From assembly GCA_943331345.2 (NCBI GenBank), contig CALQLF020000013.1:1-49536 (forward strand): a stretch of 49,536 nt of DNA, given 5' to 3'. The stretch is from Candidatus Planktophila lacus (lineage in GTDB: Bacteria; Pseudomonadota; Gammaproteobacteria; Steroidobacterales; Steroidobacteraceae). The notes beneath the pieces were generated by a model, which was not told the DNA's origin, made no database searches, and was given only the letters and a program-made list of their open reading frames with translations. Below, one piece after another: positions 1 through 49,536 of the stretch. Positions within the stretch are counted from its first letter, which is position 1. Each line of letters opens with the position of its first letter. The translations under genes and the position numbers were made by a program.

Positions 1-1104
1 AGCGGTTTGGATCTGCTGCCCAAATCGGTGCTGTGGTACCGCCAACAGCTGCAATGGCTCGGTGGCGTGGGCATCGTCGTGCTGGCGGTGGCTTTGCTGC
101 CCGTGCTGGGCGTGGGCGGTATGCAGTTGTATCGGGCGGAAACGCCCGGCGCCGTAAAGGACAAGCGCCTTACACCACGCATCTTGCAGACCGCCAAGCG
201 GTTGTCGTTGGTCTACCTCTTGCTCACCGTGGCTTGTGTTGTGGCCTATCGCGCCGCCGGCATGGACGGCTTCGACGCCATCGCCCACGCCTTTTCCACG
301 GTATCGACCGGTGGTTTCTCCACTCACGATGCAAGCCTCGGCTATTTCCACAGTCCGAACATCGAATGGGTAGCCATTCTGTTCATGTTTTTAGGCGGCG
401 TGAACTTCACGCTGCACTTCATGGCGTGGAGTAAAGGCGCCGGGCTGCGACAGTACTGGGATGACCCGGAGTTCCGCGCGTACTGCGGTGTGCTCATGGC
501 GATGGTGTTGTTCATCGCTCTTTACCTGTGGAACCATCAGGTTCACCCTGCGCCCGGCACCACCCTGCGTCATGCCGCCTTCGCTTGGGTGGCCATGCAG
601 ACCACCACGGGCTTCATTACTGAAGGCTTTCAGCTGTGGCCGGGTCCCTTGCCGCCGTTGCTCATTCTCGCCACGTTCATCGGTGGCTGCGCGGGCAGTG
701 CTGCCGGTGGCATGAAGGTCATCCGTTGGCAGTTGGTGGCACAGGAAGCACAGGCCGAAATGCGCCGCTTGGTCCACCCCAGCGCCGAGGTGCTGGTGAA
801 GTACGCAGGCCGGCCCGTGGCGCCACGCGTGCTGTCCGCGGTGGCTGGATTTTTTGCGGTCTATTTGCTGCTGTTCGGCGTGCTGATGCTGGCACTGATG
901 ATGACCGGCTTGGACCAAGTCTCGGCGTGGTCGGCAGTGGCGACGACGTTGAATAACACCGGGGCCGGGCTCGGCAGCGTTGCGGCCAACTTTCAGCAGC
1001 TGACCGACACCGGCCGATGGATTACCGTGGCCGCCATGTTGCTTGGGCGGCTGGAAGTGTTCACGGTACTGGTGGTGTTCACGCCCATGTTCTGGCGGCG
1101 CTGA
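1..1104 (+). CDS. TrkH-family potassium uptake protein, C-terminal part (5' end outside window)
   Basis: The frame is open from the first base, so this is the 3' part (367 codons) of a longer gene. It is the membrane K+-translocating subunit of a Trk/Ktr system in the inner membrane. Pore-loop selectivity segments are visible: STGGFSTHD near residue 100, TTTGFITEGF near 200 and NNTGAGLG near 320, each followed by hydrophobic helices. Full TrkH proteins have about 480 residues, so roughly 115 are missing. A TrkA partner is not seen. The gene ends directly at a REP cluster. TrkH is favoured over KtrB on the loop sequences, but the missing N-terminus prevents a firm choice. Confidence 0.9.
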   Translation, partial: SGLDLLPKSVLWYRQQLQWLGGVGIVVLAVALLPVLGVGGMQLYRAETPGAVKDKRLTPRILQTAKRLSLVYLLLTVACVVAYRAAGMDGFDAIAHAFSTVSTGGFSTHDASLGYFHSPNIEWVAILFMFLGGVNFTLHFMAWSKGAGLRQYWDDPEFRAYCGVLMAMVLFIALYLWNHQVHPAPGTTLRHAAFAWVAMQTTTGFITEGFQLWPGPLPPLLILATFIGGCAGSAAGGMKVIRWQLVAQEAQAEMRRLVHPSAEVLVKYAGRPVAPRVLSAVAGFFAVYLLLFGVLMLALMMTGLDQVSAWSAVATTLNNTGAGLGSVAANFQQLTDTGRWITVAAMLLGRLEVFTVLVVFTPMFWRR

Positions 1105-1270
1105 AGTCGGCAGCAAGAGTCGGGAGCAAGCTCCCTCCTACATTGGAAAGGTAGCACCTGTAGGAGCGAGCTTGCTCGCGACTGTCGGCAGCAAGCTGCC
1201 TCCCACAAGAAGAGTCGGGAGCAAGCTCCCTCCTACAAGGCGAAGAGTCGGGAGCAAGCTGCCTCCCACA
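1105..1270. repeat. Cluster of five REP elements in both orientations
   Basis: Five copies of a roughly 25-base unit lie at 1118-1142, 1159-1182 (inverted), 1184-1207, 1212-1236 and 1246-1270, with a partial copy at 1105-1117. The unit reads AGTCGGGAGCAAGCTCCCTC followed by CTACA. Its palindromic core varies by compensatory change: GGGAGC-AA-GCTCCC, GCGAGC-TT-GCTCGC and GGCAGC-AA-GCTGCC. The inverted copy resembles the REP family of Pseudomonas and xanthomonads. It sits between the convergent trkH-like and TonB receptor genes, where such elements usually lie and where they can stabilise mRNA 3' ends. Confidence 0.85.
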
Positions 1271-1284
1271 ATCCTCCGCCCATG

Positions 1285-1314
1285 AAAAAGGCCCGGGTGT
1301 TGCCACCCGGGCCT
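1285..1314 (-). terminator. Rho-independent terminator of the TonB receptor gene
   Basis: A perfect 11-bp stem (1289-1299 with 1304-1314, arms AGGCCCGGGTG and CACCCGGGCCT) encloses a TTGC loop. On the minus strand it is followed by a run of five T (plus-strand A at 1285-1289). It lies 27 bases past the stop of the minus-strand receptor gene. Confidence 0.9.
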
Positions 1315-1341
1315 GAATCCGCAGTGCGGAATCTCTATGTC

Positions 1342-4300
1342 TTACATCGTGAAGTTGGCGCCGATGTAGAGACGACGGCCGAACAGATCGAAGTTGTCAG
1401 ACGACGTGCCGCCGAGCCACAGGGCCGGCTTCTTGTCGAAGGCATTCACGATGCCGCCACGGATGGTCAGGTTCTTCACTGGCGAATACTGCACGGAGAA
1501 GTCGTGCTGTATGAAGTTGCCAGTGTCGAAGTAGCGTGCATCCTCATAGACGTCGTCGTTACCAGCGAGGGTCGTCTGGTCGATGATCCGCTGCGACTTC
1601 TGCCAGTCCATCTTCCAACGGAGCCCCAAATTCTCGGTCAACACCCAGTCGAGCGTTGATGAGAAACGCATGCGCGGGTAACCAATGAACTTGGAGTTCT
1701 GGAACGACTCGCTGGGGTTGCTGATATTCAGGTAGTCCTGAGCATCCAGCAGGTAGTTACCGCTGAGGTGGTAACCGATGCTGCCCAAGTTCTTGCCCAT
1801 CACGGTTGGGAGCTCCGTGTTGTACAGGAACTGGAAGTCCACGCCTCGCGAGACCAGCTTCGCGTAGTTGACGGAGCCCTGAATGAAGTCGATGACCGCA
1901 TAGGGATTGGCCGCCGAAGCGCCGCCACGCGTGATGGTCGAGCAGATGGCGGAGTTCAGCGTTTCACCGCTGACGCACTGGTTAGCCGCCGTCTGCGCGC
2001 TGACCGATGCGATGACATCCTTGATCTCGATCTCGTAGAAGTCCGCGATGAAGGTGGCCTTCGGCAGGAAGCGCGGCGAATAGATGACCGACGCCGTGTG
2101 GGTGTCAGAGACTTCCGGCTTCAGGAAGGGGTTACCTGCGTTGTTGCCTGGCACACCACTGGTGTAGGTGATAACCGTGCCTGCCGGAATACCCGCCGCC
2201 ACGCAATTACGCTCGCGGTTTGCCCGGACCGTGGTATCCGTGAGGGCGGAAATGACCGTGGCGCTGCAAGGGTCGACAAACCCGTTCGCGAACGTCTGGG
2301 TGGGTGGGCGGAAGTTTTCTGCCAGGTTGGGAACACGCACTGCGCGCCCCGAGGTTGCCCGGAAGGTAACGTCGCTGACGGGGCGCCAGATGAGGTTGTA
2401 GTTGTAGGTGTCCACCGAGCCGACCGTGGTGTAGTCAGACTGGCGGAACGCACCACCCAATTCCAGCGTCTCGGCGAGGAACTTGCCTTTCAGCAAGGGC
2501 ACGCGGATTTCCCCGAACACTTCCTTGGTGGTGTACTTGGCCTCCGGGAAGTCCGGGCCCGTGTTCAAGAACAGGAGGCGGTCGCCGGTGGACGTCGAGC
2601 GACCAATGGACGAGGTGGCCTCCTTGCGCCATTCGCTACCGAGTGCGAAGCCCATCGGGCCGGCACCCCAGAAGTCGCCGATGTCGCCGGAGACGAAGCC
2701 CAGCACGTCGTCTTGGGTGTTCTTGTCCTGCACGTTGATGGTGGCACCAAAGTACTCCATGGCAGCGGCGGAATAGCCGCCCTCACCAAACACGCGCGAG
2801 GGGACGCAGCCGGCGATTTCCGGATTGGTGGGGCTATAGTTACCGCCACGCAATTGGTCCGGGACGGCGATGCCTTGCGCGAGCAGCAACTTCACGCGGC
2901 AGACAATTTCGCCGGGTTTGCCGCTGACCAAGCCGGCGGTATCCACGACCGCATCGACCGAGTGCTTGAAGCGCATCACGTCCACGGCAGTTTCGTAGTT
3001 GACGTTCTTCAGTTCACCATGCGTGAAGCTGAGTTCGTAGGAAACGTTCTTGACGGCGCCGACTTCCGGGAACGAACCGCGGATACCAGCCACGTAACGA
3101 GTCAGTTCCTTTTCGTTCAACTGGCTGCGCGAAGGGCCGAAGATGCTCAAGCGGGCGCGCGGGTCGGAGACCGTGGCGCCGGTGGGTACGCCTGCGGTGG
3201 TGAACGTGGCGCGGCGGTTGGCCAGAATGGCAGCCTTGACCGCGGGGTCGAGGTAGGCGTTGTCGAGGCCGATGTTGAAGCTGGAGGTGCCGAACACGCG
3301 GCTGTCGGTGTTCGCAGCAATGTTCACGATACCGATGTCAAAGAACGTCTGCTGACTTTCGTCATAGGTAGATTCAGTGACGTACTTCATTTCACCGAAG
3401 ATTTGTGCATTTTCGGTGATGTCGAAGTTGAAACCACCCTGCCAACGATCGTTCTTCGAGCGCGGCAGACGGCTGAACTGGCTGAATTCGGTGTTGATGT
3501 TGAGACCATCGCCGCCGACGTTGTTGGAGCGCGAACGGCCGACCATATTGCGCATGGTGCCGAAGTTGGCCAGACGAGCCGCACCGTTGGGGGCGAACTG
3601 GTAGGTGAGGCCGGGTTCGTTGATGATGCACAGCGCGTTGATCGAGCCAGTTGTGCCGGCCGGGCAGCGTTGGTTGGGAATGTTGAGAGCTGCGTTGGGA
3701 GCCATATCGCTCACGAGCGTCAGGGTGCCGCCGCGGGAACGTGACAGGTTGCGGATGCCGCTGACCAGCACGTTGTCGACGACGCCGTCGGACGGGGCAC
3801 TGGCAGGGTCGAAGTCGCGGGCGAGGAAGCCCCAGGCCTGTGCGCGCCAAGGGATGTCGCTGTCGCGGACCTCGTCGTTCGCTTCGCGCTCGTACGAACC
3901 ATAGACGTTCAGGCGACCATCGAAGAAGTTGTGCCCGGCCAAGACCGAGATGCGGTCGTTGCTTTGGCCATCGCTGTTGATTTCGGCACGCGTAGCGTCG
4001 ACTTCCACGCCGGAGAAATTGCGGCGGAGGATGAAGTTGACCACGCCCGAAACGGCGTCTGCACCGTACTGGGCCGAGTTGGCACCGGTCACCAGTTCCA
4101 CGCGCTCGATGAGCAGGCGGGGGATGGTGTCGACGTCTACGGCCAACGAACCGGAAGAGGAACCGACATGGCGACGGCCATCGACCAACGTCAGGGTGCG
4201 GTTGGAACCAAGATCGCGCAGATTGAGCAGGGACAAGCCACCGTCGTTCAAGCCTGAACCCGTGGTGTCTTCCGGCACAATCGAGCCGGACAGTGCCGGC

Positions 4301-4590
4301 ACGTCCGCGAGGACGTCGATGATGTTGCCCATGCCCGTGTTCGTGAGGTCGGCACGGCTGACTTGAATCAGGGGAGTCGGTGCCGACGCCGCAGTACGGC
4401 GAATGCGCGAACCGGTCACCACCACTTCGGTGAGCTCCTGGTCCTTGGCGGCGTCCAATTTGCTCGGCGTGGTGGCTTCGGCGGCCGCCAGCTCTTCCGC
4501 GGGCGCGGCGTAAGCCGCAGCGGAGGCAAGGACTGCAAGGATGCACGCGCCAAGCACGGTGGCTTGCGGGTGACGTCGGCTAATCATCAT
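1342..4590 (-). CDS. TonB-dependent outer-membrane receptor
   Basis: A 1082-residue outer-membrane active transporter energised by TonB-ExbBD. A Sec signal peptide covers about residues 1-28 (cleavage near AYA-A). A TonB-box-like segment, ELTEVVVTGSRI, starts near 52 and leads into the plug, which has GADAVSGVVNFILRR near 180. The rest is an Asn- and aromatic-rich beta-barrel ending in strand residues YIGANFTM. The length and plug resemble the Oar/Caulobacter-type receptors of xanthomonads and Steroidobacter rather than siderophore receptors of about 700 residues, so a carbohydrate or peptide substrate is possible but unproven. It is monocistronic with its own terminator. A GGGGAG ribosome site precedes the ATG and a palindrome lies about 70 bases upstream. 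Confidence 0.92.
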   Translation of the reverse strand: MMISRRHPQATVLGACILAVLASAAAYAAPAEELAAAEATTPSKLDAAKDQELTEVVVTGSRIRRTAASAPTPLIQVSRADLTNTGMGNIIDVLADVPALSGSIVPEDTTGSGLNDGGLSLLNLRDLGSNRTLTLVDGRRHVGSSSGSLAVDVDTIPRLLIERVELVTGANSAQYGADAVSGVVNFILRRNFSGVEVDATRAEINSDGQSNDRISVLAGHNFFDGRLNVYGSYEREANDEVRDSDIPWRAQAWGFLARDFDPASAPSDGVVDNVLVSGIRNLSRSRGGTLTLVSDMAPNAALNIPNQRCPAGTTGSINALCIINEPGLTYQFAPNGAARLANFGTMRNMVGRSRSNNVGGDGLNINTEFSQFSRLPRSKNDRWQGGFNFDITENAQIFGEMKYVTESTYDESQQTFFDIGIVNIAANTDSRVFGTSSFNIGLDNAYLDPAVKAAILANRRATFTTAGVPTGATVSDPRARLSIFGPSRSQLNEKELTRYVAGIRGSFPEVGAVKNVSYELSFTHGELKNVNYETAVDVMRFKHSVDAVVDTAGLVSGKPGEIVCRVKLLLAQGIAVPDQLRGGNYSPTNPEIAGCVPSRVFGEGGYSAAAMEYFGATINVQDKNTQDDVLGFVSGDIGDFWGAGPMGFALGSEWRKEATSSIGRSTSTGDRLLFLNTGPDFPEAKYTTKEVFGEIRVPLLKGKFLAETLELGGAFRQSDYTTVGSVDTYNYNLIWRPVSDVTFRATSGRAVRVPNLAENFRPPTQTFANGFVDPCSATVISALTDTTVRANRERNCVAAGIPAGTVITYTSGVPGNNAGNPFLKPEVSDTHTASVIYSPRFLPKATFIADFYEIEIKDVIASVSAQTAANQCVSGETLNSAICSTITRGGASAANPYAVIDFIQGSVNYAKLVSRGVDFQFLYNTELPTVMGKNLGSIGYHLSGNYLLDAQDYLNISNPSESFQNSKFIGYPRMRFSSTLDWVLTENLGLRWKMDWQKSQRIIDQTTLAGNDDVYEDARYFDTGNFIQHDFSVQYSPVKNLTIRGGIVNAFDKKPALWLGGTSSDNFDLFGRRLYIGANFTM

Positions 4591-4659
4591 GGCTATCTCC
4601 CCGTATTGTTGTACACGCGCAACATCTGTGGTTTGCGCAGTACTTCGATGCTGCCACAG

Positions 4660-4677
4660 GTTTCATGCGAATGAAAC
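4660..4677. promoter_or_regulatory. Inverted repeat upstream of the TonB receptor, possible operator
   Basis: GTTTCAT-GCGA-ATGAAAC is a perfect 7-bp inverted repeat, 69-87 bases upstream of the receptor start and within the 160-base gap to the HIT gene. Position and symmetry suggest a dimeric regulator site. The regulator is unknown and no gene for it is adjacent. Confidence 0.4.
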
Positions 4678-4750
4678 ATGCAATGCAGCATTTGTACGGG
4701 AACTTTTTGTGCAGGACAGACTCTGAGGGTGCTGCTGCAAACTGCGTTTG

Positions 4751-5182
4751 TTAGTGCGGCAAATTCTCCAGTGCCTGCTGGATTTTTTGCGCGTTGGCTG
4801 CCAGCACCTCCGCCTCCGCCTTGCGCTGCGCGTGTCCGCCGTAAGCTCGATCCGGCCAGCGCGGGATGACATGGAAGTGCAAATGGAACACCGTCTGCCC
4901 GGCGGCGGCCCCGTTGAACTGCGCCACCATCACGCCGGGGCAACCGAAGGCCTGCGGCGCCGCCTGTGCCAAGCGTTGCACCACGGCCATGGCAGCAGCG
5001 ACGGAAGCCGGTGGTGTGTCCAGCAGGTTCTCGCCCGCTATCTTCGGCACTACCAAAGTGTGCCCTTCGCTCTGCGGCATGATATCCATGAAGGCCAGCA
5101 CGTCGGCGTCTTCATAAACCTTCACGCAGGGCAGTTCCCCACGGATGATGCGCATGAACAGATTATTCGGGTCGTAGGCCAT
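4751..5182 (-). CDS. HIT (histidine triad) family hydrolase
   Basis: A 143-residue cytosolic nucleotide-binding hydrolase of the Hint/HinT type, which removes AMP from phosphoramidate or adenylate conjugates. The triad HLHFHVIP is near residue 105. The N-terminal segment FMRIIRGELP and the GHTLVVPK strand are typical. The ATG at 5182 is preferred over an upstream GTG at 5209 because GGAAAG lies eight bases before it. The C-terminal extension rich in Ala and Gln after the triad is short and family-typical. It is divergent from the yqjD-like gene. Confidence 0.92.
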   Translation of the reverse strand: MAYDPNNLFMRIIRGELPCVKVYEDADVLAFMDIMPQSEGHTLVVPKIAGENLLDTPPASVAAAMAVVQRLAQAAPQAFGCPGVMVAQFNGAAAGQTVFHLHFHVIPRWPDRAYGGHAQRKAEAEVLAANAQKIQQALENLPH

Positions 5183-5319
5183 GTTGGTACTTTCCGTAGG
5201 CTTGCCCACCGAGGGCTTTCAAGGCGCAGTATAGGCTGCATGTCAGGGTCCACGGTGCGCCGGTCGGCGTGCGCAGGGCGGGTAGGCATGGCGGCCAGAA
5301 CGGCCGGAAGGAAACGCAA

Positions 5320-5625
5320 ATGAACGCACAGGTGTCGACGGACAAACTGCTGGAAGACTTGCGAATGGTGGTGGAGGACGCCGAAGCCTTGCTGAAGGCC
5401 ACCGCCGGTCAGGCGGGAGAGCGTATTCAGGAGGCACGCGGTCGTGCCGAGGCTTCGGTGCGACAGGCCCGCGAACGCATCGGTACGCTCGAGCAAGACT
5501 TGGCCGGGCAAGCCCGTGCCGCTGCCCGCGAGGCGGACCTCTACGTGCGCGACAACCCTTGGCAAGCCATTGGTGTAGCCGCAGGCGCTGCGTTCCTCAT
5601 CGGCTTCCTGGCAGGCCGCAAATGA
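5320..5625 (+). CDS. DUF883 (ElaB/YqjD-type) membrane-anchored protein
   Basis: A 101-residue protein with a long charged helical region (residues 1-75), then a conserved DNPWQAIGVAAGAAFLIGFL transmembrane anchor and a GRK tail. The E. coli family members YqjD and ElaB attach to ribosomes through the N-terminal part and sit in the inner membrane through the C-terminal helix. The start at 5320 is set by the GGAAGGAAA ribosome site. The stop overlaps the start of the next gene (ATGA). Together with the next two genes it reproduces the yqjD-yqjE-yqjK order of enterobacteria. Confidence 0.88.
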   Translation: MNAQVSTDKLLEDLRMVVEDAEALLKATAGQAGERIQEARGRAEASVRQARERIGTLEQDLAGQARAAAREADLYVRDNPWQAIGVAAGAAFLIGFLAGRK

Positions 5626-6056
5626 CCGAACCGGCTGGCGGCGGCTTGCTGGATTCGCTACGGCGCATGCTGGCGACCCTGCTGGCGCTGGCAGCCACGC
5701 GGCTCGAGCTGGTCACTACCGAACTGGAAGAAGAAATGCACCGCCTCGCGCGGTTGCTGCTGTGGTCCGTGGCTTCGTTGTTGGCTGCCAGCCTCGCGCT
5801 GCTGCTAGGCGCGGTCACCATTATCGTGGCTTGTTGGGATAGCTACCGTCTGGCTGCCGCTGGCGGTCTGACGTTGTTGTTTACGGTCGCCGCGTTGGTC
5901 GGCTGGTGGGTGGTGCGTCGTCAATTGCGCGAACGCCCGCCGTTGCTCGCCGCGACGCGCCAGGAACTGGCGCACGACCAAAACGCCATCGTTGGTGGGT
6001 CGTCGGCGTTACGGCGTGATGGCGCCCCGCACACTGGGCCAGGTGAGGGCCTGTGA
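5622..6056 (+). CDS. Phage holin family / YqjE-like membrane protein
   Basis: A 144-residue inner-membrane protein with two predicted membrane helices (about 45-75 and 78-100). An amphipathic N-terminal stretch (LAATRLELVTTELEEE) precedes them, as in the holin-superfamily III/YqjE group. It starts within the stop of the DUF883 gene and ends within the GTGA start of the YqjK-like gene, so the three are translationally coupled. Despite the family name there is no sign of phage genes here. The cellular role of this family is not established. Confidence 0.82.
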   Translation: MTEPAGGGLLDSLRRMLATLLALAATRLELVTTELEEEMHRLARLLLWSVASLLAASLALLLGAVTIIVACWDSYRLAAAGGLTLLFTVAALVGWWVVRRQLRERPPLLAATRQELAHDQNAIVGGSSALRRDGAPHTGPGEGL

Positions 6057-6370
6057 GCAGGTCGACAGTGCGCCAACCATTCCGGCGTAGCAGCCTGCAA
6101 CAACGCCGTGAACTGCTGCTGGAGCGCAGTCGGCTCCTGCGCGCCGAGTTGGCCGGGCAGTCCAGCGCGCTGCGCGAGCGCTTTGCTGGTACGGAGCACG
6201 CGCTCGGGCTGGCGCGGGCGGCCACGCGCAAGCCGGTGTTGCTGGCCGCTGCGGCGGCAGCTTTGCTGGTGTTGAAGCCGGCGCGCGCGCTGCGCTACAT
6301 CACGCGCGGTGCCATGGCAGTGTCCTTGCTGCGGCGCTTATTGGGGTGGATGGACCGCGAACCGCGGTAG
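6053..6370 (+). CDS. YqjK-like small protein
   Basis: A 105-residue basic protein starting with GTG inside the previous stop (GTGA). An N-terminal charged helix (LQQRRELLLERSRLLRAEL) is followed by a hydrophobic Ala/Leu segment near residues 60-75 and a basic C-terminus. The layout and neighbour order match YqjK of the yqjDEK cluster. Similarity beyond this is weak, so the assignment leans on synteny. The function of the family is unknown. Confidence 0.7.
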   Translation: MSRSTVRQPFRRSSLQQRRELLLERSRLLRAELAGQSSALRERFAGTEHALGLARAATRKPVLLAAAAAALLVLKPARALRYITRGAMAVSLLRRLLGWMDREPR

Positions 6371-6441
6371 CATTTGCGCGGTAGCATCTGCCTCCGGTTT
6401 TCCTGGTCGTTCCCCTCGTCCTTCCCTTTGCCGAGCCCCGC

Positions 6442-7122
6442 ATGAATTCCACCGTTACCACCGCGCCTCCTGTTGCCCCCATGGGCGTGGTCATCCTGCC
6501 CGTGACCCCGTTCCAGCAGAACTGTTCGCTGGTGTGGTGCACGCGCACCATGCAGGCGGCGCTGGTGGACCCGGGCGGTGAGGTGGATGCCTTGCTGGCC
6601 GAAGTGGCGAAGCGCGGGCTTACCTTGCAAAAGGTGCTGCTAACGCATGGCCATCTGGACCATTGCGCCGGAACGGCCGCCGTGCGTGCGCGCACCGGTG
6701 TTCCCGTGGAAGGTCCGCAGCGAGAGGATGATTTCTGGATTCAGCAGTTACCCGAAAACGCGCGCAACTATGGCTTTCCGCCCGCCGAAGTTTTCACCCC
6801 GGACCGCTGGCTCGAAGACGGCGAGACGGTGACGGTGGGCGACTTGGTGCTGGATGTGGTGCATTGCCCGGGCCACACGCCGGGCCATGTGGTGTTCATC
6901 CATGCGCCTTCGCGCGTGGCCTTCGTGGGCGATGTGCTGTTCGCGGGCTCCATCGGTCGCACCGATTTCCCGCGTGGCAACCACGCGGACTTGCTCGCCT
7001 CCATCCGCGGGAAACTGTTCCCCTTGGGCGACGACATCCGCTTCGTGCCAGGCCATGGCCCTACTTCCAGCTTTGGCGCCGAGCGTCGCAGCAACCCCTA
7101 CGTGGGCGCCGCCGCGCGCTAG
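6442..7122 (+). CDS. MBL-fold hydrolase, glyoxalase II-like (YcbL type)
   Basis: A 226-residue cytosolic metallo-beta-lactamase-fold protein. The metal-binding motif THGHLDHCAG is near residue 69, with further ligands in CPGHTPGH (near 140), VGDVLF (near 160) and VPGHGP (near 200). The opening VTPFQQNC and the GRTDFPRG segment are typical of the small glyoxalase II-related YcbL group, which hydrolyses S-lactoylglutathione or related thioesters. The ribosome site before 6442 is weak. A second ATG at 6481 would still give a complete domain. Confidence 0.9.
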   Translation: MNSTVTTAPPVAPMGVVILPVTPFQQNCSLVWCTRTMQAALVDPGGEVDALLAEVAKRGLTLQKVLLTHGHLDHCAGTAAVRARTGVPVEGPQREDDFWIQQLPENARNYGFPPAEVFTPDRWLEDGETVTVGDLVLDVVHCPGHTPGHVVFIHAPSRVAFVGDVLFAGSIGRTDFPRGNHADLLASIRGKLFPLGDDIRFVPGHGPTSSFGAERRSNPYVGAAAR

Positions 7123-7139
7123 CGCCGCTTGCTGAACCG

Positions 7140-8033
7140 CTAGCGGACGTAGTGGTCGATGAGCAGTGCGGCGAACAGCAGCATGAGGTAGTAGATGCTG
7201 TAGCGAAACGTGGCCATGGGCAGGTTCGGCTGCACGGGCGGGCGCCACATGCGCCACGCGTACCACAGGAAGACCGCGTTCAGTGGCACCAGCGCCGCCA
7301 GATACAGCCACCCGCACATGCCGGTAAGAAAGGGCAGCAAGGTGACTAGCACCAACAACACCGTGTACAGCCACACGTGCAAGCGCGTGAAGGCCACGCC
7401 GTGCGTGACCGGGAGCATAGGAATATTTACCTTCGCGTAGTCGTCGCGACGCGCGATGGCCAGCGCCCAGAAATGCGGGGGCGTCCAAACGAAAATGATG
7501 AGTACCAGCAGCAGGGCATGCGGGTGGATCTCACCGGTCACCGCTGTCCAGCCTAGCAGTGGCGGTGCGGCGCCGGCCAAACCACCGATGACAATGTTCT
7601 GCGGCGTGGCACGCTTCAGCCACACGGTGTAGACGATGGCGTAACCGATGAGCGAGAAGAAGGTGAGCACTGCAGTGAGCGTATTCACCAAGGCCACCAG
7701 CACCACCATCGACAGCAGGCCGATGCACAGCGCGAACAGCAAAGCTGCGCGAGCGGTGAGCGAACCGGTGGGCAAAGGACGGTTCATGGTGCGGCCCATG
7801 TCGGCGTCGATGTTCGCATCGATGACATGGTTGATGGCGGCGGCAGAGGCAGCGGCCAGCCAGATGCCGGCGGTACCGAACAGCAACGGTTGCCAAGGCA
7901 CCATGCCCGGCACTGCGAGGAACATGCCTACCACCGCGGTGAAGGCAATGAGCATGACCACCTTGGGCTTCGTAAGTTCGTAAAACTCTTGCCAACGCGG
8001 GCGACGCGGCAGCGCAGCAGTATCGCCGGTCAC
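7140..8033 (-). CDS. ctaB: Protoheme IX farnesyltransferase (heme O synthase)
   Basis: A UbiA-superfamily inner-membrane prenyltransferase (297 residues) that attaches farnesyl diphosphate to heme B to give heme O, the precursor of heme A. The Asp-rich motif [12 protein letters not shown] followed by RTMNRPLP is visible in the first third, with about eight to nine membrane helices. The GTG at 8033 is chosen because AAGAAGG lies at good spacing and it overlaps the ctaA stop (GTGA). An upstream GTG at 8057 would overlap ctaA by more. The synonym cyoE is also used. It is the last gene of the heme and assembly half of the oxidase locus. Confidence 0.95.
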
Positions 8034-9064
8034 GCGCGCGCCCCTTCTTGCGGCCACAGGTAACGTGCCAAGGCCACCATCGACAACAACAGCAGCGCAG
8101 CGCCGGCGTTATGGGCCGTGCCGAGCCACAACGGGAACCCACGCAAGATAAGGTTCGCGCCTATCAGCCATTGCAGCAGCAGGGCTGCCGCCACGCCGAG
8201 CGCAGCGAAGCGCAATTCGGCGGACTGCGCTCGGCGCCACGCCAGCAGCGCCAGCCAGCCCAAGAGCAAAGCCACCACGACGGCGCCTATGCGGTGCGTG
8301 TAGTGAATGGCGGTACGCGCTGCCGTGGACAGCACGCCACCTTCATAGTCGACGCCGAGACCGCGCCACAGGACGAAGGCTTCGCTGTAGTCCTTCTCGG
8401 GCCAATAGCTGCCCTGACAGGTCGGGAAATCCGGGCAGGCCACGGCGGCGTAGTTGGTAGAGGTCCAGCCGCCGAGGAACAATTGCACCAGCAACGCGGC
8501 AAAGCCAACCACCCACCAGCGCCGCACTTGGCGTTCTGATGCTTTGGCCTCGCGTCGCTCCGGCACAAGCGAAAGCCACCACAGTAGCGACAGCGTGGTG
8601 AGGCCGCCCAGCAAGTGCGTGGTGACGATGATGGGCTTTACCTTCCACAACACCGTGAGTGCCCCGAACACGCCCTGCAAGATGACGATGGCGAGCACTA
8701 CCCAAGGCAACACGCGTGGTTGAGCAGGGTCGCGGCGGTTCCGCCAACTGTAGACCGCGAGACCGATGATGATCAGGCCGAGCGTGGTGGCGATGTAACG
8801 ATGCACCATCTCGTTCAGCGCCTTCTGGTAATTGAAGGGCTTGAGTGGTGTGGCGGCATTGATGGCGTCGACGTCCTGAACCTGCGCCGGATGCAGTTCG
8901 CCGTAGCAGCCCGGCCAGTCCGGGCAACCTAGCCCGGCGTCGGTGAGGCGCACCCAGGCGCCCACGACCACGACGATGAACGCCAGTGTGGCGGCGCAAA
9001 GTGCCGCACGCCGGAACCAGACGAGGCCAGTGGAAGTTTCGCTATTAGCTTTGGCGTTGCGCAT
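8030..9064 (-). CDS. ctaA: Heme A synthase (COX15/CtaA family)
   Basis: A 344-residue membrane protein that oxidises the heme O methyl group to the formyl of heme A for the aa3 oxidase. Eight membrane helices are apparent. Conserved elements include [17 protein letters not shown] near residue 48, and heme-ligand His in [20 protein letters not shown] and AHNAGA. It begins with ATG, six bases after the small CxxxC protein gene, and overlaps ctaB by four bases. Confidence 0.95.
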
Positions 9065-9070
9065 GAAAGT

Positions 9071-9646
9071 TCAGCCGATGGAAGACAGACCGAGCAGCTT
9101 CTTCAGGTCTTTCTGTAGGCCCTTGTTCTCGAAGTTGGCGGGGTAGTGCAGCACCAGATTGGCATGCGGGTCGGTCAGGTAAAGGTGGAGGCCCTGGGTG
9201 CCTGCGGCTTTTGACAGCGCGGTGGCCAGTTCGGTTGCAGCGGCCGTTTCGAGGCTGACGATGGTGAGCCCCTGGAGGCTGTCTTTAGCGGATGCAGGCA
9301 GTGGTGCAGTGGTGTTCCGCGTCAGCAGTACGCGCGTTACGCGCGCGCTGTCGGCCTTTAGCAGCGTGCGCACCTGGCGGATGCGGTAGAGCATATCGCC
9401 GCAGGCGGCGTCGCATTGTTCTGCTACCACGACCAGCGCCCACTTGTCGGGAACCAATACGCCAGCGGGCATGGGCTGCGCCGGGCTGACCAGTTCGCCA
9501 TGGTTCACGCGGCCTTGAGGACCGGCGCCGAATCGGTACAACAGCGAGGCAACGAGCATGGGGCCGAAGAATAGACAGGCCAGCAGCACCAGCATGCGGC
9601 GCGAACGGGCTTGGGCAGCGAGGTCGATGGCGGGTTCTTGCGACAT
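9071..9646 (-). CDS. Membrane-anchored thioredoxin-like protein with CxxxC, oxidase-locus associated
   Basis: About 191 residues. One N-terminal transmembrane helix (LVLLACLFFGPMLVASLLY) is followed by a periplasmic domain. It has CDAAC near residue 87 (a CxxxC like the SCO copper chaperones) and a C-terminal LYLTDPHANLVLHYP strand resembling the end of SCO thioredoxin folds. The position between SURF1 and heme A synthase supports a role in cytochrome oxidase assembly, perhaps CuA or CuB copper or thiol handling. The match to SCO is partial and a copper function is inferred. The start is the ATG at 9646; a GTG at 9658, touching the SURF1 stop, is an alternative. Confidence 0.75.
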   Translation of the reverse strand: MSQEPAIDLAAQARSRRMLVLLACLFFGPMLVASLLYRFGAGPQGRVNHGELVSPAQPMPAGVLVPDKWALVVVAEQCDAACGDMLYRIRQVRTLLKADSARVTRVLLTRNTTAPLPASAKDSLQGLTIVSLETAAATELATALSKAAGTQGLHLYLTDPHANLVLHYPANFENKGLQKDLKKLLGLSSIG

Positions 9647-9658
9647 GGTTCGGCTCAC

Positions 9659-10450
9659 TCAGTTCTTCGGCTTCAAGGCGGTCCAGCCCCACAACAACAC
9701 CAGCGTCACGGCCAACGCCCACCACTGGATGGCATAGCCGAGGTGGCGCTCCGGCCCAAAGGACAAGGTTGGCACATCCTCTCGGACAAAGCCGTCTGGC
9801 TCGGCGCCGTCCAGCAGCAGGACAAGAGGGTACACCGGCCTGCCGACGGCTGCGGACACCGCGGCAGCATCAGGATAATTCATGACGCGGGGCTGGTTGT
9901 CCGGGACAGGGCTGAAGGCGGCTGGGGCCTCGCGGAGCGCGGCCTGACGGAAATGGTCGAGGCGGCCTTGCACTTGGCGGCCAGTACCGCTGACGGCGAC
10001 GTCTGGTAGTTCCTCCCGGGCGTTGCCCGGCAGCGGCACCCAGCCCCGGTCAACCATGAGAGCGCTACCGTCGGCCAAGAGGAGGGGTGTCAGGACGCGG
10101 TAGCCGGCCGCACCGGCATGGGTTTGGTTGTCCAGCAGCACTTGGCTGCCCGGCAGGTATGCGCCGTTGGCAAAAACCCGCTGGAATTGTGCGCTGGCGT
10201 TCGTATTGGTGCCATTGTTCGCCCCTTGGCCGGCACCCGCATTAGCACCGGTGTTGCCAGTGGGTGCCGTGGGCAGCGCGACCGGCGCCACCAAAGCTTG
10301 GCTAGCCCAGCGGTCGAGCAGGGCCTGCTTCTCGGCGGCCCGGTTCCACTGCCAATGCCCGAGCCATAGCAGCAACGCCAGCAAGGGCAGCATCACTAGC
10401 GTGGGCAGCAAGCTTGGGCGGAAGACTCGGCCGTGGAAGGGGGAGCGCAC
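9659..10450 (-). CDS. SURF1-family cytochrome oxidase assembly protein
   Basis: A 263-residue inner-membrane protein with two transmembrane helices (about 14-32 and 240-258) flanking a periplasmic domain, as in SURF1/Shy1, which helps insert heme A into subunit I. Family motifs are GHWQWNRAAEK at the first helix, DRGWVP near 145 and HLGYAIQWWALA at the end. Residues about 61-88 form a low-complexity Asn/Gly/Ala insertion not typical of the family. The start is GTG at 10450. The stop abuts the next gene. Confidence 0.9.
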   Translation of the reverse strand: MRSPFHGRVFRPSLLPTLVMLPLLALLLWLGHWQWNRAAEKQALLDRWASQALVAPVALPTAPTGNTGANAGAGQGANNGTNTNASAQFQRVFANGAYLPGSQVLLDNQTHAGAAGYRVLTPLLLADGSALMVDRGWVPLPGNAREELPDVAVSGTGRQVQGRLDHFRQAALREAPAAFSPVPDNQPRVMNYPDAAAVSAAVGRPVYPLVLLLDGAEPDGFVREDVPTLSFGPERHLGYAIQWWALAVTLVLLWGWTALKPKN

Positions 10451-10498
10451 TATACTGGTGCCTTGTGTTGCGGGGGCCAGGGGGCCCGGAGGAAAAAA

Positions 10499-10726
10499 GT
10501 GGAACTATTCCGTCTTGTGGTTGTGCTGATGCTGGTGGCTATTGTCTACAACCTCGGCTCAGCGCTGTTTTCCTTGAGCCGCAGCAATCGCGACGCTTTG
10601 GTGGATGGTCGCAAGATGGTGCGGTCACTCACTTGGCGCATCAGTCTTTCGGTCGGCTTGTTCGGGATGTTATTCCTGGCTTGGCACTTCGGCTGGGTGC
10701 AGCCGCACTCGTTAGGTGGACGCTGA
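10499..10726 (+). CDS. DUF2909 twin-transmembrane protein
   Basis: A 75-residue protein with two membrane helices (about 4-20 and 47-66) separated by a charged SLSRSNRD segment. It fits the twin-TM DUF2909 family commonly found near SURF1 in cytochrome oxidase loci. The start is GTG at 10499, fixed by GGAGGAAAA immediately upstream. It is the only plus-strand gene in the oxidase locus, divergent from SURF1 with 48 bases between the two starts and convergent with subunit III. A strong bidirectional terminator follows. The biochemical role is unknown. Confidence 0.85.
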   Translation: MELFRLVVVLMLVAIVYNLGSALFSLSRSNRDALVDGRKMVRSLTWRISLSVGLFGMLFLAWHFGWVQPHSLGGR

Positions 10727-10754
10727 ACCCTTCCGACTACCTAACCACTCACTG

Positions 10755-10780
10755 AAAAGGGCCGCATCAGCGGCCCTTTT
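10755..10780. terminator. Bidirectional rho-independent terminator
   Basis: AAAAGGGCCGC-ATCA-GCGGCCCTTTT forms a perfect 11-bp stem with A and T tracts on both sides. It can end both the plus-strand DUF2909 transcript and the minus-strand cytochrome oxidase subunit III transcript. Confidence 0.92.
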
Positions 10781-10802
10781 CATTTGGTTTGTCGTTTCGT
10801 CG

Positions 10803-10823
10803 GCCGGGGGTGCAGCCCCCGGC
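10803..10823. repeat. REP-like hairpin after cytochrome oxidase subunit III
   Basis: GCCGGGGG-TGCAG-CCCCCGGC is an 8-bp stem. On the minus strand it follows GTAGC, the layout of xanthomonad-type REP elements. It lies ten bases past the subunit III stop and upstream of the bidirectional terminator, and it has no T tract of its own. It is a different sequence family from the REP cluster at 1105-1270. Confidence 0.6.
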
Positions 10824-10833
10824 GCTACTGGCC

Positions 10834-11727
10834 TTACAGCCAGTAGACGAAGATGAACAGGCCGAGCCAGACCACGTCCACGAAGTGCCAGTACCAGGCC
10901 ACCGCTTCGAAAGCGAAGTGACGTTCCGGAGTGAGGTGGCCCTTCATCGTGCGGAACCACACCACCAGCAGCATCAGCGCGCCGAGGCACACGTGGAAGC
11001 CGTGGAAGCCAGTCAGCATGAAGAAGGTGCTGCCGTACACACCCGTGGACAGCTGCATGCCGAGCTCCGTGTAGGCGTGGTGATATTCCTCCGCCTGGAA
11101 GCCAACGAACAGGAAGCCCAGCAGGAAGGTGATCGCCAGGAACACGTTCAGCACACCGCGCTTGCCAGCCTGCAGGGCGTGGTGTGCGATGGTGAGAGTG
11201 ACACCCGACGTGAGCAGGATGAGCGTATTGAGCGCGGGCAGACCCATGGCCGGCACGATTTCATAGGTGCCATCGGCGCGCGGGCCAAGGGCTGCCGGAC
11301 CATTGGTCGGCCAACCGCCGGCGTAGTCCTTGAACAGCACCAAGTGCTCTACAGCGCCCTTGACGCCGTCACCGGCCAACCAGGGCACGCTGAGCTGGCG
11401 TGCATAGAACAGGGCGCCGAAGAAGGCCGCGAAGAACATCACTTCGGAGAAGATGAACCACATCATGCCCATGCGGAAGCTGCGGTCCACATGGAGGTTG
11501 TAGATGCCTTCTTGGTTCTCGCGGATGACCGTGCCGAACCAGCCGATGAACAGCGTGGCCAGCATGGCAAAGCCCACGGCCAGTACCGACGTACCGGCGC
11601 CGTTGCCTTCCATGGTGCCGACGGCGCCCAGCATGACCGTGAACAGGGTGACCGAGCCGAAGATCGGCCAGGGGCTCCCGTGGGGGATGTAGTACTTGTC
11701 GCCTTGCGGCGCGTGCGTGTTGGCCAT
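10834..11727 (-). CDS. ctaE: Cytochrome c oxidase subunit III
   Basis: A 297-residue inner-membrane subunit of the aa3 oxidase with seven predicted helices. Family segments are YYIPHGSPWPIFGS at the N-terminus, REDQ-like IRENQEG near 65, FIFSEVMFFAAFF near 90 and GFHGFHVCLGA plus YWHFVDVVWLGLF near the end. The ATG at 11727 is preceded by GGGAG at suitable spacing. The open frame extends further upstream into the gap, but without family similarity. It is the last structural gene of the subunit II-I-III operon. Confidence 0.97.
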   Translation of the reverse strand: MANTHAPQGDKYYIPHGSPWPIFGSVTLFTVMLGAVGTMEGNGAGTSVLAVGFAMLATLFIGWFGTVIRENQEGIYNLHVDRSFRMGMMWFIFSEVMFFAAFFGALFYARQLSVPWLAGDGVKGAVEHLVLFKDYAGGWPTNGPAALGPRADGTYEIVPAMGLPALNTLILLTSGVTLTIAHHALQAGKRGVLNVFLAITFLLGFLFVGFQAEEYHHAYTELGMQLSTGVYGSTFFMLTGFHGFHVCLGALMLLVVWFRTMKGHLTPERHFAFEAVAWYWHFVDVVWLGLFIFVYWL

Positions 11728-11762
11728 CTTCAATGACTCCCTACTCGAAGGTCTCTTCAACT

Positions 11763-12329
11763 TCAGCGTGCGGCAGCCACGCGGGGCTGCTCGTACATTG
11801 CGTAACTCAAGGTCACCCGGTCGACATCGACCGGCAGGTCGCGGTCTACCACGAACCTTACTGGCAGATTGCGCGTCTCTCCCTTGCGGAAGGGCTGCGG
11901 CGTGAAACAGAAGCATTCCGTCTTACGGAAGTGCTGCATGGCCACGGAAGGCGCGATGCTCGGCACTGCCTGCCCGACCGTGTCATGACCGGAAAGGTTG
12001 GCGGCGCTGAACTCCGCCGAGTACAACTTGCCGGGATGCACTTGCATGGCGGCTAGCTTCGGCGCGAAGCGCCAGGTGCCGTTGTCGGGCACGCTAGCGA
12101 TAAATTCAACCGTCACGAGGCGGTCTTCCTGTGGATGCTCGGCAACCGCCGTGGCTTTCTGCCCGGTCCAGCGGTTCCCGACCTCCCACACGGAGCAGAG
12201 GACGTCATAGAGCGGCACCAAGGCAAACCCGAAGGCGAAGCTGCCCGCCGCGAACAGCACTAGCCTTCCAGCCAGCGCGCGGTTCGAGGTGGGCGGCTTG
12301 CTGGCGGGTCCGTTCAAGGGCTCGTTCAA
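11763..12329 (-). CDS. ctaG: Cytochrome c oxidase assembly protein CtaG (Cox11, CuB delivery)
   Basis: A 188-residue protein with one N-terminal membrane anchor (about 22-42, ending LVPLYDVLC) and a periplasmic domain carrying the copper motif ECFCF near residue 141, followed by QPFRKGE. It delivers CuB to subunit I. The apparent start is TTG at 12329, overlapping the stop of the 42-residue gene (TTGA). No strong ribosome site is seen, which suggests translational coupling. Confidence 0.94.
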   Translation of the reverse strand: MNEPLNGPASKPPTSNRALAGRLVLFAAGSFAFGFALVPLYDVLCSVWEVGNRWTGQKATAVAEHPQEDRLVTVEFIASVPDNGTWRFAPKLAAMQVHPGKLYSAEFSAANLSGHDTVGQAVPSIAPSVAMQHFRKTECFCFTPQPFRKGETRNLPVRFVVDRDLPVDVDRVTLSYAMYEQPRVAAAR

Positions 12330-12454
12330 GGGCGCGGCCCGTGCGGGACCATGGTGTACGTATAGAGGATGAAGCCCACATAGAACCCTACCGCCACCAC
12401 CACAAGGGTGATGACGGTACGGCGGATGCTGCGCTGTCTCTCGACGTCTTGCAT
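12326..12454 (-). CDS. Small single-helix membrane peptide of the oxidase operon
   Basis: A 42-residue peptide: a basic N-terminus (MQDVERQRSIRRT), one membrane helix (VITLVVVAVGFYVGFILYTY) and a short Pro-rich tail. It has an AGGA ribosome site before ATG 12454 and overlaps ctaG by four bases. Small proteins of this size between ctaD and ctaG are annotated in related bacteria as cytochrome oxidase small assembly proteins. It may instead correspond to a subunit IV-like peptide. Confidence 0.8.
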   Translation of the reverse strand: MQDVERQRSIRRTVITLVVVAVGFYVGFILYTYTMVPHGPRP

Positions 12455-12473
12455 GGTCCTGCCTGCTACCGGT

Positions 12474-14072
12474 TTACTTGATGACCGGCGGTGTTTCGAA
12501 GGTATGGAACGGCGCCGGCGAGGGCACGGTCCACTCCAGACCTTCGCTATTCGTGTCGTCCCAGACGCGTGCGGAAGCCTTCGGGCCGCCACCACGCACC
12601 GACTTGAGGACGATCCAGACGAACATGACCTGCGACAGACCGAAGGCGAAGCCACCGATGGACGCCACCATGTTCCAGTCCGCGAACTGCACGTTGTAGT
12701 CCGGGATGCGGCGCGGCATGCCGGCCAACCCCAAGAAGTGCATCGGGAAGAACAGGACGTTCACCGAGATGGTGGACAGCCAGAAGTGCCACGTGGCCAG
12801 CTTCAGGTCGTACATGTGGCCGGTCCACTTCGGCAGCCAGTAGTAGACGCCCGCCATGATGGCGAACACCGCGCCCGGCACCAGCACGTAGTGGAAGTGC
12901 GCCACCACGAAGTAGGTGTCGTGATACTGGAAGTCCACCGGGGCAATGGCGAGCATGAGGCCCGAGAAACCGCCGATAGTGAACAGGAACAGGAAGGCCA
13001 GCGCGAACAGCATGGGCGGTTCGTAGCTGATGGACCCGCGCCACATGGTGGTGGTCCAGTTGAACACCTTCACGCCCGTGGGTACGGCGATGAGCATGGT
13101 GGACAGCATGAAGAACAGCTGGCCGGCCAGCGGCATGCCCACCGTGAACATGTGGTGCGCCCAAACGATGAACGACAGGAACGCGATGGAACCCGTGGCG
13201 TACACCATCGACTCGTAGCCAAACAGCGGCTTGCGCGAGAAGGTGGGGATGACTTCGCTCACGATGCCGAAAGCCGGCAGGATGAGGATGTACACCTCGG
13301 GATGACCGAAGAACCAGAAGATGTGCTGAAACATCACCGGGTCGCCGCCGCCGGCCGGGTTGAAGAACGCCGTGCCGAAGTAGTGGTCGGTGAGCAGCAT
13401 CGTCACGGCGCCGGCGAGCACCGGCATGGTGGCGATGAGCAGGTAGGCGGTGATGAGCCAAGTCCAGCAGAACAGCGGCATCTTCAGCAGGTGCATGCCA
13501 GGCGCGCGCATGTTCATGATGGTGACGACGACATTGATGGCGCCCATGATCGAGCTGATGCCCATCATGTGGATGGCGAAGATGGTCAGGCCAAAGCTGT
13601 CACCGGCCTGCAGCACCAGCGGCGGGTAGAGCGTCCAGCCACCGGCGGGGGCGCCGCCCGGCAGGAAGAACGACAACAGCAGCAGTGTGAAGGCGAAGGG
13701 TAGGATCCAGAAGCTGTAGTTGTTCATGCGCGGCAGAGCCATGTCCGGCGCGCCGACCTGCAGCGGAATCATCCAGTTGGCGAGGCCCGTCCAAGCCGGC
13801 ATGACGCCGCCGAAGATCATGACCAGCGCGTGCATGGTGGTCATGCTGTTGAAGAAGCCCGGGTCGACGAACTGCAAGCCCGGCTTGAACAGCTCGAGCC
13901 GAATGACCATGGCCATCGCGCCGCCAATGAAGAACATGATGAGCGCGAACACCAAGTACATCGTGCCGATGTCTTTGTGGTTCGTCGCGAAAAGCCAGCG
14001 ACCAATGCCCGCGGGTGCGTGGTTGTGGTCGTGGTCGTGCCCGTCGTGGGCGTGTGCTTCTGCGTGTGCCAT
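12474..14072 (-). CDS. ctaD: Cytochrome c oxidase subunit I
   Basis: The 532-residue catalytic subunit binding heme a, heme a3 and CuB, with twelve membrane helices. Visible ligand regions are TTMHALVMIF (heme a His), FWFFGHPEVYILILP (CuB His and the cross-linked Tyr) and HDTYFVVAHFHYVL (heme ligands). A His/Asp-rich N-terminal tail (HAHDGHDHDHNHAP) precedes the first helix and could bind metal. The start is ATG 14072 with GGAG upstream; an in-frame TTG at 14090 is less likely. Subunit II lies 24 bases upstream. Confidence 0.98.
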   Translation of the reverse strand: MAHAEAHAHDGHDHDHNHAPAGIGRWLFATNHKDIGTMYLVFALIMFFIGGAMAMVIRLELFKPGLQFVDPGFFNSMTTMHALVMIFGGVMPAWTGLANWMIPLQVGAPDMALPRMNNYSFWILPFAFTLLLLSFFLPGGAPAGGWTLYPPLVLQAGDSFGLTIFAIHMMGISSIMGAINVVVTIMNMRAPGMHLLKMPLFCWTWLITAYLLIATMPVLAGAVTMLLTDHYFGTAFFNPAGGGDPVMFQHIFWFFGHPEVYILILPAFGIVSEVIPTFSRKPLFGYESMVYATGSIAFLSFIVWAHHMFTVGMPLAGQLFFMLSTMLIAVPTGVKVFNWTTTMWRGSISYEPPMLFALAFLFLFTIGGFSGLMLAIAPVDFQYHDTYFVVAHFHYVLVPGAVFAIMAGVYYWLPKWTGHMYDLKLATWHFWLSTISVNVLFFPMHFLGLAGMPRRIPDYNVQFADWNMVASIGGFAFGLSQVMFVWIVLKSVRGGGPKASARVWDDTNSEGLEWTVPSPAPFHTFETPPVIK

Positions 14073-14096
14073 TTTTAGCAACTCCAACAATAACGG

Positions 14097-14972
14097 TTAC
14101 AGCGACGCCGTCGTGGCGGCGGTCGCGGTGGCAGCAGCCGGCTGCTGAGCAGCCAACCAAGCGGCGAAGTCCTGCTTCGTCTTGACGACGACGACGATGG
14201 GCATGAAGCCATGGTCGCGGCCGCAGAGCTCGACGCACTGGCCGCGGTAGGTGCCTTCCTTGCCTTCGTCGACCTGGATCCACATCTCGTTCACGAAGCC
14301 AGGGATAGCGTCGCGCTTCATGCCGAGCTGTGGCACCCACCAAGCATGGATGACGTCGTTGCCGGTGAGCAGGAGGCGCACCTTCACGCCGCTCGGGATG
14401 ACCAGCGGATGGTCCACGTCGAGCAGGTAGTTCTCGACCTTGTTCGGGTCGAGGCCGCTGCCGAGCTGACGGGTGAAGTTCGAGTTCTCTTCCAGCGCGG
14501 AGTAGTAGCTGACGCCGCTGATGGGGGTTTCCGTCTTGCCATCATTTTGGCTGAGGTATTCGTACTGCCACTTCCACTGGTAGCCGGTGGCTTTCACGGT
14601 GAGGCCGCTGTTGCGCGTGTCCTCGATGATGACCAAGCCCTTGGTAGCCGGCACGGCCAGTGCCACGAGGATGATCACCGGGATGATGGTCCAGATGATT
14701 TCAGCCTTGGTGCTGTGAACGATGCTGGTGTCCGGCACGGCGCCTTGCGACTTCCGGAACTTCACCATCGAATAAATCATGGCACCGAACACCACCACCG
14801 CGATGCCCACGCACACCCAGAGGGTGAGCATGTGCAAGTAGTGGGCCTGCTGGCTGATGGGCGTGACGCCCACTGGCAGGTTCAATGAACTCTCCGGGTG
14901 GCCGAAGGCGGCCGCGGAGATGGCCAGGCCGGCCAGCCCTGCGGCGGCGGCGAGCTTCTTCTGAATGGACAT
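14097..14972 (-). CDS. ctaC: Cytochrome c oxidase subunit II (CuA)
   Basis: A 291-residue subunit with a cleavable signal (cleavage near AAAFG), two membrane helices (about 45-70 and 90-112) and a periplasmic cupredoxin domain. The CuA site is complete: HAWWVPQLG, then GQCVELCGRDHGFMPI with both Cys, the His and the Met. The aromatic electron-entry patch GYQWKWQYEY is also present. An Ala/Thr-rich tail follows. There is no fused cytochrome c domain, so electrons come from soluble cytochrome c. It is the first gene of the operon, with a GGGAG ribosome site. Confidence 0.97.
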   Translation of the reverse strand: MSIQKKLAAAAGLAGLAISAAAFGHPESSLNLPVGVTPISQQAHYLHMLTLWVCVGIAVVVFGAMIYSMVKFRKSQGAVPDTSIVHSTKAEIIWTIIPVIILVALAVPATKGLVIIEDTRNSGLTVKATGYQWKWQYEYLSQNDGKTETPISGVSYYSALEENSNFTRQLGSGLDPNKVENYLLDVDHPLVIPSGVKVRLLLTGNDVIHAWWVPQLGMKRDAIPGFVNEMWIQVDEGKEGTYRGQCVELCGRDHGFMPIVVVVKTKQDFAAWLAAQQPAAATATAATTASL

Positions 14973-15374
14973 CGACGCTCTAGCTCCCTGTGTTTCCCGC
15001 TACCAGCAACATTGGCTGCACAAGCATTGGGTGAGCACGGTTCCCGCGGAGCGGAAAGAGGTGCTAACCACGCCGGTGCGGCCGCTGGCTTTAGACAGGA
15101 GCCAGCCGGGGTGCCGGCTCCTTAGATTCGCCCATTGTAACCCTCGCTTGAGGGCGAGGGGCCAGCCGGAAAATGTAAAAAATTCCGGACAAACTTTATG
15201 GGCGCCGGAAAGGTACGCCGCAGCGCAAAAAAACGCAACTCAAATAGGCGTTTTTCCTTATGTTCTACAAGCACTTGAAGGGGCTTTGTCGAAGCCGTCC
15301 AGTACCGTTGTGGGGTGACCGTGGCAGTTCGCCGCAAACTGCGGCAGGATGAAGTGCACCTTCAGGGGAAATGA
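14973..15374. other. 402-base divergent intergenic region (ctaC / MBL hydrolase)
   Basis: No coding sequence is convincing here. It must hold the promoters for the oxidase operon (-) and for the MBL hydrolase (+), but no clear -35/-10 pair stands out. Three inverted repeats are visible: AGGAGCC/GGCTCCT at 15097-15122, CCCTCGC/GCGAGGG at 15141-15160 and AAAAACGC/GCGTTTTT at 15229-15255. The first two would lie in the ctaC leader if transcription starts near 15170. Confidence 0.5.
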
Positions 15375-16292
15375 ATGAGCGAGTTCACCGACCATTGGGC
15401 CTTGGGCAAAGCCCGCGTGCACCGTGTGGAGGAGTGGAGTGGTCCGTTCCTGACGCCGCAACTGCTCTTCGCCGGCTTCGATGCTGCGGCCTACGCCGAG
15501 TGCAAGGAAGCGGTTCCCGCGGCCTATTTGGACGCCGCCAGCGATGCGTTGCAGGCGCGTCTGCAGAGTTGGGTGGTGGAGCACGAGGGTCAACGCATTC
15601 TCATCGACACCGGCGCCGGCAACGACAAGGTGCGTCCAGGCATTCCGCTGTTTGGCGGGCTGCAGACACCGTTTCTGGAGCGTTTGGTGGCGGCCGGCTT
15701 CGCCCCGGAGGACATCGACCTGGTGGTCTGCACCCACTTGCATGTGGACCATGTGGGCTGGAATACGCACCTGGTGGGCGGCACTTGGCAACCCACTTTC
15801 CCCCGCGCCCGCTATGTGTTCCCGCTGGCCGATGCCGAGTACTGGGACCCGCGCCGCAGTCACCTGTACCCGGCGAAGACCGGCGAAGCAGTGAACCGGG
15901 GCTTTTTCGAGGACAGCGTCCGGCCCATTTTGGAGGCAGGCCGCGCGGAACTCGTGCAGGGGTCCGTGGAGCTTCTGCCTGGCCTACGGCTTGACCCGGC
16001 GCCCGGCCATACGCCCGGAAGTACGGTGATAACGCTGGAAAGTGGCGGCGAACGTGCCATGTTCGTCGGCGATGTGGTTCACCACCCGCTGCAGGTCTGG
16101 AACCCGGACTGGAACAGCATTTTCTGCGAGGAGCCGGCCCAGGCGCGGGCCACGCGGCGCGCCGTGCTGGAGCGCGCGGCTGACCTCGAGGCTGTGCTGG
16201 TGCCAGCGCACTTTGCGGGGCAGCACCGCACCCGTGTGAAGCGGACGCCGGATGGCTTGCGTCCGGTGGGGCTGGACGGGGTCGGGTTGTAA
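15375..16292 (+). CDS. MBL-fold metallo-hydrolase (lactonase/AttM-like group)
   Basis: A 305-residue cytosolic metallo-beta-lactamase-fold enzyme. The dinuclear metal motif THLHVDHVGWN is near residue 120, followed by APGHTPGS near 213, FVGDVVHH near 233 and VPAHFAG near 276. The HxHxDH-H arrangement and the DTGAGNDK loop resemble the group containing AHL lactonases and related hydrolases. The substrate cannot be read from sequence and lactonase activity is only one possibility. The start is ATG 15375 with AGGGGA. It is divergent from the oxidase operon and convergent with bioD. Confidence 0.85.
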   Translation: MSEFTDHWALGKARVHRVEEWSGPFLTPQLLFAGFDAAAYAECKEAVPAAYLDAASDALQARLQSWVVEHEGQRILIDTGAGNDKVRPGIPLFGGLQTPFLERLVAAGFAPEDIDLVVCTHLHVDHVGWNTHLVGGTWQPTFPRARYVFPLADAEYWDPRRSHLYPAKTGEAVNRGFFEDSVRPILEAGRAELVQGSVELLPGLRLDPAPGHTPGSTVITLESGGERAMFVGDVVHHPLQVWNPDWNSIFCEEPAQARATRRAVLERAADLEAVLVPAHFAGQHRTRVKRTPDGLRPVGLDGVGL

Positions 16293-16330
16293 CACTCGGG
16301 CCGCAAAGTTCGAGCGGCAGGCCGCCCGGC

Positions 16331-17020
16331 TCAGGGCAGCCGCAGATACCCGGCGGCAGCGGCCACACGTGCGGCGAGCGCGGGCTGCGCCAAGGGCGGT
16401 ACCACGCCGAGGCACGGGGCCGGCAAGTGGCGGTGCAGCGCCGCTACATTGTCGTCCAGTCGGCTGAACTGCGGGTCGATGCGGTTGCCGACCCATCCTG
16501 CCAGTCGAAGCCCACGCGCGGCGATGGACTGGGCGGTAAGTAAGGCATGGTTGATGCAGCCCAAGCGCAACCCGACTACCAGCACTACAGGCAACTGCAG
16601 GTGAACCGCTAAATCGGGGAAGAAGCGGTTGTCGTCGATGGGCACCTGCCAACCCCCGGCGCCTTCCAGCAGCGCGAAATCGCGATCTTGGGTCAGTTCC
16701 GCCCAAAGTTCCGCTAGCAAATGAAAGTCCACTGTTATGCCGGCCTCGGCTGCCGCGATGTGCGGCGCGATGGCAGGTGCGAACGCGTAGGGGTTCACGG
16801 CGGCGTAGGCAGGCAGCGGCGCGCTGGTTTCTGCCAAATGCGCTAGCGCATCTTCGTTCCGCAGCCCGTCCGGGGTGGCCTCGCAACCCGAGGCGATGGG
16901 CTTCATGCCGACGGTGCGCAGCCCGCGCAGGCGCGCTACCCGCAGCAGGGCGGCGGTGCACAGCGTCTTGCCCACCTCCGTGTCTGTGCCGGTAACGAAG
17001 TAGGCGGCGAGTTGGCTCAT
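16331..17020 (-). CDS. bioD: Dethiobiotin synthetase
   Basis: A 229-residue ATP-dependent carboxylase that closes the ureido ring of dethiobiotin from 7,8-diaminopelargonate and CO2. The P-loop GTDTEVGKT is near residue 10, with KPIASGCE near 40 and EGAGGWQVPI near 120. The start at 17020 overlaps the bioC stop (ATGA). It is the last gene of bioB-bioF-bioC-bioD. Genes for bioA and bioH are not in the window. Confidence 0.95.
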   Translation of the reverse strand: MSQLAAYFVTGTDTEVGKTLCTAALLRVARLRGLRTVGMKPIASGCEATPDGLRNEDALAHLAETSAPLPAYAAVNPYAFAPAIAPHIAAAEAGITVDFHLLAELWAELTQDRDFALLEGAGGWQVPIDDNRFFPDLAVHLQLPVVLVVGLRLGCINHALLTAQSIAARGLRLAGWVGNRIDPQFSRLDDNVAALHRHLPAPCLGVVPPLAQPALAARVAAAAGYLRLP

Positions 17021-17967
17021 GGGCGCCGCCGCAGGCTGGAGAGCGGCACGACCACCTCGGCTACATTGGCATTGCCGCCGCGCTTGCCGCGGATGGCGTC
17101 GCCGGTAGGCACCCAAGCATGTCCGTAGATCACCTCACAAGTCACGGGTAGCCGGCCGGAGGCATCGCGGTGAATTTCGTAGGCGTCGCTCAAGGCATCG
17201 ATTCGTGCGCGGCCGGTCAGATGGGCCGCACGGTCCTTGCGCCGGTTGGTGGCGCCAAGCGCGCGCAGGTCCGCGAAGAGCGCGGCGGTACCCGAATAGG
17301 TTAGGCGGTGTTGGTCACGGTCCAGCACGGGGTCGGCGAAGCCGGCCTGCTGCAGGCCGCGTGCCAGTTCCGGCATGTCGGTGAATTCCAAGACGCGCGG
17401 CGTGTCGTCCACGGCTTTGGAGGCAGCACGCAATTCATGGAGCGTGTCGGGGCCGAGCGTAGCGAAGGCAAACAAGCCACCCGGGCGTAACACGCGGCGA
17501 ACTTCGGCGAACAGCGCATCCGGGTCGGCTATCCACGGCAGCAACAGACTGGCAAAGACCAGGTCGGCGTGTGCCGCCGCGTAGGGCAGGGCACAGGCGT
17601 CTGCTGCCAGCAGTTCGCCCAATGGGTTTGCGCGTACCTGCGGCGTTGCTGCCGCCAGCATGCCGGGTGCGGAGTCGATGCCGATGACGCGAGCTTGGGG
17701 TGGCTTGGGCCCGAGGCCAAGCAATGCCTTGGCGCGTTCTTTCAATGGCTGCGGCGGCGCATAACGCTCGAGCAAGGCCGCGGTGCCTTTGCCCGTGCCG
17801 CAGCCCAAATCCAGCACTACGCTTGGTTGTAGTTGCACTACCTCAAGCCGGTCCAGTAGCTCGGTGCGCACCAAGTCTTGCAGCACGGCCACGCTGTCGT
17901 AGCCTGCAGCGGCTTGGCTGAAGCGGCGTTGGCCGGTTGCGGTGTCGAGTTGGTAGGGCTTCGGCAT
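17017..17967 (-). CDS. bioC: Malonyl-ACP O-methyltransferase
   Basis: A 316-residue class I SAM methyltransferase that masks malonyl-ACP as a methyl ester to start pimelate synthesis. SAM motif I is VLDLGCGTGKG near 50. The N-terminal RRFSQAAAGYDSVAVLQ is diagnostic of BioC. The segment FASLLLPWIADP replaces the usual SNLALQWC-type strand but keeps its place. It is longer than E. coli BioC (about 250) because of inserts near residues 70-90 and at the C-terminus, as in xanthomonads. It overlaps bioD by four bases. Confidence 0.93.
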   Translation of the reverse strand: MPKPYQLDTATGQRRFSQAAAGYDSVAVLQDLVRTELLDRLEVVQLQPSVVLDLGCGTGKGTAALLERYAPPQPLKERAKALLGLGPKPPQARVIGIDSAPGMLAAATPQVRANPLGELLAADACALPYAAAHADLVFASLLLPWIADPDALFAEVRRVLRPGGLFAFATLGPDTLHELRAASKAVDDTPRVLEFTDMPELARGLQQAGFADPVLDRDQHRLTYSGTAALFADLRALGATNRRKDRAAHLTGRARIDALSDAYEIHRDASGRLPVTCEVIYGHAWVPTGDAIRGKRGGNANVAEVVVPLSSLRRRP

Positions 17968-18018
17968 GGCGGCAAGTGTAGGCGCAGTCGGTCGGCAGGC
18001 AGCTTTCGCGTGCGCCCT

Positions 18019-19311
18019 TCAGGCCGCCAGACCACTGCGGGGCAGCACGGCGGCTAACCCGTCGAGTAGTTGGTCCAACTGCGCATGGGTGTGCGCCGCG
18101 CTGAAAGTGATACGCAGGCGTGCACTACCCACCGGCACCGTGGGCGGGCGTATCGCGCCCACCAACAGGCCACGCGCTTGCAGCGCGGCGCTGGCGGCGA
18201 GTGCGGCTTCTGGGCGGCCGAGCACCAGTGGCTGGATGGGGCTGGTGCTGGGCAGCAGTTCGCCGGCCAGACCGAGGCCTGCTACTTCATGACGGAAACG
18301 CGCGATTAGCGCATTCAGATGCGCGCGGCGTTCGGGTTCCGCGTCGGCTATTCGTAGCCCTTCGCGAGCGGCGGCGGCTACCGCCGGCGGCAAGGCAGTG
18401 GTGAAGATATAACTACGGGCGCGTTGGCGGAACAGTTCCACCACTTCGCGCCGTCCGGCAATGAAGGCACCGAAAGCACCGCAGGCCTTGCCGAGGGTGC
18501 CCATCAGTACGGGCACGGCATCGGGGTTGGTGAGTAGGCCCGCAGCCTCCAGCGTGCCGCGGCCCGTAGCCCCACTGACACCGAGGCCGTGCGCGTCATC
18601 GACGGCAAGCCAAGCTTCATGGCGAGCGCACGCTGCCGCGAGTTCATTCACCGGCGCTACATCGCCATCCATGCTGAACAGGCCGTCCGTTACCAGGACC
18701 GTGGGGCTGGCGGTGTTGCCGTGCCGCGGTCCCCGGGCTTGGGCGAGGGCTTGTTCGGCGGCGGCGGCGTCGGCGTGCGCGTAGCGCAGGATGCGCCCGC
18801 CGGCCAGTCGCGCGCCATCGATGAGGCTGGCATGGTTCAGCTGGTCACTCAGTACCGTGCCGGCTTCGGCGTGGCCGGCACGCGCCCCGCGCCCCACCAA
18901 CACTTGCGCGATGGCAAGGTTGGCCATGTAGCCGGTGGAAAACAGCAGTGCAGCTTCGCGGTGCGTATAGGCGGCCAGCGCTTCCTCAAGCCGCGAGTGC
19001 TCGGGGTGGTGGCCTGTAACCAAGTGCGAAGCACCCGAACCCACGCCGTAACGTTGGGCCGCGTCCGCCATGGCTCCACGCAGCGACGGGTGTTGCGCCA
19101 AGCCTAGATAGTCGTTGCTGCAAAAGTTGACCAGCTCCACGCCATCGACGCGGCACACCGGGCCGGCACTGGCGAGAGTTGCTTCCTGTGCAGCGCCTGC
19201 GTCGCCACCAGTCACTTCGACGGTGCGGCGATGGCGCAGCAAGTGCTGGGCGCGCAATGCCTCGAGCGTATCGCCGAGCGCCGCCGCTTGCCAGGCGGGC
19301 AGAGCGCTCAA
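18019..19311 (-). CDS. bioF: 8-amino-7-oxononanoate synthase
   Basis: A PLP-dependent alpha-oxoamine synthase (430 residues) joining pimeloyl-ACP/CoA and alanine. Visible are the entry segment [14 protein letters not shown] near 63, [15 protein letters not shown] near 93, [10 protein letters not shown] near 225 and the Schiff-base Lys in [12 protein letters not shown]. The best start is TTG at 19311, overlapping the bioB stop (TTGA); the open frame extends further upstream but only inside bioB. An insert of about 20 residues near 30-50 makes it longer than E. coli BioF (384). Confidence 0.93.
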
Positions 19312-20324
19312 GCGGGTTCCGGCTCCAGACCCAGGCGTGCGAACAGCGCTTGGTCCTTCGCCGTGTCCGGGTTGCCGGTGGTGAGCAGCTTCTCGCCGTA
19401 GAAAATACTGTTGGCGCCTGCCATGAAGCACAGCGCCTGCAGTTCGTCGGACATCTCCTCGCGGCCTGCCGACAGACGCACATGGCTCTTCGGCATGGTG
19501 ATTCGCGCCACGGCCAGTGCACGCACGAAGTCGAACGGGTCCAGTGCTGCCTCGCCGTGCAACGGCGTGCCCGCTACCTGCACGAGTTGGTTGATGGGCA
19601 CGCTCTCCGGGTGCTGCGGCAGGGTGGCCAGCACTTGCAGCATGGCGGCGCGGTCGCCTTCTTGTTCGCCCATGCCGAGAATGCCGCCGCAGCAGACATT
19701 GATGCCGGCATCGCGCACGGCGGCCAGCGTGTTCAGCCGGTCTTCGAAGGTGCGCGTGGTGATGATCTCGCCGTAGAACTCGGGCGATGTGTCAATGTTG
19801 TGGTTGTAGTAGTCGAGGCCGGCATCCTTCAGTTCCGCGGCTTGGGCGGGAGTGAGCATGCCCAGCGTGGCGCAGGTCTCAAGGCCTAGTTCCTTCACGC
19901 TTTTGACCATTTCCACGACGACGCGCAAGTCTTTCGCTTTGGGGCTGCGCCAGGCGGCCCCCATGCAGAAGCGCGTGGCACCGGCGTCGCGAGCGGCGGT
20001 GGCGCGGCGCTTCACGTCTTCCACCTGCATCAGTTCCTCGCGGGCCAGGCCGGTTTCGTAGCGAATGGATTGCGGGCAGTAGGAGCAGTCTTCCGGGCAG
20101 GCGCCGGTCTTGATGGACAGCAGCGTGGACACCTGCACCTGGTTCGGCGCGAAATGCAGACGATGCACCTGCTGCGCCTGCAGCAAGAGGTCCAGGAAGG
20201 GCAGGGCGAACAGGGCGCGCACCTCTTCCACCGTCCAGTCATTGCGGACGGCGCCAAACCTGACGGTGCTGGTGGGCAGCGAACGGATGGCGGCGGGGAC
20301 GGCGTGGATGGCTTCGGCGGACAT
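19308..20324 (-). CDS. bioB: Biotin synthase
   Basis: A 338-residue radical-SAM enzyme inserting sulfur into dethiobiotin. The 4Fe-4S motif is C76PEDC80SYC83. Conserved [13 protein letters not shown] and the C-terminal [17 protein letters not shown] are present. The first gene of the operon, it starts at ATG 20324 after GCAGGTAA. It is divergent from comF across 144 bases containing an inverted repeat. Confidence 0.97.
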
Positions 20325-20423
20325 GGCTTACCTGCAGTGCTGGCCCTGCGCTTTCGTGGCTAGTTCGCGCCGAAACGCGTGGCCCGCCACGTGCGCAGGG
20401 GAAAAAGGATACGAATACGTCAT

Positions 20424-20452
20424 GAATAGGGGCTGCCCTGGCGGCCCTATTC
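20424..20452. promoter_or_regulatory. Inverted repeat between bioB and comF
   Basis: GAATAGGG (20424-20431) and CCCTATTC (20445-20452) form an 8-bp inverted repeat with a 13-base spacer in the divergent bioB-comF region. It does not look like the BirA operator known from E. coli. It could be an operator for the biotin operon or a hairpin in the bioB leader; neither is shown. Confidence 0.35.
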
Positions 20453-20468
20453 CGGGGAACCTTTCCCC

Positions 20469-24307
<3,839 letters not shown>

Positions 24308-24311
<4 letters not shown>

Positions 24312-26401
24312 ACCTTGCCGTAGCGTTCGCCGCGGCCTATCCAGCGCCGCAGCAGCGCCGGTATGTTAGCCCGGTGGTGTTCCAACATCACCTCAGCCGC
24401 TGCCTGCACGCGCGGCAAGAGGTCGGCGTCGCGTTGCAGGTCGGCTACGCGCAGTGCCATCAGGCCGGTTTGGCGCGTGCCCAGCAGTTCGCCGGGGCCG
24501 CGCAGTTCCAGGTCACGGCGCGAGACTTCGAAGCCGTCATTGGTGTCGCGCAGCACGCCGAGCCGTTCGCGGGCGAGCATGGAGAGCGGCGCACGGAACA
24601 ACAGCACGCAACTGCTTTCGGCAGAGCCGCGCCCCACGCGCCCGCGCAACTGGTGCAACTGCGCTAGGCCCATGCGCTCGGCGTTTTCGATGACCATGAC
24701 GCTGGCGTTAGGCACGTCCACACCCACTTCGATGACCGTGGTGGCCACCAGCACGTCAATCTTGCCCTGCTTGAAGGCAGCCATGACGGCTTCTTTCTTC
24801 GCGGAAGGGAGGCGGCCATGCACCAGTCCCACTTTCAATTCGGGCAGGGCTTCTGCCAACTGTGCGGCGGTGGCTTCAGCGGCTTGCGAAGGCAGTTCGT
24901 CGCTTTCCTCGATGAGTGGGCACACCCAGTAGGCTTGGCGGCCTTCGCGACACACGGCACGAATGCGTGCCACGACCGCGTCGCGGCGTGTTTCGGGTAG
25001 TACCACGGTCTTGATGGGCGTGCGACCGGGCGGCAGTTCATCGATGATGGATACATCGAGGTCCGCATAGGCGGTCATGGCCAGTGTGCGCGGAATGGGT
25101 GTTGCCGTCATGATGAGTTGATGCGGGAAGCGGCCTTCGCAAGCACCCTTCTCGCGCAACATCAATCGCTGGTCCACGCCGAAGCGGTGTTGTTCGTCGA
25201 TGATGACCAGGGCGAGGCGTGCAAATGACACGCCTTCCTGGAACAGCGCGTGCGTACCAACGATGACGGGTACTTCGCCGCTGGCGATGACTTCCACGGC
25301 TTTGGCGTGTGCCTTGGTGGTGAGCTTGCCGGCGAGAAAAGCCACGGGCAGACCCAAAGGCCGTAACCAACGTTCGAAGTTCGCGTGGTGCTGTTCGGCC
25401 AAGAGTTCGGTGGGCGCCATCAGCACCGCCTGCATGCCGGCTTCCACGGCACGCAGCGCGGCGAGTGCCGCCACCACGGTTTTGCCGCTGCCGACGTCAC
25501 CTTGAACCAGCCGCATCATTGGCGTGGGCTTGGCGAGGTCGGCGCAGGTTTCAGCGAGCACGCGCTCTTGCGCGCCCGTCAGCGCAAAGGGCAGGCCTTT
25601 GCGGAACGCCAAAGCGAGTGGACCCTCCGCGCCGCCGTTCAGAGGAAACGCCGCGTCTTGTCGCACTTCCAGCCGCAATTGGCGCAGGCTGATTTGGTGC
25701 GCCAGCAGTTCCTCGAAGGCCAGTCGGCGTTGTGCTGGGTGTTGACCCAGCGTCAGTTCGTCGAGATCCGCATCCGGTGGTGGGCGGTGCACGTAGGTGA
25801 GCGCTTCCGCCAGCGTTGGCAGGCCGAGGTCGCGCAACAAGCCGGGCGGTAGCAGGTCGCGCACTTGCGAGCGCTCTACGGCTTCCAGCGCTTGCGCTGT
25901 CAGGTAACGCAAGCGGCCTTGCTGCAGCCCTTCGGTGGAGGGGTAGACGGGCGTCAGTACGTCTTCGACTTTCTGCGCGTCGGCCGCATCCGCGCGCTTG
26001 TACTCGGGGTGGACTATCTCCAGCCCCATCGGCCCGCGGCGAGTTTCGCCGAAGCAGCGCAGTTTTACGCCGCGCTCCATCTGCGCCTCTTGGGCGGCGG
26101 TGAAGTAAAAGAAGCGCAGTGTGAGGGTGCCGCTGCCGTCGCTCAGGCGCACGAGCAAGGTGCGGCGTTTACGGAACGCCACTTCCGCCAGCTGCACGGT
26201 GCCTTCCACCACCGCGCGGTCGCCGGGGGACAAGGAACCGATGGGGATGACGTGGGTACGGTCTTCATAGCGCAGCGGTAGCAGGAACAGCAGGTCCTGC
26301 AGCGTTTCCACGCCCCATTGCGCCAGCTTCGCCGACAGCGAGGGGCCGACCCCCCGCAGCGTGCTGACTTTCGCCAGTTCCGCGGAGCGCGGGTCAGCCA
26401 A
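24308..26401 (-). CDS. recG: ATP-dependent DNA helicase RecG
   Basis: A 697-residue branch-migration helicase that remodels stalled forks and recombination intermediates. An N-terminal OB wedge domain (about 60-150) precedes the SF2 helicase core. Walker A is [11 protein letters not shown] near 305, box II is IIDEQHRFG near 398, and [12 protein letters not shown] and GRVGRG are also present. The C-terminal RELRGPGE-type motif ([17 protein letters not shown]) is diagnostic. The start is TTG at 26401, overlapping the ridA stop by eight bases. The length fits the family (about 690). Confidence 0.96.
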
Positions 26402-26777
26402 GGTGGAGGATGGCGTCCACTTCTACCGCGGAACCGCGCGGCAGCGAGGCGACACCGACGGTCACCCGCGCCGGGTAAGGCTCGCGGAAGTAGCGGGTCA
26501 TCACCTCGTTGACGGTGCCGAATTGGCCGAGGTCGGTCAGGAAAATAGTGACGCGCACGGCATCGTCCAGCGTGCCGCCGGCGGCGGCGGCGACGGCCTT
26601 CAGGTTCTCGAATACGCGCGTGGCCTGTGCCTCGATACTGCCTTCCACGAGGGTCATGGTGGCCGGGTCCAAGGGTATCTGGCCCGACAGGTACACGGTG
26701 TCGCCAGCGCGGATGGCCTGCGAGTAGGGGCCAATGGCCTTGGGGGCGGCGTCGGAATGGATGGGCTGGCGCGACAT
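26394..26777 (-). CDS. ridA: RidA-family reactive imine/enamine deaminase
   Basis: A 127-residue trimeric cytosolic enzyme hydrolysing 2-aminoacrylate and similar imines. The family signature includes [20 protein letters not shown] near 14-33, and the C-terminal [21 protein letters not shown] contains the Arg that binds the substrate carboxylate. The start is ATG 26777 with AGGAAA. It is first of the ridA-recG-ubiA overlapping set. An amidohydrolase gene on the other strand separates it from spoT. Confidence 0.95.
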
Positions 26778-26922
26778 GGGGTTTCCTGAAGTTTCCTTGA
26801 GGGAATGGTAACCCGACACGCTATCGGGTTTCAGGCGCGTAGCGGGTTGACAAGCGAGGGGCACCGGCCGAACCATCCGGGTACAGGCCGCTGCCAGCGG
26901 CCTTCCCTTGCAAGGTAACCCC

Positions 26923-28653
26923 ATGACCACCCGCCGACATTTCCTCGCTGGTTCCGTTGCTGGTGCGGTGTCGCTCGCGGTCAGTCGCGTGGCCGGTGCC
27001 GGCATGAAGTCTTTCCTGACGCGCGGTGGGCCAGCGCTGCTGGTGACAGGTGGAACCATCTATACCGGCGCGGCGAACCGTCCGAAGGTGGACGCGGTGC
27101 TCGTGTTGGGCGGACGTGTCGCTTATGCCGGTTCGTTGGCCGGTGCGCGTAGCCAGGTACAGCTGTTGGAAAGCGCTGCCGGCAGTTCCTTTCGCACCCT
27201 CGATCTCGCTGGCGCGACGGCGTTTCCCGGATTTGTGGATGCGCATGCGCATTTCGCGGGCATTGGTTTGCGCGAAATGACCCTGAATCTCGAGGGCACC
27301 GGTTCCATCGCCGAACTGAAAACGCGGCTGTCGCAATTTGCGCGTGAGCAGCCCAACGGCCCCATCACCGGCCGCGGCTGGATAGAAACCCACTGGCCCG
27401 AGAAGCGCTTTCCCACTCGCGCGGATGTGGACGCCGTCGTGAAGGACCGCCCCGTGTACCTCGAGCGGGCCGATGGGCACGCCGGCGTGGCGAACAGCGC
27501 GGCGCTCGCTTTGGGTGGCGTGTCTGCCGCTACCGCGGACCCGTCCGGTGGACAGGTGCTGCGCGGTGCCGACGGTAAACCGACAGGCATGCTCATCGAC
27601 CGCGCGCAGGACTTGGTCACCGCCCGTTTACCGCAACCGGATACGACGATGAAGCGCGAAGCCCTGCGTCGCGCGAACCGGCTCTATCTGCAGCGCGGCT
27701 GGACCGGCCTGCACAACATGAGTGCGGCTGCCGAGGATGTGGCCTTGGCCACGGCATTGGCGGGGGCGGGAGAGCTGAAATTGCGCTCCGAGCATTACCT
27801 GGACCCGGCCAGCGCCGATGAAGTGTTGGCGCGTGGGCCGTACGCCGATGCCACGGGGCGCGTGCGTGTGCGTGGTCTTAAGCTGTATGCGGACGGCGCA
27901 CTTGGTTCGCGTGGCGCGGCCTTGCTGGCGCCCTACGCGGACGCTGCCAAGTCTTCGGGCCTGCTGCAAATGGCGAAGGACGAAGCGCAGCGCTGGATGA
28001 AGCGAGCACAGCAAGTGAATGCGCAAGTGGCCACGCACGCCATTGGCGACCGTGGCAACCGCTTGGTGCTCGATTGGTACCAGGAGCTACTGGCCGGGGA
28101 CGGCACGCCGCAGGCGAAAGCTGCCGCCGCTGCACGACGCTGGCGTATCGAACATGCGCAGGTGGTTTCACCGCAAGACATTCCGCGCTTTGCACAGCTT
28201 GGCGTTATCGCTTCCATGCAGCCTTCGCATGCCATTGGCGATTTGTACTTCGCCGGTGCACGCCTTGGCGATCTGCGGCTGAAAGGTGCCTACGCTTGGC
28301 GCAGCCTGCTCGATGCGGGTGCCATTATTTGTGCAGGCTCCGATGCGCCTGTGGAAAAAGGCGACCCTCTCATCGAGTTCTACGCCGCGGTGTACCGTCA
28401 TTCACTCGGTGGCTTCGCCGGGCCAAGCTGGGGCCTGGACCAAGTGGTGACGCGTGCGGAAGCTTTACGCATGCTGACTTGGGCACCTGCTTATGCTTGC
28501 GGGCGCGAACATGAGTTGGGCAGTCTCGAGGTGGGCAAGCGCGCCGACTTGAGCGTGTTCTCGAAAGATCTGATGACTGTGGCGCCGGCCGAGATATTGC
28601 AAGCGAAGGCCGTGATGACCGTGGTGGACGGCGAGGTAGTGTTCGGCGGTTGA
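26923..28653 (+). CDS. Exported amidohydrolase, YtcJ-like
   Basis: A 576-residue metal-dependent hydrolase of the amidohydrolase_3 group. A twin-arginine signal (TTRRHFLAG then a hydrophobic stretch to about residue 28) indicates export to the periplasm. The metal site shows DAHAHF near 105, [16 protein letters not shown] near 320, HAIGDRG near 370, HAQVV near 410 and SDAPVE near 470. The substrate is unknown; family members act on N-acyl or formamide compounds. The start is ATG 26923, with AAGGTAA upstream. It lies alone on the plus strand between spoT and ridA, breaking an otherwise one-directional housekeeping block, which suggests insertion. Confidence 0.88.
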
Positions 28654-28685
28654 GGCGCTGTTGCGGAGCGAACCTAGGCGCAAAC

Positions 28686-30893
28686 TCACGCCTGCGTGCG
28701 CGTTACCGACAATACGTCTTCCATGTGACGAATGGCGCGCAGCACGCGTGCCAAGTGCTTGCGGTCTTCCACCTGCAACTGGAAGGTGATGGTGGACGCG
28801 GTGCTGTCACGTTCGGTCAACGAGACCGTATCGATGTTGGTGTCGGCACCAGCAATACGCGTAGCCACGGCCGCGAGCGCTCCTACGCGGTTCTGCACAT
28901 CCACGCATAGCTGCGAGGCGAACAGCTTGCCCGGTTCATTCTTCCAGGTGACGGGAATCCACTTGTCCGGCTGCTTCTGCCACCCCGAGACGCTGCCACA
29001 GGTGCTGCGGTGGATGATGACGCCACGGCCGGTGGTGAGGTGCGCGGTGATGGAGTCGCCGGGGATGGGGAAGCAGCAATGCGCGTAGTCCACCACCAGG
29101 CCTTCGGTGCCGGCGATGGCCAATGGCACCAGTCCTTCGCCGGGTGCGCCAGAGGTGCTGCGCGTATGTATGGCGGTGCCCGGCTGCGTGGGCAGCAAGG
29201 CACGCGCCACCAGCGGCGCCAGTCGTTCGCCCAAGCCGATTTGTTCGAACAGCGCATTGCGGTCCGGCAGGCTCGCCTCACGCGCGATACGCTCGATGGT
29301 CTTCTCTGGCACTTGCTTCAGTGGCAGCGAAAATTCCTGCAAGGCTTGGTCGAGCAAGCGCCGGCCTAGTTCCACGGCTTCGCCGTGCTTCATGCTCTTC
29401 AGGTAATGACGCACGGCAGTGCGTGCTTTCGCCGTAGCCACGAAGTTCACCCACACGGGGTTGGGCGTGGCGCCGCGCGCGGTGATGATTTCCACGGTCT
29501 GGCCATTGCGTACTTCGGTACGTAGCGGCACGAGGCGACGGTCAATCTTCGCAGCCACGCAACGGTTGCCTACGCCGGTGTGCACCGCGTAGGCGTAGTC
29601 CACGCAGGTAGAGCCGCGTGGCAGTCGCAGGATGTCGCCCTTCGGCGTGAACACGTAAACCTTGTCCGGGAAGAGGTCCACGCGCACGCTTTCGAGGAAT
29701 TCTTCGGAGGTGCCGCCCTCCTGAATTTGCATCAGGCCCTTCAGCCATTCCCGAGCGCGCTCTTGTTGGGCGCTGCCGCGGTCTTCGTCGCCGGTCTTGT
29801 ACTGCCAATGGGCGGCAATGCCACTTTCCGCGAGCCGGTGCATTTCCGTGGTGCGAATTTGTACTTCGAGTGGAATGCCGTTCGGGCCGAAGAGCGTGGT
29901 GTGCAGCGACTGATAGCCGTTGATGCGTGGAATGGCGATGTAGTCTTTGAAGCGGCCCGGCATGGGCTTGTAGAGCCCATGCACCAGGCCGAGCACGCGG
30001 TAGCAAGTGTCGATGCTGTCTACAATTACGCGGAAGCCGTAGACATCGACCACTTCGGCCAGCGGCACGTGCTTCTTCAGCATCTTCTGGTAGACGCCGT
30101 AGAGATGCTTTTCGCGGGCGTCTACTTGGCCTGCTAGCCCGGCTTTCTTCAGCGCGCCTTCGATGCTCTCGCTGATGCGCGGCAGAAACTGCTTCTGGTT
30201 GCCGCGGGCGCGTTTCAGTTCGCGTTCGATGACGCGGTAGCGTTTTGGGTAGAGCGCCTGAAAGCCGAGGTCTTCGAGTTCTAGGCGGAGGGAGTTGATA
30301 CCGAGGCGGTTAGCGATGGGCGCGTAGATGTCTAGCGTTTCGCGCGCGATGCGGCGGCGCTTCGGCGCGGGCATGACGCCGAGCGAGCGCATGTTGTGCG
30401 TGCGGTCCGCCAGCTTCACCATGATGACGCGGATATCGCGCACCATGGCGAGGATCATCTTGCGGAAGCTTTCCGCTTGCGCTTCGGCCTTGCTTTTGAA
30501 CTGGACCTTGTCCAGCTTCGAGACGCCATCGACGATTTCCGCTACATCACGTCCGAAGCGAGCAGCGATGTCGTCTTTGGCGGTGGGCGTGTCTTCGATG
30601 ACGTCGTGGAGCAGGGCAGCGCAGAGTGTCTGCCAGTCCATGTGCAGGCCAGCGAGAATGCCGGCGGCGGCGATGGGGTGCGTGATGTACGGTTCGCCCG
30701 TCATCCGCTTCTGACCGCGGTGGGCTTCGTTAGCTACCTCGTAGGCTTCCCGGACGCGCTCGATGTCGTCGGGGGGGAGGTAGGTTTCCAGCAGCGTGAG
30801 CAGCTGCTGGATACCCGGGGCCCGCCAGTTACCCGCCCAACCGCTGGTCCAGCTGTCGGGCAGCAGGTTCAGCAAGCTGGACGGCGTGTCCAT
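28686..30893 (-). CDS. spoT: Bifunctional (p)ppGpp synthetase/hydrolase SpoT
   Basis: A 735-residue stringent-response enzyme. The hydrolase HD domain is intact (H96-D97 in LLHDVIEDT, with THPIAA upstream and KLADRTHNMRS near 170). The synthetase domain has GRFKDYIAIPRINGYQSLHT near 305. A TGS domain starts at VYVFTPKGDI near 415, and a C-terminal ACT domain (about 660-735) senses nutrient state. The intact HD pair separates it from RelA-type enzymes. rpoZ lies 20 bases upstream, the usual gammaproteobacterial order. Confidence 0.96.
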   Translation of the reverse strand: MDTPSSLLNLLPDSWTSGWAGNWRAPGIQQLLTLLETYLPPDDIERVREAYEVANEAHRGQKRMTGEPYITHPIAAAGILAGLHMDWQTLCAALLHDVIEDTPTAKDDIAARFGRDVAEIVDGVSKLDKVQFKSKAEAQAESFRKMILAMVRDIRVIMVKLADRTHNMRSLGVMPAPKRRRIARETLDIYAPIANRLGINSLRLELEDLGFQALYPKRYRVIERELKRARGNQKQFLPRISESIEGALKKAGLAGQVDAREKHLYGVYQKMLKKHVPLAEVVDVYGFRVIVDSIDTCYRVLGLVHGLYKPMPGRFKDYIAIPRINGYQSLHTTLFGPNGIPLEVQIRTTEMHRLAESGIAAHWQYKTGDEDRGSAQQERAREWLKGLMQIQEGGTSEEFLESVRVDLFPDKVYVFTPKGDILRLPRGSTCVDYAYAVHTGVGNRCVAAKIDRRLVPLRTEVRNGQTVEIITARGATPNPVWVNFVATAKARTAVRHYLKSMKHGEAVELGRRLLDQALQEFSLPLKQVPEKTIERIAREASLPDRNALFEQIGLGERLAPLVARALLPTQPGTAIHTRSTSGAPGEGLVPLAIAGTEGLVVDYAHCCFPIPGDSITAHLTTGRGVIIHRSTCGSVSGWQKQPDKWIPVTWKNEPGKLFASQLCVDVQNRVGALAAVATRIAGADTNIDTVSLTERDSTASTITFQLQVEDRKHLARVLRAIRHMEDVLSVTRTQA

Positions 30894-30913
30894 GGCGGAC
30901 CTGTGGGACTGTG

Positions 30914-31198
30914 TCAGTCACCCAAGCCGAGCTGCGGGGCGCGGAAATCCGAGGGGATTTCCATGCCGAAGTCGGCCGGGTTCGGCTCGGGCGGCAGTTC
31001 CACTTCCAGCAGCAGTGCGCGGGTGACATGGCCTTCGGCGATTTCACGCAGCGCCACCACGGTGGGCTTGTCATTGCCAGCAGTAACGAACGTTTCTGCA
31101 CCATTGGCTATGCGCCGGGCGCGCTTGGCGGCCAGCAGGACCAGTTCGAACTGGTTCTCGACGCTAAAGAGGCAGTCTTCGACGGTGATGCGGGCCAT
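30914..31198 (-). CDS. rpoZ: RNA polymerase omega subunit
   Basis: A 94-residue subunit: [21 protein letters not shown] at the start, followed by AAKRARRI and [15 protein letters not shown], all diagnostic of omega. It supports assembly of the polymerase and ppGpp binding. The start at 31198 (GGAAA upstream) is set by homology; the frame extends a few codons further. It is co-directional with spoT. The usual upstream neighbour gmk is separated by a VapBC pair on the other strand, so rpoZ probably has its own promoter in 31199-31331. Confidence 0.96.
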
Positions 31199-31331
31199 GG
31201 GCAGATTTCCGGAAAAGCGAATTCGGGTCGTGAAGATTACCACCAATTCAGGTACTTACGCCAGTTTTGGGTGATGGGTTCGGGGCTCCATGAGAGGTAA
31301 AATGCCCACGGTGCACCAAGGAGGGTTGCAG

Positions 31332-31601
31332 ATGGCCTATATCGATCGCAATATCGTCATACCAATAGACGATGGATGCGCGCAACGTATGGACGACGTG
31401 GTCACGGTTTCGCCCAAGTTTCAGGTGGTTATCCCGGCCAGGCTGCGCCAGCAGTTGGGTTTGCAGCCGGGCGCCAAATTGCAGGCCATGGTCTACGCCG
31501 GGCAGCTGTTGTTCGTGCCGGTGCCGGCGCTGCGCTCGCTGCGCGGCGCGTTGGCCGACATCGACACCGCGGTGCCCCGCGACGAACCTGACCGGGTGTA
31601 G
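31332..31601 (+). CDS. AbrB/MazE-fold antitoxin (VapB type)
   Basis: An 89-residue protein with a swapped-hairpin DNA-binding motif (VVTVSPKFQVVIPARLRQQLGLQPGAKL, about 22-49). A C-terminal tail (PVPALRSLRGALADID) resembles toxin-neutralising peptides. A strong AAGGAGG site seven bases before ATG 31332 fixes the start, leaving a 20-residue N-terminal extension before the fold; an internal ATG at 31389 would remove it. Only two bases separate it from the PIN toxin, so the pair is an operon, likely autoregulated. Confidence 0.88.
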   Translation: MAYIDRNIVIPIDDGCAQRMDDVVTVSPKFQVVIPARLRQQLGLQPGAKLQAMVYAGQLLFVPVPALRSLRGALADIDTAVPRDEPDRV

Positions 31602-31603
31602 CG

Positions 31604-32008
31604 ATGGGGGCTTCTCGGCTTGCGGTCATCGACAGTTCGGCTTGGCTAGAGTATTTCGCTGGTGGGCCTAACGCGGAAGCGTTCGCGGCTCCCATCGAGG
31701 ACCTATCGCATCGGCTAGTGCCGACGCTCACCTTGTTCGAGGTGTTCAAGCGCCTGCTGTTGCAGGTCGGTGAGGCGCAGGCCTTGCGGGCCGTGGCCAC
31801 CATGCGCGCAGCGCAGGTGGTGGAGTTGGACGCCGATATCGCCGTAGAAGCGGCGCGCCTTTCTGCCCAAGCCGGGTTGGCCATGGCCGATGCGGTGGTA
31901 CTGGCCACGGCCCGAACCCGCGGCGCCGAACTTTGGACACAAGACGCGGACTTCGCGGGCCTGGCAGACGTTCGCTATTTCCCCAAGCGACCGGTGGCCG
32001 TCGGGTGA
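31604..32008 (+). CDS. PIN-domain ribonuclease toxin (VapC type)
   Basis: A 134-residue PIN-domain protein. The acidic active site is visible as D10 (AVIDSSAWLEYF), E46 (TLFEVFKR), D96 (MADAVVLATA) and D114/D116 (WTQDADFAGL). VapC toxins cut specific tRNA or rRNA sites; the target here is unknown. All catalytic residues are present, so it is probably active. It is two bases downstream of the antitoxin and convergent with gmk (27 bases apart). Confidence 0.9.
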   Translation: MGASRLAVIDSSAWLEYFAGGPNAEAFAAPIEDLSHRLVPTLTLFEVFKRLLLQVGEAQALRAVATMRAAQVVELDADIAVEAARLSAQAGLAMADAVVLATARTRGAELWTQDADFAGLADVRYFPKRPVAVG

Positions 32009-32035
32009 ACGCGCCTGCTGACAACGCCTTCGGCC

Positions 32036-32713
32036 TTACGGTTTCAGCAGTTCCGCCGCAAAGGCCGCCAGCCCCGGGCGGTTGACGCGCAGGTCGTCTA
32101 CGGCGGGGCCGCCGCCGGCATCGGCCACGCGGATGAGGCTGGCGAGCGCCTCTTCGAAAACGTCGTTAACCAGCACAAAACCGAACTCGGCCCAGTGCGA
32201 AAGCTCCGTGACGGAGTCTTGTAGGCGCCGCGCGATGACTTCTGCGCTGTCGGTGCCCCGTCCGCGCAGGCGCTGTTCCAGCTCTGCGCGCGAGGGCGGC
32301 AGAATGAACACCTGCACGGCTTCCGGTAGCTTGGCCCGCACCTGCTGCGCGCCTTGCCAATCAATCTCCAAAATGAGGCTTTCACCGCGGGCTAGTGCTT
32401 GTTGCACCACCTGCAGCCCGGTGCCGTAGTAGTTGTCGAACACGCGGGCCCATTCCAGCAATTCGCCCCGTTCCACCATCGCTTCGAAGGTGGTGCGGTC
32501 CACGAAGTGGTAGTCGCGACCATCCACCTCGTTCGGTCGCATGGGGCGCGTGGTGTACGACACGGAGAACTTCAGGTGCGGGCGCGCTGCCATGAGGGCA
32601 CGCACCAAGCTGGTCTTGCCGGTGCCGCTGGGCGCGGCGACCACGTAGAGGTGGCCGGGGGTTGTGGCCTGCTGCACCGAAACAGACTGTCTGCCCTCTG
32701 GCATTTCCTTCAT
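32036..32713 (-). CDS. gmk: Guanylate kinase
   Basis: A 225-residue enzyme phosphorylating GMP to GDP. The P-loop APSGTGKTSLV is near 28, the GMP-binding SVSYTTRPMRPNEVDGRDYHFV near 55 and the LEIDWQGAQQV segment near 110. The start at 32713 overlaps the stop of the upstream M24 gene (ATGA); an ATG three codons later is an alternative. It is about 15 residues longer than E. coli Gmk, mostly at the N-terminus. Confidence 0.95.
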   Translation of the reverse strand: MKEMPEGRQSVSVQQATTPGHLYVVAAPSGTGKTSLVRALMAARPHLKFSVSYTTRPMRPNEVDGRDYHFVDRTTFEAMVERGELLEWARVFDNYYGTGLQVVQQALARGESLILEIDWQGAQQVRAKLPEAVQVFILPPSRAELEQRLRGRGTDSAEVIARRLQDSVTELSHWAEFGFVLVNDVFEEALASLIRVADAGGGPAVDDLRVNRPGLAAFAAELLKP

Positions 32714-33951
32714 TCCAGTTCGAACAGTTGGTGGGGCATGGTGTGCAGGCATTCGGCCCCGTGCTCGCCGATGAGATAGCTGCTTTCCAAGTGGTAGGGC
32801 GCGACGGAGTGCCCGAAATACAGGAACTCAAAGTTGATGACCGTGCCAGGCTCGAGGACGAAATCCTTGAGGCGGCCGAAGGCAGGATAGGAACTGGGCA
32901 GCTCGATGATGTCGAGACCAATTGAGTGGACGAAGACCAGCAGCTTGCGGGGCGTCGGGATATCCAGATTCCAGGCAATTTGGCTGATGGCGCGCCAGGC
33001 CTCATGTGTGGTGCTACCGGCCTTTAGGAACCGCAGGGCTTCGCGTTGGCCGACATCGATGGCTTGGCAGATGCGGCGGTACTCGGCGCTTGCCGGGCCG
33101 ACATGCACGGTCCTCGACATATCGAAGGCATAGTTGGAGTACGTTCCCCAGCTTTCGAAGATGATGGTCTGCTTTTCGCGTACCTTCCAATCGTTGTCGG
33201 CGAACATCAGGTCTGGGAAGTACTCGCCGCCGTATTCGGCACCGAACTGCAACGCCTTCTGCGCTGCGATGACATTGGCTCCACGCTCCTGAAGGAACTG
33301 GCGGAAACGACCGGCCACCTCGTTCCACACGCGGCCCGGGCGAATCATCGGCATGATTTCTGCCAGCGCCTGCTCGTTCAATTGGGCGCCATGGCGCAGG
33401 AAGGCGATTTCCTGCGCCGTCTTCACTTTGCGGATGTCCAGCCAAACATCGTGCGCGTCACTCCAATGCAAATCCGTTAGTTCGCGTTGGACGTTGATGG
33501 CCAGACGCAGGTCGTCAAACCCGACGCGGGCGCCGGTGAGACCTAGGTCGGCGAGCGCTGCAGCGGTGCCGCGCACGATGTCCGGACACAGATCGCCGGT
33601 CACTTTTTGCGCATATAACGCTTCCACATCACTCTGCAGGGGGTCGAGCCTGACGGGCTCAGGCTCTCGGGCAAGAGCGGAGGTGTTCAGGAACTCCGTG
33701 ACTCGCAGGCGCGGAATCCAGGTGGGAGTTTCGAGCAGCCCGGCAATGGCGAACTCGGGAACCACCAGCATGGGCGCGATGGAGGGGTCGCGTGGCAGCA
33801 CGACTGCGGCCTGCGCTTCCTGGGAGCCCCATTCCATATTCCGGTTCCAGAACCCGGAAGCGTAATAAACATTGCGCGGGATAGCCGCGACCAAGGCGTC
33901 CAGCCCGGCAGCCTCCATCTTGGCCAGAGCACGTGAATGGTTGAGCAGCAT
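32710..33951 (-). CDS. M24-family peptidase-like protein (creatinase/Xaa-Pro dipeptidase fold)
   Basis: 413 residues: an N-terminal creatinase-like domain (1-150; DALVAAIPRNVYYASGFW) and a C-terminal pita-bread domain. Of the usual D-D-H-E-E metal ligands, the second Asp (YAFDMSRTV), His (VHSIGLDII), Glu (INFEFLYFG) and final Glu (YHLESSYLIGE) can be placed. The first Asp position reads FESWG instead of DFG-like, so one ligand is changed. It may be a dipeptidase with altered metal use or a creatinase-type hydrolase that needs no metal. It overlaps gmk by four bases, an unusual partner. The start is ATG 33951. Confidence 0.8.
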   Translation of the reverse strand: MLLNHSRALAKMEAAGLDALVAAIPRNVYYASGFWNRNMEWGSQEAQAAVVLPRDPSIAPMLVVPEFAIAGLLETPTWIPRLRVTEFLNTSALAREPEPVRLDPLQSDVEALYAQKVTGDLCPDIVRGTAAALADLGLTGARVGFDDLRLAINVQRELTDLHWSDAHDVWLDIRKVKTAQEIAFLRHGAQLNEQALAEIMPMIRPGRVWNEVAGRFRQFLQERGANVIAAQKALQFGAEYGGEYFPDLMFADNDWKVREKQTIIFESWGTYSNYAFDMSRTVHVGPASAEYRRICQAIDVGQREALRFLKAGSTTHEAWRAISQIAWNLDIPTPRKLLVFVHSIGLDIIELPSSYPAFGRLKDFVLEPGTVINFEFLYFGHSVAPYHLESSYLIGEHGAECLHTMPHQLFELE

Positions 33952-34122
33952 GGGGAAAAATCCTGCAGGGGGTTTGCAAAGCAAACGCGATGATGTTGGA
34001 CGCACAACCCCTTGTCCAGCACGCTATCCATAGCAGGCGGGATGATTTCGGTGCTGGTTAGTTCTGCGTTCGGCGACCCTACGGGAAATCCAAGATGGCC
34101 CGCGACTGACCGTGGAAAGCGG

Positions 34123-35259
34123 TTAAGGAAGTACCACGAAATTGCCACTGGCATTCACGCCGAGAATACGCACGGGCACATTCGGGCGGTTGCCCGTCTG
34201 CGGGTCGATGGTGATGGGACCGGTAGCGCCGGGATAATTCGTCGTGGCACGTAGCTGTCCCAGCACGGGCTCGAAGCTTGTGGTGCGGGCATCGGTGATG
34301 GCGCGGAACAGCAGTTTGGCCGAGTCATAGGTGAACGTGCCCCACACCCCCGGATTCGTGCCCGAAAAACGGGTGCGATAGGCGGCTGCGTAGGCGGTCG
34401 CGCTTGGCATCTGGTCGGGTTCCGGTACACCGCTGAAGACACAGCGCCGGCTGTCGGCTATGCCGGCAGTAGCCACAAAATCGGGGTCCTGGTTGGCCAG
34501 TCCCATGAAGCAGGCAGCGTTGCGGCCACCGGCCGCCTCCGTGGCCAAGGCCTTCGCGATGAGGCCACCTTCCGGGAAGTAGGTACTGACGTAGACCACC
34601 TGCGGCTGCAGATCGAGCGACTGACGGACGACGTCGGTGTAGTCCGCGCGGCCCGGGGTAATTGCCAAACGGATGGCCGTGATACCGCGCGCCATAAGGC
34701 CCGCTTCCATGCGCTGCGCCATGCTGCTGGTATAGGCAGAAGGGTCCACCAGTAGCGCCACGGTGGTGGGCTGCAACGCCGTGATGTAAGCAATCTCCGG
34801 CGGCGAGATCTGGCTGTTCTTGGGCTGCACAGTAACGCCTTGGCCCGTGGTGTCGTCGCTGGAAGTAAGGTGCACGGGGACGATGCCGTCGCGGGTGTAC
34901 TGCGGCAAATTCACCAAGCCCACGCCCGAGTTGTAGGGCCCGATGACTGCGACGGCGCCTTCTTGCTTTACCCGAGCAGCGACGGCTAGGGCTTGCGTGG
35001 GGTCGGCTCGGTCATCTGCTGGGACCAGCACCACGGGCCTGCCCAACACACCGCCGGCGCGGTTGACTTCTTCCACAGCCAACTGCGCGCCCCGCAGCAT
35101 GTCCTGCCCGTTGGAAGTCTGAGCACCGGTAAGCGGCGCTTCGAGCGCGATGACGATGGCGGCGGCGCTGTTGTGCTTTTTCTCGAAGCAGCCGGCTAAG
35201 GGCAAAGTCAGCGCGAACAGCGCCGGCAGAAGAGCGGCGCGAACAGGGAAATGCGGCAA
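34123..35259 (-). CDS. ABC-type branched-chain (LIV-like) substrate-binding lipoprotein
   Basis: 378 residues. A lipoprotein signal (ALFALTLPLAGC, Cys near 24) is followed by a type I periplasmic-binding fold: ALEAPLTGAQTSNGQDMLRG near 38, NRAGGVLGRPV near 65, IGPYNSGVG near 105 and a C-terminal GPITIDPQTGNRPNVPV segment. The best start is TTG 35259 with GGAA upstream; no ATG fits the signal. No permease or ATPase gene is near, so it is an orphan receptor. It is divergent from the exported nitrilase-fold gene and upstream of the putative ergothioneine operon, which could hint at its ligand. Confidence 0.85.
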   Translation of the reverse strand: MPHFPVRAALLPALFALTLPLAGCFEKKHNSAAAIVIALEAPLTGAQTSNGQDMLRGAQLAVEEVNRAGGVLGRPVVLVPADDRADPTQALAVAARVKQEGAVAVIGPYNSGVGLVNLPQYTRDGIVPVHLTSSDDTTGQGVTVQPKNSQISPPEIAYITALQPTTVALLVDPSAYTSSMAQRMEAGLMARGITAIRLAITPGRADYTDVVRQSLDLQPQVVYVSTYFPEGGLIAKALATEAAGGRNAACFMGLANQDPDFVATAGIADSRRCVFSGVPEPDQMPSATAYAAAYRTRFSGTNPGVWGTFTYDSAKLLFRAITDARTTSFEPVLGQLRATTNYPGATGPITIDPQTGNRPNVPVRILGVNASGNFVVLP

Positions 35260-35431
35260 GTGGAGGGTTCCGTTAGGGCCCTGAATGGGCGGACGCACGC
35301 GGAGTGCGGCTACAAAGGGTAGACCGTCCTTGCGGCGCGGACAACTGCGCCTTTTACCCAGTTTCGCCGCAAGCCACGGCGCGCTACGCTCCAACCACAA
35401 CACATACGGGCGAAACGCCCGAGGGGGGAGC

Positions 35432-36673
35432 ATGGCAAGCAAGAAAGACACCCAACCGGCCGACCGTCTGCGTCGGCAGTTCCTGCAGGGAGCAGGCTTG
35501 GCCGGGCTCGCTGGCGCGGGCATGGCGGCGTTCAGTGCTGGTGCTGGCGCAGAAGCGGCCCCGGCCCCGGCCGCTTCGCTTGGAACCCCCGCCGTGACGC
35601 GGGATGCCAAGGCGACTGTCTCCGCGGCAAAGCGCGGTGTCTACCTCTCCTCGCCGCTACGTCAGGACACCATCAGTGTCGCGGCGTTGCAGTCGCGAGT
35701 GCGTTCGGTGGATGTGCGGAACCTTGCCGCCACCATGCAAAGCAATCTGGATCATGTGCTGCGGCTGATTGATTTGGCACAAGGCTCTCCTGAGGAATGG
35801 GGCGGTGAGCAGCGCTGGGGTGGGCATCAAGACCTCATCTGCCTGCACGAGTTCCCGCTGCAGGGCTTCCAGCCATGGACGCGCAAGGAACTGCAGCGCG
35901 TCGCCATCGACTTGCCCGGCCCCGAAACGCAGGCCATTGGTGCGCGGGCCAAGCGCTATAACTGCTACATCGCCTTCGGCTGTTACGCGAAATTGAAGGA
36001 CTGGCCGGGCCACGTCATCAACATGTCGGTCATCGTGGGGCCCACGGGCGAGATAGTGTCCACACAGTGGAAGTCGCGCAACGCGCTCGGCTTGTTCGGT
36101 GAAGGCGCGCTTATTGGTACCACTACCTATGATGTGCTGGACCGCTATGTGGAAATGTATGGCTGGGATGCGGTGCTTCCCATCGCGCGTACGGATATCG
36201 GCAATATCGCCATGACGTCCGTAGGCATAGAACCGATTTTGTACCAGTGCATGGCGATGAAGGGCGCGGAACTGCTCATTCTGACCGTGACGGGCGGTTC
36301 TAATGCCGAATCGGCTAAGGCTACTGCACGTGCGAACCGTTGCTACACGGTAGGGGTAGGCAATTCAGTGTCGCCGGACAACCTCGGGTTCATGGATGCC
36401 GCCGGGGCGAAAGACGAAGGCACGGTCATCTGCGATGCGCGGGGTACGGTCATCGGGCAGACCGAAAACCACCACGAAGACATGGCTACCGCGAGTATTC
36501 CCATCGGCAGCTTTCGCAAGACGCGGCGTATGGCTGAAGTGCCCGTGGCACTGTTATTGCCAGTGTTGCAGCAGTACGAGCCGGTCTTCGGGCCGAATGC
36601 GTTTCTGGAATATCTGCCGACGGATTACAAGGATGGTGGTGCCTACCTGCGGCGACGGATGTCCGGCAAGTAA
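35432..36673 (+). CDS. Tat-exported nitrilase-fold (carbon-nitrogen hydrolase) protein lacking the catalytic Cys
   Basis: 413 residues. A twin-arginine signal (DRLRRQFLQGAGLAG, R14-R15) is followed by an Ala/Pro-rich linker and a nitrilase-superfamily domain (about 65-400). Glu of the triad is in LHEFPLQG (E140) and Lys in WKSRNALG (K214). The elbow that should carry Cys reads IAMTSVGIEPILYQCMAMKGAE, with Thr262/Ser263 where Cys is expected. The GAELLIL strand and the TGGSNAES loop confirm the alignment. It may be an inactive binder or use another nucleophile. The start is ATG 35432 with a GGGGGGAG site. Confidence 0.8.
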   Translation: MASKKDTQPADRLRRQFLQGAGLAGLAGAGMAAFSAGAGAEAAPAPAASLGTPAVTRDAKATVSAAKRGVYLSSPLRQDTISVAALQSRVRSVDVRNLAATMQSNLDHVLRLIDLAQGSPEEWGGEQRWGGHQDLICLHEFPLQGFQPWTRKELQRVAIDLPGPETQAIGARAKRYNCYIAFGCYAKLKDWPGHVINMSVIVGPTGEIVSTQWKSRNALGLFGEGALIGTTTYDVLDRYVEMYGWDAVLPIARTDIGNIAMTSVGIEPILYQCMAMKGAELLILTVTGGSNAESAKATARANRCYTVGVGNSVSPDNLGFMDAAGAKDEGTVICDARGTVIGQTENHHEDMATASIPIGSFRKTRRMAEVPVALLLPVLQQYEPVFGPNAFLEYLPTDYKDGGAYLRRRMSGK

Positions 36674-36708
36674 CCGGCACCGTCACCGCAGCTCCCGGTC
36701 TGCTGACA

Positions 36709-37035
36709 TTAACGGGCTGCCAACTTGGCACCGCCGATCGCCTGCTCTACACGCGCTGTAGCTTGCTGCAGCGCCTTGTAGCGGCACTCCTGCTCGGCCC
36801 GCATCTCATTCAGCTCACGCAGTTCTGGTGTCGGTCCGCACACCACCTTCACCGCGGCCCGGATACGTCGCTGTAGCGTTTGCAGGCCGGCTGGGCTGTT
36901 CAGGTCCAGGTCGGCGTAGCTGACGTTTTGACGACGAACCACGGGTTCGGCATTGCCGGTGGCCGCTCCGAGCAGCGATAACGCAAACAGCCCGGCGGCC
37001 CAATAGCGCCGCGGGGCTTTAGTCATGACTTCCAT
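36709..37035 (-). CDS. UrcA-family secreted protein
   Basis: A 108-residue protein with a Sec signal (cleavage near GNA-EP, residue 30) and the UrcA core: VSYADLDLNSPAGLQTLQRRIRAA, then VCGPTP and EQECRYKALQQATARVEQAI, with two Cys likely disulfide-bonded. The family is common in Caulobacterales, sphingomonads and Steroidobacter, and its function is unknown. The start at 37035 is preferred because GAGGAGA lies six bases upstream; an ATG at 37026 is a weaker option. It is convergent with the nitrilase-fold gene and divergent from the six-gene operon. Confidence 0.87.
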   Translation of the reverse strand: MEVMTKAPRRYWAAGLFALSLLGAATGNAEPVVRRQNVSYADLDLNSPAGLQTLQRRIRAAVKVVCGPTPELRELNEMRAEQECRYKALQQATARVEQAIGGAKLAAR

Positions 37036-37133
37036 GTGAATCTCCTCGCCCGCGTTCCTGCGAGCGTCCTCGGCTTCGAACATCACCCGACGGCCTGCCA
37101 CTTTTGGTGTGAGCAACCGTCGCAGCAAGGTTT

Positions 37134-37171
37134 ACGCCAACGCGCTTGGCGTTGTCGCCCTGAATTGGCGT
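37134..37171. promoter_or_regulatory. Repeated TTGGCGT half-sites upstream of the six-gene operon
   Basis: ACGCCAA (37134-37140) and TTGGCGT (37146-37152) form a perfect 7-bp inverted repeat with a 5-base spacer. A second TTGGCGT follows at 37165-37171, 19 bases later. This lies in the 192-base gap between the divergent UrcA gene and the urocanase homologue, about 57-94 bases before the operon start. It looks like an operator with a dimer site plus an extra half-site. No regulator gene is adjacent. Confidence 0.45.
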
Positions 37172-37227
37172 GCCGGGAGTGCCTGAACACGGCATCCATG
37201 GGCGTCGGGTTTCAGTAGAATCAGGCC

Positions 37228-38850
37228 ATGAACCCGGAAGCCCCAATGCGTTGTCGCGGCTGGCGACAGGAAGGCCTGCTGCGCCTGCTCGAAAACGTTC
37301 TTGCCGTCGGCGAAGACCCGGCCAATCTCATCGTGTATGCGGCCCTTGGCAAGGCTGCGCGCGATTGGCCTTCACACGACGCCATCGTCGCCGCGCTCCG
37401 CACCATGGAAGATGGCCAGACGCTGGTGGTGCAGTCCGGTCGTCCGGTGGCTTTGATGACGACCCATCCCGGTGCGCCTTTGGTGGTCATGGCGAACTGC
37501 AATCTGGTGGGACGCTGGGCCCGCGAAGACGTCTTCTACGACCTCGAGCGGCGTGGCCTCATTTGCTGGGGCGGTCTCACGGCCGGCTGCTGGCAATACA
37601 TTGGTTCGCAGGGTGTTATTCAGGGCACCTTCGAAATCTTTGCCTGCATTGCCACGCAACTCGGCTTACCGGATCTGCGCGGCAAGTTCATCCTGACCGC
37701 CGGTCTCGGTGGCATGGGTGGCGCGCAACCGTTGGCAGCGCGGTTGGCCGGGGCTGCTGCGCTGGTGGTGGAAGTAAACCCCGCGCGCATCGACAAACGG
37801 TTGAAAGCGGGCTATCTCGACGCTGTGGCAACCGACCTCGATTCCGCTCTGCAGGCCATTGCGGAACTCCAAGCCGCTGGCCGCGCTGGCTCCATCGGTT
37901 TGTGCGCCAACGCTGCCGATGTCTACCCGGAACTCGTCCGGCGCGGCATCACTCCGGATGTCGTCACCGACCAAACATCCGCACACGACCTCGTCTATGG
38001 CTATGTGCCGCGCGGTTACGCGGCGGGTCTTTCGCGCGAAGAAAAAGCCGCACAGGCGGACCGGCTGATGGCGGATTCACTTACGTCCATCGCTGCGCAC
38101 GTTGAGGCTATGCTGGCGTTCCAGGCGGGCGGTGCCGTGGTATTCGACAACGGCAACCTCATTCGTTCTCAGGCACAGCGTGCGGGTGTCGAGAACGCCT
38201 TCGCCATCCCGGTGTTCACCGAAGCCTTCCTGCGGCCGCTGTTCTGTCAGGGCATTGGCCCGTTCCGATGGATAGCGCTCAGTGGCAACGCGGCAGATAT
38301 CCGCGCCATCGACGCTCACCTGTTGGCGAACTACACCGACAACGCGATGGTGCAGCGTTGGATACGGCTGGCACCGCAAATTCCGTTCGAAGGATTGCCG
38401 GCGCGCATCGCGTGGCTAGGGCATGGGGAGCGAACGCGTCTGGCGGTAGAAGTGAATGGCATGGTGGCCCGCGGCGAACTGGCGGGTCCTATTGCGTTCA
38501 CGCGGGACCATCTGGATGCCGCGGCCATGGCGCATCCGAACATCATGACGGAGAACCTGCGCGATGGCAGCGATGCCGTGGCGGACTGGCCACTGCTGAA
38601 TGCGCTGCTGAATTGCGCTTCGCGAGCGGACCTGGTCACCCTGCATTCTGGCGGCGGTGGTTATGCCGGCTTCATGACGTCTTCCGGCGTTACTCTCATT
38701 GCAGATGGCACCGCAGCGGCTACCGCCAAACTTACTGTCACTTTGAACAATGACACTGGCCTTGGCGTGCTGCGGTACGCCGATGCCGGTTATCCGGAAG
38801 CGCTGGCCGCTGCCGAGCGGCATGGTCTGCAACCTTTGGTGGTCTCGTGA
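37228..38850 (+). CDS. Urocanase-family hydratase, predicted thiourocanate hydratase
   Basis: A 540-residue NAD+-dependent urocanase homologue (HutU is about 555). Family segments are GGLTAGCWQYIGSQGVIQGT near 115-133, the NAD loop GLGGMGGAQPLA near 159-170, DQTSAHDLVYGYVP near 248-261 and DGSDAVADWPLLNALLN near 445. The active-site Cys of urocanases, in ARICWxG, is Ala395 here (ARIAWLG), and the usual SLHHGGG strand reads TLHSGGGG. Both changes fall at the substrate site and fit a modified imidazole substrate. It is first of six overlapping genes; downstream genes specify a lyase, hydantoinase, carbamoylase and DUF917 protein. Ordinary histidine degradation is less likely because hutI and a normal hutH are absent. 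Confidence 0.85.
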   Translation: MNPEAPMRCRGWRQEGLLRLLENVLAVGEDPANLIVYAALGKAARDWPSHDAIVAALRTMEDGQTLVVQSGRPVALMTTHPGAPLVVMANCNLVGRWAREDVFYDLERRGLICWGGLTAGCWQYIGSQGVIQGTFEIFACIATQLGLPDLRGKFILTAGLGGMGGAQPLAARLAGAAALVVEVNPARIDKRLKAGYLDAVATDLDSALQAIAELQAAGRAGSIGLCANAADVYPELVRRGITPDVVTDQTSAHDLVYGYVPRGYAAGLSREEKAAQADRLMADSLTSIAAHVEAMLAFQAGGAVVFDNGNLIRSQAQRAGVENAFAIPVFTEAFLRPLFCQGIGPFRWIALSGNAADIRAIDAHLLANYTDNAMVQRWIRLAPQIPFEGLPARIAWLGHGERTRLAVEVNGMVARGELAGPIAFTRDHLDAAAMAHPNIMTENLRDGSDAVADWPLLNALLNCASRADLVTLHSGGGGYAGFMTSSGVTLIADGTAAATAKLTVTLNNDTGLGVLRYADAGYPEALAAAERHGLQPLVVS

Positions 38851-40112
38851 AAAAAACCGGAACGAAAGCCATCGCGGCAGCCGCTGTAGGCAATGCACTC
38901 GAGTGGTACGACTTCAGCGTCTATGCGCTGTTCGCCATGTATATCGCACCTACCGTGTTTGCCGCACAGGACCGAGTGTCGGGAACCATCGCGGCGTTCA
39001 TCGTGTTTGGGGTGGGGTTCATCGCCCGGCCCGTGGGTGCGGTGGTGCTGGGTGCCTATGGTGACCGTGCGGGCCGCCGTGCAGCGTTGACAGCCTCGCT
39101 GAGCGTGATGGCTCTCGGCACCTTGTGCATTGCCATAGCACCGCCTTACGCGGCCATCGGTATCGGCGCGCCCTTGCTCATTCTGGCGGGGCGCATCCTG
39201 CAGGGGCTGTCCGCCGGTGGGGAGATGGGTGGGGCAGTGTCGTTTCTGGTGGAACATGCACCGCCCGCGCGACGTGGGGTTTACGCGGCCTGGCTGCAAA
39301 GCTCCATGGCCATCTCGAATATTCTCGGGGCCCTTGTGGCGACTACGTTGTCGCTGGCCCTGACGCCTGAAGATCTGGCGGCCTGGGGCTGGCGCGTGCC
39401 CTTCATTCTCGGGTTGGCCATCGTGCCGGTGGGGCTATGGCTGCGCCGTGGTGTGGCCGATACGCCTGAATTCGAACAGGTGCGCCGTGCGGCGGCGGCA
39501 GGTGGCTTTTTTCAGCCACTGCGGCAGGTGTTCGCGCGACATGCCCGGGCACTGGTGGTGTCTGCTGGCATCAGCGTTATCTGGGTAGTGGCGGTGTATG
39601 CGCTCGTCATCTACATGCCAACGTTCATGCAGCGCAGCCTCGGCTTCACGCCACCTCAGGCGTTCGCCGCGGCGCTCGTGGGCAACGTGTTCATGGCGGT
39701 AGGCTGCTTGGGCGCTGGCTGGCTGGCGGACCGCTTCGGCCGTGTTCGTATAGTGGCCGTGGGCGCAGTAGCGCTATTGGTGACGGTGCTACCCGTACTG
39801 TCGTGGGTGGCAGCGATGCGCACAGTGGAAGCGTTGGTCGTCGCCCAAGTGGTGTTCTGTCTGGTGGTGGCCTTGTTTGCCGGCAGCGCACCGGCGCTCA
39901 TTGCCGAACTCTTCCCCACGGATGTCCGGTCGACCGGCGTCTCGTTGGGCTACAACTTTGCAGCAACCGTGTTTGGCGGGTTCGCGCCTGCCGTATTGAC
40001 GTGGTTGACCGAGCGGATGGGAACCCAGATGGCACCCGCTTATTACGTAATGGTCGCTGCGGTGGTGTCTTTGCTGGCTTTGGCGGCAGTACCGCACAGG
40101 CGGCATGCATGA
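38847..40112 (+). CDS. MFS transporter, metabolite:H+ symporter (MHS) type
   Basis: A 421-residue inner-membrane carrier with twelve predicted helices. MHS hallmarks are NALEWYDFSVYALFA near residue 15, RPVGAVVLGAYGDRAGRR in loop 2-3 near 60, and LSAGGEMGGAVSFLVEHAPPARRG near 125. Relatives carry carboxylates and osmolytes such as citrate, alpha-ketoglutarate, proline and betaine. It starts with GTG inside the previous stop (GTGA) and ends in ATGA with the exported lyase. In this operon it could import the thiourocanate-like product made in the periplasm, or the betaine substrate itself. Confidence 0.9.
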   Translation: MKKTGTKAIAAAAVGNALEWYDFSVYALFAMYIAPTVFAAQDRVSGTIAAFIVFGVGFIARPVGAVVLGAYGDRAGRRAALTASLSVMALGTLCIAIAPPYAAIGIGAPLLILAGRILQGLSAGGEMGGAVSFLVEHAPPARRGVYAAWLQSSMAISNILGALVATTLSLALTPEDLAAWGWRVPFILGLAIVPVGLWLRRGVADTPEFEQVRRAAAAGGFFQPLRQVFARHARALVVSAGISVIWVVAVYALVIYMPTFMQRSLGFTPPQAFAAALVGNVFMAVGCLGAGWLADRFGRVRIVAVGAVALLVTVLPVLSWVAAMRTVEALVVAQVVFCLVVALFAGSAPALIAELFPTDVRSTGVSLGYNFAATVFGGFAPAVLTWLTERMGTQMAPAYYVMVAAVVSLLALAAVPHRRHA

Positions 40113-41833
40113 AGCGCTCCCTCGTCCGTGCATCCCGTTGGGTGGGTGGTTGCGTGGCGCTGGCAGGAGCCTGCTTCTCGGCGGTGGCCGCGCCACTGGA
40201 GTTGACTGGCCAACCGCTCGGCGTGGAGCAGGTGGTGGCGGTAGCAGCGGGTTTGCAGCCGGTGTCCGTGCAGCCGGCAGCCCGCGCCCGCGTGACGCAG
40301 GGCTTCGAGGTGGTGCTGGCGGCGGCGCGTGCAGGCATGCCGGTTTACGGCCTTACCACCGGTGTGGGTTGGAACAAAGACCGACAGGCCTTGGTGAAGA
40401 ACGGGGCTCTGGACCCCGACCTGCTGACGGCTTCGCAGCGCTTCAATATTGGCACCTTGCGTGCGCATGCGGCCGCGGTGGGGCCTTGGTTGCCTGACGA
40501 CGCGGTTCGCGCTGCCATGGTGCTGCGGTTGAACTTGCTGCTGAGCGGTGCCGCGGGCGTACAACCTGCCGTCGCTGACCAGTACGCCGCGTTTTTGAAT
40601 GCGGGTATTACGCCGCTCGTGCCGGCGCGCGGAAGTATCGGCGAAGCCGACATTCTACAAAGCAGTCATATTGGGCTGGCTCTGGCTGGCGAATGGCAAG
40701 TGCGCTGGCGCGGCGAACGCTTGCCGGCGGCGGTGGCCTTGCAGCGCGCTGGCCTCAAGCCGGTACAGTTGGTGGGCAAAGACTTCCTCTCCATCATTGG
40801 TGACAACAGCTTGATGCTGGGGCGCGCGGCGTTGGTGCTGCATGGCGCCCGCCAATGGCTCGACCGCGAAACGGTGGTGTTCGCCCTTTCGCTGGAAGGC
40901 CTGAACGGCAATGTGGCGCCATTCCTGGAAGCTAGCGTTGCCGCGCGACCGCGCCCCGGCTTCGTGGCGGCTGCGGCGCAATTGCGTAATGCCTTGGTGG
41001 GAAGTGCTCTGTGGCAAGCGGATGACGCGCGTCCTTTGCAAGACCCGCTATCGTTCCGCACCATGCCCCACGTGTTAGGCAACGCGCGCGCGGCGCTGGA
41101 AGCTGCAGAGGACGAATTCGCCTTCGAAAGTGCGCACAGTGGCGACAACCCACAGGTAGTGCTGAGCGCCGGAACGCTGACCGCAGGCGCCGCGACTACC
41201 GCGAGCCAATCCGCGCGCTATCTCGTACCCGGCACGAGCGCGGCGATTGTGCCGGCTGCGAGCTTCGAGGCCTTGCCGGTGGTTGCGGCGCTCGAACGTC
41301 TGTCGCTGGCTCTGGCTCATGTGGCGTCTTCAGTGGCGAGTACCGTCTACCGTTTCGAGAACCCGGAGATAACGCACCTGCCACGGTTCCTGACCGCCCC
41401 CGGCAATCCGGGACATGGCTTTGGTGCGGTGCAGAAGTCCGTGGCGGCGCTCACGACGGAAATTCGTAGCCTCGCCTTGCCGGTGTCGCTCGACGAAGCC
41501 ACGCTTGCCGGCAACATCGAGGACAAGACCAACAATGCGCCGCTGACGGTGCAGCGCTTGCAGGAAATAGTGGACCTGCTCTATCCGCTGGCGTCGCTAC
41601 AACTCCTGCATGCGGCTCAGGCCGTGGATTTGCGCCCAGGCTTCAAGCAAGGCAGCCAGACGCAAGCTTTACAGCGTGCTTACCGTGCCCGCGTTCCTTT
41701 CGTGGCGCAGGACCGCATTCTGTCGCCGGATATCGAGGCAGGAGCGCAGTTGTTGCGGGAGGGCTGGCCCGGTGCCGCAGGTGTGACCAGTGCCTCCAAG
41801 CCTGTCGCGACCGCAGGGGCAGTTCATGAGTGA
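40109..41833 (+). CDS. Secreted histidine ammonia-lyase homologue without MIO, predicted ergothionase
   Basis: 574 residues. A Sec signal (MKRSLVRASR, hydrophobic core, cleavage near A27 in SAVA-AP) precedes an aromatic amino acid lyase fold that begins at LTGQPLGVEQV. The catalytic Tyr is kept in VYGLTTGVG (Y80), as are QDPLSFRTMPHVLG and SGDNPQVVLS, and the Glu in GNIEDKTNN. The strictly required GSxGASGDL reads GSIGEADIL (175-183), so no MIO cofactor can form, and the usual NGT reads GDN. Loss of MIO fits elimination of a good leaving group such as trimethylamine rather than ammonia. It overlaps its neighbours by 4 and 8 bases. Which betaine it uses is inferred from the pathway. Confidence 0.82.
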   Translation: MKRSLVRASRWVGGCVALAGACFSAVAAPLELTGQPLGVEQVVAVAAGLQPVSVQPAARARVTQGFEVVLAAARAGMPVYGLTTGVGWNKDRQALVKNGALDPDLLTASQRFNIGTLRAHAAAVGPWLPDDAVRAAMVLRLNLLLSGAAGVQPAVADQYAAFLNAGITPLVPARGSIGEADILQSSHIGLALAGEWQVRWRGERLPAAVALQRAGLKPVQLVGKDFLSIIGDNSLMLGRAALVLHGARQWLDRETVVFALSLEGLNGNVAPFLEASVAARPRPGFVAAAAQLRNALVGSALWQADDARPLQDPLSFRTMPHVLGNARAALEAAEDEFAFESAHSGDNPQVVLSAGTLTAGAATTASQSARYLVPGTSAAIVPAASFEALPVVAALERLSLALAHVASSVASTVYRFENPEITHLPRFLTAPGNPGHGFGAVQKSVAALTTEIRSLALPVSLDEATLAGNIEDKTNNAPLTVQRLQEIVDLLYPLASLQLLHAAQAVDLRPGFKQGSQTQALQRAYRARVPFVAQDRILSPDIEAGAQLLREGWPGAAGVTSASKPVATAGAVHE

Positions 41834-43202
41834 TTTCGATCTGGTGATCTCCGGGCAGGTGGTACTGCCCGAACGTCTATTGCGGCGTGGCTTTGTGGCC
41901 ATTCGCGACGGCAAGGTAGCAGCGGTCGGGGAAGGCCCGTCGCCGGCAGCGCGTGAAAGCCACGACTTCGGTGAGGCGCTCGTGTTGCCTGGTGCCATCG
42001 ATTCCCAAACCCATGCGCGCAGTACGCGCGGCGTGGAAGACTTCGACACCATGACGCGCGCAGCGGCTGCCGGTGGTGTCACGACGGTGGTGGACATGCC
42101 CTACGACAACGGGCGTCTCATCTGCAATGCGGAGCGCTTCGGGCTGAAGGTGGCGGAGGCCGGTGCCTTGTCGCGCGTGGACTTCGCGCTTTATGCCACG
42201 GTACATCCGCAAGAAGGCGCCGCACGCATTGATGAACTCGTGGCCGCCGGAGCCGCAGGCTTCAAGTTCAGCACTTTCGGCACGGACCCAGAACGTTTCC
42301 CGCGCATTCCTCCGGCCACGTTGCACGACTGCTTCGCGCGTATCGCTAGGCACGGGCTCGTGGCGGGGGTGCACAACGAAGACGATGAAACGGTGCGTCT
42401 GCTCGAGGCACGCGTTCGCGCTGCAGGTGTGCAGGGCTATTTGGCGCACGGACAAAGCCGGCCCATCTACAGCGAAAACCTCGCGGTGGCGACCATCTAT
42501 GAAACGGGCGCAGACACCCGATGCCGAGCGCATGTGGTGCACTGTTCAAATGGTCGCGGATACGAGCTTTGCGCGGCCTACCGACAGATGGGGCACCAAG
42601 CGACCATCGAAGCCTGCCTGCACTATTTGGTGTTGTGCGAAGAAGACCTTGCGCGACTCGGTGCCTTCGGCAAGGTGAACCCGCCTATTCGTCCTGCCGT
42701 GGAGCGTGAGAAGCTCTGGCAGCATCTCGCGGCCGGGAACATCACGGTGGTGTCGACGGACCATGTGAGCTGGCCGCTGGAACGCAAGAACTTGGACGAC
42801 TTCCATGCCAACGCGTCCGGCGCGCCCGGCCTTGAAGTGTTGTATCCGTTGTTGTTGAAGGGCTGCACCGAACGGGGATTGTCGCCGAGCTTTGCGGCCC
42901 GGTTGCTGGCGCAGAACCCCGCGCAACTGTTCAATCTCACTGCCACCAAGGGCGCGTTGCAAGTCGGTTGCGATGCTGACGTGGTGGTGATGGAGCCTGG
43001 CCACACCGTGTACGACCCGGTCGCCAGCGGGCACAGTGTTGCCAGCTGGAGCCCTTACGCTGGCATGCACTTGCCATGGCGCGTGACGGGCACTTGGCTG
43101 CGTGGCGCCCCGGTGTTCGATGGCGCGCGGGTATTGGCGGCACCGGGCCATGGGCGCTTTGTGCGCCCCATAGCGTCGCATGAAGTGGCGGTGCCAGCGT
43201 GA
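41826..43202 (+). CDS. Cyclic amidohydrolase (hydantoinase/allantoinase family), predicted hydantoin-propionate hydrolase
   Basis: A 458-residue amidohydrolase of the dihydropyrimidinase/allantoinase group. Metal-site residues are the carboxylated Lys K147 (AGFKFST), H183 (GVHNEDD), H239 (VVHCSN) and D312 (STDHVSW). The first motif, normally DxHxH, reads D59-S-Q61-T-H63, so one metal His is Gln. It would open the hydantoin ring of hydantoin-5-propionate to N-carbamoyl-glutamate. The start at 41826 overlaps the lyase by eight bases; the end overlaps the carbamoylase (GTGA). Allantoin as substrate is an alternative, but other allantoin genes are missing. Confidence 0.83.
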   Translation: MSDFDLVISGQVVLPERLLRRGFVAIRDGKVAAVGEGPSPAARESHDFGEALVLPGAIDSQTHARSTRGVEDFDTMTRAAAAGGVTTVVDMPYDNGRLICNAERFGLKVAEAGALSRVDFALYATVHPQEGAARIDELVAAGAAGFKFSTFGTDPERFPRIPPATLHDCFARIARHGLVAGVHNEDDETVRLLEARVRAAGVQGYLAHGQSRPIYSENLAVATIYETGADTRCRAHVVHCSNGRGYELCAAYRQMGHQATIEACLHYLVLCEEDLARLGAFGKVNPPIRPAVEREKLWQHLAAGNITVVSTDHVSWPLERKNLDDFHANASGAPGLEVLYPLLLKGCTERGLSPSFAARLLAQNPAQLFNLTATKGALQVGCDADVVVMEPGHTVYDPVASGHSVASWSPYAGMHLPWRVTGTWLRGAPVFDGARVLAAPGHGRFVRPIASHEVAVPA

Positions 43203-44467
43203 GTCGGCCGCGCGGCGCCAAGCTGCCGCAGGTGGATGGTGCACGCGCGTGGCAGTGGCTGGAACAGTTGGCAGCCATCACCGAGCCAGAGCGTCCATGG
43301 ACGCGTTGTGCGTTCACCTCTTGGCACGTGCAGGGGCGGGCTTGGCTGCGTGAGCGCTTTGTGGAAGCTGGCTTGGCGGTGCGCGTGGACGCTGCCGGCA
43401 ATCTCATTGGACGCCGCGAAGGCCGGGTTCCCGGCGCGCCGGTGCTGATGGTCGGTTCGCATAGCGATACGGTGCCTGGTGGCGGGCGGTTCGACGGCAT
43501 GGCCGGCGTGGTAGCGGGGCTTGAACTGGCCACGGCGCTGCGCGATGCCGGACACCTGCTCGACCATGCTTTTGAAGTGGTCGATTTTCTGGCGGAAGAG
43601 CCGAATCCGTATGGGCTTTCCTGCATAGGCAGTCGTGGTATTGCGGGGGCACTTACATCGGCCATGCTGGAGCGCCGTGATGGTAGTGGCGTGCCGCTGC
43701 ACCAGCGGTTGCTGGAGGCGGGTGCGGGCGGCGTACCCGTGGCGTCCGCAGTGCGTAGTGACGTGAAGGCGTTTCTCGAACTGCATATCGAGCAAGGTCC
43801 AATGCTCGAGGAGCGCGGGCTGGACGTTGGCATTGTCACGACCATCGTCGGCATTCGCCGCCTGGCTTTGCGGTTCGTGGGGCAGGCGGCCCATGCCGGC
43901 ACCACGCCGTATGCCTTGCGCCGCGATGCGCTCGTGGCCGCCAGTGCGTTCATCGCCGGGTTGCCTGCTCTCATTCAAGCGGGTGCGCAGCCCGGCGCCT
44001 ATCTCGTGTCCACGGTCGGGGAACTGAAAGTGCTACCGAACGCGGCGAATGTGGTGCCGGCCGTCGCCGAGCTCACTGTCGACTTGCGTAGCGATCAACC
44101 AATTTTGCTCGAGGCGTGGAGCGAACGGGTCAAGGCATTCGCGAGCGAAGCGGCGACGCGACATGGAGTGACGTTGGCGGACTGTGCGCAGCTTTCTGCC
44201 AGTGAGCCGGCGCCGTGTGCGCCTGGAGTGCAGAACGCCTTGAGAAAAGCTGCCACGGCGCTGGGCTTGCGTCAGCAAGACATGGTGAGTGGGGCCGGCC
44301 ACGATGCCGCGTTTTTGGCACGCGTGGCGCCTGCTGGCATGGTGTTCGTGCCTAGCCACCATGGCATGAGCCATACCGCAGACGAATGGACGGACGCGCA
44401 ACAGTTGGAAAAAGGCATGGCTACCTTGCTGGGCGCTGTGTTGGAACTGGATGGAGCTGCAGCATGA
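43199..44467 (+). CDS. M20-family N-carbamoyl-L-amino-acid hydrolase (AllC/HyuC type)
   Basis: A 422-residue dinuclear zinc amidase. Metal and substrate motifs are GSHSDTVPGGGRFDG (about 86-100), FLAEEPNPYG near 130, LELHIEQGP near 198, QAAHAGTTP near 232 and PSHHGMSHTADEW near the end. It cleaves N-carbamoyl amino acids or allantoate to amino acid, CO2 and ammonia. Directly after a hydantoinase-type gene, the expected substrate is N-carbamoyl-L-glutamate. The GTG start lies inside the previous stop. All expected metal ligands are present. Confidence 0.9.
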   Translation: MSRPRGAKLPQVDGARAWQWLEQLAAITEPERPWTRCAFTSWHVQGRAWLRERFVEAGLAVRVDAAGNLIGRREGRVPGAPVLMVGSHSDTVPGGGRFDGMAGVVAGLELATALRDAGHLLDHAFEVVDFLAEEPNPYGLSCIGSRGIAGALTSAMLERRDGSGVPLHQRLLEAGAGGVPVASAVRSDVKAFLELHIEQGPMLEERGLDVGIVTTIVGIRRLALRFVGQAAHAGTTPYALRRDALVAASAFIAGLPALIQAGAQPGAYLVSTVGELKVLPNAANVVPAVAELTVDLRSDQPILLEAWSERVKAFASEAATRHGVTLADCAQLSASEPAPCAPGVQNALRKAATALGLRQQDMVSGAGHDAAFLARVAPAGMVFVPSHHGMSHTADEWTDAQQLEKGMATLLGAVLELDGAAA

Positions 44468-45561
44468 AACGGGTACTGACGGCCGAGGATGTGGAGTTCG
44501 CCGTGAAGGGCGGGTCAGTGCTGGCTTGTGGTGGTGGTGGTTGGCCGGAACACGGGCGCGAACTGGGCAACTTGGCCGTCACCATCGGGCGGCCCGAATT
44601 GGTATCGCTGGATGAAGTGGACGACGTGGCGTGGATAGCCACCGCAGCTGCCATCGGTGCGCCGGGTGGGCTTACCCAGTGGCAGATGCTCGGCATGGAC
44701 TACGTCACTGCGGTGAAGCGGCTGCAGGAAGCGCTGGGTAAGCCGCTGTATGGCCTGATCATCGGCCAGAACGGCATGAGTAGCACCTTGAACGCGTGGC
44801 TACCGAGTGCGGTTCTCGGCACCAAGGTCATCGATGCGGTAGGGGATATTCGTGCTCACCCCACCGGTGACATGGGGTCCCTCGGCCTGGCTGCCAGTCC
44901 ACTACCGACTATCCAGACAGTGGCCGGTGGTCACCGCGCCAGCAATTCCTATCTCGAGGCCACGTTCCATGGCCCAACGGCAAAAATCTCTCCGTTGCTG
45001 CGTGCGGCGGCGGATGCCTCGGGTGGCTTCATTGCCAGCTGCCGGAACCCCATCGACGCCGCCTATGTGAAGCGTCATGCCGCACTCGGTGGCATCAGTT
45101 TTGCGCTGGCACTGGGGCAAGCCATCAGCGCAGCGGAGCCACGCGGGGCCACGGCTGTCATCGATGCCATTTGCCGCCAGCTGCACGGCGAAATTCTGGT
45201 GTCTGGCAAGGTGACGGCGAAGGTGCTGGAGTACACGCAGTCCACGGCTTTCGATGTTGGCCGCATTACTATCGCGGGGCCCCACCAAGACGTGGTGGTG
45301 CACGTGATGAACGAGCACATGGCGGTGGAAAGCGCCGCTGGCGAGCGGCTCGCCACCTACCCGGATGTCATCACCACGCTCATGGCGAACGGCGAGCCGG
45401 TGAGTGCCGGACGGTTGCAGGTTGGCATGGAGGTCCATTTGCTGCGCGTAGCCAAGCAGCACTTTGCGCTGTCGTCGAGCGTCACGGACCCTACGGTTTA
45501 CCCCATCGTCGAAAAGACGCTGGGGCTCGCCATCGCCGACTATGCGTTGGCGCCCGTGTGA
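44464..45561 (+). CDS. DUF917 family protein, candidate thioxo-imidazolidine desulfhydrase
   Basis: A 365-residue cytosolic protein of DUF917, whose relatives often stand next to hydantoinase and oxoprolinase genes. The family start MKRVLTAEDVEFAVKGGSVL is followed by ACGGGGWPEHGRE, GAPGGLTQWQ, a conserved HPTGDMGSLG near 138 and EVHLLRVAK near the C-terminus. No signal peptide. It is the last gene of the operon, overlapping the carbamoylase by four bases. By elimination it is the best candidate for removing sulfur (thioxo to oxo) between the hydratase and hydantoinase steps. This is inference from context, not from a motif. Confidence 0.75.
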   Translation: MKRVLTAEDVEFAVKGGSVLACGGGGWPEHGRELGNLAVTIGRPELVSLDEVDDVAWIATAAAIGAPGGLTQWQMLGMDYVTAVKRLQEALGKPLYGLIIGQNGMSSTLNAWLPSAVLGTKVIDAVGDIRAHPTGDMGSLGLAASPLPTIQTVAGGHRASNSYLEATFHGPTAKISPLLRAAADASGGFIASCRNPIDAAYVKRHAALGGISFALALGQAISAAEPRGATAVIDAICRQLHGEILVSGKVTAKVLEYTQSTAFDVGRITIAGPHQDVVVHVMNEHMAVESAAGERLATYPDVITTLMANGEPVSAGRLQVGMEVHLLRVAKQHFALSSSVTDPTVYPIVEKTLGLAIADYALAPV

Positions 45562-45565
45562 CCGC

Positions 45566-47005
45566 CTACTTCGCCGACAAGGCGCGCACGGTCTCGTAAA
45601 GAAACACGCGACCGTCGAGCAGCGACTTGACGCGGATGCGTTCGTTCAAGCCGTGCGCGCGTGGCCCTTCCGCATCGTGGAACAAGCCCGACAACCCATA
45701 CGTCGCAATGCCGGCGGCATTCAGGAAGCGGCCATCGGTAGCGCCTGTGGACATGGTGGGCACCACGGGAACACCGGGCCAAATGCCTGCTGCCACTTGG
45801 CGCACCGTGCCAAGCAGCTCATCGCCGATGACTGGCGGTACGGTGGTGAAGCCTGGCTCACCCACGGTGGTGACTGAAACACGTGCATCGCCTACGGCAG
45901 CAGCCAGTTGCTGGCGCACGTCTTCAATCGCAACGCCCGGGAAGATACGGCAGTTCACGTTGGCACGCGCGCGTTGCGGGAGCGCATTCGGCGCGTGCCC
46001 GCCGCTCAGCTGCGTGGCCACGCAAGTGGTGCGCAACATGCTGTTCCAACCGGGGCTGAAGTTCCAGATGACATCTTGTGCGGCGAGGTTGTCCGGGTGT
46101 GCCATCACTTCATGCACGGCCGTGGCGACATCAGCCGGGGCCGTACTCGCCTGCGCAGCGAAATACGCGCGTGTAGTCGAGTTCAAAGTCACTGGGAAGC
46201 GGTAAGCCGTCAGCTTCACCAGGCCTTGCGCCAAGACGCTGATGGCGGTGGCTTGCTTCGGGCGCGAGCTGTGGCCGCCGCCGTCCGTCACTTCCAATTG
46301 GAAGTCTTGATAGGTCTTCTCGCCTGCCTGAATTTGCAGCGCCACATGCTTGCCGTTGGCATCGAGTTCACCACCGGCCCCTTCATTCAGCGCGAACGCG
46401 GCCTCGATGAGGTCGCGGCGGTTGGCCACGAGCCACTTCACGGTATTTCCGGCATCCGGCGTTTCCTCGCCGCAGGTCAGCGCCAGCTTCAAGGTGCGCT
46501 GCGGCTGGTAGCCCTGCTGCCGAAAGCGGATGAAGGTGTCGGTGAAGATAGCCGCCATGGCTTTGTCGTCGCTGGCGCCTCGCGCGTAGAAAAAGCCGTC
46601 TTCTTCCACCAGCTTGAACGGGTCGCGCTGCCAGTCCGCGCGCTTGGCTTCCACTACGTCCACGTGCGCCAAAAGCAGCAGTGGCTTCAGCGCCGGGTTC
46701 TTGCCACGGTAGATCGCCACTATGCCGCCGTCGTTCGGGTGGCCGGGTATATCCACCATCTCGGCATCTGCGGCCGGAAAGCCGGCGGTCAGCAAGCGGG
46801 CGCGCATAGCGGCTGCGGCTTCGGTGCACTTGCCAGCGGAAAGTGTGGATTCCACTTCCACCAGTTCTTTGTAGAGACTGCGGAAGGCCGTCTCCCCTGC
46901 GGCGGCGTCAGCGGCTGGCTTGGACGCAGCGTCCGCTAGCGGTGCGGCCAATGCCGTGGCGAGCAAGAGGCTGGCGAACAGGATCGGTGTGGCGTGGCGG
47001 TTCAT
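45566..47005 (-). CDS. Exported M20-family metallopeptidase
   Basis: 479 residues. A Sec signal (MNRHATPILFASLLLATALA, cleavage near ADA) is followed by an M20 peptidase. The zinc ligands and catalytic residues are LLLAHVDVVEA near 108, ARGASDDKAM near 137, CGEETPDAG near 173, an NEGAGGELD segment near 205 and GHSSRPKQA near 237 (lid domain). Relatives are carboxypeptidase or dipeptidase-like enzymes of the periplasm. The ATG 47005 follows AGGAACT. It is convergent with DUF917 (four bases apart) and is not part of that operon. The substrate is unknown. Confidence 0.9.
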   Translation of the reverse strand: MNRHATPILFASLLLATALAAPLADAASKPAADAAAGETAFRSLYKELVEVESTLSAGKCTEAAAAMRARLLTAGFPAADAEMVDIPGHPNDGGIVAIYRGKNPALKPLLLLAHVDVVEAKRADWQRDPFKLVEEDGFFYARGASDDKAMAAIFTDTFIRFRQQGYQPQRTLKLALTCGEETPDAGNTVKWLVANRRDLIEAAFALNEGAGGELDANGKHVALQIQAGEKTYQDFQLEVTDGGGHSSRPKQATAISVLAQGLVKLTAYRFPVTLNSTTRAYFAAQASTAPADVATAVHEVMAHPDNLAAQDVIWNFSPGWNSMLRTTCVATQLSGGHAPNALPQRARANVNCRIFPGVAIEDVRQQLAAAVGDARVSVTTVGEPGFTTVPPVIGDELLGTVRQVAAGIWPGVPVVPTMSTGATDGRFLNAAGIATYGLSGLFHDAEGPRAHGLNERIRVKSLLDGRVFLYETVRALSAK

Positions 47006-47015
47006 GGGTGAGTTC

Positions 47016-48140
47016 CTAGAGATTGGCGCCGTGGCAGTGCTTGTAGCGCTGCCCGGAGCCACAAGGGCAGGGCGCATTGCGCGACAGGTTCGGGTCGAAG
47101 GCGGGCGCTGGGCGCGCTGGAGCGGACAGCGGTACGGTCGTTACGGACGCGACCTTCAGCGGCGCCACGCCCTTCACGAACTGCTCGTGCACTCGCGGTA
47201 CCACAGCGGCGTAGCCCACACGTTCCAGGAACGCGCGCTTGGCTTCCACGTCGTTGTTGCTCAGTAGTAGCGGGGGCGTGGTGTCGGGCAGAGCAGCGAG
47301 TGTGGCCTTGAGTAACGCGTCGTAATGCAGCCAGCCGGCTTCCTGAATGCCGTACTGGTACCACAGCGCGCGCCAGTCTTTGCAGAACCCGCTCAGTACA
47401 CGCGCGTAAGTGGCGACTAGCGCCGGCGAATTGCCTGCGCGCGAAGTGAAGTCGCGAATGAGGTCGCCGACCAAGTGGTCCACCTCGCCCGGAGACATGA
47501 CCGTTTGCTGGCCATAGCGTTCGGTACGCACGGTGGCCTGCAGACCTTCCACGTACGGGATAAACTTGGGCTCTAGCGGAGTGCCGTCACGCACGGCTTC
47601 ATGAGCACGCGCTGCCATCTCCCAGAAACGTGAGGAACCCGCGGTGTCGATGACCAAGTGCGTGCGCTGTTCTTGGCCGCCATTCACCACGCGATGCAGA
47701 CGCCAGGTATCGAAGATCCAGCATTCGCCAGCCGCCATATGCCGCTGTTCACCGCCGCAGTGAAAGATGACGCCCGGGTTGGTGACCACCGGCACGTGGA
47801 TGCGCACGCGGTTGAACCAGTGATGGTGAACGTCGACGTGTTCGCTCACTTCACAACCGGGAGCTAAGCGCATGAAGCGCGAGCGGCCGAACACTTCGTT
47901 GAAGCTGGCGATGACTTGGCGCAAATACGGCGAACGCTCCAGCCACGGCGTGGGCTGCATGTCGCCGGTGGCGTCGTCATTGTCGCCACCACCCGCCGAG
48001 ATGAGCGGCAGCGCCGAGTTGCCGTTGGTCTTGTCTGGGTGCAGGCGCCATTGCGCGTTTTCCAGCAAGGCCAGTTCGTGGGCGAGACGCGCCACGTCGA
48101 ACCGCAGCGGCAGCGGAATGAACGGGGCTTCCAACTTCAT
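47016..48140 (-). CDS. Aspartyl/asparaginyl beta-hydroxylase-domain protein with C-terminal SEC-C motif
   Basis: 374 residues. The N-terminal half is a 2-oxoglutarate/Fe(II) oxygenase of the Asp/Asn beta-hydroxylase type: EHVDVHHHWFNRVRIHVPVV near 104-123 (first iron His), GECWIFDTWRLHRVVNG near 140 (second His) and RTHLVIDTAG near 163. A helical middle region precedes a C-terminal zinc motif, RNAPCPCGSGQRYKHCHG. It overlaps the upstream sulfotransferase stop (ATGA at 48140), which also ends in SEC-C. The substrate is unknown. Pairing with a sulfotransferase suggests the two modify the same peptide or lipid. Confidence 0.86.
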   Translation of the reverse strand: MKLEAPFIPLPLRFDVARLAHELALLENAQWRLHPDKTNGNSALPLISAGGGDNDDATGDMQPTPWLERSPYLRQVIASFNEVFGRSRFMRLAPGCEVSEHVDVHHHWFNRVRIHVPVVTNPGVIFHCGGEQRHMAAGECWIFDTWRLHRVVNGGQEQRTHLVIDTAGSSRFWEMAARAHEAVRDGTPLEPKFIPYVEGLQATVRTERYGQQTVMSPGEVDHLVGDLIRDFTSRAGNSPALVATYARVLSGFCKDWRALWYQYGIQEAGWLHYDALLKATLAALPDTTPPLLLSNNDVEAKRAFLERVGYAAVVPRVHEQFVKGVAPLKVASVTTVPLSAPARPAPAFDPNLSRNAPCPCGSGQRYKHCHGANL

Positions 48141-49141
48141 GGCAGCTGTCCGTGGCAGGCTTTGAAGCGCAGGCCGGACCCGCAGGGGCACGGCGAATTG
48201 CGGCTGGGTTCTCCCGCCATGCCGAAGCCATTCACCGGCACGGCTTTGGCTGCGTCTTGGACATCGGCGGGCGGCGGGGTGGCGTCCAGCGGCGGAGTGC
48301 CGGGGTCCAACGAAGCATTGAGTTCGGCGATGAGCGGGGCCAGCTGCGGCCAGACACGCGCCACCGAAGCACCGTTGCGGCGCCACTTTTCGGCTTGCGG
48401 TGGGGTGAGCGTATGCACCGAGGTGGGCAGGGGCTTTGCCAAGTACGCGGCGAATTGCTCATCGACCGGAATGCCGATGAACCTGAACAGCTTGTCCACC
48501 AAGGCCCGAGGGTCTTGCAGGAGTTCGGCGGCATTGACGGTGCAACGGCGCTCGGGGGCAATGGCGGCGAGGTCGTCGAGGATGTGTCGGTGGGCGGCCT
48601 GCCACTGGAAGGCTGCCACTTCGGCCAAGGGCTGGCCCAGTTGGCTGCGCCAACCCGGCGGCAGCAGCAAGGACCACGGCCCATTCACCGTGCCAAAGCT
48701 GGGGTAGGTCACGAACCGCCGTGAGCGCCAAGCGTCCATGATGCTGCTGAGGTTGTCTTTCGGGTCCCGCACCAAGTGGATGAATAGGGCGTCCGGGAAC
48801 AGCGCGTTCAGGAACGGAATACGCAGGGCATTTTTCGGCGTCTTTTCCAGCAGCCGCACGGCGGTGCCGGGCGTAGGCGTGCGTCCGGCGCGGTCACGGA
48901 GTTGTTGTGCGAAAGCTTCGCGCAGGCCATCGCGCAGGGGCGCGTCCAAAGCATCGGCCGTCACGCGGTTCGAATCCGCCTGCTCCAGCGGGTTCAGCTG
49001 GGGGAACTGCTCGATGAGGTGATGGCTTTCGTCGCCGATGGACCAAAGGTGCCCGCTCTGCGCCAGCGTCTGGAATAGCAGAGTGCTGCAGGAGCGGGGG
49101 GCGCCCATGAGGAAGACGGGGCGTTCAAAACGAATGGACAT
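48137..49141 (-). CDS. Sulfotransferase family protein with C-terminal SEC-C motif
   Basis: A 334-residue PAPS-dependent sulfotransferase-like protein. The 5'-phosphosulfate loop is LMGAPRSCSTLLFQTL near 11-26, the second element is LLEKTPKNALR near 97 and the 3'-phosphate site is HLVRDPKDNLSSIMDAW near 120-137. The C-terminus after about 300 is Pro-rich and ends with SPCPCGSGLRFKACHG, a SEC-C zinc motif. The start is ATG 49141. It is coupled to the beta-hydroxylase gene. SEC-C tails on both members are a shared, possibly co-acquired, feature. Confidence 0.88.
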   Translation of the reverse strand: MSIRFERPVFLMGAPRSCSTLLFQTLAQSGHLWSIGDESHHLIEQFPQLNPLEQADSNRVTADALDAPLRDGLREAFAQQLRDRAGRTPTPGTAVRLLEKTPKNALRIPFLNALFPDALFIHLVRDPKDNLSSIMDAWRSRRFVTYPSFGTVNGPWSLLLPPGWRSQLGQPLAEVAAFQWQAAHRHILDDLAAIAPERRCTVNAAELLQDPRALVDKLFRFIGIPVDEQFAAYLAKPLPTSVHTLTPPQAEKWRRNGASVARVWPQLAPLIAELNASLDPGTPPLDATPPPADVQDAAKAVPVNGFGMAGEPSRNSPCPCGSGLRFKACHGQLP

Positions 49142-49351
49142 GGCGGCTCGGTGGGGAAGGTTTGCCGAATATTACCCTGAGCGGCTGGTACAACGCAGGT
49201 TTGGCTAGCGTGCAATGCTGGGGACTAATCCTCGGGGTGGTGCTTGGGATAGGGCACACGAAACGTCTGCTCGTGGTTTTGCTTTTGTGCTGTTTGCCGC
49301 AGTCAGGCCGGGCTGTGGCAGCCGATAACCCGACGGTCGCCGTTGGGACGC

Positions 49352-49536
49352 GTGCCACCGCCGATTCCGGTCTATAAGGGGGAACTGATCTCGCTGGTGA
49401 AGATGACCTCGGTTGTGGGCTATATGGCGGCCATGGATTTGAACAACGCGGCTGACATCATTCGCAGCCGAAACTTCGGCGCATCCACCCGGCGCAGCGA
49501 CTGGCTGCTATGCGAAGCCATTGAAGCCACCGGTAG
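49352..49536 (+). pseudogene. Fragment of an amino-acid ABC transporter permease, probably decayed
   Basis: From about 49367 one frame reads PVYKGELISLVKMTSVVGY then MAAMDLNNAADIIRSRNF, which matches the conserved cytoplasmic loop of polar amino-acid permeases (KxTSVVGY, DLxxAxDIIRSR). The sequence after that no longer looks like a permease helix, and the upstream membrane domain is missing. A different frame (49237-49377) gives a signal-peptide-like stretch, KRLLVVLLLCCLPQSG, that stops just before. Together these suggest a deletion and frameshift remnant of a binding-protein/permease fusion. The window edge cuts it, so a read-through continuation cannot be excluded. Confidence 0.45.

Follow-up and report, generated by a model that had tools for sequence, protein, structure and literature searches.

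The window, by which we mean the whole 49,536-nucleotide stretch analyzed here, carries six genes on the forward strand that form one overlapping unit (37228-45561; Table 1). On recomputing their coordinates, we found a single, terminal stop codon in each of the six open reading frames and successive overlaps of 4, 4, 8, 4 and 4 bp, as expected from the original prediction of six genes overlapping by 4-8 bp at these positions. In Pfam, the ErtB protein has the urocanase N, Rossmann-like and C domains, the transporter matches Sugar_tr/MFS_1, and the lyase matches Lyase_aromatic; ErtD has an Amidohydro_1 domain, ErtE a Peptidase_M20 domain, and ErtC the N and C domains of S-Me-THD (PF06032, presumably the former DUF917). 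None of the six operon genes encodes a regulator. The six are presumably co-transcribed.

Table 1. Predicted features of the six-gene operon, with the basis of each assignment.
Feature	Position	Strand	Start and basis
ertB, thiourocanate hydratase (urocanase fold)	37228..38850	+	ATG start; no signal peptide expected
MFS transporter near MHS symporters	38847..40112	+	GTG start; TIGR00883 below cut-off, neighbor counts
ertA, ergothionase-type MIO-less lyase, 574 aa	40109..41833	+	ATG start; 6S7J match, motif, fold
Putative signal peptide of the lyase, MKRSLVRASRWVGGCVALAGACFSAVAA	40109..40192	+	heuristic positive; end placed by eye
ertD, hydantoin-5-propionate amidohydrolase	41826..43202	+	ATG start; NCBIfam NF058538
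ertE, N-carbamyl-L-glutamate amidohydrolase (M20)	43199..44467	+	GTG start; NCBIfam NF058540
ertC, thiohydantoin desulfurase (S-Me-THD/DUF917)	44464..45561	+	ATG start; NCBIfam NF058529

The identical gene set, in the same order, recurs in a genome from another genus of the same family (G194; lyases 66-69% identical), and the grouping is thus beyond chance. The G194 contig equals the public record VBNY01000203.1, a Gammaproteobacteria MAG, letter for letter. It reaches about 1.7 kb 5′ of its ertB and gave no tblastn match to the Tat-leader nitrilase (35285-36673) or the binding protein (34123-35610) upstream in the window; the operon is defined here without these two genes.

The lyase has the aromatic-lyase fold (PF00221, 399.3 bits), and its top PDB sequence match is Treponema denticola ergothionase (6S7J; 35-38% identity). 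Its structural model aligned with 6S7J over 495 residues (Z = 42.2, rmsd 1.9), ahead of a HAL (Z = 38.8). Like 6S7J, the lyase lacks the MIO-forming Ala-Ser-Gly: it reads GSIGEA-D where 7/7 MIO-bearing relatives in the alignment read ASGD, so the earlier description of this enzyme as MIO-less was correct. The lyase and 6S7J have Lys90, Glu387, Lys443 and Asn476 in common, but MIO-bearing relatives do not share these residues. Lys90 is kept in 78/79 related rows and Lys443 in 76/79, compared with 0/7 MIO-bearing relatives for either; one of these two lysines is presumably catalytic. In the lyase tree, the MIO-less lyases, including that of the window, are parted from the MIO-bearing HALs with a branch support of 100. 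The predicted activity, from sequence, is cleavage of ergothioneine to trimethylamine and thiourocanate.

Ahead of the fold, the lyase has a predicted n-region, hydrophobic core and cleavage site, and is called Sec-exported by an in-house heuristic that looks for these three features and is not a SignalP-class predictor. The first acceptable cleavage site by this heuristic lies after residue 24. In the lyase model, residues 1-23 have pLDDT <50 and the fold alignment starts at residue 28, placing the leader outside the fold. A signal-peptide-like leader was found in 38/80 lyase rows (with L079 overruled) vs. 0/90 ErtB-E control proteins (L032 and L033 being counted separately, although these contigs are identical) and 0/7 MIO-bearing lyases. 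The leader suggests that the first cut may be made outside the inner membrane, in which case the cell would import the product and not ergothioneine itself. Export could also be imagined as protection of the cell's own ergothioneine pool; no EgtD-family match was found in this genome, and that idea is unsupported here.

The transporter matches TIGR00883 over nearly its full length and better than any other of 21 models, though under the cut-off (371.8 bits, cut-off 443.45), so we describe it as an MFS protein near the MHS subfamily. We propose that it imports thiourocanate.

The best NCBIfam matches of the other four enzymes are the models for thiourocanate hydratase, thiohydantoin desulfurase, ErtD and ErtE. 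ErtC (NF058529, 557.8 bits, cut-off 440), ErtD (NF058538, 704.9 bits, cut-off 600) and ErtE (NF058540, 529.5 bits, cut-off 520) passed their cut-offs, and ErtB and the lyase were placed by trees. A protein can thus be named for every step of the route from ergothioneine to glutamate, as the original prediction had it. From the gene order, the protein families, the ergothionase-type active-site residues and the leader, we infer each reaction, the export and the symporter substrate, and we put the probability of an ergothioneine utilization operon with an exported lyase and a thiourocanate-importing symporter at roughly 0.8. In this scheme, the exported lyase would release trimethylamine and thiourocanate in the periplasm, and the MHS-like symporter would take thiourocanate into the cell, where cytosolic ErtB would hydrate it to thiohydantoin propionate. 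ErtC would then strip the sulfur to give hydantoin-5-propionate, ErtD would open the ring to N-carbamoylglutamate, and ErtE would yield glutamate.

Burkholderia sp. HME13 reportedly degrades ergothioneine by a trimethylamine-releasing lyase, a thiourocanate hydratase, a desulfhydrase, a hydantoin-propionate hydrolase and an N-carbamoyl-glutamate hydrolase. The window has the same five enzyme classes (ErtA-E), HME13 being compared here by these pathway steps and not by sequence, but all six of its genes overlap in a single run and are arranged differently, the lyase gene coming after MHS and ahead of ertD. A Burkholderia arboris plasmid (L113) carries ertC-ertB-MHS-lyase, with ertD-ertE close by on the opposite strand, and its lyase has a heuristic-positive leader, MQRFLMRSAVALALFAAVPAFA.

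The same enzymes could also work in the ordinary topology, with MHS importing ergothioneine itself, a cytosolic lyase, and a leader that is uncleaved or no export signal. The MHS family includes betaine carriers such as ProP, so an MHS protein could carry ergothioneine, and the glycine betaine/proline carrier ProP is the third NCBIfam match of the transporter (252.7 bits, cut-off 544 not passed). We sorted the lyases of 79 loci and the window into exported (41) and cytosolic (36), counts that leave out L106 and L062 (both truncated) and L102 (motif absent); L057, L081 and L086 were labeled exported by their sisters despite a negative heuristic, and L079 cytosolic despite a positive one. A betaine importer (BCCT or OpuAC) adjoins 32/36 cytosolic lyases but 0/41 exported ones, within searches limited to the locus flanks, some of them short. 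One BCCT (L088) and one OpuAC (L065) were checked in Pfam; the other calls were made by tblastn, four of the OpuAC calls (L084, L091, L097 and L105) at 29-33% identity. Since the importer queries were drawn from cytosolic loci, there may be a bias towards finding importers there. In the exported set, none was found at a relaxed E of 1e-3 (42 loci, as L062 was labeled exported from its sisters in this search and in the trees) or by HMMs built from the importers of cytosolic loci.

MHS, in turn, adjoins 16/41 exported and 1/36 cytosolic lyases. Among the 29 loci with ErtB of at least 55% identity, 18/18 exported have MHS (15) or TRAP (3), and 11/11 cytosolic have BCCT or OpuAC. BCCT was also present in 11/11 cytosolic cases counted as diderm (Synergistota, spirochaetes and one betaproteobacterial MAG), so the betaine importer does not accompany cytosolic lyases merely for want of a periplasm. 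6S7J is without a leader, judging by an alignment that starts at its residue 2, and the three Treponema/Spirochaetaceae loci found (L080, L089, L099) have a leaderless lyase beside BCCT and a molybdenum hydroxylase, unlike the window. Paenibacillus-type loci (e.g. L090, L111) resemble it in keeping ErtB, ErtC, ErtD, ErtE and the lyase together, but their lyase is leaderless and an OpuAC-type betaine ABC importer takes the place of MHS.

TRAP or DcuC carriers replace MHS in four exported loci. DcuC, which we read as a carboxylate carrier, adjoins the exported lyase of L034, yet also lies near four cytosolic ones (L061, L070, L071 and L103). FAD reductases neighbor exported lyases in Sutterellaceae, Campylobacter and Halarcobacter, and six of the 42 exported loci (L039, L041, L047, L049, L051 and L110) have no sought importer or reductase close by, L039 having just a TRAP gene 5.2 kb off. 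One exception, L097, pairs a cytosolic lyase with an adjoining MHS, in addition to a 31% OpuAC match, and speaks for ergothioneine import by MHS. A single exported/cytosolic switch suffices on the lyase tree, and an independent-pairs test, run on a tree whose outgroup rows were faulty, gave one usable pair; the association between importer and topology is therefore not statistically independent. Weighing the single change on the tree, the position of the leader outside the fold, its absence from the controls, the lack of betaine importers beside exported lyases and the TRAP/DcuC stand-ins, we consider the ordinary topology unlikely, and the earlier idea of an operon arranged around an exported first enzyme is upheld. 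Across loci, we lean towards two topologies of ergothioneine catabolism: import followed by cytosolic cleavage, or periplasmic cleavage followed by thiourocanate import (MHS, TRAP) or periplasmic reduction. On balance, cleavage first also appears to be spread over several Gram-negative phyla, with trimethylamine let go outside and thiourocanate as a shared, exposed intermediate.

We next consider the substrate. Breakdown of S-methyl-ergothioneine, ergothioneine sulfonate, selenoneine or hercynine would call for a lyase and a urocanase homolog too, and the two final hydrolases would probably be shared; ErtB also missed the cut-off of the thiourocanate hydratase model NF058530 by 22 bits (907.9, cut-off 930). 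In calibration, 7NED and seven locus proteins scored 998.6-1031.8 on this model (7NED itself 1006.5), and a HutU-type control (L052) scored 698.4, against 945.3 on hutU. In the tree, however, ErtB lies within a 26-row thiourocanate-hydratase clade (support 100/99), apart from HutU and 8Q9U; the clade includes 7NED, which falls among the hydratases of Paenibacillus-type loci. We take 8Q9U/8Q9V, named urocanate hydratase in the PDB listing, to be S-methyl thiourocanate hydratase; it shares the urocanase fold and a related reaction with ErtB, but 8Q9U reads TDQCMVDPYRGYVP where ErtB and 7NED read TDQTSAHDLVYGYVP. Thio models outscored S-methyl models for both ErtC (557.8 vs. 257.1, S-methyl cut-off 450) and ErtB (907.9 vs. 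708.5), which disfavors the S-methyl-ergothioneine route. For hercynine, a desulfurase and a thiourocanate hydratase would be superfluous, and the ergothioneine sulfonate route is not known to require a desulfurase, which counts against it. An analog pathway is thus quite improbable, although selenoneine keeps some probability, and the original wording, "ergothioneine or analogue", can be narrowed, since the desulfurase and hydratase scores favor ergothioneine over S-methyl-ergothioneine and hercynine.

Finally, a duplicated histidine (hut) pathway, suggested by Pfam labels that say just aromatic lyase and urocanase and by the broad hutU model, the sole cut-off that ErtB passed (667.3 vs. 375), was rejected as scarcely credible: the MIO motif is lost, a desulfurase is present, neither tree groups its protein with histidine-degrading enzymes, a grouping that the original prediction had named as refuting it, and no second aromatic lyase or urocanase was found in the draft genome, so the lyase and ErtB are not spare hut copies.

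Because the degradation route is already known from Burkholderia, the operon mainly extends it to another bacterium; the topological reading is the new part. Literature searches for ergothionase with signal peptide, ergothioneine with urocanate reductase, and hercynine with trimethylamine, lyase and urocanate found no paper, and ergothionase with periplasm found only PMC4621440, an unrelated use; this does not show absence from print. If true, the topological reading would predict the site of trimethylamine formation and give a group of MHS-like transporters its first candidate substrate. The lyases of Sutterella and Turicimonas, both gut genera, fall on the exported side by heuristic and tree, and would then bear on gut trimethylamine from the dietary antioxidant ergothioneine. 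The first product, thiourocanate, would likewise be open to neighboring cells; thiourocanate cross-feeding among gut bacteria has been reported (as cited in PMC13405746).

All six genes of the predicted overlapping operon are intact and lie on one strand, with overlaps of 4, 4, 8, 4 and 4 bp, and Pfam agrees with the families originally assigned to their products; the sixth protein matches the S-Me-THD domains, formerly DUF917. Downstream of ertC, the next long frame is on the opposite strand (low end, 45566). In the draft genome to which the window belongs as contig 13 (3.17 Mb, 96.16% complete, 184 contigs), the operon lyase is the sole aromatic lyase found and ErtB the sole urocanase; a search of the whole draft found no EgtD-family protein. 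The carbon-nitrogen hydrolase (nitrilase/amidase family) encoded upstream has an internal twin-arginine-like leader, judged by eye (RRQFLQGAGLAGLAGAG), and no match on the contig of G194, a same-family genome of another genus.

Operon genes and the upstream hydrolase gene in the window.
Feature	Position	Strand
hydrolase	35285-36673	+
ertB	37228-38850	+
MHS	38847-40112	+
lyase	40109-41833	+
ertD	41826-43202	+
ertE	43199-44467	+
ertC	44464-45561	+

By both sequence and fold, the closest solved relative of the lyase is Treponema denticola ergothionase (6S7J). The predicted model (mean pLDDT 86.5) aligns with 6S7J over 495 residues (Z 42.2, rmsd 1.9); the next row, a histidine ammonia-lyase (HAL), has Z 38.8. 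The expected lack of the MIO group was borne out, as the window lyase has GSIGEA-D where 7/7 MIO-bearing relatives have ASGD. Tyr80, His120, Arg317 and Glu471 are common to the lyase and these relatives, whereas Lys90, Lys443, Glu387 and Asn476 occur in 6S7J too but not in these relatives. In a tree from a quick search with SH-aLRT support, seven MIO-bearing HALs serving as outgroup, all MIO-less rows separated (support 100). Thus, neither enzyme groups with ordinary histidine-degrading proteins, the outcome that would have told against the original prediction: the lyase stands apart from MIO-bearing HALs, and ErtB falls outside HutU.

The June 2026 NCBIfam release contains models for the ergothioneine pathway. 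ErtD (704.9 bits; cut-off 600), ErtE (529.5 bits; cut-off 520) and ErtC, on the thiohydantoin desulfurase model (557.8 bits; cut-off 440), all passed. ErtB scored 907.9 bits on the thiourocanate hydratase model, 22 under the cut-off of 930, 708.5 bits on the S-methyl-type model (cut-off 880) and 667.3 bits on hutU (cut-off 375). Because it passes only the hutU cut-off, ErtB would be HutU if the curators' rule were applied alone. Calibration, however, argues for a thiourocanate hydratase: on that model the urocanase-fold structure 7NED and seven related-locus hydratases score 998.6-1031.8 bits, and a HutU-type control scores 945.3 bits on hutU vs. 698.4 on the thiourocanate model. The model score is also what makes 7NED a thiourocanate hydratase, the PDB listing being urocanate hydratase. 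Two ErtB loops resemble those of 7NED in sequence, and in a 32-row tree ErtB lies inside a 26-row clade with 7NED (support 100/99), with HutU and the structure 8Q9U outside; because some rows of this tree are very long (L100, L039), we claim no fine placement within the clade.

The first enzyme was also predicted to be exported, and its leader (MKRSLVRASRWVGGCVALAGACFSAVAA) is consistent with this: it starts with charge, has a hydrophobic core and shows small residues ahead of the fold; residues 1-23 have pLDDT <50, and the fold alignment starts at residue 28. Our own heuristic, the basis of the export calls, scores this leader as signal-peptide-like. It called 39/80 lyases exported (two could not be scored), against 0/90 ErtB, ErtC, ErtD and ErtE sequences encoded at these loci and 0/7 MIO-bearing lyases; one positive was then overruled and four rows were assigned from sister rows. 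A single change on the lyase tree suffices to divide exported (42) from cytosolic (37) rows. A further set of MIO-less lyases, with an RGT motif, sits on a long branch within the exported rows.

The importers beside the two lyase forms differ. Across 79 loci and the window (one contig scan, best 80 of 186 relatives), a BCCT or OpuAC betaine importer adjoins 32/36 cytosolic vs. 0/41 exported lyases. MHS proteins adjoin 1/36 vs. 16/41, FAD-dependent reductases 0/36 vs. 8/41, and molybdenum hydroxylases 20/36 vs. 2/41. Among the 29 loci with an ErtB of at least 55% identity, the 18 exported cases have MHS (15) or TRAP (3; L035, L036, L064), and the 11 cytosolic cases BCCT (2) or OpuAC (9). Because this division may have arisen only once in evolution, no p-value can be attached to the association. 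BCCT occurs in 11/11 diderm cytosolic cases (by organism names), so a periplasm alone does not account for the two forms. In Acetomicrobium (L034) and one Holophagaceae MAG (L048), an exported lyase occurs with a molybdenum hydroxylase and DcuC or MHS, without BCCT; four cytosolic lyases (L061, L070, L071, L103) have DcuC nearby too, so its presence alone carries little weight.

The simplest account of the exported branch, judged from gene neighbourhoods, is that cleavage precedes transport: the exported lyase would cut ergothioneine, and the carboxylate product would be imported afterwards. On this account the window MHS protein is a candidate thiourocanate importer. Against that assignment, MHS proteins also include betaine carriers, locus L097 is an exception to the pattern, and 6/42 exported loci have none of the sought importers or reductases close by.

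In Sutterellaceae, Halarcobacter and Campylobacter, a FAD_binding_2 reductase lies within ~2 kb of an exported ergothionase-type lyase (L042, L043, L044, L045, L058, L053, L063, L083); periplasmic reduction with thiourocanate or urocanate as electron acceptor is possible there. Cytosolic lyases of Clostridium, Synergistaceae and Treponema (e.g. L061, L070, L082, L088, L101) adjoin BCCT and xanthine-dehydrogenase-like molybdenum hydroxylases, which are candidates for a role in thiourocanate desulfuration.

The ergothioneine pathway itself is already known, and the operon adds another case; Burkholderia sp. HME13 reportedly uses the same reaction sequence. In Burkholderia arboris, of the same genus, the order is instead ertC-ertB-MHS-lyase, and the lyase has a leader, so the predicted exported form is probably usual in Pseudomonadota. 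In the open-access literature, outside which key papers lie, we found no paper joining ergothionase with a signal peptide, and ergothionase with periplasm gave an unrelated use only.

A lyase search of 200 same-family genomes gave 138 with a match at E 1e-20 or better, source genome counted. Among the matches listed, G194 alone has a close one, at 69% identity, the rest being at 36% or below. Its contig, identical to VBNY01000203.1 (Gammaproteobacteria MAG), carries all six genes in identical order, and the heuristic accepts its lyase leader. The L032 flanking frames (2-1723 and 10199-11533) did not match the window flanks (two flank proteins tested), which suggests that the unit consists of these six genes. 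On the same contig (L032/L033), the thiourocanate hydratase is split across two reading frames (~1720-3379).

A second MIO-less group in the window's family has the motif RGTVGEGDL, without GVGWNKD, in 15/28 loci examined (L004, L005, L007-L012, L014, L015, L017, L020, L021, L024, L028). These lyases are 30-33% identical to the window lyase; their leaders are hydrophobic by eye in 15/15 and accepted by the heuristic in 11/15. Counting every kind of lyase match, a single genome of the family has as many as five.

Bordetella (L050, L052, L055) and a related clade (L059, L062, L081, L092, L095; Achromobacter) have a MIO-less lyase with GVGQNKD, mostly with leaders, adjoined in 8/8 loci by a TctC-type binding protein. 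In each of the three Bordetella loci a urocanase lies 0.2-0.3 kb from the lyase; the one tested, from L052, scores as a canonical HutU (945 bits). These lyases are possibly hercynine trimethylamine-lyases supplying urocanate to histidine breakdown. On Sinorhizobium meliloti pSymA (L114), an ergothionase-type lyase lies at 8977-10617, and ert and importer queries had no match within ~9 kb of it; its leader is signal-peptide-like by eye and was rejected by the heuristic. The lyase matched 26 Sinorhizobium plasmid records, some annotated as hutH or histidine ammonia-lyase.
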